Positions 1 to 64,000 of a stretch of DNA of 64,000 bases are shown piece by piece (positions within the stretch are counted from its first letter, which is position 1; each line of letters starts with the position of its first letter). The DNA is taken from the NCBI RefSeq assembly GCF_029360725.1, contig NZ_JARKMY010000001.1:434001-498000 (forward strand). The letters are read 5' to 3'. The position numbers and the translations under genes are program-made. The stretch is from Chryseolinea sp. H1M3-3 (GTDB taxonomy: Bacteria > Bacteroidota > Bacteroidia > Cytophagales > Cyclobacteriaceae). A model generated the notes under the pieces. That model did not search any database, had not been told where the DNA came from, and saw only the letters and a program-made list of their open reading frames with translations.

Positions 1-323
1 ATTATCTCGGTAAGGCGAGGTGGTTGCAAAGTTTACCGCAGGGACGATTCCTTTCGAATTTTCTCCCTTTGCTGCATTCTTTTTAAATACCAATGGATCT
101 TAAACTTGCTACCGCTGATTGAGCGATGATGAGGTGCTTGCCAGGTTCCGAGTAGCCACCTTTCCCCTACAATTGACGGTCGTTGTCTTTTTGTAAGGCG
201 AGCTATCGACTAACTTTTATAGTAAGCAGCGCTTAGGAAAATGTCTGATGAAACAAATGATAACGACCCGCATGGCGAAGCTTGAATTTCAATATATTAA
301 TGGTTTCAAAGGAAGCATGACGC
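1..323. other. Left-edge region without a recognisable gene
   Basis: Frame 3 is open from base 3 to a stop at 84-86 and gives a plausible hydrophobic-basic C-terminus (WLQSLPQGRFLSNFLPLL), so it may be the tail of a gene beginning left of the window. This is too short to assign. From 87 to 323 I see only a tiny 14-codon frame (241-285) and no convincing RNA or repeat. The region lies upstream of the first DUF2958-like gene and may hold its promoter. Confidence 0.25.
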
Positions 324-749
324 ATGGCTTATCGATTTTTACCGGATAGAATTCACCGAACCCTAATATCAAACGGATGTCTTCAACTTGATCAGGTAGA
401 CGAGCTTTATCCACCGTTAAAACTATTCGCTCCTGACGACACTGGAATATGGCTCATCGTCAAAGTCATGAAACATAATCCTAACATCGGCTATGGCTTA
501 ATCGATATCGGACAGGGCAATCCCCACCAAGGGTATATCGATCTTCAACTGCTGGGAGGCGTCCGAGGAAAAATGGGATTGCCAATTGAACGTGATGTAG
601 ACTTTGTTGCTAAATACCCACAATGGGTATATGTTACAGCTTCAACTTTCGATGGGAAATACACTGAAAACGAGACCATATTGTCAGGCGTCTTCGCACT
701 TAAAACCATTTCGCCGACAATTGTCTATCCAAAACCATCTCTCAACTAA
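324..749 (+). CDS. Divergent DUF2958-like protein
   Basis: A 141-residue soluble protein. The central part (residues about 35-95) keeps the DUF2958 pattern: a 'L.AP.DTGIWLIVKV' strand, 'IGYGLIDIGQGNPHQGYIDL' and 'GLPIERDVDF'. It aligns by eye with the better-conserved copy at 1045-1413, whose equivalent stretch reads 'FGLCDLGMG.PELGSV' and 'VERDLHF'. DUF2958 proteins are small accessory proteins common on plasmids and integrative elements; their biochemical role is not known to me. It has no signal peptide or membrane segment. The C-terminus (residues 96-141) is not shared with the second copy, so this is probably an old, diverged paralogue. Family call fairly likely; function unknown. Confidence 0.6.
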   Translation: MAYRFLPDRIHRTLISNGCLQLDQVDELYPPLKLFAPDDTGIWLIVKVMKHNPNIGYGLIDIGQGNPHQGYIDLQLLGGVRGKMGLPIERDVDFVAKYPQWVYVTASTFDGKYTENETILSGVFALKTISPTIVYPKPSLN

Positions 750-1044
750 TCCTATTTGGCCCTATGCAACTTACTTGTTGATGCTGTTGCCTAGATAAAA
801 TATCTTCGTTAACCCTATCGATAGTATCTTTTTACAAACCGTTAAAGACAAATAATAGCCATTTCGCCGTGGCCTTTCGTCGTGTTGTTTTATACAGGTC
901 ACTTTGCCGATAACGGTTATTACCCAATCAAGAATTTTCGCCTCGCTGCCGCGATTCCCCGCTAAGCAAATTCCTGTTGGTCACGCGCTCTTTTTATCGG
1001 CGTTGCCATTCCCTGTTAACAACACTAACAGAAAGGCAATTGAA

Positions 1045-1413
1045 ATGATGTTATTTACTTCTCAACAAAAACAGAAACTTCTTTTCAATGGAAGAGAAGA
1101 GAACAGAGGGAAAGACCATCATCCCGTAGTCAAGCTGTTTCTTCCTGGCACGGCTTGCACTTGGCTCTTGACGGAACTTGATCCGGAAGATCCGGATATC
1201 GCTTTCGGCCTGTGCGACCTGGGCATGGGATTTCCTGAGCTCGGTTCGGTTTACCTGCCTGAACTTCTCGAACTGCGAACGCCCTTCAAAGTTGAACGTG
1301 ATCTTCACTTCGACGGTGAGTATTCGATCAGTGTCTATGCACGAGCGGCATCCGCCGTCGAGTGCATTACCGAAGACCCGATCCGTCTTAAAGCAGCCGC
1401 GTTAAAACCATAA
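1045..1413 (+). CDS. DUF2958 domain-containing protein
   Basis: A protein of about 122 residues matching the DUF2958 family over its full length: an N-terminal 'LLFNG' segment, then 'VVKLFLPGTACTWLLTELDPEDPDIAFGLCDLGMG' (about residues 31-65 from the chosen start), then 'VERDLHFDGEYSISVYA'. The frame is open upstream to 904, but homology to the family begins at the Met-Met at 1045/1048, so I start there. It is the second DUF2958 copy within 1 kb, and a strong hairpin terminator follows directly. Such proteins sit in the maintenance and mobilisation backbone of Bacteroidota and proteobacterial elements, near RadC and primase as here. Molecular function unknown. Confidence 0.75.
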   Translation: MMLFTSQQKQKLLFNGREENRGKDHHPVVKLFLPGTACTWLLTELDPEDPDIAFGLCDLGMGFPELGSVYLPELLELRTPFKVERDLHFDGEYSISVYARAASAVECITEDPIRLKAAALKP

Positions 1414-1419
1414 CATCCA

Positions 1420-1449
1420 AAAGCCCCGCTCACACAAGCGGGGCTTTTT
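1420..1449 (+). terminator. Rho-independent terminator after DUF2958 gene
   Basis: An 11-bp GC-rich stem, AAAGCCCCGCT (1420-1430) with AGCGGGGCTTT (1437-1447), around a 6-nt CACACA loop and running into a short T tract, 7 bases after the stop codon at 1413. Confidence 0.85.
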
Positions 1450-1769
1450 ATGAATTCATAATCAGACGCAACTTATGCCGGGCAAAAGCGACATTTATTC
1501 TATTAGGTCTTGTGACTATCGTCCTTGCGGTTGTGTTGGGCGTAAGTGGTAGCTTATAATGCGTACACTTTTAATCATCGAGCTCTTGAGATAGGTTATG
1601 GCATATCATACATCACAACTCATGCGCTAACATTATTTGTTATTATTATATGCCCATTTAATTGACATTTTCTTACCTCACTATTAATACAAAATTGGTG
1701 TTTAGCAAAGTCATGCGACACGATTCACTGACAAAATATTCATTTCATTTTTTACATGGAGGCTTGCCG
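1450..1769. other. Intergenic region upstream of the excisionase-like gene
   Basis: About 320 bases without a supported gene. The reading frame of the downstream HTH gene is open back to 1662, but that extension has no domain-like sequence. The stretch around 1630-1690 is AT-rich and may carry the promoter. I see no clear TAnnTTTG element and no repeat. Confidence 0.4.
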
Positions 1770-1964
1770 ATGAAAGGCAAAAACGAATCAGAACAACTCC
1801 TCAATCGAAAAGAAGCTGCACGATATCTGAATGTCTCGCCTGGAACCTTGGCCGTCTGGGATTGTACAAAGCGATACAATCTAAAGCCGCTGAAGGTTGG
1901 GCGATCTGTTCGTTATCGTAAATCGCATCTCGACAAATTTCTTGAGGGTCAACTGACGACCTGA
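1770..1964 (+). CDS. Excisionase-family helix-turn-helix DNA-binding protein
   Basis: A 64-residue protein that is essentially one winged HTH of the MerR/excisionase (HTH_17) type: 'LLNRKEAARYLNVSPGTLAVWD' forms helix-turn-helix and 'LKPLKVGRSVRYRKSHLDKFL' forms the wing and last helix. The ATG at 1770 is preferred over longer in-frame starts because an unusually good Shine-Dalgarno (TGGAGG, 1757-1762) precedes it and the family is this short. Known relatives act as recombination directionality factors or small regulators on mobile elements. It lies 85 bases upstream of the primase gene. Whether it serves the distant integrase at 36-37 kb or regulates the local operon cannot be told from sequence. 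Confidence 0.75.
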   Translation: MKGKNESEQLLNRKEAARYLNVSPGTLAVWDCTKRYNLKPLKVGRSVRYRKSHLDKFLEGQLTT

Positions 1965-2049
1965 CAAGAAACGGGGAAGGAAAGTTGTTCGAGAACTTTC
2001 CTTCCCCTGAATCCAAGATCCACCAATGCAACTTTGAAGGGCTTCATCA

Positions 2050-2964
2050 ATGAATATTGAAAACGCTAAAACTGTAGCACTATCTGACATATTAAGCAAG
2101 ATCGGCTTCGAACCGAGCAAGCAAAACGACACAGAGGCTTGGTATTACTCGCCTTTTCGCAAGGAAAAGACACCGAGTTTCAAGGTCAATCTCAAGAAGA
2201 ACATCTGGCATGATTTCGGGGAAGGGGTCGGGGGCGACATCATAAACTTCGCCTGCGTCTATCTGGAGAAATCCAATGAAAACTGCACGGTCTCCGATGC
2301 ATTACGCTTTATTGAAAACATATCCGGAAATGCACCGCGCATTGCTCCTGTAAAGACTGGCGATGATGGCCCGTGCGACGAGAAACTCTCGATCATCAGT
2401 GTTAAGAAGATCGCGCATCCGGCGTTGATCGCTTATCTCGATAAACGCGGTATCCAGGTGGAGTTCGCCAAACCTGTACTGGATGAGGTACGGGTGAAGA
2501 ACAACAAAACGAGGAATTCGATGTTCGCCCTCGGGATCAAGAACGTAGATGGCGGATATGATCTTCGGAATCCATTCTTCAAAGGTTGCGTCGGTCCTAA
2601 AACGATCAGTTTCCTTCGCGGTACTATCGCAAAGCCGAATGGCCTTCACATCTTCGAAGGCTTCATGGATTATTTGTCGATTATCACGGACATCAAAAAA
2701 GATAAACTGGAGGATGACACGATCATTCTTAATTCGTTGTCGTGTATTGAGCACGCGACGCCTTACATCAAAGGTTACGGTTACAAAACAGTCTGGACGT
2801 ACCTGGACAATGATAAGGCGGGTGAAAAGGCGTTAAAATCCCTCGATGAGTTCTTTAAGACGGAAGAGGGCCTTGTGCACCGTCCGATGAACGAATCCTA
2901 CCGGGAGGATAAGGACGTTAACGCGTGGCATATGCGCAATCTGGGCTTGACGTTGGAGGCCTAG
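2050..2964 (+). CDS. Toprim-domain DNA primase-like protein of the mobile element
   Basis: 304 residues. The N-terminal part (about 28-70) resembles the CHC2 region of DnaG-type primases ('YYSPFRKEKTPSFKV', then 'WHDFGEGVGGDIINF') but lacks the zinc-binding Cys/His set. The C-terminal part is a Toprim fold with the catalytic Glu in 'FEGFMD' (E203, D207) and the metal-binding 'DNDKAG' (D253, D255). Such primases prime the complementary strand of a transferred single-stranded element or support its replication. The stop codon lies 3 bases before the radC-like start, so the two are probably co-transcribed. Family assignment is strong; the precise role is inferred from element context. Confidence 0.85.
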   Translation: MNIENAKTVALSDILSKIGFEPSKQNDTEAWYYSPFRKEKTPSFKVNLKKNIWHDFGEGVGGDIINFACVYLEKSNENCTVSDALRFIENISGNAPRIAPVKTGDDGPCDEKLSIISVKKIAHPALIAYLDKRGIQVEFAKPVLDEVRVKNNKTRNSMFALGIKNVDGGYDLRNPFFKGCVGPKTISFLRGTIAKPNGLHIFEGFMDYLSIITDIKKDKLEDDTIILNSLSCIEHATPYIKGYGYKTVWTYLDNDKAGEKALKSLDEFFKTEEGLVHRPMNESYREDKDVNAWHMRNLGLTLEA

Positions 2965-2967
2965 GAA

Positions 2968-3444
2968 ATGTCAATCAACATCGAACCCCAGTCTAAGGTA
3001 ACGGAAGTTGAGCTCATCTATCGAGGTAAGACGAAAGTTTCCGAAAGGCCAAAGATCACCTGCTCCAGGGAAGCTCATAACCTTTTCCAACGCAGTTGGG
3101 ATATCAATCGGATAGAATTGGTCGAGCAGTTTAAAATCTTACTGCTCGACCGTCGTAACGCCTGCATCGGGATCGCAGAGATATCGACAGGCGGGATTGC
3201 CGGTTGTGTCGCCGATCCGAAGATTATCTTTGCGACGGCGTTGAAGGCAAGGGCATCCGGCATTATCCTTGCCCATAATCATCCCTCCGGAAACTTGGCG
3301 CCTAGCCAAGCCGATATTGAACTGACCAAGAAGCTCGTTTATGCGGGAAACATGCTTGATTTGGTTGTCCCTGACCATTTGATCGAGACGAAAGAAGGAT
3401 ACTATTCGTTTTCCGACCAAGGGATGATGCCGAGCCCAAGTTAA
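2968..3444 (+). CDS. radC: RadC-family JAB/MPN metalloprotein
   Basis: 158 residues with the complete RadC MPN+ motif: HNHPSG (H103, H105) followed by PSQAD (D116), which would bind one zinc, then 'DHLIETKEGYYSF'. RadC-like proteins occur on many plasmids and integrative elements; they are annotated for DNA repair but the activity is unproven. The chromosomal form has an N-terminal HhH region; this one has only a short 45-residue lead and is the usual mobile-element short form. It starts 3 bases after the primase stop and is closed by a perfect hairpin. A degenerate relative seems to be encoded at 8808-9302. Confidence 0.9.
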   Translation: MSINIEPQSKVTEVELIYRGKTKVSERPKITCSREAHNLFQRSWDINRIELVEQFKILLLDRRNACIGIAEISTGGIAGCVADPKIIFATALKARASGIILAHNHPSGNLAPSQADIELTKKLVYAGNMLDLVVPDHLIETKEGYYSFSDQGMMPSPS

Positions 3445-3453
3445 ATGGAAGGT

Positions 3454-3482
3454 AGCCACCGTTATCATAACGGTGGCTCTTT
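3454..3482 (+). terminator. Terminator after radC-like gene
   Basis: A perfect dyad with 12-bp arms, AGCCACCGTTAT and ATAACGGTGGCT, around one central base (3454-3478), followed by a T-rich CTTTACTT. It begins 9 bases after the stop at 3444. The symmetry would also allow a protein-binding operator, but position and T-rich tail favour termination. Confidence 0.7.
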
Positions 3483-3588
3483 ACTTCTAAAGATAGTCAA
3501 CGTTAATCCACACCATGCTCCATCCAACGAGATTGCACTAGGCCTATTGGCGCTAACATTTCACTAGTTCGATGATTAGTTTTGAATC

Positions 3589-3849
3589 ATGAAGCATACA
3601 TGGAAAAAGAGATACAACGCGGCATTTGGCGTCCATCTTAAGCAGTTGAGACTTTCAAAAAAAATCACGCAGGGAATGCTGTCGAGTAAAAGCGGTGTAT
3701 CAGTCAGCCATATCTCGCGGATCGAACGAGGAGAAAAAGGCGTAGGCTTGACGACCATCCGCGACTTGGCGATAGGTCTGAAACTTCATCCAAGCGCGTT
3801 GCTTGATTTTAAATTCGAACTTAAGGACGTTGATTTTAAGTCCCTATAA
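3589..3849 (+). CDS. XRE-family transcriptional regulator
   Basis: An 86-residue protein consisting of one Cro/C1-type HTH: 'GVHLKQLRLSKKITQGMLSSKSGVSVSHISRIERGEKGVGLTTIRDLAIGL' in segments across residues 14-70, with the diagnostic Q/S-x-S-x-x-S-x-I-E-R-G pattern. It has no extra effector domain, so it is a minimal DNA-binding regulator, probably of element genes. It stands alone after the radC terminator; downstream there is a weak hairpin (near 3860-3883) without a T tract. Confidence 0.8.
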   Translation: MKHTWKKRYNAAFGVHLKQLRLSKKITQGMLSSKSGVSVSHISRIERGEKGVGLTTIRDLAIGLKLHPSALLDFKFELKDVDFKSL

Positions 3850-4062
3850 ATGAAAAAAGGAACCACCTCTATGAGCGGTTCCCCTGGGCTCCCTCGAAAT
3901 ATTTTATTCAAAGATAGCAGATTTCATAAATGCCTTTCTGGTTAGACAGAGAGGTATTTTTCGGGCGGGCATCTTCCCAAAGCCTGGAGTAGAAAATTTG
4001 AAGATCAAGCAGGAAAAATTCTATAATAGGAAAAATCACCGTTTCTCGCTCTTTCAACTTTA

Positions 4063-4695
4063 TCAAATCCCTGGAGGGATGAACAATATTTTCCTGTAAT
4101 ACTTGTCTCCGAGAAGACCCTGAAAATAGAGAAGCATGTTCAGACGCTTTATTTTTGACACGTGCTCGCTCTTTATCTCAAAGACAATGCATTCTTCTTT
4201 CGGTGGCAATGTGAACCCGTCTGTAATATTTTCCAGCCAATAGTCTTTATGACGAACCAAACCGCTTTTTGCCAATTCTTTTACGACTTCACGGAGTACA
4301 TGAAGGGAGGAATTGCTTTTTGGCGGGGATGTCTCAAGTTCGAATGCAGAACGATTGATAATGGCTGTGCCTTGTCCAGCATTGCGAATCCTTACCTGCC
4401 ATGTTGCGCAGAACTCCTTGCTGTCGGGCCCAAGTTCCTTTGTCGCGTACATCGTTTTATATCCAATGCGAGGACGAAGCCCTAAAACAAATTGATGCCG
4501 GACAACCAAAGCCCCAAGAAGCGTCACAAATAGCGATGCCGAAGATTCCGTATCAAGCATTTTAAAAGACAGGAATCGTGTCGGCTTGATGTTGAATAGT
4601 GCCAAATTTTCTTGGAGAATTGAATACAGTGTAAGAATAAAAAGAACAACAGTCAGGACGACCAGAAATGTAAGTAACGGATCAAACGACCACAC
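4063..4695 (-). CDS. Membrane-anchored protein of unknown function
   Basis: 210 residues. An N-terminal hydrophobic helix (about 7-28, 'LLTFLVVLTVVLFILTLYSIL') is followed by a moderately hydrophobic stretch (about 52-72) and a soluble region of beta-strand character ('WQVRIRNAGQGTAIINRSAFELE', 'ECIVFEIKS') resembling an extra-membrane beta-sandwich. The 'RNAGQGTAIIN' segment is seen in many small two-TM bacterial proteins of unknown role. I recognise no catalytic motif. It is followed on the same strand side by a recombinase and a cupin-like gene but is separated from them by 70 bases, so an operon is possible. No function assigned. Confidence 0.55.
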   Translation of the reverse strand: MWSFDPLLTFLVVLTVVLFILTLYSILQENLALFNIKPTRFLSFKMLDTESSASLFVTLLGALVVRHQFVLGLRPRIGYKTMYATKELGPDSKEFCATWQVRIRNAGQGTAIINRSAFELETSPPKSNSSLHVLREVVKELAKSGLVRHKDYWLENITDGFTLPPKEECIVFEIKSEHVSKIKRLNMLLYFQGLLGDKYYRKILFIPPGI

Positions 4696-4765
4696 CGCTC
4701 GTTGTGGCCTTGAATAATCCTGACTGTTACTTTCTGCCTTTGTAATTTTCGGCCTCTCACATCAT

Positions 4766-4978
4766 TTAGTGACTGCATCCGATGACGCATTCCATACTAC
4801 CAGTGTTTGTAAGAATATGGGATTTCATAGGGGGAGTCAAGACCGGCACATCGAGTTCGAGTTCTTTTTCAATATCGTCCATCCGATAGTGTGCGCTGCC
4901 GGATAACAATGTTGTAGAGCTTGCCTCGCTGTGAAAATGCTCAAAGGTTTCGTTTGGTTCGAGAATGATCTTTGCCAT
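4766..4978 (-). CDS. Small single-domain cupin-like protein
   Basis: 70 residues. The pattern fits a minimal cupin barrel: 'LEPNETFEHFHSEASSTTLLSGSAHYRMDD' (His14 and His16 as a possible HxH metal pair), then 'PVLTPPMKSHILTNTGSMECVIGCSH' with His54 as the second cupin motif. Metal binding and a small-molecule sensing or isomerase role would be usual for the fold, but nothing shows the ligand. It lies between the recombinase (upstream on the same strand, 36 bases) and the membrane protein (downstream), so the three may be one transcription unit. Confidence in coding is moderate because the gene is short. Confidence 0.55.
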   Translation of the reverse strand: MAKIILEPNETFEHFHSEASSTTLLSGSAHYRMDDIEKELELDVPVLTPPMKSHILTNTGSMECVIGCSH

Positions 4979-5014
4979 GATTTTTTTGCTTTTAGGTGAA
5001 TAATTAAAAATATT

Positions 5015-5668
5015 TTAAAGATTTTCGATACGCTTTAACAGCGCATATACAGAATGCGTATGCCATCTGGCTTTGCTTCCCGTATAAGGCTGGATATTTC
5101 TATTGTTCAGTGCCTCTGTTAACGCTCTTATGCTGAGATAGCCTTCCTCTTTCAGCTCGGCGATAACTGGTTGCATTTTTAGCGCAAAGCCGTTAGCCAG
5201 TTCCTTGTTCTTTTTCGAAAGAATATTGCGTCCGTTCATGCCAAGCTGAACGCCACGATATTTCGCCGACGCCAAAGCTGCTTTCGTTCTTTTGCTGATC
5301 TGTTCACGTTCATGCTCGGCAAAAGCCGCCATGATGTGCAACATCAGTTTGTTGGCATGGGGATTATCTACTGCCAAAAAATCAATGCTCGCTTCCATCA
5401 ACTTGGCAATAAAGGCCACGTTGCGGCTCAAACGATCCAGCTTGGCGATAAGCAAAACAGCTTTTTGTTTTTTGCATTCATCGAGCGCATCAAGCAGTAC
5501 TGGGCGGTTGCTTTTTTTGCCGGACTCAATCTCAATGTATTCTTGTAAAAGAATGATATTGAACTTTGCGGCATAATCGCGAACCGCTTTTTGCTGCGCT
5601 TCAAGTCCTAATCCGCTTTCACCTTGGCGCGGCGTCGAAACCCTGTAATACGGAATGGCTTTCTGCAT
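5015..5668 (-). CDS. Serine recombinase (resolvase/invertase family)
   Basis: 217 residues. The N-terminal catalytic domain carries 'YYRVSTPRQG' with nucleophile Ser11, 'LLIAKLDRLSRN' and 'AAFAEHEREQISKRTKAAL', the classic resolvase motifs; the last third (about 150-217) has an HTH-like 'GYLSIRALTEALNNRNIQPYTG' segment. Small enzymes of this group cut and rejoin at short dyad sites (res or inversion sites), usually close to their own gene. An imperfect 32-bp palindrome lies about 200 bases upstream of the start codon and is a candidate site. The enzyme might also serve the 47-49 bp repeats at 6482 and 10540; that is speculation. Confidence 0.9.
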   Translation of the reverse strand: MQKAIPYYRVSTPRQGESGLGLEAQQKAVRDYAAKFNIILLQEYIEIESGKKSNRPVLLDALDECKKQKAVLLIAKLDRLSRNVAFIAKLMEASIDFLAVDNPHANKLMLHIMAAFAEHEREQISKRTKAALASAKYRGVQLGMNGRNILSKKNKELANGFALKMQPVIAELKEEGYLSIRALTEALNNRNIQPYTGSKARWHTHSVYALLKRIENL

Positions 5669-5864
5669 AGCTCCCCCGCATTTATTCGTTGCAAGAACAA
5701 CAACGATTCAAAGGCTACCATGTAAGGGTAAACCAACCATTACCTTTGCACAGTTCTTTTGCAAAAGCTTGAAAATGGACGGCTCGGGCTAAGTCTCGAC
5801 GGTTGAAAAACAAGGCTTTAACTAGGAGCGTCGTTCATTGAATAGGCAGGTTCCGTTCGTTTGC

Positions 5865-5896
5865 GTTCATACACAAACGTTGGTTTGCGTATGAAC
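5865..5896. promoter_or_regulatory. Imperfect palindrome, candidate recombinase or repressor site
   Basis: Arms GTTCATACACAAAC and GTTTGCGTATGAAC pair over 13 of 14 positions around a 4-base GTTG centre. Partial copies of the same word (TTCGTTTGCGTTCAT) precede it directly. No T tract follows in either direction, so it is not a typical terminator. It lies 197 bases upstream of the serine recombinase start codon, the expected location for a res-like site. Confidence 0.45.
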
Positions 5897-6481
5897 AAAA
5901 AAATTGAGAAGATTTTTTGAGCAAACGGTCTCTAGAAATGTGCGAAACCATTTGCAGTATGAAATATTTAATCCGTGATATTCAGGGTCTGATCATTCGA
6001 CTACTGTTGGCTCGTCATCAACTGTCCTGATTAAAAAGATTAATCTCCAACGTCCAACCTTGAGCAGCCAGATTTTGCCCTGCTGATTCGGGCAGTAACG
6101 AATTCCGGGACGTTCACTTGTTGGCCGCCAAAACCTCGCCTGCATCATAGCTTTCAGGGAGAGGTCGCTGGTGGCCAGCGTATAAAGCACCTTGTGTTGA
6201 TTTTGTTTTTGCAAGATATAGATGCTGTCTTCAGTACAGAAAGTGATAAACTTAAATACACTCTTAATTGGCGCTTATCCATACCGTCTATTCCAAAAAA
6301 ATTACCAAAGGAAATCAGTATAACATATACCATGTGTCCCACATCGTTTTATAGCAGACGAATGGAAGGGAGATCACTAAGTGCAATTCCATCAGGTCAA
6401 TTGTTTTTATCGTGATACTTTCGCTAAAAAAATACCATCAAAACATTTACGAGCCATCCTTTTTCTTTATTTTGGTCATTA

Positions 6482-6528
6482 GATTCCTTGCCCCACCTGA
6501 TCCACTTGATCGCAGCCCACTTGGAATC
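6482..6528. repeat. 47-bp dyad-ended repeat, copy 1
   Basis: A 47-bp sequence beginning GATTCC and ending GGAATC (inverted ends) with internal GCCCCACCTGATCCA. It is repeated in the same orientation at 10540-10588 with about 42 of 49 aligned positions identical. The two copies bracket three cargo genes. It is not explained by any coding sequence here. Confidence 0.75.
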
Positions 6529-6589
6529 AAGGTTTGAGACGATTAATTCATTTTGGTACAACTAAAGCCGACCAAGTTGCTGCTGCTCT

Positions 6590-8788
6590 ATGCGAACTAT
6601 AAAAATTCCTGATAAAAAAGACTATAAGTTTTTTGACGAATATTGCCGATGTCACGAAATCAAGGAGTCGCAATACACGACAGGTCTCTTTCAAGCGGGC
6701 ATCACTGTGTATAAACAGCAGATTCGTGCTTTGAATTTGTTTTATGCCATGCATAAAACTGATAAATTTGAGTCTACAACATCAATATGCATTATAGGAG
6801 GTGGCGTGGCAGGATTGACATTTGCGGCAGCGGCGCTAATGGCAAACGTGAAAGTTTATTTGCTCGAAAAAGAATCGACGTTTCTTCACTTACAACAAGG
6901 ATGTGACACAAGGAAAATCTATCCTTACTTGTACAATTGGCCTGATAAGGGATCCAGGTTTCCGTACGCTAAACTACCCATTCTTCCATGGAAGGCGGAT
7001 TCTGCTGCTAACGTGGCAAAGGAAATTCTCGAAAGATTTTATGAAGTTGAAAAATCTGTGGAGACCGACTTGTGCGAAGCTTTTGTGGACGTTGATGTAA
7101 AATATAGTACCCGCCCCATCATCGCACAACAGCGGGGACAAAAGAAGTTTGATTTGTCATTCTATGGCACTCGATTAAAATTTGGCGTTGATAAACTAAA
7201 GACTCAGTCAAGAATAATCGTCGTTGACCACATAATATATTGCACAGGCTTTGGAATCGAACGTTCACATTTGGCCGGGATCACACCCTCTTACTGGCGC
7301 AATGATGATTACGGACAGACTGTAATCAACAATAAAACTAATTTCTTTATTTCAGGAGTCGGGGATGGTGCCTTAATTGATTTGTTTAGGTTGAAAATTC
7401 AAGGATTCTCTTACGATTTTTTTTTAGATCGATATTATTCTGCAAACAACGAATCCGAAGTAACAACAGAACTGCTGAAAATCAAGGAAGAGTTTGAATC
7501 AAATCCGTCGCTAACGCCAGTAGATTTGTATCGTAGGTTTGATTCAATGCACGAGCTGCTGGTCCCGCTCATGTCATTCCTCAAAGATCATAAAAGGAAC
7601 AACATTAATGTGAAGCTAGTCGCTAAAAGACGGTTCAATGAAATATTAGATTTGAATCAAATCTCTTTCATAAACGCATTAATTCTTTTCCTCTTGCTCA
7701 TTGAAAATAAGGGCACAGATGGTCACTGGATTTGGTTCGACTACATCGTCGGCAAGACATCCATCAATGGGAATCATTGCAAACTCCAACAAATAGATCC
7801 TGAAACTTTATCACCTCGAGGCAAACCAACTGCAATTAAAGATGCAATTCCAATCATACGCCACGGGAGTCAAAGAGAAAGTGCATTTGGCGAAACGAAC
7901 CTTACAAAAGATCCCGGAATAGATGCTCTTAAAGAGCGACAAGAAGAATCCAATATATTTAATTACGAGGGCCCAATTTGGACCTTTGAAAGCATTACGG
8001 CCCTATTTAAACAGCCACCAAAACGGTTCTTATGTACTAATGAAACGATTACTCTTTGCACACCGTTAGTATCAATACTAAGCAAAATGATTAGAGCTTG
8101 TTCTGGCAATAAAAAGGGCCATTTCAAGGTTGGTTTGTTTAGAGTTGTCAACAGCGGCGGGCAGCGATATTTTCAAAGCATTGCACCGTACTTTGGCAGT
8201 AAAAATCCAAAAAAAGGAAAATTTGGAAAGCTGATACAGCTGAATAAAGGGCCATTGGGGATGGCTGCTTTCTTAAGAGAACCCGTTTTGCTGGTTCGTA
8301 AAACGGGGTTTGAAAAAATCCTAGAATATCTAAATCTGAAACCAACTGAAATTTTTGCGAATTCTCAGTCTGTACTGGTTATTCCCATTTTGGCCAAATG
8401 GAAAGATTATTCACCGGCCAACTTGCTTGTATGTGTAGATTCAGACTCCGCAACTTTATTAAATGACTACAATGTCATCTTAGCAATTAAGTCCATAATG
8501 GAAGGCTGGATAAATTCGATAAATCGGGCAGTGGGAAAGCAAATATTGATGGATGATATTACGTTTAATCCTCGAATCGATGTTTCCGGCGCCCAAGTTG
8601 AAAATTATGTAAAGGTAAAGAAGAGTAAGTGTTTTGTGAAGACGCTCTTAGACGATCATCGAGATTTAAAACCAAAGTATTCCAAACTCTGTTTTAACGA
8701 CTTTTACTCATTTGATGTATACTATAAAACCTCGCCTGAGGAGGAAACCTCACTTGGGTATGAAACGACTAATATAAAGCCTTTATAA
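6590..8788 (+). CDS. FAD/NAD(P)-binding oxidoreductase fused to a GAF-like domain
   Basis: 732 residues. After a 60-residue N-terminal segment comes a dinucleotide-binding fold: GGGVAG (70-75) with the strand-end acidic residue E93, a 'YCTG' segment (217-220) and the FAD motif 'SGVGDGALIDLFR' (255-267), typical of flavin-dependent oxidoreductases. The C-terminal part (about 485-645) reads like a GAF domain: 'GPLGMAAFLREPVLLV', 'SQSVLVIPIL' and 'ANLLVCVDSDS'. No signal peptide, so cytoplasmic. The next gene, 19 bases downstream, encodes a degenerate RadC/MPN-like protein. Substrate unknown; a sensor-plus-redox-effector role, for example in defence or stress response, is inference only. Other starts (ATG 6749) exist but would lose conserved-looking N-terminal helices. 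Confidence 0.7.
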   Translation: MRTIKIPDKKDYKFFDEYCRCHEIKESQYTTGLFQAGITVYKQQIRALNLFYAMHKTDKFESTTSICIIGGGVAGLTFAAAALMANVKVYLLEKESTFLHLQQGCDTRKIYPYLYNWPDKGSRFPYAKLPILPWKADSAANVAKEILERFYEVEKSVETDLCEAFVDVDVKYSTRPIIAQQRGQKKFDLSFYGTRLKFGVDKLKTQSRIIVVDHIIYCTGFGIERSHLAGITPSYWRNDDYGQTVINNKTNFFISGVGDGALIDLFRLKIQGFSYDFFLDRYYSANNESEVTTELLKIKEEFESNPSLTPVDLYRRFDSMHELLVPLMSFLKDHKRNNINVKLVAKRRFNEILDLNQISFINALILFLLLIENKGTDGHWIWFDYIVGKTSINGNHCKLQQIDPETLSPRGKPTAIKDAIPIIRHGSQRESAFGETNLTKDPGIDALKERQEESNIFNYEGPIWTFESITALFKQPPKRFLCTNETITLCTPLVSILSKMIRACSGNKKGHFKVGLFRVVNSGGQRYFQSIAPYFGSKNPKKGKFGKLIQLNKGPLGMAAFLREPVLLVRKTGFEKILEYLNLKPTEIFANSQSVLVIPILAKWKDYSPANLLVCVDSDSATLLNDYNVILAIKSIMEGWINSINRAVGKQILMDDITFNPRIDVSGAQVENYVKVKKSKCFVKTLLDDHRDLKPKYSKLCFNDFYSFDVYYKTSPEEETSLGYETTNIKPL

Positions 8789-8807
8789 AAAAATTAAATA
8801 CGCTAAT

Positions 8808-9302
8808 ATGTACCAAACAAAGTCAGTACTTACAGGTTCTAAAGATGAGGAACATCGCATGAAATTTCAAGTTACACCAATCGAGAATGTCAGGTGCAAC
8901 GATGTCACAGACGTTTTTTACCAGTTTTTGGAATATTGGGACAAAAAAAGACTGAAAAATTATAAGGAAATTAAAGCAATCTTTTTTAATGACAAAAAGG
9001 AGGCAATTGCCTTTTGCGACATCTCGAGTCAGCAAAAAAACCTGCCAATTTCACATCAGGAAATGCCGAAATTTAACCTGGATGAGCTGGTGAAGAAAGC
9101 ACAAAGTAAACAGGCGAAGACCATAGTAATCGCCGAAAATTTTCTTTCTGATGACGTCGGTATTGATAATAGTCGTATCGAATTCTTAGAAAATCTAAAA
9201 TGCATTGCAGAGCCACATGGTATTGAGGTCGAAGACTTCATTTCAATGAATACCACTTCCTATTCAAGCCTGAAGGTTCATGGGTTGGATTTGACCTATT
9301 AA
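8808..9302 (+). CDS. Degenerate RadC/MPN-like protein
   Basis: 164 residues (147 if the ATG at 8859, preceded by GAGGAAC, is used). By-eye alignment with the RadC protein at 2968-3444 is good: 'FYQFLEYWD', 'IKAIFFNDKKEAIAFCDISS' matches 'FKILLLDRRNACIGIAEIST', and 'IEVEDFISMNTTSYSS' matches the 'DHLIET..YYSF' end. The zinc site is gone: HNHPSG is replaced by ENFLSD and the PSQAD aspartate is lost. It is therefore probably a structural or binding MPN-like domain rather than a metalloenzyme. It is co-oriented with and 19 bases from the FAD/GAF gene, suggesting a two-gene system. The homology claim rests on pattern, not on a search. Confidence 0.6.
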   Translation: MYQTKSVLTGSKDEEHRMKFQVTPIENVRCNDVTDVFYQFLEYWDKKRLKNYKEIKAIFFNDKKEAIAFCDISSQQKNLPISHQEMPKFNLDELVKKAQSKQAKTIVIAENFLSDDVGIDNSRIEFLENLKCIAEPHGIEVEDFISMNTTSYSSLKVHGLDLTY

Positions 9303-9349
9303 TAGTGATCTAGCGGTTTGAGGGGTAATTGTTGGTATTATCAGCTAAG

Positions 9350-9377
9350 CTGCGCATGTTTTCGTGCACGCAGTTTT
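9350..9377. terminator. Hairpin between convergent genes
   Basis: CTGC-GCATG (9350-9358) pairs with CGTGC-(AC)-GCAG (9363-9373) around a TTTT loop and is followed by TTTT. It lies between the stop codons of the convergent RadC-like and metalloprotease genes, 48 bases after the first. Confidence 0.5.
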
Positions 9378-9494
9378 CCCCCTACATACCAACGTATTTT
9401 TTTGTAGAAACGATTTCTGCAACCTTAAAAAAAGCAAATGGAATCCAAAATACCTGGCCTTTCGTTTTCTCCATGTAAACAATTACTGGCTCAC

Positions 9495-10349
9495 CTATTT
9501 AGCATCCCAAATATCCCGTCGATGAGTCATTAGATTTCGCCGAATTTGTACAACTTGTTCCTTTGTGAACATCTTTCGGCAACCGGAATAGTCCATAAAA
9601 TTATTGAAGTTGGACGGAACGCCGGCCACACATGACTTGTCCGTTGCTTCACCGAAAGGTGGTGGACAAGTTTTGCAATCAGCGTTGGTTTCAGTGGCTT
9701 CTTTTTGCGGAGGCGTATCGGCTATAGAATCACCAACCGTACAGCTTTGCGAATCGCCGGTCGGACCTCCGGTGCCCCATAAATGTACTAAGCCGCACCA
9801 ATGTCCAGTCTCATGTGTCAAGAGTCGATATCCCAAGCCTACCCACTCAAAACCAAGGAAAACAGCATCTCTGTCTTCCCAGCCCCAAGGCGTGTTACTG
9901 TAAGTTAAACTACCCCCAATATTTCCGACATACACATTGAGGTAAGTTGACGGCTTTATAATTTTACTTCTCTTGAATAGCTTGTGTTTGTTCCTCTTTG
10001 TGTTAACTCGTATAATCCCTTTTTCACCATCTTTTTGAAGAATCGTGTCTGCGAAAAAGAAATTAACGTTGGGATTAGTAATTCTGCCTTTATACATTGG
10101 AAGTACTTGCGACGTATCAGAGTTGAGCAAAAGAAAATCTTTGTGAAGATCCTCAAGCTCTTTCCGGAGCAATTCAGTGGGCACATTTTCATCGGTGTTT
10201 GATCCGTCAGTACCGGCATGCGACCTGTCCGAAAAAATTACATGAAAAATTACCGGTATGTCGATGGTCCTGTCCAAGTTTATATCTTGGCAATAGCAAT
10301 TTGAAAGAATACTCGATAAACCGATAACGAGAAATACTGTCTGTGTCAT
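9495..10349 (-). CDS. Secreted M43/pappalysin-type zinc metalloprotease
   Basis: About 284 residues from the preferred ATG at 10349, which gives a clean signal peptide ('MTQTVFLVIGLSSILSNCYCQ'); an in-frame ATG at 10409 would add 20 residues before it. The catalytic motif HETGHWCGLVHLWG fits HExxHxxGxxH with a following Gly (metzincin), and 'NNFMDYSGCRKMFTKEQ' is the Met-turn region. Several Cys pairs are as in pappalysin-like proteases of Bacteroidota ('CTVGDSIADTPPQ'). Exported, predicted to degrade extracellular protein or peptides. It is convergent to the RadC-like gene and lies between the two 47-49 bp repeats, so it appears to be part of the same cassette. Confidence 0.85.
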   Translation of the reverse strand: MTQTVFLVIGLSSILSNCYCQDINLDRTIDIPVIFHVIFSDRSHAGTDGSNTDENVPTELLRKELEDLHKDFLLLNSDTSQVLPMYKGRITNPNVNFFFADTILQKDGEKGIIRVNTKRNKHKLFKRSKIIKPSTYLNVYVGNIGGSLTYSNTPWGWEDRDAVFLGFEWVGLGYRLLTHETGHWCGLVHLWGTGGPTGDSQSCTVGDSIADTPPQKEATETNADCKTCPPPFGEATDKSCVAGVPSNFNNFMDYSGCRKMFTKEQVVQIRRNLMTHRRDIWDAK

Positions 10350-10696
10350 TTGTATTAAAGGTAACGACTTGCAATGATCAACAAACAAAGGGTGATCGAA
10401 TCTCTTCAATAAAACCGAACATTCTTAAATTCGATTGAGGGCCGATAACAGGCTGTGCTTAGGGAAGAAGAAGTAGAAAATAAAATATTCTTTCGCAGTA
10501 AGAAAAAAAATAGTCCAACGTTAGTTAAATTCATTTAAAGATTCCTCGCCCCACCTGATCCAATCTGATCGCTAGCCCACATGGAATCTCTTTTAATTGT
10601 TTTTAGTTCGTCCAATCCGTTAGGTGAAGGTAGGAGTAATCGTATGTTGGACGCATACTGAAAACCTCTTCTTTCAAAACCAAACCAATCTTATAT
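10350..10696. other. Divergent intergenic region with repeat copy 2
   Basis: About 350 bases between the leftward metalloprotease gene and the rightward predicted lipoprotein gene. It contains the second 49-bp repeat copy (10540-10588) and presumably the two promoters. I see no RNA gene and no clear TAnnTTTG element. Confidence 0.45.
10540..10588. repeat. 49-bp dyad-ended repeat, copy 2
   Basis: Same orientation as the copy at 6482-6528, with inverted ends GATTCC and GGAATC and the internal GCCCCACCTGATCCA block. It differs by two single-base insertions and a few substitutions. The pair defines a cassette of about 4.1 kb. Confidence 0.75.
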
Positions 10697-11536
10697 ATGG
10701 CTAACGTTTCTCACTTCACGGAATATTCATTCCTAAAAATTTTTCGCATTAAAGGATCATCAATTTTACTCATTCTCACAGCTAGCATGTTCATGTTAAC
10801 GTGCAAACAAAAGTTACCTAATGAGTTTCAGTCTGATGGCAAAACGTATGTAATAGATACAACCTTAGTTGCACCAGATTCGATCAGTGTTATCCAAGCA
10901 GGTGATATCAAATTAGATAGCGATCTCAGGACATTTGCTATGAACTATTCAGCTGCTCTCGAGAGTGATTCTTCGATGAATTTTGCATTTTCTACAGTCC
11001 GCCCAGATCCTATAGTGAAAATACCAGAAGAATTCCTTGCGTGTCTGCCAACGGCACCAACAAGAATACAAGATTTAAAAGACGGCGTAATCTTGGATGC
11101 ATACGAATTCAAAAGGGGTGATGAAGCGAAACTGGGCTTTTTGGGATTTCTGAATGTTGAGATTGCAGATGATGAGAAAATTACGGTTGTTGAGTTTTCC
11201 CAAACAGGTTCACAAGTATGTAACGGTAATCAATTGAAGTATGGAATTGGGGCAAGAATGATGATGAGGGTTCGAAGTAAAAAAAGATCGGCTAAACTTA
11301 ACACCCCGCAACAAATAACGGCCAGCGTAATATTTGGAAAGGCTGAGGTAACCTACAGCCTTAAGACGTTCGGCGTCTCAGGGCCTGGCGTAGGAAATTT
11401 GGTAAAGTTGGGTACACTAACAGAAAACACCTATCAGGAATTCATGCAAGGGATATCCGATTTAATTGTTGATGCCTATAACAATAATTCCGCATTTGTT
11501 ATAAATCCCCAACCGTTGTTCTTAAACCAAAACTAA
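10697..11536 (+). CDS. Predicted lipoprotein of unknown function
   Basis: 279 residues. A hydrophobic segment (about 21-35, 'SSILLILTASMFMLTC') ends at Cys36, a plausible though non-canonical lipobox (M-L-T-C). The mature part is rich in beta strand with a repeated 'GARMMMRVRSKK ... QQITASVIFGKAEVTYSLKTFGVSGPG' type pattern suggesting long amphipathic strands. I recognise no family. Its stop is 3 bases before the start of the probable protein-glutaminase gene, so the two are surely co-expressed. It could be a partner, carrier or inhibitor for that enzyme; this is inference. Confidence 0.6.
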   Translation: MANVSHFTEYSFLKIFRIKGSSILLILTASMFMLTCKQKLPNEFQSDGKTYVIDTTLVAPDSISVIQAGDIKLDSDLRTFAMNYSAALESDSSMNFAFSTVRPDPIVKIPEEFLACLPTAPTRIQDLKDGVILDAYEFKRGDEAKLGFLGFLNVEIADDEKITVVEFSQTGSQVCNGNQLKYGIGARMMMRVRSKKRSAKLNTPQQITASVIFGKAEVTYSLKTFGVSGPGVGNLVKLGTLTENTYQEFMQGISDLIVDAYNNNSAFVINPQPLFLNQN

Positions 11537-11539
11537 TCT

Positions 11540-12496
11540 ATGAGCATGCGAACAATATTTTTGACCAAACTCTTGGTCATTCTAATTACATTAACCAGTA
11601 ATTCCCAGTCGAAGGTCTTTTCAATTACATGGTCTTATGGATTGGCAGGAGGTAGTAAACCCTCTGTTACTGCTTTGAATGAAGGCGATGCAGTTTCAAT
11701 GAACGTTGCAAACGACTTAATGAAATACTTCATTGAAAATTCCAAGTTGGATTTTAAATGTATCTACAATGGCTGCCAGAACCGCGCGATGGTAATGTCA
11801 TTGATGCTACAGCAAAAAGGAATAAAGCATTACAAGGTGTGGAATTTTGATCCTTTTAAGATTTCGATTTTTAATTCCCAAGATGCATTGGATGTTGACG
11901 ATATACTGGGACTAAAATCGAATAAGATTTTATGGGACTTTCATGTAGCGATTGCCATTCTGGCAAAGAATGAGGAGACTTCTAAAATAGACACTTTGAT
12001 AATTGATCCAGCCTTTTCGAGTAAGCCCTTAAAAACCAAGGAATGGCTTTCACTACAAAATTCGCCTAATTCGTACTATACTTTCTTAGATCCTATTTGG
12101 TATAACTTTGTGACACTTGCACCTGGTATTTCATTCACATGCTCAGGTGTTGCCACAAATCTCAATGTCCCCATGTGTTTTCCGTACTTGTTGACTGGCG
12201 ACTTTTACGAATATAATTCATATAACCAGAAACTTATAGCTGAAGAGTTAGCAACGAACGATCAAATTACAAGAGCTACCTTCGAAATCATCAATAAGCT
12301 GGATGAGAAGGATCCAAGGAAGAAAAATATTTCCTCGGTAGTATCAGATTACAATTCGTTTAAAACAATGTTGCAAAGTGAAACACAGATTAACGGCGAC
12401 AACCCGTTCTATTCATACTTAAGTGACTACAGGATGGGTTATAAAAATGGGTTTGCTTTCTGGACAGTTGAACTGCAGAAATTGAATAAAAAATAA
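11540..12496 (+). CDS. Probable secreted protein-glutamine glutaminase (Cys-His-Asp)
   Basis: 318 residues with an N-terminal signal peptide ('LLVILITLTSNSQS'). Three segments match the protein-glutaminase fold of Chryseobacterium enzymes, a papain/transglutaminase-like family: CQNRAMVMSLML (Cys79), WDFHVAIAI (His135) and IIDPAF (Asp156), in the right order with spacing close to the known enzyme. That enzyme deamidates glutamine side chains in folded proteins. The C-terminal 130 residues are not recognised. ATG 11546 is an alternative start. The gene directly follows the predicted lipoprotein gene. A toxin-like deamidase is a possible alternative role. Family call from motif pattern only. Confidence 0.65.
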   Translation: MSMRTIFLTKLLVILITLTSNSQSKVFSITWSYGLAGGSKPSVTALNEGDAVSMNVANDLMKYFIENSKLDFKCIYNGCQNRAMVMSLMLQQKGIKHYKVWNFDPFKISIFNSQDALDVDDILGLKSNKILWDFHVAIAILAKNEETSKIDTLIIDPAFSSKPLKTKEWLSLQNSPNSYYTFLDPIWYNFVTLAPGISFTCSGVATNLNVPMCFPYLLTGDFYEYNSYNQKLIAEELATNDQITRATFEIINKLDEKDPRKKNISSVVSDYNSFKTMLQSETQINGDNPFYSYLSDYRMGYKNGFAFWTVELQKLNKK

Positions 12497-12537
12497 TCTA
12501 AGAAGTTGGGTATAATAATTTTGGAAAATTTTGGGGC

Positions 12538-12900
12538 ATGTTACACCTGCTGGTCATGAGCATTGAATTTTTAGTTACGAAATTGACGAATGGCAAGACA
12601 AAAGCATGGTACAAGTGTGGCACGCTTTCAAAGACAGACCCTATCACTGGTGATAAACGGTATGTATTTTCAAGAAGTGATGTGAAATTTAAAATTGAGA
12701 CGTGTAGTCATTTACTCAAATGGGACATTGATGCAGAATATACGTGGGCAATCAAGTACAAATCAGAAAACAGTCCTTCGGGATATCAGAATTACAACTT
12801 AATTATTGGTGGTAATTACGCGGTGTTCAAGTTTAGCGACGATTTTAAAACTATGTATTTTAAACTTCCACACTGGAAGGAAGAAATTTGTTTAAACTAA
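12538..12900 (+). CDS. Small hypothetical protein
   Basis: 120 residues (114 from ATG 12556, which may be the true start). Basic and aromatic, with alternating strands ('YKCGTLSKTDPITGDKRYVF', 'YNLIIGGNYAVFKFSDDFKTMYFKL') and no signal peptide or membrane segment. It lies 42 bases downstream of the glutaminase gene in the same direction, so it might be a third gene of that operon, perhaps an intracellular protector; there is no sequence proof. I do not recognise a family. Confidence 0.4.
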   Translation: MLHLLVMSIEFLVTKLTNGKTKAWYKCGTLSKTDPITGDKRYVFSRSDVKFKIETCSHLLKWDIDAEYTWAIKYKSENSPSGYQNYNLIIGGNYAVFKFSDDFKTMYFKLPHWKEEICLN

Positions 12901-13282
12901 CTAACTGTGAAAGACTATTCTATGAAAAACAGTGACTCTAATGCGGGCCGCTGAATTTGTAATTTCGAAAATTGCGACGGAGATACCAGATACTAGACTA
13001 TCAAAACAACGTAACTCTAGTATACATAGATTTTAACCGAGCGTGGACATCCGAATAATCTTAGAGAGGATGCTATAAATAATGTTCTGGGAATTTTCCG
13101 CAATTTCAAAAGTAATCAAATGTCAGTCTGTTAATTGGATAATTCATCCAAGAAACTAAATTGTAGATTGTAGATCAACAGTCGACTGCTAAAAAATGTC
13201 TTCGGAAAAAGGTTCATTCAATCGCGCATGCCTTGAGTAAAAACTGTATCGAATTGTATGATGATTCAAAACAAAGCATGAA
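12901..13282. other. Intergenic region upstream of the DUF262 gene
   Basis: About 380 AT-rich bases with no supported gene, RNA or repeat. Multiple stops in all frames. It presumably carries the promoter of the restriction protein gene at 13283. Confidence 0.5.
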
Positions 13283-15007
13283 ATGATTAACGCAACAAAA
13301 GAAAAACTGTCATCATTCTTTCAAGGCAACATGCAATATGTCGTTCCCTTCTTCCAACGTTCATATGTTTGGAATCAGGAAAATTGGGATACGCTTTGGG
13401 AGCATATCAAAAGAATCCTGGATGAAAAAATAAAAAAACATGAACATTTTATTGGTACACTTATCGTAAAGCAACGCACGCCCGAACGGATTGGAGAAAC
13501 GAGTTACGACCTCATAGATGGGCAGCAAAGATTAACTACATTTTCAATTCTTCTTAAAGCAATAGCGGATACGGCAACGAATTCTGGCGTCTTTATCAAG
13601 TTAGCGGAAAAAACGAATGAGCTTTTGGTTTTTGAGGATTCACGAGGAGATAAGCACCTCAGGATTATGCATTCCCGAAATGACAAAGATTATTTTGAAA
13701 CGCTGATGTTAAATGAAAAACAGGAGAAGCTTAAAAATCAAGGGCATCGTATTCTGCAAGCATACCGGTATTTTCATGACAAACTTGCGCCATTTACAGA
13801 TGAAGAGCGTGACGAACTAAGGAATATAATACTTACAAATGTTCCGGTTATTAGTATGATGCTGGCGCAAGAAGACGATGAGCAAGAAATCTTTGATACA
13901 ATCAATTCCCTCGGCGTTAGGCTTACCACCGCTGAATTACTCAAAAATCATGTGTTTCAATATAAAGAAATTCAAGATAAGTACGAAGAATACTGGTTTG
14001 AAGTCTTCGAAGAAGATGAAGATATGTTGGCCTTTTGGAACAAGAAAAAAACGTCAGGTAGAGTTTCAAGGACTAATATTGATATTTTGTTGTATTGCTA
14101 TCTCATTATTCAGACAAGAAGAGAAGTAAATCTTGAGAAGTTATTTCAAGATTATAAACAGTGGTTGAAGGATAAACCTCTTAATGAAAGAAAGTCGTTT
14201 TTAGTTGACCTAAGAGAGTATGCCGGAATTTATTATTCTTTTCCTGAAGGCACGGAGATTAATGAGATAGCATTTTCTGAAAGTGAAAAGCGTTTTTTTC
14301 ACGTAATCGAAAATCTTGAAATCACTACCGTCATTCCATTGGTACTCTGTATTTATAAAATGGTAACAATGAAAAAAGAACGGACTAAAATGCTAGGACT
14401 CCTTGAAAGTTATCTTGTAAGAAGAAATGTGTGTCGGCTGACCACTAAAAATTACAATAATCTTTTTATTCAAATCATGCAGCAACTAATAGATAGTGAG
14501 GAGATCGATTATCTAACATTAAAAGAAATACTCATTGGGTTCATCGATGATACAAATAGATTTCCTTCCGATGGCGAGTTTCAGCGTGCATTTGGTGACG
14601 AACAAATAAGTAATAGTAATGCATATGAGATACTATACTGCATTGCCCTATATCAGTTGAACAACGAGTATTCAGACGTTAAAAAACTTAGCTCTTTAAG
14701 CTTTTCTGTTGAGCACATAATGCCTCAAAAATGGGAAACTAATTGGTTAACAAGAAAAATGAGAGAAGATGAAAAAGCGATACGCTATAAAAAGATTAAA
14801 ACCCTTGGAAACCTAACTTTAGTTACTCAAAATCTCAATAGTAAAATGAAGAATTCAGAATGGTCCAGAAAAAAGGAGCACCTTAAAGAATATTCCAAAT
14901 TGCGACTTACGACAGATTATTTAAAACTAAAAAGTTGGGACGAAAATGCGATACAGAATCGTGCTGATATTTTGAGCAGCGATGCATTGAAGATCTGGAG
15001 AAGGTGA
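13283..15007 (+). CDS. GmrSD-type (DUF262 + DUF1524) type IV restriction protein
   Basis: 574 residues combining both halves of the GmrSD system. The DUF262 part has the entry motif 'VPFFQRSYVW' (21-30), the nucleotide-site DGQQRLT (79-85) and 'IFDTINSLGVRLTTAELLKN'. The DUF1524 part is an HNH-like nuclease with 'SVEHIMPQ' (His about 478) and 'TLGNLTLVTQNLNSKM'. Proteins of this architecture use NTP hydrolysis to cleave modified (for example glucosylated or hydroxymethylated) phage DNA. It stands alone without a methylase, as type IV enzymes do, and is flanked by island cargo and backbone. The catalytic motifs look intact. Defence role is from family knowledge. Confidence 0.85.
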   Translation: MINATKEKLSSFFQGNMQYVVPFFQRSYVWNQENWDTLWEHIKRILDEKIKKHEHFIGTLIVKQRTPERIGETSYDLIDGQQRLTTFSILLKAIADTATNSGVFIKLAEKTNELLVFEDSRGDKHLRIMHSRNDKDYFETLMLNEKQEKLKNQGHRILQAYRYFHDKLAPFTDEERDELRNIILTNVPVISMMLAQEDDEQEIFDTINSLGVRLTTAELLKNHVFQYKEIQDKYEEYWFEVFEEDEDMLAFWNKKKTSGRVSRTNIDILLYCYLIIQTRREVNLEKLFQDYKQWLKDKPLNERKSFLVDLREYAGIYYSFPEGTEINEIAFSESEKRFFHVIENLEITTVIPLVLCIYKMVTMKKERTKMLGLLESYLVRRNVCRLTTKNYNNLFIQIMQQLIDSEEIDYLTLKEILIGFIDDTNRFPSDGEFQRAFGDEQISNSNAYEILYCIALYQLNNEYSDVKKLSSLSFSVEHIMPQKWETNWLTRKMREDEKAIRYKKIKTLGNLTLVTQNLNSKMKNSEWSRKKEHLKEYSKLRLTTDYLKLKSWDENAIQNRADILSSDALKIWRR

Positions 15008-15179
15008 CCCAGCCCAAAAATAGCCATTTGTTGGTATCCTAAAAGTGCATGAAAATCAGATATTACATAAGTACATTACTCGAAATATGATCACGTCTGG
15101 GTGAAGAATTCGGCGCCAGCGCATTCTGTCGAAATGTGTTGCTGATTCAAAATGCAAAAGGAAAAATCTGACGAAGTCA

Positions 15180-15590
15180 TCATCCTTTAGAAGGCGTTAC
15201 GATAATTTCAATGACGGTCGATTCGTTTTCTGTTGTTTCAGTCGTGTATCGGGGGTCGACCTGTGAGATAAGAGAAGTGGCGTGATTACTCAATTGCATG
15301 AAAAGCTGTTGCAAGTGATACCCTTTGAGGGTTACGACGTCGGACGTGAAGCTAAGAGTGATAATGTTGACTTCGTTGCCCAGATTCAGTTCCCCGGAAA
15401 TCAAATAACCGTAGGCAAAAAATTTCTGCCTGCCATTCGGCCAGACGAAGCAAATATTCCGAACATTCGCGGTCGGACGTTGCTGCATGGCAATGTTGGA
15501 CGCAATATCCGTTTTCTCATCTCCTTGATGCGTCGGATCGCCTGCGCGCAGCTCATCATACTTGAGTTTAAATTTCGAGTTCTGGCTCAT
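15180..15590 (-). CDS. Hypothetical protein encoded downstream of the relaxase
   Basis: 136 residues, no signal peptide or TM segment. The N-terminus is polar ('KYDELRAGDPTHQGDEKTDIASNIAMQQ') and the middle has beta strands ('ICFVWPNGRQKFFAYGYLISGELN', 'NIITLSFTSDVVTLKGY'). Its start overlaps the end of the MobF relaxase gene by 23 bases, so translation is probably coupled and a role in transfer or DNA processing is likely. I recognise no family. Confidence 0.65.
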   Translation of the reverse strand: MSQNSKFKLKYDELRAGDPTHQGDEKTDIASNIAMQQRPTANVRNICFVWPNGRQKFFAYGYLISGELNLGNEVNIITLSFTSDVVTLKGYHLQQLFMQLSNHATSLISQVDPRYTTETTENESTVIEIIVTPSKG

Positions 15591-18318
15591 GATTTTTTAT
15601 GCGTTCGATATCAGATTTTTCAATGGACTTCGCTCTGACTTCTTGTGACAATTGCCGTTCCATGTTTTCTCTGGACAAGCGTTGCGCCGTGTCCTTGCTG
15701 TAATCCTTGCCGATCAGCTCAATTGCTGACTGGCGGTCGCGCATCTCGGAGGCGTAATTGAGCAAGGCGGTTTTGTCATCGGTATATATTCTAACCCGCT
15801 CTCTGCCGCGAGATACTGAAACATAAAACTGTTTCATATCCGTTGCAGGGAATGTTGAGGCTGGCTGCGCGATAAAAACTTCATCAACCGTTTTGCCCTG
15901 TGACGCATAAGATGTGATGCAATGTGCATGGGCGATATGGCCATAATCTTTTGGTATTGTGTAGTTCGTTTTGCTGATCGCATTACGCACTTTGATGTGA
16001 CCGTTCTTTCGAACGGCCACAACTTCCAAGATCTGACCATTGTTAAGGCGTTTCTTGTTTGCATCAAATCCATTATACGTTAGTCTTATTTTGTCACCCT
16101 TTGAGAGTTGAATATCTGCCCTACGAAATGCTTCAAATTTTTTGTTTTGATCTAATGGCAGATCGACCGACGTTCCATCCTCATTTTTGATATGGATATA
16201 ATCGTCTTTCACAGATGATACGGACCAAACGGTTCCGCGCTTGACGCCTTTCATGTTCTGACTGAACTGAAGAACGGTTCCTTGCTTGTAGGAGCGAATG
16301 TCATTTTTTTCCGCTTCGGTAAGATTCAAGTTCATAAAGCGCGTTGCAGTGATTTCTCTTTTTCCAATCATTTTCGCACAGCGAAGCTTATCGCGAATTG
16401 CCTTGGTCACTTCTTCACCTTGCTGGTGCGTTGGCGAAATGATAAGTGTCGATTTTCCCTTCTTCACTGTAGCGAGGTAGTCTTCCACTAGCGTTTCATT
16501 CGGTTTAAGTGGGTTGATTGTTTTGATCGATTCAATTGTATCCAGCTTTTCGAAAGCAAGTTTTACGTCACCGTCTGACAAAGCCTGGACGGCTTCGCGG
16601 TAGGTCTCGTTTTTCTGTCGGTAGATACGACTGACTTCCGCTGATCTTATTCCCGCGGCGGTGTTAAGAATTCTTAATGCATCACCACGGATAACGCTTG
16701 CGTGCTGCCTGGTGTCTCCGCTCAGGATCAAACGTGCATTCTGCCGGGCCGTCAGATCGAGCAGGGCGGTCATATCTTGGGTTCCAAGGAGACCAGCCTC
16801 ATCGACCCAAAGGACGCCATTCTTGAGGCCTTTCTGAAGGTTGTGGTCGACCAGCAGCTTTGCAACGGTATCGGCATGCGCAAAGCCTTCCTCGCGTAAA
16901 ACGCCGCGTGAGGCCTGGGAAGTTGGTGCCACCATGGTCACCTTGCAGCCAACGGTTTCCATAAGCTTAACCGCTTCGGTCGTCAATGTCGTCTTACCTG
17001 TTCCGGCTCGCCCTCGAATGATTGAAACACCATGAGGCGTCGTCAGGACGTGCCGTACGGCTTCATGTTGCTCGCCTTTGAGTTTGATGTCGGGAACCAT
17101 CGTATATAACGGTCGGAACTTTCCTTTGCTCTTTTGCGCAAGTTCGACCATGCGCTTTTCTTCCGCAAGGACTTCTTTCGTTGTACAGATGGTTGCCTTC
17201 CGATCGGGCACATGCAGAATCCGCTTGTCGTTTTGAAACGAGGTCGTGATCTCGTCAAGCGTAACCGACCGGTCACCAAGGCTATGCCGATACGCAGTTT
17301 CAAGGATACGCCGATCTTGCATTACAGATGCACGTTCGAAGCGGTGTTGAACCGCATGGTCAACACATTGCTCCGGTGACAATTCGAGTGTTTCCTTGGC
17401 GGGGTTGTTGCGGATAATTGATCTTCCATCGTCGCTATCAGAACCGGCACCTGCTTCTCGTATCTGTTCACGCCAGTGTCTTTTGAGTTCATCAAGTGTA
17501 AGACCTTTTTGTTTTTTGGAGCGCGTCTTCGCACCCAGTTGATCAAGCTCTTTTACATCGGTGATATTTTTCTCTTTCGCGATGCGACCAATCTCATCGG
17601 TTCGCTTCGAAAAAAGATCAATGGCCTTTTGTGGCACGCCTTCGATCTCGAACGACTTTTCCGTTTGCCTGACACGATAACCAAGTTCCATTAAATTATC
17701 GGAAAGGCGCTTGTGAAACCGGGCCTGATAGTAGGGCATGTCGCGTTTGACGTCACGAAACTGCCCGGCTTTGAACTGTTCCTCCATTTTGTCCCACGTC
17801 ACGTTGAACACGAAGCAGTGACTGTGAAGATGAGGGTCGGGAACCGCTCCATCAACCGGCCTTGCCGTTTGATGTACGAAGTCCGCCCAGACCAACTCTC
17901 CTGTTTCGCGGTCGCTATACTGACCGCCTTTACGTACTCGTGTTTTGCTATCGGCTTCGATGTCAAGCATCGTTTCCATCACGCTTGATTTGAAGGCTTC
18001 CATAACGTGATCATCCTTCGACAACGCATGGACAATCGACACGGATTTGGGGCAGTGGAAGTTTATATCATAGCCGACTGTTCTTTGCTCAATTGTTCTT
18101 TGGGTCAGAGTGTCCCCGGTTTTGGGATTAATGTTTTCACACAAGGCATGAAAGGTTTCCTTGGCTGCATTGCCTTCAATACCAATTCGCCGTGCGATCT
18201 TCCCATGGAAATGGCCCGGCAGTTCCTGGTCGTTCAAGAAGTAATCCGATTTCAAGAGAGCCTCGTTAAAGTAAGCCTTGGCGTGTCCCGCCGAGGTGCT
18301 TTGGATCATTCGTATCAT
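15568..18318 (-). CDS. MobF-family conjugative relaxase-helicase (TrwC/TraI-like)
   Basis: 916 residues. The relaxase domain (about 1-300) has N-terminal candidate nucleophile tyrosines Y16 and Y26 and the HUH metal triad in 'DPHLHSHCFVFN' (His163, 165, 167). The C-terminal half is a superfamily 1 helicase with Walker A 'GRAGTGKTT' (436-444), Walker B-type 'WVDEAGLLG' (504-512) and, near the end, 'CITSYASQGKTVDEVF'. It nicks the transfer origin, stays bound to the 5' end and unwinds the strand. ATG 18309 is an alternative start. It is transcribed in the same direction as the coupling ATPase. The oriT should be nearby but I could not identify it. At 916 residues it is near TrwC size. Confidence 0.95.
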   Translation of the reverse strand: MIRMIQSTSAGHAKAYFNEALLKSDYFLNDQELPGHFHGKIARRIGIEGNAAKETFHALCENINPKTGDTLTQRTIEQRTVGYDINFHCPKSVSIVHALSKDDHVMEAFKSSVMETMLDIEADSKTRVRKGGQYSDRETGELVWADFVHQTARPVDGAVPDPHLHSHCFVFNVTWDKMEEQFKAGQFRDVKRDMPYYQARFHKRLSDNLMELGYRVRQTEKSFEIEGVPQKAIDLFSKRTDEIGRIAKEKNITDVKELDQLGAKTRSKKQKGLTLDELKRHWREQIREAGAGSDSDDGRSIIRNNPAKETLELSPEQCVDHAVQHRFERASVMQDRRILETAYRHSLGDRSVTLDEITTSFQNDKRILHVPDRKATICTTKEVLAEEKRMVELAQKSKGKFRPLYTMVPDIKLKGEQHEAVRHVLTTPHGVSIIRGRAGTGKTTLTTEAVKLMETVGCKVTMVAPTSQASRGVLREEGFAHADTVAKLLVDHNLQKGLKNGVLWVDEAGLLGTQDMTALLDLTARQNARLILSGDTRQHASVIRGDALRILNTAAGIRSAEVSRIYRQKNETYREAVQALSDGDVKLAFEKLDTIESIKTINPLKPNETLVEDYLATVKKGKSTLIISPTHQQGEEVTKAIRDKLRCAKMIGKREITATRFMNLNLTEAEKNDIRSYKQGTVLQFSQNMKGVKRGTVWSVSSVKDDYIHIKNEDGTSVDLPLDQNKKFEAFRRADIQLSKGDKIRLTYNGFDANKKRLNNGQILEVVAVRKNGHIKVRNAISKTNYTIPKDYGHIAHAHCITSYASQGKTVDEVFIAQPASTFPATDMKQFYVSVSRGRERVRIYTDDKTALLNYASEMRDRQSAIELIGKDYSKDTAQRLSRENMERQLSQEVRAKSIEKSDIERIKNHEPELEI

Positions 18319-18488
18319 TGTGAAAAACTTATACAGCCGGTTCGGTAAAACGGGCCGGTGAAAATGCTTTCATTACGCACAAATAAACAGGAAGCCTAAG
18401 CAGTGCTGCCATGCGGGTGCAGCGAAACAAAACCCATTAAAGAGTTCACATCAGACATCTTCCCTATGCACAGCCTAGGATAAGACCG

Positions 18489-19279
18489 TCAACGTGCGAC
18501 AAAGGTCTCTTCATCGTCCTCAATGAAGCTCTCAACCAGGGTGCGACGGAACTCGCCACTTTCCGGTTTTCGACCATAGAATCGGAACCCCTTGGTTTCC
18601 TCTGCGTCCTTGTCGTCGATGAAAGAATCGAAAAGTTGTTCATTACTGATCATCTCATCAATCTTATCCATAACAAAATCGTCGCCGAGGCGGTAGACGC
18701 CAATGTAGCTGAGTCTGTAGAGTAAGGCGCAAACGATTAGAAGGAGGCCGACCATTTGCCCCAAGGGGTATAAGACCAAACCAATCAGAAAAAAGAAGCC
18801 AGGCTCGTAAAGTGTTTCTATGCGTCTTGTGTCAGGCACCTTTCCAAAGAGCTTAAAGTTGTAGAACTTCTTGTTAATGTCACCGTTGGAAGACTGAATC
18901 TTGCAAAATCGAATACTGACGGATTGCGGTCGATCTCTCTCTTGCGCCGATAGGCCACAAACAGAAATATGATAATGAACAAGTACCACGTTGTATATCC
19001 GACGGCGAACATGGCCATTATCTGCGTTTGTATTGACATGTACTGAAACAAGGTAGACGCTTGAAAGACGTAATAATGAATAGGCGGGATGATGGCCATT
19101 ATCATGGCTGCGTTAACGGCCTTGCCAAAGGTAAAGTAGCGCTCGCCGAAGTTTTTACGAATGAATACTTCAAGAATTAATCTCGGGTAAGATGCGATTG
19201 CTTGAAACACTTTTACTGCCAGTGTAGCTGCCGGATTGCTTCGTTTGTAAAACGTTTGGAAATACAGGTTCTTTTTCAT
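18489..19279 (-). pseudogene. Frameshifted mobilisation-associated membrane protein
   Basis: Two minus-strand frames join into one protein. From ATG 19279 the first gives 'MKKNLYFQTFYKRSNPAATL' and two TM segments (about 55-75 and 90-112) to 'PSVFDFARFS' near 18895; the second continues 'SNGDINKKFYNFKLFGKVPD', another hydrophobic pair 'FFFLIGLVLYPLGQMVGLLLIVCALLY' and an acidic tail ending at 18489. The total of 791 bases is one short of a whole number of codons, so a single deleted base near 18885-18900 explains it. No slippery heptamer is visible there. It starts 16 bases after the coupling ATPase stop. Such multi-TM proteins next to VirD4-like genes may help couple DNA to the channel. A sequencing error is possible. 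Confidence 0.75.
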
Positions 19280-19295
19280 GCGATGTTGGTTTGGT

Positions 19296-20804
19296 TTATG
19301 GGGAATAGTTTTGCGAGAATTGCATCTTGATGAAATTGGATCCATTTGCGAATGGCTCTCCCTGGCGTTGTATAAATCCCTCGACAACATTCTGGTTTCG
19401 CGGTGATCCCGTTTTCAAACTGATGAAACGCTCCGGGCGAATCGCGCGCTCGTATTCTGCAGATGTGTTCGATGATTTGGAAATGTTTCCAAGGCCGATA
19501 GAACTTCCTTTAGAGATCTTTTCCATCAAGTGGTCACCGAAAAGGGATGATGCGTAGTTATTGGTTTCAATATCTGAGTTCGCGTGAAAAATTTTAGTGT
19601 TCAGCGTTCCGAGAAAACTTTTCACTTTAAACTCCCCTTTTTGTCCACCCATATTGCCATAATAATTAGGGAGATTTTGAGTAATGTAAACGGTGCATAT
19701 CCGACTGCTTCGCGCCGTCGCTTGATAATCGGCATCATGCTCGTGGAGAAAATTTTGGGCTTCGTCAGCCCAGAGAAACACCGGCCTTGTCCCATTATTT
19801 GGATCGCGCCGCTCCATGGCACGCTGCCAAATGTACTTGAACATGATCTGCGCATCGCGTCCGACCTTATCATAAAGTTTTACTGGCAAATCGAGAAGAA
19901 TGATCTTGCCGTTCAGGCAGTCTTCCGGTCGAATGTTCGAGGGATTACTACAGAACAATTTATACACTGGGTCACGGAGCAGGCGGAACAAAAATCCTGA
20001 GAAAGAAAATTCAACAATCGATCTGGTTTTTTCGCTCAACGGAATGTAAGTGTCCTCGAAAAATTGTTTAAGATATTTCATCTGACGATATTCAGGAACA
20101 TCGGCAGAAGCGATTTCGTCGTAAATGTCACGGTCGTCGATTCCGCGCAACCTTGCAGCATTTTGTGTCTCCCATTTTTCAAGTTTGCTACGAACTAGAA
20201 CATCGACTTTATCAAACGCCTTCTCGTACGCTCTCGTATTGTCCTTGTTCGCTGCTCTACTAGAATCCTCTTGCAAGCGCGGAATTGACTGAACGATGTC
20301 GTACATTCGTCTCACGGAAATCTTGCCGTACGCCAGCTGGCACAAATCGATTACGTTGAACAAAAGCATATCAAGTGCATTCTCCCAAAAGGGATCTTCA
20401 CTTTTCCCATGCGACTTCTCCGAGCCAGCTCGAATTACGGTCTTGAGAACGTCGACAAGATTTTCCGTGAGTTGCCCACCCGAGTTTCGCTCGGTCTCAT
20501 AGTCAAGAAAATTGAAGAAGTTGTCGTTTTGAGAACTGATGACAACAAGGTCGTGAATGCGATTGACAAGACGACAATACTTGATCCATTCCTCGCGTTC
20601 ATCCGGTTTGACTGTGAGGACCAATCCGCCAAAGCCAGCTCTTAAATATTTTAGTGCAAGAAAACGGCCTGAACCGGATGACTTGCCGGAACCAATGCCG
20701 CCAAAGATTTGCACGCCTTCAACGGCATGCCTAATGGTCCAAATATCGTTCTGTAATTTTCCTTGAATTTCAATAAGAGGAGTATCAAGATCGAAGTGTA
20801 GCAT
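19296..20804 (-). CDS. VirD4/TraD-like type IV coupling ATPase
   Basis: 502 residues. Walker A 'GGIGSGKSSGSG' (35-46), Walker B 'VFLWADEAQNF' (342-352) and a following 'SRICTVYITQNLPNYYG' segment identify a T4CP-family ATPase with a TraM-recognition-like C-terminus ('RPERFISLKTG'). It lacks N-terminal TM helices, unlike classical VirD4; the neighbouring frameshifted membrane protein may supply the membrane part in trans. It delivers the relaxase-bound strand to the secretion channel. It lies in a leftward operon: coupling ATPase, membrane protein, relaxase, small protein. Channel genes are absent from the window. Confidence 0.9.
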   Translation of the reverse strand: MLHFDLDTPLIEIQGKLQNDIWTIRHAVEGVQIFGGIGSGKSSGSGRFLALKYLRAGFGGLVLTVKPDEREEWIKYCRLVNRIHDLVVISSQNDNFFNFLDYETERNSGGQLTENLVDVLKTVIRAGSEKSHGKSEDPFWENALDMLLFNVIDLCQLAYGKISVRRMYDIVQSIPRLQEDSSRAANKDNTRAYEKAFDKVDVLVRSKLEKWETQNAARLRGIDDRDIYDEIASADVPEYRQMKYLKQFFEDTYIPLSEKTRSIVEFSFSGFLFRLLRDPVYKLFCSNPSNIRPEDCLNGKIILLDLPVKLYDKVGRDAQIMFKYIWQRAMERRDPNNGTRPVFLWADEAQNFLHEHDADYQATARSSRICTVYITQNLPNYYGNMGGQKGEFKVKSFLGTLNTKIFHANSDIETNNYASSLFGDHLMEKISKGSSIGLGNISKSSNTSAEYERAIRPERFISLKTGSPRNQNVVEGFIQRQGEPFANGSNFIKMQFSQNYSP

Positions 20805-20882
20805 ACAACAGTATTGACAACGGAATTAAAAAAAAATTTCGTTGCCAGGGAATAGTATAATTGTACTATTTTGCGTAGCTGA

Positions 20883-21644
20883 TCAATGCAGGACTTCCGA
20901 CTGAATGGAATCCTCCCAGTCGAAGCCGTGAAGCGGCGATTGATCGGCAGTTGCCCGCCCGAATTTGTAGAGAACCTCGAGATATTTGACGATGGTGACG
21001 ATCTGACAACGTATTTCGCTGCGAGTTTCTGCTTGCAGCCCCGTCCACGATCCTTCGGCAAGAACTTTCCGAATGGTAATTTCTGCGTATAGTGAATGCT
21101 CAAGGTCGGGCTTGTAGCCTAAAAATTCCTTTATCAACTGCTGTGCTTCCGACTTAAGGTGACTCTCACAATTCTTGTAATGTTCTCGGTCGTCGGACGT
21201 CAGATCAAGGTGGTCGAGCCAACCATTGACTTGCATGAATTCATTGCGAACATGCTTAATATGAACGTCAACTGTCTTCTGAAATTCTGACCAAGTCATC
21301 CCGAAGCGATTTCTTGAATCTTCAATCAGCTTACGCAGGTATATCGACGCGGGAATGGCAACATTTTCGGAAGGCCTAAAACCCAGCCGACGATAGAGCA
21401 GATGGTCAACCATCCGCTGATGCTCGGGATGATAGTCGGCGTAGGCCTGTACTATTTCCCAGGAAAGAGCGTCCCGGTCAAATCTCTCCGCGCCTTTCTC
21501 ATAACGTTTCAGGTCGCCGTCGTAGTATTTCAAGACGTGGTCGGCCTTCTTACGTTCAGTGATAAAGAGTTCCGCATTGCCATGGCACAGCTCATCAATC
21601 AGGCGCAAGTCTCTGAGCCATGTGGGTTCTAACTCGTCGCTCAC
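20883..21644 (-). CDS. Hypothetical helical protein upstream of coupling ATPase
   Basis: 253 residues, strongly charged and predicted all-helical from its heptad-like spacing ('IKHVRNEFMQVNGWLDHLDL', 'SHLKSEAQQLIKEFLGY'); no TM segment or signal. It is followed after 78 bases by the coupling ATPase on the same strand, so it likely belongs to the mobilisation operon, perhaps as an accessory DNA-binding or relaxosome protein. The start at 21644 sits near the divergent promoter region (21645-21716). I recognise no family. High G+C codon use matches the backbone. Confidence 0.6.
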   Translation of the reverse strand: MSDELEPTWLRDLRLIDELCHGNAELFITERKKADHVLKYYDGDLKRYEKGAERFDRDALSWEIVQAYADYHPEHQRMVDHLLYRRLGFRPSENVAIPASIYLRKLIEDSRNRFGMTWSEFQKTVDVHIKHVRNEFMQVNGWLDHLDLTSDDREHYKNCESHLKSEAQQLIKEFLGYKPDLEHSLYAEITIRKVLAEGSWTGLQAETRSEIRCQIVTIVKYLEVLYKFGRATADQSPLHGFDWEDSIQSEVLH

Positions 21645-21716
21645 CGCGAGCCCTCCTAATACGACAGAATATGTATATTAACATAAACCGTTTTCTAAAG
21701 TCAATCAAAAAAGCAT

Positions 21717-22253
21717 ATGGACGACCTCGATGAATTAATGGATCGGTACCCACAATACAAGGATATGGTTCGCGACGCCCGCAAACAGGCAAGAGATATT
21801 GATAAGGAAATAGCCAAGCTCCAACCGGGGTGGACACCGCCAAAACTCGAACTAAAACCGCCTCTATCGGGCACGTGGAGTCCATCAAAAGAGCAGGGCC
21901 GGGAGCTATCCGAACTTCTCGAAAAGAAGTCTGGCATCCAAAACGGTGTCTACACTCGACTTGAAGCTGACCTCGTCGGTCAAGATCCCTCGAAAATCGA
22001 GCGGACCAAACGCGACGTTTCAAAAGTATTGTCGCACGATAAGATGCTTCGCTTCGATATCAAGGACATTGATGAATCTCAGAGATTCATGGAAAGTAAA
22101 ATACAGGAACGACAAGCCGGTTACTCGAAGCCCTCTATCACGGACCAATTAATGAAGCAGTCAGACTATTCAAAAGAAAGTCGATTAGCGAAAGAAAAGG
22201 AATTCCGTGAGAACAGTAAGTCAATACTGGATCGAACGCCCGAGGCGGAGTAA
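21717..22253 (+). CDS. Hypothetical coiled-coil protein, divergent to mobilisation operon
   Basis: 178 residues, hydrophilic, with long helical segments ('MVRDARKQARDIDKEIAKLQ', 'GRELSELLEKKSGIQ') separated by a Pro-rich linker ('PPKLELKPPLSGTW'). No TM segment. It is divergently transcribed from 20883-21644 across only 72 bases, which must contain both promoters (an AT-rich ATATGTATATT dyad lies there). Backbone-like codon use. The convergent VKOR-thioredoxin gene begins the AT-rich RiPP cargo 26 bases further on, so this gene marks the backbone-cargo boundary. Function unknown. Confidence 0.55.
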   Translation: MDDLDELMDRYPQYKDMVRDARKQARDIDKEIAKLQPGWTPPKLELKPPLSGTWSPSKEQGRELSELLEKKSGIQNGVYTRLEADLVGQDPSKIERTKRDVSKVLSHDKMLRFDIKDIDESQRFMESKIQERQAGYSKPSITDQLMKQSDYSKESRLAKEKEFRENSKSILDRTPEAE

Positions 22254-22278
22254 GGCTATTTGAAAAAATACTTGCGTT

Positions 22279-23910
22279 CTATCTCGCTGATTGGTCATTA
22301 TATTGAAGATCTGTCTCACTCTGACTGATTTTTGTTTTTAAAAAATCTTTTGCATGACCGCGGATCAGGGGAATCAAATCGTCACACGTGTAGCCTGGAG
22401 GTAGCTTATAACCATTTAAGAAGAGGCTAGGTGTTGCATAGATTTTATGCTCAGAAATCCAACTCTGGTGTTGACTTATAATTTTTTCCGCCAAAGTAAG
22501 ACTGTCTGAATCGATCGCTATCGGCAATTTCTTTCTAAACCACGAAAGATTCTTTTTTGAATACCAATTAGCGAGAAGTTCTAATGCACCGTCCATTTGA
22601 AATTCAGTGTTGCGTATTTTCTGCAACCAATATTGAATGAGGTATCGTTCAGTTGAAGAATCGTTATTAATCCCGGTGCTAAATCTAATGATAAGCTGGA
22701 TATATTGTGGGTAGTCCGTCAAAAGGGTAGCAATTTTTTGATGTTGGATCTGACAAGGATTACAAAATAGATTGAGAACAGCAATTAGCTTAATTGGCCC
22801 TTGCGGATTGCCGATACACATTTCACCGTCGAAAGAGTTGCATGCGACTTGCTGTTGTTTGGAAAGAAAATAATTAAAGGTTTCTATTGAGTGCTTAATT
22901 CTGTTTGAGGTGATTTCTTTTTCAACGGCTTCTCTTCTTATATCAATTGTTTTTCTTACCATCACCGATGTTAGTAGCAGAGCAACAAATCCTAAAATGG
23001 CCTCAAGGAGTATAAGCGAATCCATCGGAAGCCATTCCCAAATTTTGAAATAAATGAGGTAAAGCAAAATGCTAAGTTGGAATAATAAGATCCCATCGAT
23101 CGTTATGCATAGTTTGCACCATTTTTTTATCCGCTTATATTGATACAAGATGGAAAAAACTATTATTGGAAAAGTTGTCATGGAGAAGGCAACCAGCACA
23201 AACACAAATGAAGGTTTCTTTTCTGCTGGGACCAATCCCGCGAGGGAGATAACGGCCATTTGCAAAATGAAATAAACTAGCGATAGATCGGCAAAATGTA
23301 CGATCCCAAATATTTTGGCCGCATTTGACGCGGCGATTCTTTCACAACTTGGATTAGTACTGGAATTACAAAAGGACTCAATGAAGTTGTATTTAATTCC
23401 ATACTCTCTTGCTACTAAGAAATAGCTAACAAGTACACCACAAAAGGCCAAAAAAAATATTGCTAGATGCGCAAATGAACCGAATAAAATAATCGATGTC
23501 AAAAACATCACCAAAATGACACTGCCAAGAAGTACAGCAGTCAATTTAAAGAAGTTCTCTTGTGAAAGATATATATTATTTCCAACGTCCGCTATTTTTC
23601 TGGTCGGGCGAGCGTGGATCACGATCCCACTGAAATCCTTGAGATCTTTTTTTCTTAGTTCGGCTGTGTTACGAACAATGCTCAATTGACTATCCTGTTT
23701 GTTGAAATGCAGGACACAGGGAAAGGCAGCTTCATAGATCTGGTTTTCATTATACATTTTTATAGTATATGTTACGCCTAGCCGCTGCAATGCATCGGTT
23801 ATACTTGGTAGGGCAGGATAATCAGGATGTGATGTTATAAGCTTTTCACAATATGATTTTGAGATTGGCATTTTTAACAATTGCAGGTAACTAGACACGA
23901 TCTGTTCCAT
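22279..23910 (-). CDS. VKOR-thioredoxin fusion with degenerate C39-like N-terminus
   Basis: 543 residues in three parts. Residues 1-105 resemble the C39 bacteriocin-peptidase fold without a catalytic Cys in the proper place ('HPDYPALPSITDALQRLGV', 'FPCVLHFNKQDSQLSIV'). Residues about 125-330 are a multi-TM vitamin K epoxide reductase domain with Cys pairs (FCNSSTNPSCE, WCKLC). The C-terminus is a thioredoxin/DsbA-like domain with 'NLFCNPCQIQ'. Together they form a quinone-linked disulfide-forming machine in the membrane. This architecture accompanies double-glycine-leader peptide clusters in Bacteroidota. The precursor core has an N-C-N-C motif, a possible substrate. Transcribed divergently from the HlyD gene. 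Confidence 0.85.
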   Translation of the reverse strand: MEQIVSSYLQLLKMPISKSYCEKLITSHPDYPALPSITDALQRLGVTYTIKMYNENQIYEAAFPCVLHFNKQDSQLSIVRNTAELRKKDLKDFSGIVIHARPTRKIADVGNNIYLSQENFFKLTAVLLGSVILVMFLTSIILFGSFAHLAIFFLAFCGVLVSYFLVAREYGIKYNFIESFCNSSTNPSCERIAASNAAKIFGIVHFADLSLVYFILQMAVISLAGLVPAEKKPSFVFVLVAFSMTTFPIIVFSILYQYKRIKKWCKLCITIDGILLFQLSILLYLIYFKIWEWLPMDSLILLEAILGFVALLLTSVMVRKTIDIRREAVEKEITSNRIKHSIETFNYFLSKQQQVACNSFDGEMCIGNPQGPIKLIAVLNLFCNPCQIQHQKIATLLTDYPQYIQLIIRFSTGINNDSSTERYLIQYWLQKIRNTEFQMDGALELLANWYSKKNLSWFRKKLPIAIDSDSLTLAEKIISQHQSWISEHKIYATPSLFLNGYKLPPGYTCDDLIPLIRGHAKDFLKTKISQSETDLQYNDQSAR

Positions 23911-24228
23911 ATCTTTTAGATTAGCGTCGATGCGGGCAGCGTAAACAACAATACTTTATTAGTTTGATCGGAGAAATTACAAATGTTCCTCGATCAAAAT
24001 TAAAAACCTTTGTATGTTATTATCGTATCAGCATCTACTTCGAATATTCCAATATACCCCCTAAGTTATTAACAATAAATCGAACAATATTTTTAGAACA
24101 ATTTTACAAATTATTGTTTTAGAATTGCGTACAGTTTTTTTGGTTTGCTCAAGATTTAGATCCACCTTTCTATTTAGCGCGGAAGACGTTTTTTGAAAAG
24201 AGGTTTAACTGTAAACAGTATCTCACGT
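23911..24228. other. Divergent promoter region of RiPP cluster
   Basis: 318 AT-rich bases between the leftward VKOR-thioredoxin gene and the rightward HlyD gene. On the minus strand a CAAAATTA at 23995-24002 (TAATTTTG when read leftward) fits the Bacteroidota -7 consensus TAnnTTTG, but no matching -33 element is clear. AACAAT/ATTGTT arms around 24098-24119 form a small dyad. Promoters for both operons are expected here. Confidence 0.4.
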
Positions 24229-25545
24229 ATGAAAGAACATGTAGATCCTTTGCTTACACGTTCTCAGGAATTTGGGAATAGTCACACCGAAGAAGTTCAT
24301 GATATTTTATCTCGCACTCCGAAATGGATCGTGCAATGGGGTATTACCATTATCTTTGGGATTGTTCTTGTTGTATTAATTTTGAGTTGGATAATTAAAT
24401 ACCCCGACACAATCGTATCGAAAGTGGTTTTAACAACAAGGGTGCCGCCTTCCTCAATTATCGCAAGATCAAACGGACGAGTACAGTTTCTTGTAGAGGA
24501 GGGCGAACAGGTAAAAGCAAATGAAATATTGGCAATAATTGATAATTCCGCCCGACAAGACGACGTATTTGATGTAAAAAAACTTATTGCATCTTTTAGG
24601 AACGGAGACACGCTTGCAGATACAACTACCCTGCTAACATCGAATTTGCAACTGGGACAATTGCAAAATTCCTACCTAAAGTTCCTCTCCGCTTTAACCG
24701 ATGACTTGTTAACTCGAAAGAATAACATGTATCAAGAGCAGATCAAGACTCTACAACAGAGGATGGGAAGTTATCGGCATTTATCCGATCAACTTGAAAA
24801 TCAAAACAGGATACTAGAAAAGGAACTTTCCTTGGCAAAGAAGAAATTAATTCGCGACAGCGTATTGTTTCAAAATAGGACCACTTCAGCTGCTGACTGG
24901 GAAAAAGATCAAACGAGCTATTTGGAAGTTGAAAGATTATCTGACGCTTCGAAACTTCAGAGTACTAACAACGACATAGAGATTCTAAAAGTTGAGGCTC
25001 AAATCAATGAATTAAGAATTGCACAAAAAAAAGAAGAACTCCAACGACATCATTTAGTTACGGCGGCACTTGATCAATTGGAAAGCGAAGTCGCGGCGTG
25101 GGAACAACAATTTGTTTTAACAACACCAATCGACGGTAAGGTATCATTTACAAAATATTGGAGCGATGCACAATTTGTGCAATCAAATGAAGAGGTGATG
25201 GTGATCGTCCCGTCATCTGAAGTTTTGTATGGCAAAGTATTCACCCCGTTGTTTGGTTCGGGTAAAATAGAAATTGGTCAGTCGGTATACCTTAAGTTTG
25301 ATAATTATCCCTTCCAAGAATTTGGATCGGTATACAGTAAAGTTATTTCGATGTCCGCTGTTCCACGGAATAATATTTACATTGTTGAAGTTGAACTGCC
25401 ACATGGGTTATCTACAAATTTACACAAGAAATTGCTGTTCAAGAATGAAATGCAAGGGACCGCAGAAATTGTGACGCGCGATCTTCGACTTTTGGAAAGA
25501 CTATTTAACAAGATTTGGGCAGCGGCTAATTCGAAAAATTATTAA
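24229..25545 (+). CDS. HlyD-family membrane-fusion protein for peptide export
   Basis: About 438 residues from ATG 24229; a TTG at 24193 would add 12 residues but is less likely. One TM helix (about 38-58, 'WGITIIFGIVLVVLILSWII'), then a biotinyl-lipoyl-like half ('IIARSNGRVQFLVEEGEQVKANEILAII'), a long coiled coil (about 160-285), the second lipoyl half ('TTPIDGKVSFTKYWSDAQFV') and a beta-barrel region. It is the periplasmic adaptor of a type I exporter and pairs with the C39 ABC transporter at 30791-33004. It is the first rightward gene of the cluster, upstream of the precursor. Confidence 0.9.
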   Translation: MKEHVDPLLTRSQEFGNSHTEEVHDILSRTPKWIVQWGITIIFGIVLVVLILSWIIKYPDTIVSKVVLTTRVPPSSIIARSNGRVQFLVEEGEQVKANEILAIIDNSARQDDVFDVKKLIASFRNGDTLADTTTLLTSNLQLGQLQNSYLKFLSALTDDLLTRKNNMYQEQIKTLQQRMGSYRHLSDQLENQNRILEKELSLAKKKLIRDSVLFQNRTTSAADWEKDQTSYLEVERLSDASKLQSTNNDIEILKVEAQINELRIAQKKEELQRHHLVTAALDQLESEVAAWEQQFVLTTPIDGKVSFTKYWSDAQFVQSNEEVMVIVPSSEVLYGKVFTPLFGSGKIEIGQSVYLKFDNYPFQEFGSVYSKVISMSAVPRNNIYIVEVELPHGLSTNLHKKLLFKNEMQGTAEIVTRDLRLLERLFNKIWAAANSKNY

Positions 25546-25696
25546 GCAACTTTCATTCCGAACTTTTTATTTTTTGTCCTTTTTTTTTATTTTTTTTTGA
25601 ACAACTTCGCAGCGTGATGGTTTTTAAAGCGATATTTTCTTAAGGCATTTATTGTGCACAATGTTTATAAATGTTTAACCTTAAATGTTATCTTCT

Positions 25697-25894
25697 ATGA
25701 AAAAAAAATCCAGTAGCAAGTTTGAGGGTTTGAACGAAGCTCTCTTTGAACCAATCGATGAGAAGACACTGTCCTCCGTTAAAGGAGGTGGATTGACCAC
25801 AGTTAGCATGCCAACTTGGGATCATAATTGTAATTGCTCCTATCCAGATTCCTATCCCGTAGATGACACGCCTCCAGGTCCAATACCTGCATAG
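25697..25894 (+). CDS. RiPP precursor peptide with double-glycine leader and Pro-Pro-Gly core
   Basis: 65 residues from ATG 25697 (69 from ATG 25685). Leader: 'MKKKSSSKFEGLNEALFEP', then 'EKTLSSVKGGG', a typical GG-type cleavage site for a C39 peptidase. Core (about 33 residues): begins 'LTTVSMPTWDHNCNCSYPD' and ends 'VDDTPPGPIPA'. It offers Thr/Ser donors and Asp acceptors for ester links made by an ATP-grasp ligase, two Cys (N-C-N-C) for disulfide chemistry, and a collagen-like P-P-G-P-I-P tail. A hairpin terminator follows directly, as expected for a precursor made in excess over its enzymes. Precursor identity is inferred from leader, size and position; very likely. Confidence 0.85.
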   Translation: MKKKSSSKFEGLNEALFEPIDEKTLSSVKGGGLTTVSMPTWDHNCNCSYPDSYPVDDTPPGPIPA

Positions 25895-25909
25895 TTATTA
25901 ACTAAAAAT

Positions 25910-25950
25910 GGGGTGAGTCAAAGTTTGCTCTTGGCTCCCCCAATTTTGTT
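25910..25950 (+). terminator. Attenuating terminator between precursor and maturation genes
   Basis: GGGG-(t)-GAGTCAA pairs with TTGGCTCCCCC (11 pairs, one bulge, one G-T) around a 9-base loop, followed by AATTTTGTT. It ends right before the GTG at 25951. Partial readthrough would give much precursor mRNA and little enzyme mRNA. Confidence 0.75.
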
Positions 25951-25977
25951 GTGCCAAATTTTAGATTCCAATTTGCC

Positions 25978-26958
25978 GTGATTTTAATATTAAGTAACGA
26001 CATCGATGATGGTACCAATCAGGTTATTGATTGGCTCTACTCTTACGGTAAAAAATTTATTCGTGTGAATGGAAATCAATTTTTATCGTATGATTCCTCA
26101 ATAGCTTTGAGCAGCCAGGATACTACGAAATCTATTCAATCGAAACTTTTCGATTTTGATTCGGCTAGTGAAACCGATGTGGTGTGGTTCAGACGATGGG
26201 GCGCACCGGATAGCTTTATTCGTAATGATTTGCCTTCAAGTCTTGCATATCAAACCGGAAAATATTTACTAGGCCAATTCAATATCATTTCAAACATTTT
26301 TTTTGAATCTCTTTCTCACGTGAAATGGGTGAATCACCCTTCCGAATTAACACGGAACAAAGTACATGTTTTGGAACAGGCACTAAAAGCCGGGCTTAGA
26401 ATTCCTGAAACGCTCATTTGTTCCACAAGGGATGAACTCGTCCGATTTAAAAAGGTGCATGGCCGGATAATTACAAAAAGCATTGGCGATATATCTTTTT
26501 TTTACGAGGGAAAAAGTAGGTTCTCAATTTACACCTCGGAAATTGTGGATGAGGATATCTCTCTGGTCGACGAGCATTTTTTTCCTTCATTGGTACAGCA
26601 ATATATTCCTAAGCAATACGAATTGAGAATATTTTTTCTTGATGGAGAAGTTTATCCTATGGCGATTTTTTCGCAAACAAACGAGAAGACACGAATAGAC
26701 TTTAGAAACTACGATGCAATCAAACCAAATCGAACAGTACCATATTCGTTGCCTCCTATTATTAAACGGAAGATTCGTAAACTGATGAAATTATTGGACA
26801 TGAGTTGCGGATCAATTGATATGATAAAGGATTGTAAAGGAGATTACTACTTTTTAGAAGTCAATCCAGTCGGGCAATTTGGTATGGTTTCGTCGCCTTG
26901 TAATTATTTCCTAGAAAAAAGATTGGCTGAACATTTAATGAAAATAACAAACAGATGA
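25978..26958 (+). CDS. gwsG: ATP-grasp peptide ligase of a grasp-with-spasm system
   Basis: About 327 residues from GTG 25978. A GTG at 25951 would also be in frame but abuts the terminator's T tract, and the family normally begins with the strand 'ILILSN'. The ATP-grasp features are present: 'GRIITKSIGDISFFYEG', 'QQYIPKQYELRIFFLDGEVYPMAIF', 'DMIKDCKGDYYFLEVNPVGQF' with the E-x-N metal ligands. Related graspetide ligases form ester or amide bonds between Thr/Ser/Lys and Asp/Glu side chains of a precursor. It lies downstream of the precursor and overlaps the next small gene by 4 bases. No ATG start is available. Confidence 0.88.
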   Translation: MILILSNDIDDGTNQVIDWLYSYGKKFIRVNGNQFLSYDSSIALSSQDTTKSIQSKLFDFDSASETDVVWFRRWGAPDSFIRNDLPSSLAYQTGKYLLGQFNIISNIFFESLSHVKWVNHPSELTRNKVHVLEQALKAGLRIPETLICSTRDELVRFKKVHGRIITKSIGDISFFYEGKSRFSIYTSEIVDEDISLVDEHFFPSLVQQYIPKQYELRIFFLDGEVYPMAIFSQTNEKTRIDFRNYDAIKPNRTVPYSLPPIIKRKIRKLMKLLDMSCGSIDMIKDCKGDYYFLEVNPVGQFGMVSSPCNYFLEKRLAEHLMKITNR

Positions 26959-27158
26959 AGAATAAAAGTATAAACAGAACTTTTGAAGCACTTCGAATCG
27001 GAGAATCACTGCAGTTTGTTAAAGTCCAGGAAAGTACGGCCGGTAATTTTACAACAGTTGTCGGTAAATCTCGGAGTACGTTCTATCAAACCGAAAATAT
27101 GTTATGCGTTGATTTTTACAAACATGTTTCACGAATAGTGACGAAGTATGATATTTAA
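26955..27158 (+). CDS. Small protein encoded between gwsG and gwsS
   Basis: 67 residues. Its ATG overlaps the gwsG stop (ATGA) and its end overlaps the gwsS start by 11 bases, a tight translational coupling that argues it is real. Sequence is polar with a few strands ('SLQFVKVQESTAGNFTTVVGK') and a basic C-terminus; no TM segment, no double glycine. It might be a peptide-binding helper, but no family is recognised, and it could also be a spacer frame. Confidence 0.45.
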   Translation: MKNKSINRTFEALRIGESLQFVKVQESTAGNFTTVVGKSRSTFYQTENMLCVDFYKHVSRIVTKYDI

Positions 27159-28149
27159 ATTGTTTGCATGTTGTATTCCTGTTTCTGGCGCAAGGAGGAG
27201 CATAATCTGTGACATCCAAAGAGGCACTTATAAATTTATACCAAACATCCTTTATGATATTTTGACGACTCATAAGGATAAGTCCATTGAGTCGATAAAA
27301 TCAACTTACGGGCATAAATACAGTGACGAACTTGATTCTTATTTCTTGTTCTTAGAACAGAACGAATTCGGTTTTTGGTGTGACGATCCTAAAAGGTTTC
27401 CTGATATCAAGATGGAATGGATGCACCCTTCTGCCATCACCAACGCGATAATCGATATTGATGCGACATCCCACCATGACTATTCTAAAATTAGGTTCCA
27501 ACTTGATGATCTTGGGTGTCAGGCTCTACAACTCCGAATTTATGATGAGATTGAACCACAGCAACTGAGGAATATCATTTCCGAATTTAATGATAGTAGA
27601 CTTCGTTCAATTGATGTTGTAATTAAATATTCAAACAACCTCACAGTGGAAGTACTGTCTGAGCTTTGTCAAAGTCTTCAACGTGTAAGAAGTGTTCAAA
27701 TACATTCGTCTCCAGAACTCAAAAAAGTTCAAGTCTTTGGGATTAAGACTCCGCTAAATTTTCTTACCGAGGAAATTAATGATCACACGCATTGTGGAGT
27801 CGTCAACGCAAGCTACTTTGTCGCGAATGTTTCGAGCTTCACAGAAAGCCTTCACTACAATAGCTGTCTAAATCGAAAGATCGGCATTGATATTCATGGA
27901 AATATCAAGAACTGTCCTTCGTTTCGTAGTACGTTCGGAAACATCAAAGATTCCACCTTACGCGAAGCGTTAGATAGGCCAGGCTTTAAAGATTTTTGGA
28001 ACGTTACAAAGGATAGCGTTACAATTTGTTGTGATTGCGAGTTCAGATATATATGTATGGACTGTCGCGCTTTCACAAAGGACAACGAAAAGCATGGTAA
28101 ACCTGAAAAATGTAATTATGATCCATACACTGCAAAATGGGCTAGTTAA
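27148..28149 (+). CDS. gwsS: SPASM-domain peptide maturase of a grasp-with-spasm system
   Basis: 333 residues. The C-terminal SPASM domain has the expected cysteine set: C240, C256, then 'CCDCEFRYICMDCRAF' (C294, C295, C297, C303, C306) and C322. The N-terminal two thirds lack the radical-SAM CxxxCxxC, which is normal for this family ('SPASM_w_grasp') and suggests that it binds Fe-S clusters or the peptide without a standard SAM site. It works with the ATP-grasp ligase encoded upstream. A linker gene overlaps its start. The next gene (hydroxylase) begins 17 bases after its stop, so the operon continues. Confidence 0.85.
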   Translation: MIFKLFACCIPVSGARRSIICDIQRGTYKFIPNILYDILTTHKDKSIESIKSTYGHKYSDELDSYFLFLEQNEFGFWCDDPKRFPDIKMEWMHPSAITNAIIDIDATSHHDYSKIRFQLDDLGCQALQLRIYDEIEPQQLRNIISEFNDSRLRSIDVVIKYSNNLTVEVLSELCQSLQRVRSVQIHSSPELKKVQVFGIKTPLNFLTEEINDHTHCGVVNASYFVANVSSFTESLHYNSCLNRKIGIDIHGNIKNCPSFRSTFGNIKDSTLREALDRPGFKDFWNVTKDSVTICCDCEFRYICMDCRAFTKDNEKHGKPEKCNYDPYTAKWAS

Positions 28150-28166
28150 ACTTTAAATTTATTTAT

Positions 28167-29162
28167 ATGGTTAGCGAATTAAATAAAGTAAGTGTTATTA
28201 CGATTGGAGCAGCTCTCGTGTTAAGAAAATTTGCGGAACTATCTAACGCGAAAATTTCATTTAACAATATCTTGAATGCGATTGAATCACATTACGATGG
28301 GAAAGGCTTTTCGATGCTTGAAATAGATAAGATCTTAAAAAATTGGGGATTTGATACGTTTGCTGCCCGAATTAAGGAAGAAGCCTTAGATCAAATTGAT
28401 TTTCCGGTTATAAGCCATATAATCGAAAATGACGAAGAGGAGTTTGTTCTTCTGACAAATTACCAAGATGGTATTGTTAGTTTTATAGAGCCTGGCTCGA
28501 TGGAAAAGCATGAGTCACTGTCGGAGTTTAGGAATAAGTGGCAAGGAATCGTTTTAATGGCTGATGCCCAAGAGGGAATCGTTGAGAATGATTTTGAGAA
28601 CAAACAGACCGAGCACGAAAAAGTCAAAAATAACTTTATAAAAACCAAAATGAAATTTGTTGACAACTTCTTTTCCGACGAAGAATGCGATCAACTAATA
28701 CAAATTTCAAAGTCAGAGATGAAACGAAGCTTGGTAACAAACGGGTATCACTCCGCAGTATCCAATCGACGCACTAGTTATTCAGCTACGCTTCGAGATA
28801 TGGATCAAACACTCAAGGACAATATTAGATTAAAAAGTACTCAGTTGCTTGGGGATTTGCCGTTCGAAAAATTCGAAGAATTTCAGTGCGTGTCCTACGA
28901 TAAATATCAAGAATTTAAAGCCCATTTTGATGCGGGAAAAGGAATGAAACGTCCTTATACAATTTTGGTTTATTTGAATGAAAATTTCGATGGTGGCGAA
29001 ACATATTTTCCTCTTCTTGACCTTGTTGTTAAACCAAAAAAAGGAAAGGCAATTATGTTTCACAATCTGGAACCGGATGAATCGATAAATATTTACTCTT
29101 TCCACGCTGGCCTAAAGGTGGAGAATGGAATCAAATTTGCGTGCAATATTTGGGTAAGATGA
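28167..29162 (+). CDS. Prolyl-4-hydroxylase-like oxygenase with C39-like N-terminal domain
   Basis: 331 residues, two domains. The C-terminal half (about 160-331) is a 2-oxoglutarate/Fe(II) dioxygenase of the P4H type: 'RRTSYSATL' (201-209), metal ligands H253 and D255 in 'KAHFDAG', H313 in 'SFHAGL', and the 2OG-binding Lys323 in 'NGIKFACNIWV'. Residues 1-130 look like a C39 peptidase fold without a catalytic Cys ('GFSMLEIDKILKNWGF', 'FVLLTNYQDGIVSFIEPG', 'FRNKWQGIVLM'). The core peptide ends in Pro-Pro-Gly, the classical collagen hydroxylation motif, so the substrate is probably the precursor, recruited through its leader. That link is inference. Confidence 0.85.
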   Translation: MVSELNKVSVITIGAALVLRKFAELSNAKISFNNILNAIESHYDGKGFSMLEIDKILKNWGFDTFAARIKEEALDQIDFPVISHIIENDEEEFVLLTNYQDGIVSFIEPGSMEKHESLSEFRNKWQGIVLMADAQEGIVENDFENKQTEHEKVKNNFIKTKMKFVDNFFSDEECDQLIQISKSEMKRSLVTNGYHSAVSNRRTSYSATLRDMDQTLKDNIRLKSTQLLGDLPFEKFEEFQCVSYDKYQEFKAHFDAGKGMKRPYTILVYLNENFDGGETYFPLLDLVVKPKKGKAIMFHNLEPDESINIYSFHAGLKVENGIKFACNIWVR

Positions 29163-29181
29163 TAATTAAAATGATTACAAA

Positions 29182-29571
29182 ATGCTTTTACGAACGATAT
29201 TCACAATAATAGTAGCGGCGACATTTGTGTGCCACGGTTATGCGATGACGGATAGTCGACTAGAAGAATTTGTGCTTAAGGTGGAATCGTTTTATCAACG
29301 GAACAGGCATATAAAATTTGGTCCCGTTACTACTGGCCGGATGCCAAATTACAGCCCACATCAATCACCGCGAACCATACCTAACTCTCTTGCGACTTTT
29401 ACCGACGCTGTAACAGGGCTTGTTTATTGTCCAAGTGAAGGCTGGGTTGCAGACCCAGCATTAAATTTAAGCCTAGACGTGAATAAAGGGATTGTCAAAG
29501 ACAGCAAGACTGGGAAGGAGTATGACTTGAAATCACTCCGCTCTAATAAAAAAGAAAAGAAAGGTTCTTAA
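29182..29571 (+). CDS. Small secreted protein of RiPP cluster
   Basis: 129 residues with a clear signal peptide ('LLRTIFTIIVAATFVCHGYA'). The mature part is basic at the end ('SLRSNKKEKKGS') with a Pro-rich middle ('MPNYSPHQSPRTIPNSLATF'). I recognise no family. It lies 19 bases after the hydroxylase stop and 12 bases before the next secreted protein gene, so it is in the same operon. Perhaps a periplasmic partner or an immunity component; undetermined. Confidence 0.6.
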   Translation: MLLRTIFTIIVAATFVCHGYAMTDSRLEEFVLKVESFYQRNRHIKFGPVTTGRMPNYSPHQSPRTIPNSLATFTDAVTGLVYCPSEGWVADPALNLSLDVNKGIVKDSKTGKEYDLKSLRSNKKEKKGS

Positions 29572-29583
29572 AATATTTTTTGT

Positions 29584-30780
29584 ATGCTGGCGGTTATATC
29601 TTTTGGACTTATCTTTCTTTCAATAATTTCACACGCACAAACCAGATTTAATAACGAGAACGTCTACAAGTTCTCCGACGAAATTATTAAGAATTTCGAC
29701 AAGGGAGGAAAGACGGACTTTGCTAAGGCTGCACAGGATTTTTCTTTCATTGGGGATTATAAGAATGTGTTGCTTTTCGATGGAAAATTCCGTCAGCCTT
29801 ACGCAACAATAAAAAATTCCGATAGTTCATTTTTTAAGAAGTTTCATACCGTTGAGGCGGCTGAGTATATTATTAGCCGTGCAGACAAGGAACGAATAAT
29901 TATAATCAATGAGGCACATCATTTCCCTTACCATCGCGTATTCATCGCGTCTTTACTTCCGGGCTTGTATGCCAAGGGATTTCGATACTATGGGGCAGAG
30001 ACTCTAAATTTTTCAGATAGTTTAATTAATGAACGAAAATACCCTCTGTTAAGCAGCGGATATTACACCGCCGAGCCACAATTTGGAAACCTAGTCCGGG
30101 ATGCACTCACTCAAGGATTTCGGGTTTTTGCATATGAAGCGAGGACAAAGGAAACAATCAGCAATCCTAAACTAAGGGAAATTGAACAAGCAAAAAATAT
30201 TCAGCAAGTCTTAAATAGAGATCCGTCGGCCAAAATATTGATTCATGCAGGATATGATCACATAAGGGAAGATTCCTTGGGGGGTAGTTGGGAGAAAGCA
30301 ATGGCCTCCCGGTTAAAAGAGCTAACGGGCATAAATCCGTTTACGATAAATCAAGAAGTTCTCACGGAGCGAATAGACCCATCGTTGGAAAATCCTTTTT
30401 TCAAAATGGTATCTGTTCAAGTTCCATCTATTTTACTTGATGGATCGGGTAATGTTTTCTCTGGTCCCGAGGGCACAAATTATTATGATGTCCGAATGTG
30501 CCATCCGAGGACGAAATATATCGAAAACCGACCTCACTGGTTATTTAATAACAACCGAAAAGCAGTTCTTATAGACAAAAAAAAATTGATTGTTGGATTT
30601 CCGTGCCTGGTTCAAGCATACAAGTCTAATGAAGATCCAGCAGTCGCGGTGCCGGTAGATGTTATTGAAATTTCAAGCGGAGAAATGAATAAGCCACTGG
30701 TATTGACAACCGGTGATTATAAAGTTCTCATAAAGGGTATTGGCGGGAAAGAAAATATGATTGACCTTTCTGTCAAGTAA
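29584..30780 (+). CDS. Secreted ERE/ChaN-like superfamily protein
   Basis: 398 residues with an N-terminal signal peptide ('LLAVISFGLIFLSIISHAQ' region). The segment 'IIIINEAHHFPYHRVFIASLLPGLYAKGFRYYGAETL' region (residues 105-141: NEAHH at 109-113, H117, E139) has the E...H pattern of the erythromycin esterase/ChaN/TIKI-like hydrolase superfamily; 'LIHAGYDHIRE' later may add a second His cluster. The C-terminal 130 residues are unassigned. Members hydrolyse esters or peptides or bind haem. In this operon an esterase could cut the peptide ester links, as self-protection or maturation; speculative. Confidence 0.55.
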   Translation: MLAVISFGLIFLSIISHAQTRFNNENVYKFSDEIIKNFDKGGKTDFAKAAQDFSFIGDYKNVLLFDGKFRQPYATIKNSDSSFFKKFHTVEAAEYIISRADKERIIIINEAHHFPYHRVFIASLLPGLYAKGFRYYGAETLNFSDSLINERKYPLLSSGYYTAEPQFGNLVRDALTQGFRVFAYEARTKETISNPKLREIEQAKNIQQVLNRDPSAKILIHAGYDHIREDSLGGSWEKAMASRLKELTGINPFTINQEVLTERIDPSLENPFFKMVSVQVPSILLDGSGNVFSGPEGTNYYDVRMCHPRTKYIENRPHWLFNNNRKAVLIDKKKLIVGFPCLVQAYKSNEDPAVAVPVDVIEISSGEMNKPLVLTTGDYKVLIKGIGGKENMIDLSVK

Positions 30781-30790
30781 AAAATACGAT

Positions 30791-33004
30791 TTAATCAGTA
30801 TGAACAAGAGAATGAAGCTGCTTCTTAACCAACGTGTAATATGAGCCCTTCTTCTCAAGAAGTTCTGCGTGTGACCCCATTTCTTTGATCATTCCATCTT
30901 CCAAGACGATTATCTGATCAGCCTTTTGAATTGTGCTAAGTCGATGCGCTACAACTACAACTGTTCGATTTGATAAAAACTGGTTGAGATTATTGAGGAT
31001 TGTAGTTTCATTATTTGCATCAAGCGAATTTGTGGCCTCATCTAGAAAAATCATTCTTGGATTTTTGTAAACAACTCGAGCAATAAGAAGTCTTTGTTTC
31101 TGCCCCTGGCTTAAATTAATGCCATCGCTGCCAATCTTTGTATTATATCCTAATGGAAGCGTTTCTATAAAATCATGAATATTTGCGATACGAGTGGCCC
31201 TTATCAATTTATCATGGTCTACTGTCTCGTCAGACAAAGCGATATTATTCGCAATTGTATCCGAAAAAATGTAACCATCCTGCATAACGGCACCGCATTT
31301 TTGCCGCCACAGGTCATTATGCACATAAGTTAAATTGTAATTTTCAAAGAGTATTTCTCCTTCTGTGGGTTCGTGCAATCTTAGTAGCAATTTCAGAAGC
31401 GTGGTTTTGCCGCTCCCGCTAGGTCCCACTATTGCCGTGATTTTGTTTGCGGGAATCTCAACGTTTATTTTATTTAATATTTTGGGTGATCGAGTACTAC
31501 CATAACTGAAGACGAGATTTCGTAATGTAATTGTGCCTTCTTCCGGAATTTTCTTAAAATAATTCTGCGATGTAACCTCATCCTTTTTTTCGAGAATTTC
31601 TCCTAGTCGTTCCAAACTAATTTTGGCGTCTTGGGTGTTTTGCAGAAAGCCAATGAGTTGAAGTATAGGAGTATTTAATTGTCCAATAATAAATTGAATT
31701 GCAAGCATCATTCCCATTGTAATTTCTCCGTTAATAACCGATAGGGCGGCGATTACAGAAATAGTGACATTTTTTATTTCATTTAAAAATAATCCACCAA
31801 AATTCTGGTATTGTTCGAGAGCAAGAGATTTAATTTGATTTCTAAAAATTCCTGCGCGAATGGTTTCCCATTCCCACCTTTTTTTCTTCTCACAATTTGA
31901 AAGCTTGATTTCCTGAATACCGGCTACCAGTTGAAGAATTGAATTTTGATTTTCTGATTCAAGCGCAAAATTTTTATAATTGATGTTTCTTCTTTTCTTC
32001 ATGAAAAGAATTACCCACAGAGTAAATATCAAACTTCCAACAAAAAATACCGCGAATATTTTAAAATTGTACAAGGCTAAAACGATGCTAAAAATGCTTA
32101 CAGTAATAACTGCCGAAAAAATATTTATGACGGTGTTGGTTAGAAACCGTTCGATCTTCTGGTGATCATCAATCCGTTTAAGTATATCTCCGGTCATCTT
32201 GCTATTAAAGAAGCTCATGGGTAGTCTCATCAGCTTCATTAGAAATTCTGCGACCAGGGAAATACTCACACGGGAATTGATATGAACCAAAATCCAACTC
32301 CGAAGTATATTTAAGGAAGTTTGTCCCGTGAATAGAGCCACTTGCCCAAGTAGTATAAGATATAAAAAATCTATATTTCGTTGGTTTATCCCGATGTCAA
32401 CGATGGACTGAGTGAGAAACGGAAGAAAGAGCTGAAGCATAATGCCTAAGAGTATTCCCAAGCATAGCTGAATAATCAGTTTTTTATAATTGTTGAGATA
32501 CCCAAAAATGGACTTAAAGCCGTACTTGATTTCGGGTTCATTGTCTAGGTCGTAAAATCTGTTGGTCGGCTCCAATAGTAGAATTCTCCCAGTAGCTCCG
32601 CTGCCATTATTCTGAATATTAACAGAAGGCGTTGCTTGCCACCCTCTAATAAATTCTGCCGGCGTGAATTTGATGAAGCCAAAGGCGGGATCGGCAACAT
32701 AAATTTTTTTTTTGGTCGTCCTGTATACCACGACATAGTGTTGATTTTTCCAATGCGCGATAAGTGGTAAAGGCGATTCCTCGATGAGGGTTCTTAAAGA
32801 AATTGAAGCAGCAATAGTCCTAAATCCGATTGATTCGGCTGCGTCGCTTAAATCGAGCAACGACACTCCCTCACGGGAGGTAAAACAGCTATCTCTCAAT
32901 TTTTTTAGACTTATGGCCTTACCGTAGAACTTCGCAATCATTACCAAGCAGGCCGAACCACAATCCGTGGAATCTAACTGATGAGTAAATGGAAAATTTC
33001 TCAA
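30791..33004 (-). CDS. C39-peptidase ABC exporter (PCAT) for the RiPP
   Basis: 737 residues. The N-terminal C39 peptidase has 'STDCGSACLVMI' (Cys15), 'HWKNQHYVVVY' (His89) and 'VADPA' (Asp105), the full catalytic set. Six TM helices follow (about 165-440), then an ABC ATPase with Walker A 'VGPSGSGKTT', signature 'LSQGQKQRLLIAR' and Walker B 'MIFLDEATNSLD'. It cuts the precursor after the GG site and exports the core, working with the HlyD protein encoded at 24229. It is convergent with the operon on the + strand (11 bases apart) and divergent from the first glycosyltransferase. Confidence 0.95.
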   Translation of the reverse strand: MRNFPFTHQLDSTDCGSACLVMIAKFYGKAISLKKLRDSCFTSREGVSLLDLSDAAESIGFRTIAASISLRTLIEESPLPLIAHWKNQHYVVVYRTTKKKIYVADPAFGFIKFTPAEFIRGWQATPSVNIQNNGSGATGRILLLEPTNRFYDLDNEPEIKYGFKSIFGYLNNYKKLIIQLCLGILLGIMLQLFLPFLTQSIVDIGINQRNIDFLYLILLGQVALFTGQTSLNILRSWILVHINSRVSISLVAEFLMKLMRLPMSFFNSKMTGDILKRIDDHQKIERFLTNTVINIFSAVITVSIFSIVLALYNFKIFAVFFVGSLIFTLWVILFMKKRRNINYKNFALESENQNSILQLVAGIQEIKLSNCEKKKRWEWETIRAGIFRNQIKSLALEQYQNFGGLFLNEIKNVTISVIAALSVINGEITMGMMLAIQFIIGQLNTPILQLIGFLQNTQDAKISLERLGEILEKKDEVTSQNYFKKIPEEGTITLRNLVFSYGSTRSPKILNKINVEIPANKITAIVGPSGSGKTTLLKLLLRLHEPTEGEILFENYNLTYVHNDLWRQKCGAVMQDGYIFSDTIANNIALSDETVDHDKLIRATRIANIHDFIETLPLGYNTKIGSDGINLSQGQKQRLLIARVVYKNPRMIFLDEATNSLDANNETTILNNLNQFLSNRTVVVVAHRLSTIQKADQIIVLEDGMIKEMGSHAELLEKKGSYYTLVKKQLHSLVHTD

Positions 33005-33257
33005 TTCGTATTTGTTAAAAAGCTTAAAACAACAATCAGTAAATTCTATAACCTGTAGACGATTAACGATAACCCGTCCTAAATTTAAAAATTTATCAAA
33101 TCATAGGAGTAACAAAAAGCAAGCGCAACTGTTTCATTTCGACAAACGGTAGATAAATTATAAAATTTGAAAGTTTATAGCAAGATTCTTCTTTAACCAA
33201 TGTGTCTTGGGGTATCTTGGTATTTTAAAAAAAACGTTGTCGTTAAAAATTGCATTC

Positions 33258-34262
33258 ATGGTCGATAAAATTGGAATCGCTACTACGATCAGGGGCTGTG
33301 ACACTGATATTTTGAACAGCTTCATCAAATATCACCTATTTATCGGGTTCGACCATTTTATCCTGTTTTACGATGACGAGAATGAGTGTGTGCCGACAAT
33401 TTTTAATGAAACAGATCATATCACTGTTATTAAAAACAACACAGAAAATAGGGCGAATTGGCAAGGCACCGATTCAAAGTACTTATTGGAATTTACTCAA
33501 ACCGATTTAATAGCTCGACAGATTTTAAATTTAGAATTAGCCATTAAAATGGCTCCGTCACTCGGAGTAAGTTGGCTTGTACATATTGATGTTGACGAGC
33601 TTTTCCTTTGTTTAGGATGGAAAAACGTGAAAGAACATTTCCAATCACTTGATAAACACAATGTCAAGGCCATTAACTACGTGAACTATGAGTGCATCCC
33701 GGAACGATCAAATGTCACCAACTATTTTTTGGAAGGAACGCTATTTAAAAAAAACGTTAAGCATTTAAACGAAAATCAGAAATGCGAAATCGAGTCATCT
33801 AAATTAGGTTCCATAAAGAATTATTTTTTGTTTTATGAGAATGGAAAACCTGCGGGAAAAATATCTGACCAATTGAGGGTTTATAGTCCTCATCTTTTTT
33901 TCAATTCTGTCCAAGCAAGGACTCAGAATTTTCCAATCATACTTCATTATCCTATATGTGGATTCAAACACTTTTACGCAAAGTACAAAGTAATGGGAAT
34001 GTTTCCCGACAAGTGGCTAGGGCAATACACAATCAATGATTACTTGCCTTTTCACGTGAAAGCCCGAGATATTGTTAACTTAAAAGATCAATCCATTGCT
34101 TTGCGTTTCTATCAAGATGAAGTTATTGACAGATATTGTTCATTGACGAGTCAGCTTGTTAAGCGCAAAATATTTCGCCGAATATCTCTTCCATCAAGAA
34201 TTTTAAGGAAAGTGTTACTATCAGAAGCGTCGGTTAGCCACATCAAAGATGGTTACTTATGA
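33258..34262 (+). CDS. Glycosyltransferase, family 92/family 2-like
   Basis: About 334 residues from ATG 33258 (a TTG at 33207 is less likely). 'FIKYHLFIGFDHFILFYDDENE' and 'WLVHIDVDELFLC' match the GT-A family with acceptor-positioning and DxD-like (DVDE) metal site, as in GT92/DUF23-type transferases. No signal peptide, so cytoplasmic or membrane-peripheral. The stop overlaps the next glycosyltransferase start by 4 bases (ATGA). Its place beside the RiPP exporter suggests sugar transfer to the peptide; a capsule role cannot be excluded. Confidence 0.75.
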   Translation: MVDKIGIATTIRGCDTDILNSFIKYHLFIGFDHFILFYDDENECVPTIFNETDHITVIKNNTENRANWQGTDSKYLLEFTQTDLIARQILNLELAIKMAPSLGVSWLVHIDVDELFLCLGWKNVKEHFQSLDKHNVKAINYVNYECIPERSNVTNYFLEGTLFKKNVKHLNENQKCEIESSKLGSIKNYFLFYENGKPAGKISDQLRVYSPHLFFNSVQARTQNFPIILHYPICGFKHFYAKYKVMGMFPDKWLGQYTINDYLPFHVKARDIVNLKDQSIALRFYQDEVIDRYCSLTSQLVKRKIFRRISLPSRILRKVLLSEASVSHIKDGYL

Positions 34263-34990
34263 TATTTCAAAGTTTATGGATCGGAAACAGACTATCAAAA
34301 ATGGAGCAGCTATCGCTTTGTTCGTTTCTTTCTTTAGGCCATACATTCCATCTTTATACCTATGATGAAATCGATAATGTACCACCAGGAGTAATCGTTA
34401 AGGACGCAAGTTCAATTCTTCCGTCAAGTAGAATTTTCAAATACAAAGGGTTTAACAGTTATGCCGGGTTTGCTAATTTATTTAGATATAAACTGATTTT
34501 AGAAAAGGGAGGATATTGGGTAGATACCGACATTGTCTGTTTAAGAAAGATCACAAAAAAGCAAAAGTATGTCTTTGCAAGCCAAAATCATCAAGATGAA
34601 TATAAGGCTCCCAAAGTTGTTGCAAACAACTGCGTGATTAAAGCTCCGAAACATTCTGAAATAATGGAGTATTGTTTTGAGCAGGCGAACAGGAGAAATC
34701 CGGAAACCTTGTATTGGGGCGAAACCGGTCCTATCCTACTTACTCGGGCGCTTATAAAATTCAATTTATCCGACTACGTTGTTGCCCCTCGGGTATTTTG
34801 TCCGATACCGTGGTTCGAATGGAGGCGGATTGTAGAAGATGAGGCTGGCGACATTTGTGAAAACTTTGAAAATTCTTTCTGTATTCACTTATGGCATGAA
34901 ATGTGGCGAAGAAATGGAATTGATAAATCCGCTAATTTTTCAAAAAATTGCATTTACGAAAAATTGAAGTACATGTTTCACATAGTATGA
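34259..34990 (+). CDS. Glycosyltransferase with DxD sugar-binding motif
   Basis: 243 residues. 'FRYKLILEKGGYWVDTDIVCL' carries the DTD (DxD) motif typical of the Gly_transf_sug family (OCH1 and capsular transferases), preceded by 'QSLWIGNRLSKMEQLSLCSF'. The N-terminus begins directly with the fold's first strand, so the protein is complete. It is translationally coupled to the previous glycosyltransferase. The pair are the last genes of the cargo block. Donor and acceptor are unknown. Confidence 0.8.
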   Translation: MIFQSLWIGNRLSKMEQLSLCSFLSLGHTFHLYTYDEIDNVPPGVIVKDASSILPSSRIFKYKGFNSYAGFANLFRYKLILEKGGYWVDTDIVCLRKITKKQKYVFASQNHQDEYKAPKVVANNCVIKAPKHSEIMEYCFEQANRRNPETLYWGETGPILLTRALIKFNLSDYVVAPRVFCPIPWFEWRRIVEDEAGDICENFENSFCIHLWHEMWRRNGIDKSANFSKNCIYEKLKYMFHIV

Positions 34991-35125
34991 AGCTAGCATC
35001 GGAACATATTGTAGCCGATGTTGGTGCTAAGTGCACGGGCAAAGGCTGTTTGGGTTAGGGTCAAGATTGGTAGTGAGGGTGCTAACATTCCTCCGGGACG
35101 CGGCAAAGCTCAAAGCACTTAATTA

Positions 35126-35386
35126 TTATATATCTTTCTCTTTGTCGTAGGATCTGGTTGGCGCCTTACCTTCAGATTTGTTCTTATCTTTTAACCAATT
35201 TGGTCGCAGCCCCTTGATTTTCTCCATCGTGTATTCCTTCGTGCCATCAAGAAAACCGAGGGTTCGGTCTCCATCCCCTTTAGTTTCGGAAAGCTCACCA
35301 GCAAGTACCGGTAGCTCCTTAGCAATTAAGTAGCCTTCATTAAACCCTTTCATATATTCGGGCGAGGGTGTTATTTCTTCTTCCAT
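35126..35386 (-). CDS. Small hydrophilic hypothetical protein
   Basis: 86 residues, very charged ('LKDKNKSEGKAPTRSYDKEKDI' C-terminus in part), with a short 'YMKGFNEGYLIAKELP' segment common in many mobile-element proteins. No TM segment. It follows, in the same direction, the HTH pseudogene (start 2 bases after that gene's inferred stop), so it is the last gene of a three-gene operon next to the integrase. Function unknown. Confidence 0.6.
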   Translation of the reverse strand: MEEEITPSPEYMKGFNEGYLIAKELPVLAGELSETKGDGDRTLGFLDGTKEYTMEKIKGLRPNWLKDKNKSEGKAPTRSYDKEKDI

Positions 35387-35388
35387 GA

Positions 35389-35657
35389 TCAGAATGTTTC
35401 GCGAGCATGATGTTCAAGATAGTGGTTGATGGATTGTCGGTCGTAAAGAATTACTTCTTTTGAGGCTGGCTAAAACGAATTTTTCCATCGTTACGTAATC
35501 TCTGCAGCGTTGTCTTCGATTTGATATTCAAGAGGCGCATTGCTTCCTCTTGAAAAATCCACTTGTTCTCTTTTGCCGCTCCTTTACTTTGAAAGTAAGA
35601 AAAGACGCGATCAAGCAACTCGTAAAATGCTTTTTCTTCGATACAAATGACGTTCAT
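35389..35657 (-). pseudogene. Frameshifted excisionase-like HTH gene, tandem duplicate
   Basis: The readable frame ends early at 35451 ('FSQPQKK'), giving 68 residues. Reading on after one missing base restores 'VILYDRQSINHYLEHHARETF', which matches the C-terminus of the intact neighbour at 35683-35958 ('IILYDRESIIGYLEENARETF'). The length of 269 bases is one short of 90 codons, consistent with a single-base deletion near 35450-35460. The N-terminal half is about 60% identical to the neighbour. No slippery sequence is visible, so mutation or base-calling error is likelier than programmed shifting. Confidence 0.8.
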
Positions 35658-35682
35658 ATTTCATGCTGTTTAATGCACCACT

Positions 35683-35958
35683 TTACGACGAAAATGTTTC
35701 TCGTGCGTTTTCTTCAAGATAGCCGATGATTGATTCTCGATCATAAAGGATAATCCTCTTTTGCGGATGCGAGAAACGAATTTTTCCTTCATCACGCAGT
35801 TTTTGAAGCGTCGACTTGGCTTTGATATTAAGAAGGCTCATGGCTTCCTTATCCGAGATCCATTTATTCTCCTTTACATTATTTTTCTCTTTAAGCCGAT
35901 TCACAACTTCCTCTACCAAGGCGTAAAATGCTTTTTCTTCGAGGCAAATGACATTCAT
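35683..35958 (-). CDS. Excisionase/HTH_17-like DNA-binding protein
   Basis: 91 residues. An N-terminal helix ('MNVICLEEKAFYALVEEVVNRL') precedes a MerR-type HTH ('WISDKEAMSLLNIKAKSTLQKLRDEGKIRF') and wing ('RIILYDRESIIGYLEEN'). This layout is common in Bacteroidota elements beside the tyrosine integrase and is often annotated as excisionase-like or as a small regulator. It is transcribed in the same direction as the integrase, 69 bases downstream of it. A frameshifted duplicate follows. It could act as directionality factor for the integrase. Confidence 0.75.
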   Translation of the reverse strand: MNVICLEEKAFYALVEEVVNRLKEKNNVKENKWISDKEAMSLLNIKAKSTLQKLRDEGKIRFSHPQKRIILYDRESIIGYLEENARETFSS

Positions 35959-36027
35959 TTAAACGGAGTTTTACATCGGTCTTGAACTAAAGATAAAATA
36001 ATAAATTGTTTCAATAAAGTTTTGATA

Positions 36028-37299
36028 CTACGATTGTGGATTTTGCTGCGTGTTTATGCCTTGCAGTATCTTATCATTATATTGGTCAATGACATCCTTT
36101 TTAAGGTTTGCCAAGTATACTTGCGTTGTGCTCAACCGTTGATGCCCTAACATTTCACTAATCGCGGTTACTGGAATAGCCATGTTGTTGGCAAGGGAAG
36201 CGAAGGAGTGCCGGCTCACATATGATGTCAGGTTTTCATCAATACCGGCAGCCTTTGCAATCTTCTTAAGCCTTTTGTTATATCGCTTGCGAGCCCACTC
36301 GATATCCTTGTATTGCTCAGCTAGCTCGGTTCTTTTAATGATAGGCAGGATAAACTCGGAAGGAGCTTTGTCTTTTAAGTAGTGACTAAGAATTGGTTTT
36401 ACGCCATCCGTTAATTTGATATCATAGAATTTTCCTGTCTTGCGTCGCTTGTAATGGACGCGGCCATCAATAATATTCTCGACTTTTAAGAATGCCAGGT
36501 CGATGAAGGGTGCACCCATGAGTCCGAAGCTCAGTAGAAAAATGTTTCTCGTCTCAAAGAGAACGCTATCGTTCTCAAATTTTAACGCTACTATTTTTTG
36601 AATCAGTTCGAAGCTAATTGCTCTTTTTTTAGTGGGTTTTGTTTTGATCGTATATTGATCGAACGGGTAAGATTCCTTTTCAAGAATTCTATCTTTTTTG
36701 ATCGCTCGATTACAGATCGCCCGAATTGTGCGCATATAGACGGCGAGTCCGTTTAGGCTCAGCCCTTTAGCCAAGTACCAATTTTCGAAACGATCGAGGA
36801 AAGCTCGGTTTAATTCCCGCAGGGGAAAGTCAATTTCGTTCCTGAATTTTTTGACCTCGCGTAGCACATTTGAGTAGCTGCGTGCGTTGCCAATTCTTTT
36901 TTGTTCTTGAAATTTTGCAATTAACTTCTCTGTATACCTAAAGAAAGAATCTTTTGCACCTTTCGCTACTATTCGATTTTTGAGATCGACGATTGATAGA
37001 TAGGAAAGTTCTTTCCGGTCATGAAGCTTGGAAATGATATCGAATGCTTGCGATCGTTCTTTTTCCAAAATATTATTAATCCTGGCAACGTTGTCAAATC
37101 CCTTAAAGCCTTTCTTGATTTTCCGATTATCGAAGTCCCAATATTGCTCGGGTATTGAAAATCCAGTCGACAATCCTGTGGTTTTACCATTGTGACTTAG
37201 ACGAAGTAAGATCGGATATGTTTGATCAGCTTTCTTACGGCGCGTATCAAGAGCCAGGACTACATTTGAATTCATGAAAATGGGATTGAAGATTTGCAT
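36028..37299 (-). CDS. Tyrosine recombinase (integrase) of the island
   Basis: 423 residues (415 from ATG 37275). Layout: an arm-type N-terminal domain ('VVLALDTRRKKADQTYPILL'), a SAM-like core-binding domain (about 115-210) and a catalytic domain. Catalytic residues: Lys287 region ('RRKTGK'), Arg363 in 'YVSRHSFA', His386 in 'LGHQRLS' and nucleophile Tyr395 in 'TTQVYLAN'. The first active-site Arg, usually 'RGMxF', is replaced ('LMGAPFIDLAF', Met261), as in CTnDOT-type integrases that lack Arg I. It faces into the element with its start 128 bases from the att site, the normal arrangement for tRNA-targeting elements. Confidence 0.93.
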   Translation of the reverse strand: MQIFNPIFMNSNVVLALDTRRKKADQTYPILLRLSHNGKTTGLSTGFSIPEQYWDFDNRKIKKGFKGFDNVARINNILEKERSQAFDIISKLHDRKELSYLSIVDLKNRIVAKGAKDSFFRYTEKLIAKFQEQKRIGNARSYSNVLREVKKFRNEIDFPLRELNRAFLDRFENWYLAKGLSLNGLAVYMRTIRAICNRAIKKDRILEKESYPFDQYTIKTKPTKKRAISFELIQKIVALKFENDSVLFETRNIFLLSFGLMGAPFIDLAFLKVENIIDGRVHYKRRKTGKFYDIKLTDGVKPILSHYLKDKAPSEFILPIIKRTELAEQYKDIEWARKRYNKRLKKIAKAAGIDENLTSYVSRHSFASLANNMAIPVTAISEMLGHQRLSTTQVYLANLKKDVIDQYNDKILQGINTQQNPQS

Positions 37300-37426
37300 T
37301 TAAATTTGCACTGGATTTGCACTGGAATTTCAAATCAAGGCCTATTCAAACATACTTAAATTGATTCAAAAAGGGCAATTTTAGCCGGAAAAACCAAGAT
37401 TAAATTTTACTTAAACTGATTTTCCA

Positions 37427-37472
37427 CTGACTGTTAATCAGAGGGTCCTTGGTTCAAGTCCAAGAGGAGGAG
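37427..37472 (+). other. 3' half of tRNA-Asn (attachment site core)
   Basis: The sequence from CTGACTGTTAATCAGA (anticodon loop CTGTTAA, anticodon GTT) through TPsiC stem-loop CTTGG-TTCAAGT-CCAAG to acceptor strand AGGAGGA plus discriminator G is a tRNA-Asn 3' half; CCA is not encoded. Upstream of 37427 there is no D-arm or 5' acceptor strand, and the base at 37426 (A) breaks the first pair of the anticodon stem. So the identity starts at 37427: the element re-supplies or displaces the 3' half of the tRNA. The complete tRNA-Asn should lie at the element's other end, outside the window. Confidence 0.85.
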
Positions 37473-37487
37473 CGTAAACGTTAAATT

Positions 37488-37509
37488 AGCCTGGAAACAG
37501 GCTTTTTTC
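37488..37509 (+). terminator. Terminator downstream of the tRNA-Asn fragment
   Basis: AGCCTG-GAAA-CAGGCT hairpin with a stable tetraloop followed by TTTTT, 15 bases after the tRNA 3' end; probably the original terminator of the chromosomal tRNA-Asn gene, left behind by integration. Confidence 0.85.
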
Positions 37510-37733
37510 GTTTTTTCGGAGCAATTAGGACTTGGGAAACCTCGTTGTATGGATATTCAGCGCAATTTGATTTATTTTCATTCCCGAGTAACCAACCGTT
37601 AACTGGTATACTCGTCGTGCGCATGGAGTTCTATGACGCCGACCTTAGTCTTAATTAATTGCAATCCAATAAATGGTTACTCCATCGCCGTTGAAGGGAT
37701 GTACCAGATGTTGCGGATCACCCTCGCTAAATA

Positions 37734-39560
37734 ATGATGTGCATGATTATCAAACGAACGTCTGCGATCGTACTACCTCAACTGTTGTTATTCATCGTTC
37801 TACTGGGCTGCACCTTTGAACCCCAAGAGGATTTTTTCAAGGAGGTAAAGCAGGTGGCGCCTTCACCTATCATCGATCTTACAGACTACAACGAAGAAGA
37901 CACGATTGTGATGTTACAGCCTACCAAATTCAAATACATGGTGGCCATCAATGAGCCTTCCGCATTACAAGAGGTTCAAATACTGCTTGATTCCAGCGCC
38001 ATTCTGTCGACGCCTTTCCTTTCCGGCGAGTTCACCCTATCACAATCTTCTATACCGGTCGGGATACACAAGTTGACAATACAATTCATTGCAAAATCCA
38101 ATAGTGGGAGTCTTGCCGACAAAGTCGGCGCCGAATATTTTCAAGTTTGGAAAACATGGATAGTTAAGGTGGAGAGATTTGACAATGATCCTCCGGATAC
38201 ACCCGAAGTGAGAATAAGCGAAGAAGATGGATTTCTGAGACTAGACTGGACACCGTATTCAAAGAACAATTTTGTAGGATACAGGCTCCGTGTCCTTGCT
38301 CCATATCCACGTGAAATTCAGTTCAAAAATCAACTATCCACATATTGGGTGGATAGCAGTTTTTTGTGGGGTTCTGCCGGCTACGAACTGACGGTAACTA
38401 ACACCTATGGAAGCAATACAACAACGGTCGGTCTAACTGAACCGCAGAAATTGACACTGATCTATAATAAGGACGATAGCACGGCCGTCGTCAAGTGGAA
38501 ACCATCACGGTTCTATAGTGCTTTTGGCCGTGCTGTTATTAAAGAAAACGAAACCGTCAGACACACGAGTACAAATGGCTCTGACTCAACGCTAACTTTA
38601 AAGCTTAATGAAATACTATGGGGAAGGGGCGAATCGGTGACGTTGCAGATCTTTCCCAAAAACAGTCAGCTTACGACCTTTGAATCGCGTGAGTTCCTAT
38701 ACAATCACTTACCAGTGAAGCGCCTTCTCAGTCGACCAACGTTGTATTACCAGAATGGTATCAAACAGGTTGTTGGTTTTAGCCCATCAGCTGCACTTTT
38801 TTATTTCTTTGACGATCAGCTGGGAGTGACAGACAGCGTTACAGTTTACACATCCGCAGTATCTGTGCCTTACAGTGGCAACTATGCCTATTATGTGAAC
38901 GACAATGCTGTTGTACGGTGGAATCTTTCTACAAATGAAAAAGTATATACCAATGACAACGCAAACTTTGCTATCGAGCCGCTCAGTATCAGTGGTTCTT
39001 CAAATGGAATTGTATCATACTACTCCAAGAACAACCAGGATCCATGGGATCTACGTCTAAGCCTCGTGATACAAAACACAGATGATAAGACCTTCATCCA
39101 AAAGACGAACGTAAACTATGATCCTAAAATCACATTGCCTCCCAAGAATTTCGTGCTTTCAGATGACGGGGGGCTTTGTCTGAGCCCTTATAGCCGTGGA
39201 ATATCAAGGGTGGAAAATGGTCTTCCGAATATTGGCACGCTACCATCACCTGGATATTTCCTTTGTTTTCGTCATGATAACAATGACGAGATTCTCATGA
39301 CCTGGAGTGAATCGGTAAACATCGTCAGCTCACACGATCTTTCCATAATTCGCACCATAACGCTGCCTTGGGGCTACAATGCGGTAAGTTACGATCCTGT
39401 TACGCACTATGTAGTTTGTACCAAGACTGACTCGGAAGTCCTATATCTGGTCAACATTGACAATAATCACACAAAAGCCTTTAAGGCCATTTCTACTCAG
39501 TGGTCATTGGTGAATGGTTATTTAATTAATTATGCGGGCCAATACATGAAAGTGTTATGA
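37734..39560 (+). CDS. Large lipoprotein with fibronectin-like region
   Basis: 608 residues. Signal peptide with lipobox 'LLFIVLLGC' (Cys about 26). The first 200 residues have beta-sandwich character ('PPDTPEVRISEEDGFLRLDWTPYSKNNFVGYRLRVL' part resembles a type III fibronectin domain); the C-terminal 300 residues have repeated 'YAYYVNDNAVVRWNLSTNEKVY' strands like a beta-propeller. No catalytic motif is visible. The stop overlaps the start of the beta-barrel gene by 4 bases, so they form a surface-protein pair. It is the first chromosomal gene beyond the att site. Confidence 0.7.
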   Translation: MMCMIIKRTSAIVLPQLLLFIVLLGCTFEPQEDFFKEVKQVAPSPIIDLTDYNEEDTIVMLQPTKFKYMVAINEPSALQEVQILLDSSAILSTPFLSGEFTLSQSSIPVGIHKLTIQFIAKSNSGSLADKVGAEYFQVWKTWIVKVERFDNDPPDTPEVRISEEDGFLRLDWTPYSKNNFVGYRLRVLAPYPREIQFKNQLSTYWVDSSFLWGSAGYELTVTNTYGSNTTTVGLTEPQKLTLIYNKDDSTAVVKWKPSRFYSAFGRAVIKENETVRHTSTNGSDSTLTLKLNEILWGRGESVTLQIFPKNSQLTTFESREFLYNHLPVKRLLSRPTLYYQNGIKQVVGFSPSAALFYFFDDQLGVTDSVTVYTSAVSVPYSGNYAYYVNDNAVVRWNLSTNEKVYTNDNANFAIEPLSISGSSNGIVSYYSKNNQDPWDLRLSLVIQNTDDKTFIQKTNVNYDPKITLPPKNFVLSDDGGLCLSPYSRGISRVENGLPNIGTLPSPGYFLCFRHDNNDEILMTWSESVNIVSSHDLSIIRTITLPWGYNAVSYDPVTHYVVCTKTDSEVLYLVNIDNNHTKAFKAISTQWSLVNGYLINYAGQYMKVL

Positions 39561-40252
39561 GGAAACTTCACATACTACTGTTTTGGTTACTTTCTGCGGA
39601 AAGTTATGCGCAACTGGAAGTGTCTGCAGGTGCAGGTGTTGGTTGGTTCAGCATGCGCGAGTTAGGCGAACTACAAAAAGCAATACAATCGTCCTATCCG
39701 GTTGATGCCAAAATAACGGAAGAATTTCCGGCGTATGTTATTTATGACGCGGAGATAGTCTGGAAGGTAAATAGCAGCGGCTTCCTAGGACTTTACTACC
39801 AATATGGATCAACGGGGGGCAGAACGCACTATGAAGACTTCTCCGGTGAGGTCTATTCAGACCAGTTGTTACATTATAATACATTGGCCTTAAGTGTCGC
39901 GCAAGAACTGACGTTCGAGAACGATCTTCAATTCCGTTTTGATGTGCACCCTGGCGCGACGTTCACGAATCTTAAAATTATTGAGGGCTCGAGAATTGGC
40001 GACGTGTCGCACCGCGAATCTTATAAATTTCATTCGATCAATGCAACTTTACAACCAACCTTAGAGCTTCAGAAGACTTGGGGTCAGTTTGGTATTAAGG
40101 CGCACGCCGGGTTTCATTTTGCGGTATACGCTGGAAAACTAAAATTTAACGAAAACAAGCAAAATTACTTGACTGTTGGCAATGACCCCGTCGTTGCCAA
40201 TTGGAATGGCTTCAGACTGGGTTTAACCGGGACTTACAGAATCAGAGAATAA
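39557..40252 (+). CDS. Outer-membrane beta-barrel protein
   Basis: 231 residues with a signal peptide ('LHILLFWLLSAESYAQ') and alternating amphipathic strands throughout ('LEVSAGAGVGWFSM', 'GFLGLYYQYGSTGG', 'FGIKAHAGFHFAVYAGKL', 'GFRLGLTGTYRIRE'), ending in the aromatic-type terminal strand of outer-membrane barrels. Translation is coupled to the lipoprotein encoded upstream. Function unknown; likely a small surface barrel partner. Confidence 0.7.
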   Translation: MRKLHILLFWLLSAESYAQLEVSAGAGVGWFSMRELGELQKAIQSSYPVDAKITEEFPAYVIYDAEIVWKVNSSGFLGLYYQYGSTGGRTHYEDFSGEVYSDQLLHYNTLALSVAQELTFENDLQFRFDVHPGATFTNLKIIEGSRIGDVSHRESYKFHSINATLQPTLELQKTWGQFGIKAHAGFHFAVYAGKLKFNENKQNYLTVGNDPVVANWNGFRLGLTGTYRIRE

Positions 40253-40637
40253 GCAGACGACTAACAAAGTACCTCGATAGCTTTGAAGTCACTGGTGCAT
40301 CCGTGATAGGGACAAATTCTTCATATCCTCATTCATCCATAAGACTTTATGGAAAAAGTAAAAGCTCTTCGGCGGTGTAAGTCTTTGACAAATTGCAAGT
40401 CCTTTTAGAAAATCGCCCCCTTACACAACGGAACCATTAGGCTGTTTGTCAACCAACTTTTAATCGATAGCCATATCTCATCGGTGGAGTTAAAGCCGAT
40501 TGCAAACTAAAATATAGACATTATGTCTTATTTGTTTTAAATATAAGGCCTATTTCGGTCATTATGGCTTGTAATTCCCTCGTTTTTACCTCCGGCACAT
40601 TTTTCACAATAGGAAGTGTAAACAAAAAATTAAAACT
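40253..40637. other. Intergenic region upstream of hsp20
   Basis: 385 bases without a gene. No CIRCE-type dyad and no convincing TAnnTTTG element; AT-rich stretch near 40520-40570 may contain the heat-shock gene promoter. Nothing else seen. Confidence 0.4.
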
Positions 40638-41075
40638 ATGAGTATCGTTCGTTATAGCACCGCTAATGATTTTGTACCAACTTCATTTAGCAACATAATT
40701 GATCGCTTCTTTAGCGATTCATTAGCTCGCACTGGTGGTTCAGCCTACTCCTTTGTACCGAAAGTAGATGTCTTTGAAACCGAGAAAGCATACGAAATCC
40801 ATCTCGCTGCCCCTGGCGTGAACAAGGATGACTTCAAGATCGACTTAAATGAAAATCATCTTACCATAAGCGGGGAGCGCAAGTTCGCTAAGGAGAAGAA
40901 GGAAAATAACCTGCATGTGGTTGAAACACAATACGGGAATTTTGCCCGCTCTTTTGTACTCCCGGAAAACATTGACGCCAGCAAAATAACCGCTGCATAT
41001 AACAATGGCATCCTGGAAATCACAGTACCTAAAGACGAGAAAAAAGCATTAAAGACCTCCATCAAGGTTAACTAA
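40638..41075 (+). CDS. Hsp20/alpha-crystallin small heat-shock protein
   Basis: 145 residues. N-terminal 'FSNIIDRFFSDSLART' region, alpha-crystallin domain (about 40-140) with 'VPKVDVFETEKAYEIHLAAPGVNKDDFKI', 'NHLTISGERKF', 'FARSFVLPENID' and the terminal 'NGILEITVPK' A-x-x-NG-x-L motif. An ATP-independent holdase that binds unfolding proteins in the cytoplasm; usual length. A hairpin terminator follows closely, and the gene is monocistronic. Confidence 0.95.
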   Translation: MSIVRYSTANDFVPTSFSNIIDRFFSDSLARTGGSAYSFVPKVDVFETEKAYEIHLAAPGVNKDDFKIDLNENHLTISGERKFAKEKKENNLHVVETQYGNFARSFVLPENIDASKITAAYNNGILEITVPKDEKKALKTSIKVN

Positions 41076-41102
41076 GTAGAGAGGGTTAGGTTTAGGTGGA
41101 CT

Positions 41103-41132
41103 AAGGCGCTTCGAAAGGAGCGCCTTTTTTTA
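41103..41132 (+). terminator. Terminator after hsp20
   Basis: AAGGCGCTTC-GAAA-GGAGCGCCTT: 10 pairs with one T-G, GAAA loop, then a run of seven or more T. Begins 28 bases after the stop. Confidence 0.9.
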
Positions 41133-41373
41133 TAATCATCCATCGGCTCTCGTGACAACGCGTTTTTATAATTACGCCCGATCCATTCGGCTTTTGTTCC
41201 TGGGGATAATGTTATTGCCTAATTCTCCCCCAACAATGCGACCCCTTCCACGGTTAAATAGTTGTTGTATGTTTCCTCTCAAAGAAAATCACAAGTACCA
41301 CTACAATACTGGGACTTTTTCTTGAAAAGAAACGTTAACTTTCACAACCACAGAATTCAACCCGGGATTGGCG

Positions 41374-42810
41374 ATGAAGCGGTCAATTTTGATTTCAATA
41401 ATAGTCTTGGCTACGTGCATAGGCAGTATCTTTGGCTCTATCATTACAGTAAAATTCCTGGATATATATACCAGCAATTACCAATCAATTGAGGCAAGAC
41501 AACAATCTGTCTTTACGCGTTACTCCGCTGACACATCTTATCAGGTTCCAAAAGACCTTAACTTTTTAAATACTGCTGGGCGGGTCACGCCTTCGGTGGT
41601 TCACATCCGTACTTCTTATGGACCTGGCGAATTCAGTGTTAATCCACTTGAGTTCTCATTAGAGTCACCTTCCCGGTCATCGGGTTCAGGCGTTATCATT
41701 TCGGATGATGGTTACATTGTGACGAATAACCATGTGATAGAAGATGCCAGTAGCATCGAAGTTGTGATGACAAACAACCAACGCTTCTATGCAAAACTCA
41801 TTGGCTCGGATCCAACAACTGATTTGGCTTTATTAAAAGTAAGAGCGAGGAATTTACCTTTCCTGAAATATGGCGACTCAGACAAAATTATTCCAGGCGA
41901 ATGGGTACTCGCTGTGGGTAATCCTTTTGATCTGAACTCTACAGTTACCGCCGGTATCGTGAGCGCCAAGGCGAGAAACATCGGAATTCTCCGGGACCGT
42001 AATAATTTACAAGTTGAAGCTTTTATTCAAACCGATGCTGCTGTAAATCCCGGCAATAGTGGTGGTGCCCTGGTAAATCTTAGAGGGGAACTGATCGGAA
42101 TTAATTCTGCTATTGCAACTTCTTCCGGAAGTTATCAGGGATACTCTTTTGCAATTCCTGTAAGCCTGGTTAAAAAGGTAATGGATGATTTACTTGAACT
42201 TGGTCAGGTTCAACGAGGCATGTTAGGAATTCAAATTACCGATGTCAATGCCGCCATTGCAGAGGAATTAGATCTCCAGATAAGTCAGGGAGTTTTGATT
42301 AACAGGGTAAATACGGGAAGTGCTGCAGAACAATCAGGCCTACTGCGTGGTGATGTTATTATCGGCATCAATGGACATCGTGTAAGCTCGGTCTCAGAAC
42401 TGCAGGAATGGGTAGCACGAAACAGACCAGGCAAAGAGATTGAAGTGAGTTATATTCGAAACGGAAGCCAACATGAGGTGAAAGCAAGACTCCGAAACAG
42501 CGAGGGAAATGAGAAAGTGGCTAAGAAAGAAATAAAATATGACTTGAATGGCGTAGAAGTAGAAGATGTCCCTTATAAAGAACTTGCAAAGTTACAGGTA
42601 GAAGGTGGTGTTCGAGTGAAAGAACCAATCGCAGGGAAGTGGAAAGAGGCAGGCATTAAAAAAGGATTTCTCATCACCTACATAGATAAAGTTCCTGTCG
42701 ACAATGTTGAAGATCTGAATCGGATCTTAGACTTTAAAAAAGGTGGAATATTAATCGAAGGAATATATTCAGACGGAAAAAAAGGTACGTATGGTGTGGA
42801 ATGGCGCTAA
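41374..42810 (+). CDS. Do/DegQ-family periplasmic serine protease with PDZ domains
   Basis: 478 residues from ATG 41374 (a TTG at 41368 is possible). N-terminal membrane anchor or signal (4-26), trypsin-like domain with His120 ('NNHVIEDA'), Asp150 ('TTDLALLKV') and Ser229 ('NPGNSGGAL'), then one clear PDZ domain ('RGMLGIQITDVN... GVLINRVNTGSAAEQSGLLRGDVIIGI') and a second partial PDZ at the end. Degrades or refolds misfolded envelope proteins. It follows hsp20 after a terminator, another quality-control gene, but the two are not in one operon. Confidence 0.93.
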   Translation: MKRSILISIIVLATCIGSIFGSIITVKFLDIYTSNYQSIEARQQSVFTRYSADTSYQVPKDLNFLNTAGRVTPSVVHIRTSYGPGEFSVNPLEFSLESPSRSSGSGVIISDDGYIVTNNHVIEDASSIEVVMTNNQRFYAKLIGSDPTTDLALLKVRARNLPFLKYGDSDKIIPGEWVLAVGNPFDLNSTVTAGIVSAKARNIGILRDRNNLQVEAFIQTDAAVNPGNSGGALVNLRGELIGINSAIATSSGSYQGYSFAIPVSLVKKVMDDLLELGQVQRGMLGIQITDVNAAIAEELDLQISQGVLINRVNTGSAAEQSGLLRGDVIIGINGHRVSSVSELQEWVARNRPGKEIEVSYIRNGSQHEVKARLRNSEGNEKVAKKEIKYDLNGVEVEDVPYKELAKLQVEGGVRVKEPIAGKWKEAGIKKGFLITYIDKVPVDNVEDLNRILDFKKGGILIEGIYSDGKKGTYGVEWR

Positions 42811-42941
42811 GCTTCTGAATTCCATGCTTCGTGTAGAAGCCATTCCTATTAACTATCACCACAATTACAAACATCATCACTCGATAGGCGCAAGTATATG
42901 CTCGAAACAATTTCTTAGTTTTGCCATCAATAAAAATTCAC

Positions 42942-44483
42942 ATGAAGAATTTTGGTATAAAAGAATCATTGTTCGTATTAGGAGTTGGGAAAACAAATTA
43001 TGGTTCTTCCACCGGGAAACAATGGTTTAAGTCCGGCGCTTCAATAATTGAGTCTTACTCACCGGTGGATGGTAAACACATCGGTTCTATAAATACTACA
43101 AGTGAGGAGACTTTTAATAAAATCGTATCACAATCGCATGCTGCCTTTAAAGAATGGCGACAGTGGACAGCACCACAACGCGGTGAAATTGTTCGGCAAA
43201 TAGGGATAACGTTAAGAGAGCAAAAAGAACCACTGGGCAAACTGGTTTCCTATGAAATGGGGAAGTCTTACCAGGAAGGATTAGGCGAAGTTCAGGAAAT
43301 GATTGATATCTGTGATTTTGCTGTTGGATTATCACGACAACTTCATGGGCTAACGATGCATTCTGAAAGACCGGAGCATCGGATGTATGAACAATGGCAT
43401 CCGCTTGGTGTTGTTGGAATAATCACTGCATTTAATTTTCCGGTTGCTGTTTGGGCATGGAATACAATGATCGCCTGGGTTTGTGGAGATGTTTGCATCT
43501 GGAAGCCTTCTGAAAAAACTCCGCTGTGTGGCATTGCCTGTCAAAAAATTGCAGCAGCCATCTTTGAAAAAAATGGTGTACCCGAAGGGGTTTCATGTCT
43601 TATTAACGGAGATTACACCGTAGGGCAGCAGTTGGCAAAACATGAGGGTGTTGCATTAATCTCAGCAACAGGTTCTGTACGCATGGGCAAAGCCGTTGCA
43701 AGAACAGTAAGTGAAAGATTAGGACGAACACTTTTGGAACTAGGAGGAAATAATGCGATCATTATTTCTGAGCATGCGAATTTAGATATGGCAGTACGTG
43801 GAGCTTTGTTCGGTGCGGTAGGTACAGCTGGCCAACGATGCACGTCCACCAGAAGATTGATTATCCATGAAAATGTTTATGACGCCCTCAAAGAGCGCCT
43901 AGCCAAAGCGTATTCGCATTTAAAAATCGGAAATCCACTCGACCCTGTAAACCATGTAGGCCCATTGATCGATAAACAAGCTGTGAAAAGTTACGAGCAA
44001 GCATTAAAGAAGATAAAAAGCGAAGGAGGCAATTTTGTAGTCAAGGGAGGCGTCGTACAGGGCAAAGGTTACGAGTCAGGTTGCTATGTCAAACCTGCTA
44101 TTGCCGAAGTAAAAAATGAATTCGAAATTGTCCAACAAGAAACATTTGCGCCGATTTTGTATTTAATAAAGTACAAAACTATTGAAGAAGCGATTGAACA
44201 ACAAAATGGCGTCAGGCAAGGGCTATCTTCAGCGATCATGACAAACAATTTACAGGAAGCAGAAAAATTCTTGTCGAGTGCAGGTTCTGATTGTGGTATT
44301 GCAAATGTTAATATTGGAACTTCCGGAGCAGAGATCGGTGGTGCCTTCGGAGGAGAAAAAGAAACCGGAGGAGGACGCGAATCAGGATCTGATGCATGGA
44401 AAGTATATATGAGAAGACAAACAAACACCATTAATTATGGCAATACCCTTCCTTTGGCACAAGGAATAAAATTTGCTATTTAG
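42942..44483 (+). CDS. ALDH7-type aldehyde dehydrogenase (aminoadipate semialdehyde type)
   Basis: 513 residues from ATG 42942. NAD-dependent fold with 'TAFNFPVAVWAWN', 'WKPSEKTPL', 'SATGSVRMGKAVA', general base Glu in 'LELGGNNA', and nucleophile Cys in 'AGQRCTSTRR'. The 'NFPVAVWAWN' and 'GGAFGGEKETGGGRESGSDAWKVYMRRQT' motifs are typical of family 7, whose best-known reaction is oxidation of alpha-aminoadipate semialdehyde in lysine breakdown. It lies 130 bases after the protease gene with no obvious pathway partner nearby. Confidence 0.9.
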   Translation: MKNFGIKESLFVLGVGKTNYGSSTGKQWFKSGASIIESYSPVDGKHIGSINTTSEETFNKIVSQSHAAFKEWRQWTAPQRGEIVRQIGITLREQKEPLGKLVSYEMGKSYQEGLGEVQEMIDICDFAVGLSRQLHGLTMHSERPEHRMYEQWHPLGVVGIITAFNFPVAVWAWNTMIAWVCGDVCIWKPSEKTPLCGIACQKIAAAIFEKNGVPEGVSCLINGDYTVGQQLAKHEGVALISATGSVRMGKAVARTVSERLGRTLLELGGNNAIIISEHANLDMAVRGALFGAVGTAGQRCTSTRRLIIHENVYDALKERLAKAYSHLKIGNPLDPVNHVGPLIDKQAVKSYEQALKKIKSEGGNFVVKGGVVQGKGYESGCYVKPAIAEVKNEFEIVQQETFAPILYLIKYKTIEEAIEQQNGVRQGLSSAIMTNNLQEAEKFLSSAGSDCGIANVNIGTSGAEIGGAFGGEKETGGGRESGSDAWKVYMRRQTNTINYGNTLPLAQGIKFAI

Positions 44484-44542
44484 CAAGTTTGCAATTCAGG
44501 ATCAAAGGCTTATTTTTATACACCATTCACTTTAAAACTACT

Positions 44543-44950
44543 ATGGCCGGAAAAAAGTATCACACCGTTATGCTCATTGATGATAATGAGATTGACAACC
44601 TTATTAACCAGAAGATGATCGAAGCGGCTTCTATTGCTGAAAATATTTATACGCATACGGGTGCTAAAAGTGCCATCGAATTTTTACGTAACATGGAAAA
44701 GCTTGACGTGGCGGATAAAGTTTTACCTGATGTGATCTTCCTGGATATCGATATGCCGCTAATGGATGGATTTCAATTTCTGGATGAATTCGAAAAACTC
44801 ACCAACGTAGCTAAGAAGAAATGTAAGATTGTGATGTTGACGTCCTCAATAAACCCTCAGGATTTTAATCGCTCAAAAAAATACGAGAACGTTAGACTAT
44901 ATCTTAATAAACCGTTGTCGCACGACAGTATCGTTAAATTAGAGATCTAG
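44543..44950 (+). CDS. Single-domain response regulator (CheY-like)
   Basis: 135 residues from ATG 44543; upstream TTG at 44489 gives no domain sequence. Acidic pair 'MLIDDNEID', phosphoacceptor Asp in 'IFLDIDMPLMDG', Thr/Ser in 'VMLTSSI' and Lys in 'YLNKPLS'. No output domain, so it probably acts through protein contact in a phosphorelay. It follows the aldehyde dehydrogenase closely and has no kinase encoded beside it. Confidence 0.88.
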   Translation: MAGKKYHTVMLIDDNEIDNLINQKMIEAASIAENIYTHTGAKSAIEFLRNMEKLDVADKVLPDVIFLDIDMPLMDGFQFLDEFEKLTNVAKKKCKIVMLTSSINPQDFNRSKKYENVRLYLNKPLSHDSIVKLEI

Positions 44951-44994
44951 TCTGGAGGGCTGCTGAAGACCAGTTGCCCCTGCCAATCCAATAC

Positions 44995-46440
44995 TTAAAA
45001 ATCGGTTAGCTGTTCTACGAATTTTTCGTCTAGCTTAATCAGTTTCGTTGGTGCAAAGTAGCTGACGTTTATTGTATTGAGACGGGGTATGACCGCGTTG
45101 ATCTTCTTTGCCTTCTCTTTCTTCGCTTCACTGGTAGCGATTTTCAATATCTTGAGAAAAAGTTGGATGTTCTCGCAACTATCCTTTTCAGATAACCTGA
45201 TTTGCCGCTGAATACTGTTCGATAACTGATTGAACAGTTCAAAGTCTCTCATCAAAGTATACTGCAACGCCAGCAACGATTTAATTTCTAATTGCGCATA
45301 AGGATATTTCTTTAGGCTCACATCATTAAGCAAGCCGTTGATAAGCTTCGCGGCTTCCTCAAATTTACCCACATAATAACAGGAGATTGCCCTGTATACC
45401 ACATAAATAATGTGCTTGGGAATATCCTGCATATCAATCTCGTAATCCAAAAAGATGGATTCGTTTTCAGAGTAAAGTTCTGCTTCCGTTCCAGTTCTTA
45501 AGTGACGTTCGATCTTAGAGATCAAAAATTGTGGGGGGAATGTAAAGGTGGAGTAGTTAACCAACAAGTTTCCGCAAGCATCATTTACTTCTTCGAAATA
45601 CTTTTCTGCTTGCCGGTATACTTTGTAATGGTTATAATATTCGAGTTTCAAGAACTCGAATACAAGATTCATATGGTAATAAATTGAATCGAGATGATAG
45701 CTCTCAAAAATCTTCTGAACTTTATCAAAAATATCTTCCATCGACTCGCCGTCCTGGTGCATATTATCATCGACTTCTACAAAGAGTCTGTGGAAAATAT
45801 ACATACAGCTTTGATAAACATACAACCGATGGCTTTCATAAAGCTTAGCAACATTCTGCATCTCCTTCATGAGCAGGCTAAGGCCGAGTCGTTCTACGTC
45901 ACCCCCATTCAGCATGAAATCTCCATATTTCTTGAAGTAATCTGCTAATAAGTCTTCGGCTTTATCAACGGCTAACATATAAGCCACATGCCTGTTATAT
46001 AACTGAGAGTACTGAAAATAATCGGGTGAATTAATGTTGAGCTTTTTGAGTGACTTATAGATAATGGTTAGTTCATTCGCAAGATCGTAATCAAGAAGTT
46101 CTTTCTCCAGTTTCTTTAACGTAGCAATAGAAATTGCTTTCTTCTTGGTAAACAAAACTTCGTTGATGTTGGCAACTTTACGCAGAACATCGGTACGCGG
46201 ACTTTCCAATTGGCCCATCAGATACTCCTCAATTTTCAGATTGAGCCTGGAACGGAGGGTGTAGTAGGCATTCGCGTTGACGTCAAGCTCTGTCATTATT
46301 TTATTATCGGAGAGCTGACGCTCGCGCAATGATTTTAACAGATAAGCTGACTTCTCTGCATTACTTTCAATGAGAGAATCATAAATTGCCTTGAAGTCTT
46401 TTTCGGAAAGTTGTTTAATGATATTCTTAAGCTTTGCCAT
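44995..46440 (-). CDS. Large helical (TPR-like) hypothetical protein
   Basis: 481 residues, nearly all helix by composition and spacing, with tandem helical hairpins ('AKLYESHRLYVYQSCMYIFHRLF', 'EAAKLINGLLNDVSLKKYPYAQLEI', 'LLALQYTLMRDFELFNQLSNS') in TPR-like style. No signal peptide or TM segment. This type is widespread in Cytophagales as a conserved hypothetical; I know no function. Convergent with the response regulator gene and divergent from the WG-repeat gene. Confidence 0.65.
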   Translation of the reverse strand: MAKLKNIIKQLSEKDFKAIYDSLIESNAEKSAYLLKSLRERQLSDNKIMTELDVNANAYYTLRSRLNLKIEEYLMGQLESPRTDVLRKVANINEVLFTKKKAISIATLKKLEKELLDYDLANELTIIYKSLKKLNINSPDYFQYSQLYNRHVAYMLAVDKAEDLLADYFKKYGDFMLNGGDVERLGLSLLMKEMQNVAKLYESHRLYVYQSCMYIFHRLFVEVDDNMHQDGESMEDIFDKVQKIFESYHLDSIYYHMNLVFEFLKLEYYNHYKVYRQAEKYFEEVNDACGNLLVNYSTFTFPPQFLISKIERHLRTGTEAELYSENESIFLDYEIDMQDIPKHIIYVVYRAISCYYVGKFEEAAKLINGLLNDVSLKKYPYAQLEIKSLLALQYTLMRDFELFNQLSNSIQRQIRLSEKDSCENIQLFLKILKIATSEAKKEKAKKINAVIPRLNTINVSYFAPTKLIKLDEKFVEQLTDF

Positions 46441-46552
46441 GCGTAAAATTTAACAATTGTGAAAATTTACAAAATTTATTACATCATACAACAGCCCTAA
46501 CATCAGTTAAGGCTAAATCTTATTATTCAAGTTTATAGTTTGACTCCACGAC

Positions 46553-49150
46553 ATGAGAGGTTTTCTGTTCGTTTTAAAAATATCTTTCCTTTGCGCCACC
46601 ACTATCATATGTACTTCGGCAGCAGGACAGTCAACTGCTGAACTTGCCCTAAAAAATCTCCAACGTCAAAAATGGCAACGCGCGCATGAGTTGCTAACTA
46701 AGGCCCTGGCCAAAGATAGCCTCAACGTTACGGCAAAATATGTTTTAGCACAATATTTTTTTTCAGAAGCAAACCCGGCCTTTAATCTCGACTCCGCTTA
46801 TGACCAACTGAGGTACGCCATAAATGACTTTCAAAACACCTCCTCCAAGCAACGAGAAAGATTGCGCCGATTCCCTCTTGACTCCGCTCTCCTTATTGAC
46901 TTTCGCGAACAAATTGAGCTGGCTGCTTTCAATCGTACAAACGATATTCAAACATTGGAGGCATGGACAAGGTTTATCAGCCGGTTTACACATTCATCCT
47001 TGTTACATCTCGCGATAGCCTCAAGAGACAGCATAGCGTATCAAGAGGCCGTTCAGATAAATACCTATCAGGGTTTTCAATATTTTTTCGAAAAATACCC
47101 ACACGCCGCCGAGGTACAAAAAGCAAGAACGAAATATGAAAAACTTCTCTTTGAAGCCAAAACATCCGATCAGACACTGTCAAGCTATGAAACATTCGTC
47201 TCCGAGTATCCTCAATCACCTTATCGGCCGCTCGCAGAGAATACCATTTTTGAATATCGAACATCCTCCGGCGAAACGAACGCCTATGTCAAGTTCATTC
47301 GATCATATCCTAAAAGTCCTTTACTAAAGAAAGCTAAAAATATTTTATTTCACCTGATCCCTGAGCACGAGCGTCCACTTAAATGGCCCAGCGATCTTAC
47401 CGATGATTCATTACGTGTCGTCATGAAACTGGAGCAGGCGGTGCTCGCACCGATTTATACAAATAAAAAATTTGGATTTATAGATTCAGAGGGGAATGAG
47501 ATTATCGCCCCTCAGGCAGACTCGATCGACCAAAGTTATTTATGTGGCAATGTTCAGGAAGATATTATTTCACTTCCGCATATGATGGTCGCCAAAAATG
47601 GGGCTTTTGTTTGGAAGAAAAATGCAACCAATATTGATGATATAGGCAGTGGGTTCCTGCTTGTTCGAGTGGGTGACTGTACCACAGTAATTCATAAAAC
47701 GGGATTTGCAGTCGGTGAAAATTGTGTCGATGATGCAAAAATTCTAAATGGAAAATTTCTCGCGACCCAAGAAAACAGACGATGGTCAATTTGGACATTA
47801 ACGGGGCGCTCTTTACTGACAGACGTCGACGAGGTTTTTTTTATAAAAGATGTTCTGACTATTACGAGGAACGATTCAGTTGAACTGATCTTAAGTGAAA
47901 CATTAGCTGCATTACCTTCCCCCGAACGCAGGGGTGTATCATCCGGATACGATGAAGCTCGATCATGGAATAACGAATTGGTTTTTGTTAAAAAAGGTAA
48001 TAGCAGCGGTCTGCTGGATCAATCATTAATTGCATTTATTCCCTTAAAGGAACAAACTTTGACTCCGTTTTATGCAGGTGTGATCGCCACCGATTCCGCC
48101 GGCACCCAAATCCATAATTACGGAGGAAAAAAGTCAGAAATATTTCAACAGGTGCTCTCGAGAGATCCGTGGTTAGCAGTAAAGGATTCTTTATGGAAAT
48201 TCATCGATCCAACGAATATGCAGACGTTACCCCAGGGTTACGATACCATCGTATTTCATGGATTATTTGCTGCAGGTTTTAAAAAAGACAGCGTGCACAT
48301 TTTTTTTTCCATGCATAAGTACAGAAAAGAATTGAAATCCAATTCAATGGAATTTATGCCCGGAGAAGATGCTTCCGGATATTTGATGGTTCGACATGAG
48401 GAGACAAAAACTGTCTTTAATAACGACGGGCAGAAATTGTTCACGGTGACATTTGATAAGATTCAATACGCCGGTGAAGATTTTTTTATCGTTCACAAGA
48501 AAGAAAAGAAAGGTTTGTTAACAGTCACCGGAAAGTTATTACTCCCTGTGGAATATGATGCTATTGGCACGGTCAGCAACGGTCAAGTGTCATTGTTAAA
48601 ATCGATGCAATTCGGTCGTTTTGACTGCAATACCCGGAAGATCATCGCAGCTCAATACAGCAAAAATCCAGTTCCGTATAACAAAAAAATAATCACCGCC
48701 TATAAGGACGGTCAACTCGGCTTCATCGACTGGAACAATAGGTCCTTAAGTAAATTTGAATTCAATGAAATCCAATATTGGAACGATACCACTGCACTGG
48801 TTAAAAAAAATTCGGAGTGGATGCTTTATGAGATTAAGAATAAAAAAATACTGCTGGATAAAATAAAGGACTTTAAATTTATACGAAACACGCTAACAGA
48901 TAAAGTCGCCATTATTTATCAGGATTTCAACCATGGTGTAGTCCATAATCGGAAGGGGACCATCATTCCGACTACGTTTAGTTATATTGTCAATGTAGGC
49001 TCCTCAGACAAGCCGCTTTATTTTACAGAAAAACATGTAACGGAAGCATCTGTGTTTGTTGTCATTTACTATAATGACGAAGGCAAAAAGTTAAGAAAAG
49101 AGATTTATGATCAGGAGGATTACGATAAGATTTACTGCGATGAGCATTGA
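46553..49150 (+). CDS. WG-repeat and TPR-containing secreted protein
   Basis: 865 residues with a signal peptide ('VLKISFLCATTIICTSAAG'). The N-terminal 290 residues have tetratricopeptide-like helices ('ALKNLQRQKWQRAHELLTKAL') and coiled regions; the remainder has WG-type repeats such as 'YTNKKFGFIDSEGNEIIAPQ', 'GLLTVTGKLLLPVEYDAIGTV' and 'KDGQLGFIDWNNRSLSKFEF'. These repeats form beta-rich surface or periplasmic domains in Bacteroidota; ligand unknown. Monocistronic. Confidence 0.8.
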   Translation: MRGFLFVLKISFLCATTIICTSAAGQSTAELALKNLQRQKWQRAHELLTKALAKDSLNVTAKYVLAQYFFSEANPAFNLDSAYDQLRYAINDFQNTSSKQRERLRRFPLDSALLIDFREQIELAAFNRTNDIQTLEAWTRFISRFTHSSLLHLAIASRDSIAYQEAVQINTYQGFQYFFEKYPHAAEVQKARTKYEKLLFEAKTSDQTLSSYETFVSEYPQSPYRPLAENTIFEYRTSSGETNAYVKFIRSYPKSPLLKKAKNILFHLIPEHERPLKWPSDLTDDSLRVVMKLEQAVLAPIYTNKKFGFIDSEGNEIIAPQADSIDQSYLCGNVQEDIISLPHMMVAKNGAFVWKKNATNIDDIGSGFLLVRVGDCTTVIHKTGFAVGENCVDDAKILNGKFLATQENRRWSIWTLTGRSLLTDVDEVFFIKDVLTITRNDSVELILSETLAALPSPERRGVSSGYDEARSWNNELVFVKKGNSSGLLDQSLIAFIPLKEQTLTPFYAGVIATDSAGTQIHNYGGKKSEIFQQVLSRDPWLAVKDSLWKFIDPTNMQTLPQGYDTIVFHGLFAAGFKKDSVHIFFSMHKYRKELKSNSMEFMPGEDASGYLMVRHEETKTVFNNDGQKLFTVTFDKIQYAGEDFFIVHKKEKKGLLTVTGKLLLPVEYDAIGTVSNGQVSLLKSMQFGRFDCNTRKIIAAQYSKNPVPYNKKIITAYKDGQLGFIDWNNRSLSKFEFNEIQYWNDTTALVKKNSEWMLYEIKNKKILLDKIKDFKFIRNTLTDKVAIIYQDFNHGVVHNRKGTIIPTTFSYIVNVGSSDKPLYFTEKHVTEASVFVVIYYNDEGKKLRKEIYDQEDYDKIYCDEH

Positions 49151-49243
49151 GACACGCATTTTCAGAACTTAACAAAAGTTAATTCACACTCATTAATTAA
49201 ATAAAACACAAACATTCATTAATAACTCATTTATATAATAGGT

Positions 49244-49251
49244 TAACTTTG
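49244..49251 (+). promoter_or_regulatory. Candidate Bacteroidota -7 promoter element
   Basis: TAACTTTG matches TAnnTTTG exactly and lies 39 bases before the phosphatase start codon. The upstream -33 TTTG is not clear. It would drive the gene at 49291. Confidence 0.4.
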
Positions 49252-49290
49252 ACTGATCATATTTTTTAACTTGCAAGAGAACATTATATC

Positions 49291-50943
49291 ATGAGAAGAT
49301 CGTCAATATTTATTTTAAGCATGTTGTTGTGTCATGTGCTTTTTGCCCAGCAGCAAAAGCCGGATGCGAAACCCAAACTAGTGGTTGGTATTGTAGTCGA
49401 TCAAATGCGCCAAGAATACCTTTACAGGTTCTATGACAAGTTTAACCAGGGTGGATTTAAGCGGTTGATGAATGATGGGTTCATGCTTAAAAACGGTCAT
49501 TACAACTATGCCCCTACTGTCACAGGCCCGGGTCACGCATCCGTGTACACAGGCACAACGCCAGCCATGCACGGCATTATTGGCAATGAATACTATGATA
49601 AGGTGAGCAAGGACTTCGTCAATTGTGTTGAAGATAGTCTGTTTAAACCTGTGGGAAATGATGCTGCCAACGGACGATTGTCGCCAAGTCGCATGTTGAC
49701 GTCTACGGTTACAGATGAATTGAAATTATTTACTCAAAAACATGCCAAAGTTATCGGCGTTTCGATCAAAGACAGGGGCGCCATTTTACCTGCAGGTCAC
49801 ATGGCCGATGCGGCGTATTGGTACGACTCCAAATCCGGAAAGTTTATTTCCAGCACATATTACATGACCAAACTACCGGACTGGGTAAATAAATTTAATG
49901 CGCAAAACCTCGTGGAAAAATATCTATCACAAGATTGGCAAACGCTTCTACCCATCGAACAATACACCGAAAGTGGTCCGGACGATTCACCTTACGAAAG
50001 GAAGTTTTCAGGAAAGGACCGTGCAACTTTCCCTTATAAGCTCTCACAACTTAAGAGTAAAAATGATAGCTACGGATTACTTACAGCAACGCCATTCAGC
50101 AACGATTATTTAACTCAAATGACATTTGCTGCATTAACCGGCGAGCAAATGGGTAAAGATGGAATCACCGATTTTTTATGCGTCTCATTCTCGGCACCCG
50201 ATGCCATTGGACATTCAGTAGGTCCGAATGCCGTAGAAGTTGAGGATACTTATCTGCGATTAGACAAAAACATAGAAGAGATTTTAAAAAAGCTTGATGT
50301 TGAGGTGGGGCAAGGTAACTATACCGTATTCCTAACAGCAGATCATGCCGTGGCAGATGTACCTCAATTCCTGACAGATAATAAGATGCCGTCAGGTTAT
50401 TTTAGCAATGCTTATTTAAAAGCCAAGCTTGACGAATTTCTTGCAACTTATTATCCCGGTAAATCTTTTATCGAAAACATCAGCAACCATCAGATATTTC
50501 TCAACCACGACGCTTTCAGCCAGGATCCGCGCGCCTCAGGAATGGACATGTACCTGATAACCGAATTGATTGGAAAATACCTGATGTCTATGGAAGGGGT
50601 GGCAAACTATTACACAGAAGCAACACTGCGCCAAGGGAATTATGGCGAAGATGGGATCAAGGGAAAGGTTATTCGCGGCTATCATCCTAAACGATCCGGT
50701 GATATTGCTTTTATCTTAGAATCAGGATGGACTGAATCAGGATCGATTCAGGGAACAACACATGGATCGCCCTATTCCTATGATACTCATGTACCCATTT
50801 TGTTTTATGGCCATGGTGTAAAAAAGGGTTCTTCCACGAGACTGCATTCTATTACGGATATTGCACCAACCATCTCGACAATTCTAAGAATTAAATTTCC
50901 AAGCGGCAGTACCGGCCAACCAGTTGCTGAAATGTTTGAGTGA
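49291..50943 (+). CDS. PafA-type alkaline phosphatase family protein
   Basis: 550 residues. Signal peptide 'SIFILSMLLCHVLFAQ'. Metal-binding 'VVGIVVDQMRQEYLYRF', nucleophile Thr in 'YAPTVTGPGHASVYTG', 'FSAPDAIGHSVGP' and 'FLTADHAVADVPQF' with 'THGSPYSYDTHVPILFYGHG' as the final metal site. This is the PafA group of alkaline phosphatase superfamily enzymes (broad-specificity, periplasmic, two zinc). Phosphate scavenging in the periplasm. Monocistronic; preceded by a TAACTTTG promoter element. Confidence 0.93.
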   Translation: MRRSSIFILSMLLCHVLFAQQQKPDAKPKLVVGIVVDQMRQEYLYRFYDKFNQGGFKRLMNDGFMLKNGHYNYAPTVTGPGHASVYTGTTPAMHGIIGNEYYDKVSKDFVNCVEDSLFKPVGNDAANGRLSPSRMLTSTVTDELKLFTQKHAKVIGVSIKDRGAILPAGHMADAAYWYDSKSGKFISSTYYMTKLPDWVNKFNAQNLVEKYLSQDWQTLLPIEQYTESGPDDSPYERKFSGKDRATFPYKLSQLKSKNDSYGLLTATPFSNDYLTQMTFAALTGEQMGKDGITDFLCVSFSAPDAIGHSVGPNAVEVEDTYLRLDKNIEEILKKLDVEVGQGNYTVFLTADHAVADVPQFLTDNKMPSGYFSNAYLKAKLDEFLATYYPGKSFIENISNHQIFLNHDAFSQDPRASGMDMYLITELIGKYLMSMEGVANYYTEATLRQGNYGEDGIKGKVIRGYHPKRSGDIAFILESGWTESGSIQGTTHGSPYSYDTHVPILFYGHGVKKGSSTRLHSITDIAPTISTILRIKFPSGSTGQPVAEMFE

Positions 50944-51193
50944 TTACAACGCTTAGGATACCCCTTGAAAGCAGGATAATGCCTCGAATAAACAAATATG
51001 CAGGTCAACTTGGTCCTCAAATCCGTTGTTTTAGGTTTTTACTTAAAGAAATCGTTATATTTATAAAGGAGCCCGCCAAAATGTTGGTATCATTTGCTAT
51101 CGCATTTTATCATCAATGCAGAGTTACTTACTGAAAAATATTTAAGTCTCCACCGGAAAAAATTACTGGTGATCATGTCAAAAATGTTGGGTT

Positions 51194-52912
51194 ATGAAAG
51201 TTTACTTTGACAGAAAGGTGCTTGTTGGTTTTTTTCTGGCATTGGGAATTTTGGCTGTATTAGGAGTTTACTCATATCGGAATAGCCGGGAATCAATCGC
51301 TACCAGTCAGATGGTAGCGCGCACCAATGAAGCGCTTTATCATATCGAACGCCTCCATTCGGCCCACCTGCAACTTGAAGCAGAGGTAATGCGCTATACG
51401 ATTGAAGTTGATACATTTTTTATTTCATTCTATCATGACCGACTAAACGATGCCAGGATTCATTTTCAAAAGCTGATGGAAATGATGAAAGATGACCCAG
51501 CACAACGAGCCCGGTTAGATAGCATCCGTGTATTGGGGAAGAAAAAAATCGATTTGATAAATCAGGTAATACAAGCCCGCCAGCTATCAATCGATTCTGT
51601 AGGAAAACTTATTCCCTCCGCATTCAACAAGTCGTTGTTAGCAAAAATTAATGAGACAATTGAAGCTATGCAGGCGGCAGAGAAAAAATTATTGGATCAG
51701 CACATTTTACAGCGCAAAGCGGAAATATCGAAATTCTATTCAACGTTTATCACGCTACTCCTTGCAACGGCCCTCATCATGATCGTTTTATTCTTAACGA
51801 TTAATTCGACTTTACGTGCCCGGCTACAAGCTGAACACGCCCTGCAAATCGCCTCGAAAGAAATAAATGATCTTTATCACAACGCACCATGCGGTTATCA
51901 CTCGGTGGATGGCAATGGATTAATTGTCCAGATGAACTCAACATGGTTTGACTGGATTGGCTACAACAAAGATGAAGTCATTAATAAAATGACCTTGATG
52001 GATCTGCTGACGCCAGCGAGTAAACAACTGTATACAAAGAATTTTGAAGGGCTAAAAACACAAGGTTTCCTCACCAACGTTGAGTTAGAAATTTCCCGTA
52101 AGAATGGCACAATACTCTTTATAATTTTGAATGCCACTGCAATCAAAGATGAGCACGGAAACTTTCTGAAAAGCAGATCTACAGCCTTCGATATTACCGA
52201 TCGCCATTTAGCGGAAGAAAAAGTAATTGCAGCAAACAAAGAACTGGAAGCTTTCACTTATTCCGTCTCGCACGACCTTAGAACTCCTTTACGTTCAATT
52301 GATGGTTATTCTAAAATTCTTCAAGAAGATTATTCTTCAAAAATAGATGCTGAAGCGAACCGCCTATTAAATATCATTAGAAATAACGCCCGTAGAATGG
52401 GCGAACTTATCGATGATCTTCTCAACTTCTCCAGAACTGGAAGAAAAGAAATTGAAAAGAGCGCTGTTAATATGAATGTTTTGGTCGCAAATATTCAACA
52501 GGAGTTGTTGGTGCCTGAAAAATCACGAAATATCAAATTCACAGTACAGCCACTTAAGGATATTGATGCCGACAATAGTATGATGCGGCAAGTATGGGTA
52601 AACCTCATTTCCAATGCTTTGAAATATTCCAGGAAACAGGCCGAAGCGGTTATTGAAATCGGCTGCAAACCGGAAGAAGGTCGTATCCTCTATTACATTC
52701 GCGACAACGGCGTAGGCTTCGATATGAAGTACGCCGATAAATTGTTTGGCGTGTTTCAAAGGTTACATAAAATCGATGAATTTGAAGGTACTGGCGTTGG
52801 CCTCGCTCTTGTTCACCGCATTATTTCAAGGCATGGTGGAAAAATCTGGGCAGAGGCACATGTAAATAAAGGTGCAACGTTTTTCTTTTTCATACCCACC
52901 AAACATGAATAA
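51194..52912 (+). CDS. CHASE3-like/PAS sensor histidine kinase
   Basis: 572 residues. Two TM helices (about 9-27 and 188-207) enclose a helical CHASE3-like sensing loop; a PAS domain (about 225-345, '[23 protein letters not shown]') leads into HisKA with phospho-His in '[19 protein letters not shown]' and an HATPase with '[12 protein letters not shown]', '[22 protein letters not shown]', 'GTGVGLALV'. Its layout resembles phytochrome-like Rcp systems. It is followed 2 bases later by a CheY-like gene and then by a second kinase, a compact three-gene signalling operon. Confidence 0.93.
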
Positions 52913-52914
52913 AA

Positions 52915-53340
52915 ATGATAAACAATTTAGCCGTCGAAGTCCTTTTAGTAGAAGATAATCCGGATGATGCTGAACTAACGATCCGGGTATTGAAAAAACA
53001 CAATCTGGCCAATAACCTGGTGCACGTACATGACGGTGAGGAAGCATTGGATTTTTTATTTGGTCAGGAAAGCAACAATTTACCCAAACTTATTTTGCTT
53101 GATCTAAAAATGCCGAAAGTGGATGGTATTGAAGTATTGAGAAAAATTAAAAAGGACGATCAGAAAAAAATAATACCTGTGGTAGTACTTACTTCATCGA
53201 AAGAAGAGCGTGATGTAATAGAATCATACCAGCTTGGTGTTAATGCATATGTCGTTAAGCCCGTTGAATTTGAAAAATTTGTTGATGCTGTGACCCAGCT
53301 GGGTTTATTCTGGTTGCTGCTCAATGAGCCACCACATTAG
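52915..53340 (+). CDS. Rcp1-like single-domain response regulator
   Basis: 141 residues. '[18 protein letters not shown]' acidic pocket, phosphoacceptor Asp in '[13 protein letters not shown]', '[12 protein letters not shown]' and Lys in '[11 protein letters not shown]'. The 'EDNPDDAEL' form is typical of regulators that take phosphate from phytochrome-like kinases. It starts 2 bases after the kinase stop and 23 bases before the next, so the three are co-expressed. Confidence 0.93.
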
Positions 53341-53363
53341 AATATCAAGTTAAAAAAACCATC

Positions 53364-54491
53364 ATGCAGAAACCGTTAAAAATTTTGGTATTGGAAGATG
53401 TTCAAGATGACGTTGGGCTTATTGAAAGAGAATTGCGCAAAGGCGGACTCACCTTCGAAACGACGCGCGTTGATAGTAAGCAGGGGTTTATTGAAGCACT
53501 ACGGCAATATGAAGCAGACATTATCTTGTCTGATCACAGCTTGCCACAATTTAATTCTTTTGAAGCTTTAAAACTCTGCAGACGTTCAGGCGTCCGCATT
53601 CCCTTTATCCTGGTTACCGGCTCTGTGTCGGAAGAATTTGCCGTTACGTGTTTAAAAGAAGGTGCCGACGACTATGTGTTAAAATCAAACCTCATTCGAC
53701 TTCCCAATGCAATTGTCAATTCACTGAAACAAAAAGAACTGGAGAACGAACGCAAAAAATCCGACGAGGCGATTCGTGAACAAAATGAAGAATTGGTTAA
53801 AATAAATCGTGAGTTGGATAGCTTTGTCTATAGTGTCTCACATAACCTTCGCGCACCACTGATGTCTGTCCTGGGTTTGCTAAACCTTGCCAGACTACAA
53901 GAAGGGAAGGAAGAGATGAACCAGTATTTTCAAATGATGGAACAAAGCATTCAAAAACTGGATAACACATTAAAGGAAATTCTCGACTATTCCAGAAATG
54001 CCCGCAAGGATGTAGATGTCCAACAAGTGGATATCCGCGACATAGTTAACGATAGCATCAAGCGGCTTCTTTACATGGAGGGGTCGGAGAAAATAACAAA
54101 AACTATCGACATCATTGAGCAGAGTCCTCTTTATTCTGACGCGTACAGGCTCCTGGTTATATTCAACAATTTACTTTCAAATTCTATCAAATACCGTGAC
54201 CCACAGAAGGAAGAGAATTTTATACATTTCTACATTACAATAGAAAAACAATTACTCACCATACGTGTACAAGATAACGGTATCGGCATCCCATCTCATT
54301 TCCTTCCAAAGGTCTTTAATATGTTCTATCGTGCAACAGAAAGAAGTGAGGGTGCTGGCCTTGGACTTTATATAGTAAGAGAGACAGTCCAGAAACTGGG
54401 TGGTAAAGTTGATGTACATTCTGAATATGGTATCGGCACAACCTTTGAAATAGAAATACCGAATAAGCTACCCGGCGACATCAATGTCTAA
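53364..54491 (+). CDS. Receiver-histidine kinase hybrid
   Basis: 375 residues. N-terminal receiver domain with phosphoacceptor Asp in 'DIILSDHSLPQFNS' and 'LVTGSVSEEFAVTCLKEGADDYVLKSN', then a coiled linker, HisKA with phospho-His in 'VYSVSHNLRAPLMSVLG', and HATPase ('FNNLLSNSIKYRD', 'DNGIGIPSHFLPKVFNMFYR', 'GAGLGLYIVRE'). No TM segment, so a cytoplasmic relay protein likely to take phosphate from the upstream partner(s). Last gene of the operon. Confidence 0.9.
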   Translation: MQKPLKILVLEDVQDDVGLIERELRKGGLTFETTRVDSKQGFIEALRQYEADIILSDHSLPQFNSFEALKLCRRSGVRIPFILVTGSVSEEFAVTCLKEGADDYVLKSNLIRLPNAIVNSLKQKELENERKKSDEAIREQNEELVKINRELDSFVYSVSHNLRAPLMSVLGLLNLARLQEGKEEMNQYFQMMEQSIQKLDNTLKEILDYSRNARKDVDVQQVDIRDIVNDSIKRLLYMEGSEKITKTIDIIEQSPLYSDAYRLLVIFNNLLSNSIKYRDPQKEENFIHFYITIEKQLLTIRVQDNGIGIPSHFLPKVFNMFYRATERSEGAGLGLYIVRETVQKLGGKVDVHSEYGIGTTFEIEIPNKLPGDINV

Positions 54492-54573
54492 ATTTTCACT
54501 GTTGATGCTAAATTAAGTACCACTCGATTACTGATATAGTTTCCTTATATTCAAAGCTTAATCATGTAATTTC

Positions 54574-56004
54574 ATGAGCGAAGCAAAGTTTAAACCTGTC
54601 CTCGGACTATGGGACGCTACGATGGTTGTGGCCGGCTCGATGATCGGCTCCGGGATTTTTATTGTTAGCGCTGACATTGTAAGGAATGTTGGTAGCCCTG
54701 GATGGCTCATCGCAGTGTGGCTCATCACAGGTTTCATGACCATTATTGCAGCCGTGAGTTACGGCGAGCTAAGCGGAATGTTTCCCAAGGCAGGAGGACA
54801 ATATGTTTATCTGAAGGAAGCCTATAATCCATTGGTCGCATTCTTGTATGGCTGGAGTTTCTTTGCTGTAATTCAAACAGCGACGATTGCTGCAGTAGGC
54901 GTTGCGTTTGCACGGTTCTCCGCTTATATATTTCCATGGATGAGCGAGACGAACAAACTGATCAACCTGGGATTTACCGAGATCTCAGCAGCACAGGTAT
55001 CCTCCATTATCTTAATTATTTTTCTCACGTACGTCAACACTAGAGGAATCAAAGAAGGAAAAATTATTCAGACATCATTTACTGTATCGAAATTGATTGC
55101 CTTGTTTGGTTTGATCCTCTTTGGCTTTTTATTAGTAAAAGAAAGTTCTTGGGATGCTAACTGGCAAAGTGGATTTAATGCAGCGCAGGATTTTGGAACA
55201 GACGCTAATGGTAAAGAACCCTCAGGCTGGAAGGAAATTGGCGGGATTACGTTATTAGGTGCGATAGCAGCTGCCATGACAGGTTCACTCTTCAGCAGCG
55301 ATGCCTGGAATAATGTGACCTTTATTGCAGGTGAAATAAAAAATCCAAAACGCAACATTGGTCTCAGCCTGTTTCTTGGGACATTAATGGTTACGATTCT
55401 ATACATCACCACCAATCTGATGTATTTGAAGGTTCTTCCGCTTGATGGAATAGCTTTTCCTCAAGAAGACCGTTTAGCCATATCCGCAGCCAACCAGATC
55501 TTCGGAGAAGGAGGCAAATATGTTATTGCTGTATTGATCATGGTTTCAACTTTTGGATGTAACAATGGATTGATTCTCGCAGGCGCGCGTGTGTATTATA
55601 CCATGGCCAAGGATAATTTGTTTTTCAAGAAAGCGGGTGAACTCAATAAAAATGCAGTACCAGAATGGGCGCTGTGGGCTCAGTGTGTTGTCGCCAGCAT
55701 ACTTTGCCTAAGTGGAGGCTATGGAAATTTGCTGGATATGATTTCGCTTGTTGTTGTTATTTTCTATACACTCACTATCGCCGGAATTTTCATTCTACGA
55801 AAAAAACGACCTGATGCTGAACGACCATACAAAGCATTCGGATACCCAGTACTTCCATTCATTTATATTCTAATGGGTATAGCTTTCTGCACCTTACTCA
55901 TTATATACAAACCGGATTTTACCTGGCCTGGACTCATTATTACCCTTATAGGTATACCGTTATATTATCTTGCTATACAACGGAACAAGGCGTCAGCGAA
56001 GTGA
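54574..56004 (+). CDS. APC-family amino acid permease
   Basis: 476 residues with about 12 TM helices. The N-terminal 'GLWDATMVVAGSMIGSGIFIVSADIV' is the TM1 unwound substrate site of APC transporters; 'GELSGMFPKAGGQYVYLKEAY' follows. Amino acid/polyamine uptake or exchange in the inner membrane; the substrate cannot be told. It follows the kinase operon by 82 bases and probably has its own promoter; convergent with the reductase gene. Confidence 0.9.
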   Translation: MSEAKFKPVLGLWDATMVVAGSMIGSGIFIVSADIVRNVGSPGWLIAVWLITGFMTIIAAVSYGELSGMFPKAGGQYVYLKEAYNPLVAFLYGWSFFAVIQTATIAAVGVAFARFSAYIFPWMSETNKLINLGFTEISAAQVSSIILIIFLTYVNTRGIKEGKIIQTSFTVSKLIALFGLILFGFLLVKESSWDANWQSGFNAAQDFGTDANGKEPSGWKEIGGITLLGAIAAAMTGSLFSSDAWNNVTFIAGEIKNPKRNIGLSLFLGTLMVTILYITTNLMYLKVLPLDGIAFPQEDRLAISAANQIFGEGGKYVIAVLIMVSTFGCNNGLILAGARVYYTMAKDNLFFKKAGELNKNAVPEWALWAQCVVASILCLSGGYGNLLDMISLVVVIFYTLTIAGIFILRKKRPDAERPYKAFGYPVLPFIYILMGIAFCTLLIIYKPDFTWPGLIITLIGIPLYYLAIQRNKASAK

Positions 56005-56047
56005 TCGAATGCACGTGGGATGTTTTTTTAAAATTCGCACGAAGCTG

Positions 56048-56950
56048 TCAAGCAACTGACTTCAATTGTGACGCAAGTATCTGAAGGCCCTCTTCAAATG
56101 AATGAGGCTCATACCCCAATTCTTTTCGTGCTTTATCGATTATGAAACCGGTCTTTGCCGGCCGCCGTGCGGGCTGCGTGAATTTAATAGAATCAGACTC
56201 TTTAATAAGTGATTTATCAAGCTTGAAAAAGTCGGCAGTGCGAATTGCAATATCATAGGGCGATAAGTAATCCTTTCCGGAAATATTAAAAATTCCCTTT
56301 GCTTTTTTCTTTGCTGCAAGATAACAACCCATCGCTAAATCTTCCGCGAGGGTTGGCGTTCTCCATTGATCGTTAACTACCTGAATGGTTTTTCCGTCCT
56401 CTAAGCTTTTCTTTACCCATAGAACGATGTTCGAACGACTCATATCATTTGTAACACCAAACACCAAAACAGTGCGAAGAATAGTCCAGGATATATCACT
56501 CTCCATCACTACTTTTTCTCCAGCAAATTTACTTTCACCATAAAAATTCACTGGATTCGGGATGGCATTTTCATCAAGCAACTCTTTAGTGCCATCGAAA
56601 ATGAAATCTGTCGAGACATGAATGAAATGAACCTTATTTCGCCGGCAGGCATTCACCAAACTTTCAACAGCTAAAACATTTGTCTTCCAGCAAGCCTCGC
56701 GTTGTACTTCACATTGGTCCACCTGTGTCATAGCTGCCGTGTTGATGATAACATCTGGCTTAAGTTTATCGATAATCTGATCAACAGCCGCCGAATCCGT
56801 AATATCCAACAAATAAAATTCCCCTTTGTGAATGGGAATTGCCGCGGGTCTTGCCGCTGTTGCGATTAGCTGAATGGTATCGTCCTTTTCTAAAAGTTCT
56901 ATGAGCTTTTGGCCCAGTAATCCGTTGGCTCCAGTAACGAGAATTTTCAC
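56048..56950 (-). CDS. RmlD-like NAD(P)-dependent sugar reductase
   Basis: 300 residues. Rossmann N-terminus 'ILVTGANGLLGQKLIELL' (GxxGxxG), 'NTAAMTQVDQCE', catalytic Ser/Tyr/Lys region 'STDFIFDG' and 'FYGESKFAGEKVV' (YxxxK), and 'NISGKDYLSPYDIAI'. Fits dTDP-4-dehydrorhamnose reductase (extended SDR family). No other rhamnose genes are present here, so the true substrate may be another nucleotide sugar. Usual length, single gene. Confidence 0.85.
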   Translation of the reverse strand: MKILVTGANGLLGQKLIELLEKDDTIQLIATAARPAAIPIHKGEFYLLDITDSAAVDQIIDKLKPDVIINTAAMTQVDQCEVQREACWKTNVLAVESLVNACRRNKVHFIHVSTDFIFDGTKELLDENAIPNPVNFYGESKFAGEKVVMESDISWTILRTVLVFGVTNDMSRSNIVLWVKKSLEDGKTIQVVNDQWRTPTLAEDLAMGCYLAAKKKAKGIFNISGKDYLSPYDIAIRTADFFKLDKSLIKESDSIKFTQPARRPAKTGFIIDKARKELGYEPHSFEEGLQILASQLKSVA

Positions 56951-57038
56951 AAGTTAATTGTTTAGATGTCAAATGTTTTAGTCTGTTGAACCTAAAACTG
57001 CATCGTAAGAGAATTGTTTCCGATGTAGAAACTCAATC

Positions 57039-57902
57039 TTACTTTTGAGGATACTTATACCCGTATAGTTTCTCGATTTGCGCTTTCGGCATTTTTTCTA
57101 CCGTCACAGTCATTCGAATATCTTGAATGGGTCTGTCCCCAGGTGCTTTGGGTACAGCAGCAATTTTGTCGACCACTTCCAGCCCTTTAATCACCTTGCC
57201 AAAAACAGTATACTCGCCATCCAGATTTGGAGCTCCTCCTACCGTTGTATATGCTTTGAGAATTTCAGGCGCAACAGTTTTTTCTGTATTGATGCCAGTT
57301 GCTTTTTCAACGCGTGGTTTTAAGCGCACAATATAATCCTGGTACCCTTTCATATTTCCTGATTGATACAATGCGACAATTGAATCATAGGCTGGCCGAT
57401 TGACGGAATCCTGAAAAAATTGCTGCATTGCCTGATTGAACTTCATCTGATCGATCTTCAATTCTCCTTCACTCATCACCGTTCCCTGAACGATATAAAA
57501 CTGACTTCCGCTGGATGCTTTCGTTGGATTTTGCTGATCGCCTAATCGTGCGGCTGATAAAGCGCCACGTTCATGAAAAAATTTAGGGTTAAATTCCGCG
57601 TCGATGGTATAGCCCGGACCTCCACGCCCTAACGGCTGGCCTGGCTGCGCATTCTTTGAATCAGGATCGCCGCCCTGGATCATAAATCCTTCAATAACCC
57701 TGTGGAACATCGTGCTATCAAAGAAATGTTCCTCTGCCAGCTTTATAAAATTCTCTTTGTGTTTAGGAGTTTCATCGTATAAGATTGCAACCATATCGCC
57801 ATAACTGGTTTTGATGGTAACAACATAGTCACTGTTTTGTGCACAGCCGGTGATGATCAGGGAACAGATTAAAAAAATAAAACTAATTTTCTTCATAGAC
57901 AA
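57039..57902 (-). CDS. Cyclophilin-type peptidylprolyl isomerase, lipoprotein
   Basis: 287 residues. Signal with lipobox ('FLICSLIITGCAQ'). Cyclophilin core 'GDMVAILYDETPKHKENFIKL', 'DSTMFHRVIEGFMIQGGDP', 'GGPGYTIDAEF', 'SGSQFYIVQG' and 'EYTVFGKVIKGLEVVDKIAAVP'. An inserted helical segment (about 150-225) separates the core from the end, as in many Bacteroidota homologues. Proline isomerisation for envelope protein folding. ATG 57896 is an alternative start. Confidence 0.92.
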   Translation of the reverse strand: MSMKKISFIFLICSLIITGCAQNSDYVVTIKTSYGDMVAILYDETPKHKENFIKLAEEHFFDSTMFHRVIEGFMIQGGDPDSKNAQPGQPLGRGGPGYTIDAEFNPKFFHERGALSAARLGDQQNPTKASSGSQFYIVQGTVMSEGELKIDQMKFNQAMQQFFQDSVNRPAYDSIVALYQSGNMKGYQDYIVRLKPRVEKATGINTEKTVAPEILKAYTTVGGAPNLDGEYTVFGKVIKGLEVVDKIAAVPKAPGDRPIQDIRMTVTVEKMPKAQIEKLYGYKYPQK

Positions 57903-57953
57903 TTTTTATAAAAACTTAGATAGGACCAGAAGCGTATATACCGTACGATACCC

Positions 57954-58889
57954 TTACACATCCAATCCCTTTAACTTAATACTTTTTAATATCTCCTCTC
58001 CGCCGTTAAGTAACACTTCCTGAGCGACAGCCTCACCCAACTCTTTAACATCTTCAACGGGAGCCGTTTGTTTTGCCTTTATTACTTGCTTTCCATCGAG
58101 TGAAATAATACCACCTTTCAATGTTACAAGCGAACCTTCAAAATGCGCGTAACCGAATACAGGAATACTGCATCCCCCATGCATCGTTTTCAAAAAAGAT
58201 CGTTCCGCCCGAATGCAAGCCTCAGTTTCAGGATGGTTAACCCAGCGTTCTAATATTTCTTTCTTACCGAAACTAAGTTTCTTATGGCATTCAATGGCAA
58301 TACTACCTTGTCCTACAGAAGGAACGAAATAACTTGTTTCAATTTTCTCAACAATTAAGTTATCATAACCCATTCGATGCACCCCTGCAAAAGCCAACAA
58401 CAATGCATCGCATTCTCCAGCCTGAAGCTTATTCACCCGTGTCTGTAAATTTCCCCGAATGCTGACTGGTGTGATTGAAGGATAAAAATGTTTAAGAAAA
58501 GCAACCCTACGGGTAGCCGAAGTACCAACTTTAATATTCTCAGATTTTAGACTAATATTTTTGTTTGTGCTTACGAGCACATCATTTGCTTCCTCCCGCT
58601 CTGTGAAAGCTACTAATTCGAGCTCATCATTTATTTCTGAAGACAGGTCCTTTGCGCTGTGTACCGCGATGTCAATAGATCCGTCCAAAAGTTTCTCCTC
58701 TATTTCTTCCGTGAATACGCCCTTGCTACCGATCTTAGAGATGCTTACGTTCAGGATTTTATCTCCACGTGTTTCAACCGGTACAATTTCACAATCATAC
58801 CCAGAGGGTTTTATCAGGCTAGCAACATGTTCAGCCTGCCAAAGTGCCAGCTTACTACCCCGGGTTCCAATGCGAAAAATCTTGTTCAT
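57954..58889 (-). CDS. hemC: Hydroxymethylbilane synthase (porphobilinogen deaminase)
   Basis: 311 residues. 'IGTRGSKLALWQAEHVASL', 'FTEEIEEKLLDGSIDIAVHSAKDL' and 'SIRGNLQTRVNKL' are the standard HemC motifs; the cofactor-binding Cys is in 'HGGCSIPVFGYA'. Joins four porphobilinogens into hydroxymethylbilane in haem synthesis. The start overlaps the end of the delta'-like gene by 4 bases, so the two are co-translated. Confidence 0.95.
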   Translation of the reverse strand: MNKIFRIGTRGSKLALWQAEHVASLIKPSGYDCEIVPVETRGDKILNVSISKIGSKGVFTEEIEEKLLDGSIDIAVHSAKDLSSEINDELELVAFTEREEANDVLVSTNKNISLKSENIKVGTSATRRVAFLKHFYPSITPVSIRGNLQTRVNKLQAGECDALLLAFAGVHRMGYDNLIVEKIETSYFVPSVGQGSIAIECHKKLSFGKKEILERWVNHPETEACIRAERSFLKTMHGGCSIPVFGYAHFEGSLVTLKGGIISLDGKQVIKAKQTAPVEDVKELGEAVAQEVLLNGGEEILKSIKLKGLDV

Positions 58890-60007
58890 GGATTAATAAT
58901 TTTAGAGAGCTTCAGAGACAGGTCCAGAAAAATCATTTTCGCGCTTCCATTGCGTTCAAGGTGATAGCTGGCTTCGCTCATAAGCCCAAAGGATTTATCA
59001 ATTTTTTCAACATTCATCACCTTACTAAAACCCTGCACAAATTTAAGTTCTTCTCCCTGCAAACGATTAATCGCATCCGCTCCCGAAAGGGTAAGTAATG
59101 TTTCGCGTAAAACATTCATGCTATATGCCATCAAATTTTTTTGGCTCAGTTTATCAAGCGCATGATAGCGCTCTGACTGACTTACCAAGGTAGCATAACT
59201 TTTTTTAAAGCAGGCACGCATCCATTCGATAAAAAGCGTGGCATTATCATCTTCCTGGCTTTCAATAGATTTAAGTGCCATGTTAACATTACCTTCAGCA
59301 AGGTGGGCAATCTTCCGTGCTTTACTTTGTTCTACACCTTGCATGATAAGTTGATCTTCAACCTCATGGTCACTTAACAATGGAACGGTAATAATTTGCG
59401 TTCTTGAAATAATCGTCGGCAGAAGTTTGTCAGCTGCGTTGGTGATTAAAATAAAATAAGTATGTGCTGCAGGTTCTTCCAGTATTTTCAAAATTCCATT
59501 AGCAGCCGACGGATGCATAAGTTCGGGCTGCCATATGATCATTACCTTGTATGCACTCTCAAATGGTTTTAACGAAAGCGTTTTGATAATCTCGCGGCTT
59601 TCTTCGCGGGAGATCAACGCTTGTTTATCCTCACCACCATAAAAAGTTGTCCAGTCATTTAGACCTCCAAAAGGTTGTTCAAGTAAGAACGAACGCCATG
59701 ATTTCATTATTTCAGCTTTAAACCGCTCTTCATCCTTATCTCCTTTTGCATTACTTAACGGGAAGACAAAATGTGTATCAGGATGAATGAATTTCAAATT
59801 TTTCGAACAAGCAGAACATGTGCCGCACGCATCCACTTCGCCTCGCTGCTGGCAATGCAAATAAGTAGCATACGCTAGGGCTAGTGGCAAATTGAGGGCA
59901 CCTTCGGCGCCTACAAACAGCTGTGCATGGGGTGTATGGTTATTCTTAACAGCATCGATAAGAAGTTTTTTTGTCTCGGACAGTCCCGGTATGTTTCTAA
60001 ATAACAC
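58886..60007 (-). CDS. holB: DNA polymerase III delta'-like clamp-loader subunit
   Basis: 373 residues. Start 'IPGLSETKKLLIDAVKNNHTPHAQLFVGAEGALNLPLALAYATYL' is the AAA+ region with degraded P-loop typical of delta', and the zinc-binding Cys set 'CQQRGEVDACGTCSACSKN' is intact; 'SRTQIITVPLLSD' contains the SRC-like motif. It helps load the sliding clamp in replication. It overlaps hemC by 4 bases and follows the GlmU-like gene after 25 bases. Confidence 0.85.
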   Translation of the reverse strand: MLFRNIPGLSETKKLLIDAVKNNHTPHAQLFVGAEGALNLPLALAYATYLHCQQRGEVDACGTCSACSKNLKFIHPDTHFVFPLSNAKGDKDEERFKAEIMKSWRSFLLEQPFGGLNDWTTFYGGEDKQALISREESREIIKTLSLKPFESAYKVMIIWQPELMHPSAANGILKILEEPAAHTYFILITNAADKLLPTIISRTQIITVPLLSDHEVEDQLIMQGVEQSKARKIAHLAEGNVNMALKSIESQEDDNATLFIEWMRACFKKSYATLVSQSERYHALDKLSQKNLMAYSMNVLRETLLTLSGADAINRLQGEELKFVQGFSKVMNVEKIDKSFGLMSEASYHLERNGSAKMIFLDLSLKLSKIINP

Positions 60008-60032
60008 TAGGATTACAATTTATTTTTTTTGT

Positions 60033-61199
60033 TTAAACTCTTGTGTGTAAAGTCATCTTAAAAAGATGCGCCAATATATCCTGATCATCTTCACTAAAAT
60101 CAGCATTTCTTCTGCTCATCACTTTGTTAATGGTGTCAAAAGCTTTTTCTATCTTATAGGTGGTAAATCCATTGGCACCTCCCCAGGCAAAAGAAGGTAC
60201 GTAGTTTGGTGGCATTCCGCTGCCAAAAATATTTGCACATACATCTACAACGGTACCGGTATTAAACATTGTGCTGATGCCACTTTTGCTATGGTCTCCC
60301 ATCATCAATCCACAAAATTGAAGTCCGGTATTTTTAAAACCATTGTCAACGTGGCTCCATAATTTTACCGTATCATAATTATTTTTAAGATTTGAAGTGT
60401 TCGTCCCGGCACCAAGATTACACCATTCGCCAAGTACTGAGTTGCCTAAGTAGCCATCATGTGCTTTGTTGCTGTTGCCGAAGATCACCGAATTACTGAC
60501 CTCACCTCCTATCTTACAGTATGGGCCTATCGTTGTATCGCCACGGATCTTGGCACCCATATTGACTTGAGCATTGTCGCATAAAGCAAACGACCCCCGG
60601 ATGACGACACCCTCCTGCACCACGCTGTTTTTGCCGAGGTAGATGGGCCCGCTTTCCGCATTCAATACCGCGGCGAGAATAGTTACCCCCTCTTCCACAA
60701 AAATATTCTCTTCGTTATAAACGGCAGTATATCTATCCTTGATGGGGAAAGATTTTCGTCCCTGTGTTAAGAGCTTGAAATCCTTTTTAAGCTGATCCGC
60801 GTTTTCCCGGAATATTTTCCAGGTATGATCTATAATGGTAAATGAATTTTCGTACTCAATAGTATTCTGGGCGGTCATTTCGTCTTCCGGATTCCGAGCA
60901 GCAATGAGTAAGGAACCGTTCACGAGGTAATATCCATCCGGCAAAGCCCTGACTGTGTCGAGCAATAAATCATCGGGGCATATTGCGCCATTGATCAGCA
61001 GATTATTTAAAGTAGAGACAATCGGAAATTTCCTTTGGAGATAATCTTCCGTTTTATAGGAGACTTCGACACCCAATCGCTTTTGCCACTTTTCTGCAAT
61101 GGTCATGATACCGACGCGGACTCCAGAAACAGGACGGGTGAATGTGAATGGAAGCAACGCCATGCGAATCGCAGGATCATCAAATAGGATAATATTCAT
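60033..61199 (-). CDS. GlmU-like sugar nucleotidyltransferase/acyltransferase
   Basis: 388 residues. N-terminal 'RMALLPFTFTRPVSGVRVGIMTIAEKW' replaces the usual pyrophosphorylase loop and matches the Bacteroidota putative GlmU-like family; the C-terminal half is a left-handed beta-helix with hexapeptide repeats ('IYLGKNSVVQEGVVIRG', 'GAKIRGDTTIGPYCKIGGEVSNSVI'). It probably makes UDP-GlcNAc or a related precursor for cell wall. First gene of the leftward GlmU-like/holB/hemC operon. Confidence 0.88.
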   Translation of the reverse strand: MNIILFDDPAIRMALLPFTFTRPVSGVRVGIMTIAEKWQKRLGVEVSYKTEDYLQRKFPIVSTLNNLLINGAICPDDLLLDTVRALPDGYYLVNGSLLIAARNPEDEMTAQNTIEYENSFTIIDHTWKIFRENADQLKKDFKLLTQGRKSFPIKDRYTAVYNEENIFVEEGVTILAAVLNAESGPIYLGKNSVVQEGVVIRGSFALCDNAQVNMGAKIRGDTTIGPYCKIGGEVSNSVIFGNSNKAHDGYLGNSVLGEWCNLGAGTNTSNLKNNYDTVKLWSHVDNGFKNTGLQFCGLMMGDHSKSGISTMFNTGTVVDVCANIFGSGMPPNYVPSFAWGGANGFTTYKIEKAFDTINKVMSRRNADFSEDDQDILAHLFKMTLHTRV

Positions 61200-61269
61200 T
61201 CCTCAAAAATAAACCGGGATTGATAACGAAGAAGAATTCAATGGGATAAATTGTGCGTGTGCTCAGAAA

Positions 61270-61300
61270 ATCAAAAAGCCCCGCTAATGGCAGGGCTTTC
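61270..61300 (-). terminator. Terminator after rpmE2
   Basis: AAAGCCC-CG-C and G-CA-GGGCTTT arms (61275-61299) form a hairpin that, read leftward, follows the rpmE2 stop and runs into TTTTGATTTT. It is symmetrical enough to act on rightward transcripts too. Confidence 0.75.
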
Positions 61301-61326
61301 ACTTTTCTCCACGAAAAGAAGAAGAA

Positions 61327-61575
61327 TTATGCTTTCTTCTGATATTTGTTCTTGAACTTTTCCACACGGCCGGCAGTATCTACGAACATCTTTTTGCCTG
61401 TGAAAAAGGGATGTGATGCTGAACTAACTTCGACTTTGATTACAGGGTATTCTTTTCCATCTTCCCACTTAGCCGTTTCTTTTGTGTTAGAAGTTGAACG
61501 GCTGATAAACTTTGTATCGCTTGAAGTATCCCAAAAGATCACTTCTCTATATTCCGGGTGAATGCCTTTTTTCAT
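61327..61575 (-). CDS. rpmE2: 50S ribosomal protein L31 type B
   Basis: 82 residues: '[28 protein letters not shown]' region, '[20 protein letters not shown]' and '[13 protein letters not shown]'. It lacks the CxxC pair, so it is the zinc-free (type B) form. Preceded by an excellent TTG-N19-TATCTTTG promoter and followed by a terminator, so it is monocistronic. Confidence 0.97.
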
Positions 61576-61606
61576 ATGAATTCTACGTTTTTCCCTAAAA
61601 GGACTG

Positions 61607-61637
61607 CAAAGATAAGGAGGTCAAACAGATATACAAG
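61607..61637 (-). promoter_or_regulatory. Sigma-A-type promoter of rpmE2
   Basis: Read leftward: CTTG (-33 type) at 61634-61637, 19 bases of spacing, then TATCTTTG (61614-61607), an exact TAnnTTTG -7 element, 31 bases upstream of the ATG at 61575. Best promoter in the window and one of the marks of Bacteroidota. Confidence 0.7.
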
Positions 61638-61765
61638 AGCTGCATTCTCTAAATTTTTCCTGACACCTCTATTTTCAGCCATTCTGGTCTCTTTTCATCA
61701 CTTCCTGTAAGAATTCACAGGAATTAACTCAAATTCCTAATTTGAGGATCGTTAATTTAGCCGCT

Positions 61766-63460
61766 ATGATTATAAAAAAACTGTTTGCAATTATTTTTTG
61801 CAGTTTGCCGGTCGCCCTTTCGGCCCAAAGTAATTATGCTCCACTGAATGAAGATTACTATCATTGGATAGATCGCTACGAAGTAAAGGCAGGGCGGATA
61901 ATGCCTCAAATTTTTACAGCGATTAAACCTTATAAACGTTCGGCGATTGCCGCATTCGCGGACTCCCTTTCTCAAGAAGGACTATTTTCTTCCAGAGCAG
62001 ATCAATTTAATCTGGAATACCTTCAAAACGATAATTGGGAATGGGCTCGTCCTGAAACCAACGACAGTAAACGGCCAGTCCTAAAAGCTTTCTACAGAAA
62101 AAAGTCGGATTTGTATCATGTAGACGAAGAGGCATTTGATCTACATGTCAACCCCGTTCTGTACCTGGGATATGGGGACGATTCGAGGAGAGAGGACGCA
62201 TTTTTAATCAATGGCCGTGGTGTTGAAGTCAGGGGCATGGTGGATAAGAAAGTTGGATTTTACAGTTATCTCACCGACAATCAAGCTGTTTTACCTTCCT
62301 ATGTGTGGGAGCAGATGGCACAAAACCCGGTCATCCCCCATGAAGGTTTTTGGAAAGAATATAAAAATGGCCAGGGTGTTGATTTTCTACAAGCTCGCGG
62401 ATACATCACCTTCGAGGCTACCAAACACATCAACATGCAGTTTGGTCACGACCGGTTTTTCGTTGGCAATGGATATCGTTCTCTGATTTTTTCTGACTTT
62501 GCTCCACCCGCATGGTTTATAAAGGGAAATGTAAATGTCTGGAAGATCAATTACATGTTCGTCGTCAACCAAATGACAGCCGATGTGACCGGCGGGTTGG
62601 GTGGTCTTCGGGATAACAAAGGCGGGTATCCAAATAAGTTTAACGCACTTCATCACCTTAGCATCAACATCGGTAAAAAATTGAATATCGGCGTTTTTGA
62701 AGCTGTTATTTTCAGTGCCGATGATTCTACCGGCACCGATCATTTCAGGTTGGACTATCTGAATCCCATCATTTTTTACCGTGCTATAGAACAACAAAAT
62801 GGAAGCAGCGACAATGTGCTGCTCGGTTTTGATTTCAAGTGGAATGCCGCGAGAAAAATTTCGTTTTACGGACAATTGTTATTGGATGAATTCGTCATTG
62901 ATAACATCCGCGATGGCAATGGATGGTGGGCAAATAAGTTTGCCGTACAGGGCGGAGGAAAATATGTGGATGCATTTGGTTTGCCAAATCTGGACCTCCA
63001 GGGAGAAATAAACATTATAAGACCCTATACTTATTCGCATACCACCAACTACGGAAATTACTCCAGCTATAAACAGCCGATTGCCCATCCATTGGGGGCA
63101 AATCTTACAGAGTTCGTTGGGATTCTTCGTTACCAGCCCTTGCCGCGATTAAATGTGGTGGCGAAACTGGTCTTTACAAAAACAGGCAGGGATACGACCG
63201 GTGTAAATTGGGGCGGCAATATTTTAAAAAGTAGTTCAACCCGACAGCAGGAGTATGGAAATACAATAGGCCAGGGTATTTCAAATGATATTTTGTTTGG
63301 AAGCTTTTCGGTTTCATGGATGTTAAAGCATAATCTGTTTATCGATGCCAATGTAGTTATTCGTAAAAGCGAAAGTCCGTTGCCGGCGTACAACAATAAT
63401 ACGACTATAAGTTCCTTAGCTTTGCGCTGGAATATTCCGAAACGGCTTTACGAATTTTAA
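61766..63460 (+). CDS. Wzi-like capsule-assembly outer-membrane protein
   Basis: 564 residues from ATG 61766 (TTG 61742 possible). Signal peptide 'LFAIIFCSLPVALSAQ'. Strand-rich sequence with 'YITFEATKHINMQFGHDRFFVGNGYRSLIFSDFAPPAWFIKG' in parts, which fits the Caps_assemb_Wzi family of outer-membrane barrels, and terminal 'SLALRWNIPKRLYEF'. In E. coli Wzi helps anchor capsule polysaccharide; in Bacteroidota it is a common surface barrel of unclear role. Overlaps the ABC exporter start by 1 base. Confidence 0.6.
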   Translation: MIIKKLFAIIFCSLPVALSAQSNYAPLNEDYYHWIDRYEVKAGRIMPQIFTAIKPYKRSAIAAFADSLSQEGLFSSRADQFNLEYLQNDNWEWARPETNDSKRPVLKAFYRKKSDLYHVDEEAFDLHVNPVLYLGYGDDSRREDAFLINGRGVEVRGMVDKKVGFYSYLTDNQAVLPSYVWEQMAQNPVIPHEGFWKEYKNGQGVDFLQARGYITFEATKHINMQFGHDRFFVGNGYRSLIFSDFAPPAWFIKGNVNVWKINYMFVVNQMTADVTGGLGGLRDNKGGYPNKFNALHHLSINIGKKLNIGVFEAVIFSADDSTGTDHFRLDYLNPIIFYRAIEQQNGSSDNVLLGFDFKWNAARKISFYGQLLLDEFVIDNIRDGNGWWANKFAVQGGGKYVDAFGLPNLDLQGEINIIRPYTYSHTTNYGNYSSYKQPIAHPLGANLTEFVGILRYQPLPRLNVVAKLVFTKTGRDTTGVNWGGNILKSSSTRQQEYGNTIGQGISNDILFGSFSVSWMLKHNLFIDANVVIRKSESPLPAYNNNTTISSLALRWNIPKRLYEF

Positions 63461-64000
63461 TGAAAACGTTCTTTCGTATTTTTAATTATGCACCTAACCT
63501 GGCACCACGCCTTGTTCAGTTTCTGATTTTTTCGGTGTTCGGAATTATATTTAGTGTGACCAACATTGCCTTGGTGGTACCCATGTTCGGAATGTTATAC
63601 AAGAACCGGGACAGCAGTAATGTTGTTGTACCGGCTAACCTACCGGATTTCACCTTCAGTATCAACTACGCCATCGAATTATTCGATTACTACTTTACGC
63701 GGGTTATCCGCGATCACGGCCCAACGACTGCACTATTGTTCATCTGCGTGCTGGTGATTATTAGTATCCTGCTAAAAAATCTTTTCCAGTATATGGAGCG
63801 CATGGTAGCCTCTCACGTGAAGGTTGATGTGGTGAAAAATTTACGCATGCACATCTTTAAAAATGTTTCTCAACTTCATATCGGATATTTCAACGATCAG
63901 CGAAAAGGCGATTTAATTTCAAGATTTACAAATGATGTAGCGGAAGTTGAAAATGCGGTTGTCAATAGTTTGAAGTTCGTGCTAAAAGAACCTATTACTA
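63460..64000 (+). CDS. ABC exporter with fused TM domain (partial, runs off right edge)
   Basis: The 5' 180 codons are present, starting at the ATG that overlaps the previous stop (TAATG). The translation begins 'MKTFFRIFNYAPNLAPRLVQ' and shows TM helices ('FLIFSVFGIIFSVTNIALVVP', 'TTALLFICVLVIISILLKN'), then 'HIGYFNDQRKGDLISRFTNDVAEVENAV', the coupling-helix motif of MsbA-type lipid exporters. The ATPase half lies beyond 64000. Probably a lipid A/phospholipid-type flippase. Confidence 0.85.
   Translation, partial: MKTFFRIFNYAPNLAPRLVQFLIFSVFGIIFSVTNIALVVPMFGMLYKNRDSSNVVVPANLPDFTFSINYAIELFDYYFTRVIRDHGPTTALLFICVLVIISILLKNLFQYMERMVASHVKVDVVKNLRMHIFKNVSQLHIGYFNDQRKGDLISRFTNDVAEVENAVVNSLKFVLKEPIT

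What the first reader, a model, noticed from the sequence alone, without database searches (positions are those of the whole stretch)
22279..34990. A RiPP cluster joining grasp-with-spasm ligation, prolyl hydroxylation, disulfide chemistry and glycosyltransferases
Seen: a GG-leader precursor, GwsG, GwsS, C39 ABC exporter, HlyD, VKOR-thioredoxin, P4H-like oxygenase, ERE-like secreted protein and two glycosyltransferases in about 12.7 kb. Known: gwsG/gwsS pairs with GG precursors and C39 exporters are a recognised class. Inference: the extra oxygenase and sugar-transfer genes would make a peptide modified in four or more ways. I know of no described product with this combination.
Basis: partly seen in the sequence, partly recalled or inferred. 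Interest (0 to 1): 0.88.

Follow-up and report, generated by a model that had tools for sequence, protein, structure and literature searches.

The report
Graspetide cluster with fused prolyl hydroxylase
A bacterium of the Bacteroidota carries, on what looks like a mobile element, genes to make a small ring-shaped secreted peptide together with an unusual proline-hydroxylating enzyme fused to a dead protease domain that probably lets it recognise the peptide; the basic system is known, this combination and this fusion appear new.

The parts
22279..23910 (-). C39-like (Cys lost) + VKOR + thioredoxin protein; CKLC and CNPC motifs
   Evidence: PF07884 51.3 bits; N-terminus matches C39 of exporters by hhalign, E 1.8e-15 on 5- and 20-row alignments, but not PF03412; CxxC at 265 and 383
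24193..25545 (+). HlyD-type adaptor of the exporter
   Evidence: PF13437 35.8 bits; TIGR01843 1.5e-28, below cut-off
25685..25894 (+). Precursor peptide; GG leader with V-4, L-7, I-12; core GLTTVSMPTWDHNCNCSYPDSYPVDDTPPGPIPA
   Evidence: TIGR04149 15.6 bits, below cut-off 25
25951..26958 (+). GwsG, ATP-grasp graspetide synthetase
   Evidence: TIGR04192 301.6 bits, cut-off 230; solved relatives are AMdnB, CdnC and other ATP-grasp ligases
26955..27158 (+). 67-aa small protein in the position of the LPL family
   Evidence: overlaps both neighbours; relatives in 4 of 36 gws loci; position described in PMC8939145
27148..28149 (+). GwsS, SPASM protein without the radical-SAM CxxxCxxC motif
   Evidence: TIGR04193 334.2 bits, cut-off 175; motif absent in 37 of 37 frames
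28167..29162 (+). Dead C39-like domain (about 1-135) fused to P4H-fold 2OG-Fe(II) oxygenase (about 150-331) with H253-x-D255, H313, K323
   Evidence: PF13640 and PF03412 over cut-off; folds; residues
29182..29571 (+). 129-aa protein with signal-like N-terminus, function unknown, no relative in 36 gws loci
29584..30780 (+).
   Evidence: relative directly behind GwsS in gws locus L067 and on three plasmids; alignment
30791..33004 (-). PCAT: C39 peptidase-ABC exporter with intact DCG, H and DP
   Evidence: TIGR03796 459.6 bits, below its cut-off 853; residues; one of three C39 hits in the genome
33207..34262 (+). Glycosyltransferase, Glyco_tranf_2_4, DxD
   Evidence: PF13704 30.6 bits; besides its own genome 1 of 206 family genomes has a relative, among NRPS/PKS-like genes
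34259..34990 (+). Glycosyltransferase with DXD (Gb3_synth / Gly_transf_sug)
   Evidence: PF04572 33.3 bits; relatives near C39 exporters in L110 and L131

Best explanation
A mobile graspetide cluster that makes a proline-hydroxylated, side-chain-cyclised, exported peptide. GwsG (with GwsS and the 67-aa protein as leader-binding or scaffold partners) joins Thr/Ser to Asp side chains of the core. The C39-like/P4H fusion reads the same GG leader with its dead C39 domain and hydroxylates one or more of the seven core prolines, most likely in the C-terminal TPPGPIPA part. The C39-like/VKOR-thioredoxin protein, by the same docking trick, oxidises or guards the two cysteines. The living C39 domain of the exporter then cuts behind GG and, with HlyD, secretes the product. 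The two glycosyltransferases may add sugar, and the ERE-like and 129-aa secreted-looking proteins may serve in maturation or self-protection. Shown here: gene content, folds of models, kept or lost catalytic residues, operon packing, recurrence near exporters. Inferred: every reaction, the leader docking, and the order of steps.
Against: None of the 36 other gws loci showed the oxygenase or GTs, so co-action with gws rests on this one locus. L078 has no GwsG/GwsS within 20 kb (its genome has two gws loci elsewhere), so the fusion does not need graspetide genes beside it. L080/L084 shows no recognisable GG precursor, its N-terminal half has no Pfam C39 match even at E<=5, and its C39 identity rests on alignment to the window protein. 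The window core has just two Cys in C-N-C, a strained pair for a disulfide. VKOR proteins keep the Asp in 23 of 26 and the His in 2 of 26. The GT pair is a separate transcription unit. The Pro test compares one core with a machine-picked set; cores are not independent and the nominal binomial value of 1.7e-4 is uncorrected. No activity was tested.
Confidence: 0.6

Rival explanations
1. The extras are passengers: a plain graspetide cluster on a mobile element next to unrelated cargo (glycosyltransferases, VKOR, perhaps the oxygenase), which do not touch the peptide.
For: 0 of 36 other gws loci have oxygenase or GTs; GT pair is a separate unit; the cluster lies between relaxase/TraD-like genes and an integrase, where cargo accumulates.
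Against: The fusion is 17 bp behind gwsS in the operon; fusion, VKOR and one GT each recur near C39 exporters elsewhere; the core is unusually proline-rich. For the GTs alone this rival stays about as likely as membership.
Confidence: 0.2
2. The P4H acts on a protein other than the precursor, such as a translation factor or the 129-aa or ERE-like protein, as other bacterial P4Hs act on EF-Tu.
For: Nearest folds include bacterial P4Hs whose entries name EF-Tu; the 129-aa and ERE-like genes follow directly in the operon.
Against: A C39 domain has no obvious use there; the three fusions found sit near a GG-peptide-type exporter; proline-rich core.
Confidence: 0.12
3. The C39-like domain docks the oxygenase to the exporter or to unfolded peptide in general (as proposed for HlyB) and not to the GG leader specifically.
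Against: In the window and in L078 a canonical GG leader and an exporter with an intact triad are present.
Confidence: 0.2

Closest known systems
Grasp-with-spasm graspetides (most likely group 14 of PMC13097080 and branch 5 of PMC8939145)
   Same: GwsG, GwsS, small ORF between them, GG precursor upstream, C39 exporter and HlyD
   Different: P4H fusion, two glycosyltransferases and 129-aa protein not found in 36 other loci; VKOR-Trx in 4, ERE-like in 1; proline-rich core
Corallotide (group 15 graspetide with a 2OG-Fe(II) oxygenase; PMC13097080: abstract, sections 5 and 7, and passages seen)
   Same: Graspetide synthetase plus 2OG-Fe(II) oxygenase on one peptide
   Different: There a divergent oxygenase hydroxylates lysine in an isopeptide ring; here a P4H-fold enzyme with a C39-like domain and a proline-rich core without Lys
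C39-like domain of HlyB and C39 domains of LahT and PCAT1
   Same: Fold, and loss of the triad as in HlyB
   Different: Fused to an oxygenase (and to VKOR-Trx), not to an ABC transporter
Bacterial and algal prolyl 4-hydroxylases
   Same: Fold and metal/2OG residues
   Different: Extra N-terminal domain, RiPP operon
Cys-rich GG peptides with C39-VKOR-Trx and PCAT (20 loci opened here)
   Same: VKOR protein, exporter, HlyD; in L131 also the DXD glycosyltransferase
   Different: No gws genes (gws loci were left out when I picked them); 4 to 9 Cys in 17 of 18 cores; window core has 2
Glycocins (recalled, and listings)
   Same: GT, disulfides and C39 exporter together
   Different: No glycocin-type precursor seen; GT family difference is recalled, not tested

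Membership tests
Grasp-with-spasm graspetide | GwsG over TIGR04192 cut-off | tested here: met
   301.6 vs 230 bits
Grasp-with-spasm graspetide | GwsS over TIGR04193 cut-off | tested here: met
   334.2 vs 175 bits
Grasp-with-spasm graspetide | GG-leader precursor upstream with Thr/Ser and Asp/Glu in the core | tested here: met
   25685-25894; V-4 L-7 I-12; core with T, S and D
Grasp-with-spasm graspetide | Small protein directly upstream of GwsS | tested here: met
   26955-27158; the LPL motif itself was not checked
Grasp-with-spasm graspetide | Ester or amide cross-links in the product | not testable with these tools
   needs mass spectrometry
Radical SAM enzyme (GwsS) | CxxxCxxC cluster motif | tested here: not met
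   absent in the window and in 36 other frames over 290 aa from 34 of 36 loci
Prolyl 4-hydroxylase | P4H fold with HxD...H and Lys | tested here: met
Prolyl 4-hydroxylase | Hydroxylates proline | not testable with these tools
   supported only by the proline-rich core
C39 peptidase (oxygenase N-terminus) | C39 fold | tested here: met
C39 peptidase (oxygenase N-terminus) | Catalytic Cys, His, Asp | tested here: not met
   alignments
C39-like domain (VKOR N-terminus) | C39 profile match | tested here: inconclusive
   window protein: hhalign E 1.8e-15 to exporter C39 but no PF03412 match at E<=5; relatives L064, L117 and L118 over the cut-off
PCAT exporter | Living C39 domain plus ABC exporter motifs | tested here: met
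   DCG, H, DP, Walker A, LSQGQ
VKOR-thioredoxin | VKOR profile with CxxC, and thioredoxin-like CxxC | tested here: met
   PF07884 51.3 bits; Thioredoxin_4 19.7, below cut-off 23.2; CKLC, CNPC
Erythromycin esterase | Profile match | tested here: not met
   no Pfam or NCBIfam hit at 0.1, no PDB hit at 1; resemblance of the NEAH motif is recalled
Glycocin | Peptide glycosylation by the cluster's GT | not testable with these tools
   GT families only

The most novel reading that the evidence does not exclude
In Bacteroidota, peptidase-dead C39 domains are a general leader-recognition module, equivalent to the PqqD-like RRE, that has been attached to at least two unrelated tailoring enzymes (prolyl hydroxylase and VKOR-thioredoxin), so that exporter and modifying enzymes read the same GG leader; the window is the first graspetide cluster seen to combine both.
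Probability: 0.45. Interest if true: 0.8.

Novelty: new variant of a known kind. Interest (0 to 1): 0.66.

Why it matters
Many RiPP enzymes find their substrate by a small PqqD-like domain (recalled). If dead C39 domains do the same job, many GG-peptide clusters have tailoring enzymes that present searches overlook, and the domain could be a portable way of directing hydroxylases or disulfide-forming enzymes to GG peptides. A graspetide with hydroxyproline would also be, to my knowledge, a first; none of the five papers listed for 'prolyl hydroxylase' with RiPP terms looked, from title and start of abstract, to describe one in a bacterial RiPP.

Tried and rejected
Radical-SAM chemistry by GwsS (thioethers on Cys): rejected as the default, since none of 37 GwsS frames over 290 aa (window and 36 others from 34 of 36 loci; the shorter frames of L061 and L107 were left out) has CxxxCxxC, although PMC8939145 calls it a radical SAM enzyme (passages).

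Erythromycin-esterase identity: not supported by profiles.

The genome-contig scan with the fusion gave 5 loci, of which only 2 are full-length fusions, both already known from the genome search; it used two short patterns, so rarity is better judged (which score at most 5 first-look candidates a genome). Searches of the plasmid collection found only the P4H part (16 records, none covering 80% of the query; one opened), no relative of the first GT, three ERE-like genes (two opened, not in RiPP company) and three gws plasmids (two opened).

Sigma-70 scan: 35 promoter-like sites against a mean of 41.1 in shuffles, uninformative; 17 terminator-like sites against 9.1, not followed. Two Bacteroidetes-type promoter matches lay inside genes.

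Choices that affect counts. The 36 gws loci are all over-cut-off GwsS matches outside the window (the two draws of 390 and 395 genomes share some genomes) plus one below it (G002:C178). Nine further GwsS-like matches below cut-off that cover most of the profile were not fetched. Several loci are cut by contig ends; L064 has no detected GwsG; GwsS of L107 and exporter genes of L105 are broken. A GT of another family would escape the phmmer test. The 20 VKOR loci were picked by eye among better rows with frames near 520-580 aa, gws loci left out on purpose, plus one of 166 aa that proved to have no VKOR frame; the script's own count of exporters was 16 of 20, but the L118 one is an ABC ATPase only, so I give 15, of which 13 are longer than 600 aa. 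In one search, 15 of 36 gws loci gave no candidate core of 20 aa or more. L131's GT was met by chance among those 20 loci, not by the search of 206 genomes.

Papers: PMC13097080 abstract, sections 5 and 7 and passages; PMC8939145 and PMC6363468 passages only; the others were seen as search listings.
Full report
What is there. The window belongs to a 6.88 Mb genome of 19 contigs, in the same family (by the tool's kinship) as a genome that I take to be Chryseotalea sanaruensis, Cytophagales, because contig length and place agree. Between 22279 and 34990 stand, in order, a C39-like/VKOR/thioredoxin gene (-), hlyD, precursor, gwsG, a 67-aa ORF, gwsS, a C39-like/P4H fusion, a 129-aa ORF, an ERE-like gene, a C39 ABC exporter (-) and two glycosyltransferase genes (families). 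Gaps from gwsG to the ERE-like gene are -4, -11, 17, 19 and 12 bp.

The known part. GwsG and GwsS pass their curated cut-offs, and the solved relatives of GwsG are ATP-grasp ligases such as AMdnB and CdnC. This is most likely group 14 of the recent graspetide survey, whose members all have a SPASM protein (PMC13097080), and branch 5 of PMC8939145, whose loci have a small protein directly upstream of the SPASM gene. The 67-aa ORF sits there. GwsS is a SPASM protein but lacks CxxxCxxC in the window and in all 36 other frames over 290 aa, while four C-terminal Cys are invariant. I therefore read it as a leader-binding or scaffold partner rather than a radical enzyme; that is inference.

Are the extra genes part of the class? 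I took all GwsS matches over cut-off among 390 family genomes and 395 phylum genomes, plus one below it, and fetched up to 20 kb around each: 36 loci besides the window. By phmmer with the window's proteins: exporter in 14 of 36, HlyD 13, VKOR 4, ERE-like 1 (directly behind GwsS in L067), oxygenase 0, either glycosyltransferase 0, 129-aa protein 0. A glycosyltransferase of another family would have escaped this test.

Fit to the peptide. The window core has 7 Pro in 34 residues. Thirty-one candidate cores from 21 of the 36 gws loci have at most 0.115 and in the median 0.033 (nominal binomial 1.7e-4, uncorrected). The end TPPGPIPA holds a Pro-Pro-Gly, the kind of site that collagen-type P4Hs use (recalled). 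This is the best single argument that the oxygenase acts on this peptide.

The VKOR protein. Its N-terminus resembles the same fold: profile match to the fusion E 5.5e-14 and to exporter C39 domains E 1.8e-15, on small alignments; three relatives pass the Pfam C39 cut-off, the window's own does not match. Of 26 relatives, none keeps the catalytic Cys, 2 keep the His and 23 the Asp. In 20 loci with such proteins, picked with gws loci left out, a C39 exporter gene or piece over 200 aa is present in 15 and HlyD in 12, and 17 of 18 strictly scored GG cores in 14 of these loci have 4 to 9 Cys. So it is most likely a disulfide enzyme for GG peptides. The window core has only C-N-C, so a disulfide here is doubtful; the protein may instead guard the thiols or be a relic.

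The glycosyltransferases. The DXD one has relatives near C39 exporters in two other genomes: L131 (51% over 241 aa, with C39-VKOR, exporter, HlyD, a LanC-like gene, a second GT-like gene below its Pfam cut-off and GG precursors) and L110 (37%, exporter and HlyD). The search of 206 genomes had only L110's besides the window. The first GT's only other relative among 206 genomes is in a neighbourhood with NRPS/PKS-like genes (these gene names are from reading the translations, not from a scan). So both keep natural-product company, yet in none of these places beside gws.

Mobility. Relaxase (TrwC) and TraD/TraG-like genes lie at 15.6-20.8 kb, a tyrosine integrase at 36.0-37.3 kb with a helix-turn-helix gene beside it. 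GC is 0.46-0.49 from 16 to 22 kb and 0.37-0.38 from 22 to 34 kb. Five same-genus genomes have no GwsS, and four of them no C39 protein. The cluster is probably cargo of an integrative element; ends were not mapped.

Mechanism and confidence. A C39 peptidase recognises the last 13 leader residues, and degenerate C39-like domains are tied to substrate recruitment in HlyB (PMC6363468, passages). The window leader has V-4, L-7 and I-12. I propose that the dead C39 domains of the oxygenase and of VKOR-Trx bind this leader, modify the core, and hand over to the living C39 of the exporter. My estimates: graspetide linkages 0.9, prolyl hydroxylation of the core 0.7, leader reading by dead C39 0.6, VKOR acting on this peptide 0.5, glycosylation 0.35-0.4.

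Novelty. Graspetides with 2OG oxygenases exist (corallotide, lysine; group 18, aspartate: PMC13097080). Searches for grasp-with-spasm, graspetide with SPASM, graspetide with hydroxylase, prolyl hydroxylase with RiPP, C39-like domain with RiPP, VKOR or vitamin K epoxide reductase with bacteriocin terms, and graspetide with glycosyltransferase listed nothing that I recognised as the fusion or the combination; listings were judged by title and start of abstract. I rate it a new variant of a known kind.

Noticed in passing
window 15568-18318, 19296-20804, 35683-35958, 36028-37299: TrwC relaxase, TraD/TraG-like coupling protein, HTH gene and tyrosine integrase flank the cluster; GC 0.46-0.49 at 16-22 kb, 0.37-0.38 over the cluster.
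   Followed up: partly
L117-L135: A large set of Cys-rich GG-leader peptides (many with a leader like MKKLSLEMLRLTSDEVLGRSQMKKITGG) beside C39-like/VKOR/thioredoxin proteins and PCATs, without gws; in L122 several VKOR copies with exporter pieces only.
   Followed up: partly
L131:9788-19846: C39-VKOR, PCAT, HlyD, LanC-like protein, a DXD glycosyltransferase, a second GT-like protein and GG precursors in one cluster: a candidate glycosylated disulfide peptide.
   Followed up: partly
L078:6391-9494: Next to the C39-like/P4H fusion, a metallo-beta-lactamase-fold protein and a 396-aa protein weakly like aKG-HExxH peptide beta-hydroxylases (HQCGH instead of HExxH).
   Followed up: partly
L080:7257-9461: The exporter beside the fusion has itself lost the C39 Cys and His (V and T in their place), as in HlyB.
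   Followed up: no
L116 (Hymenobacter canadensis plasmid) and L115 (Elizabethkingia anophelis plasmid): gws genes on plasmids; the first with ten tandem 144-bp ORFs before gwsG, nine of them annotated as ComC/BlpC-leader peptides.
   Followed up: no
window 29182-29571: 129-aa protein with signal-like N-terminus in the operon, no relative in 36 gws loci, no Pfam or NCBIfam match at E<=0.1.
   Followed up: no
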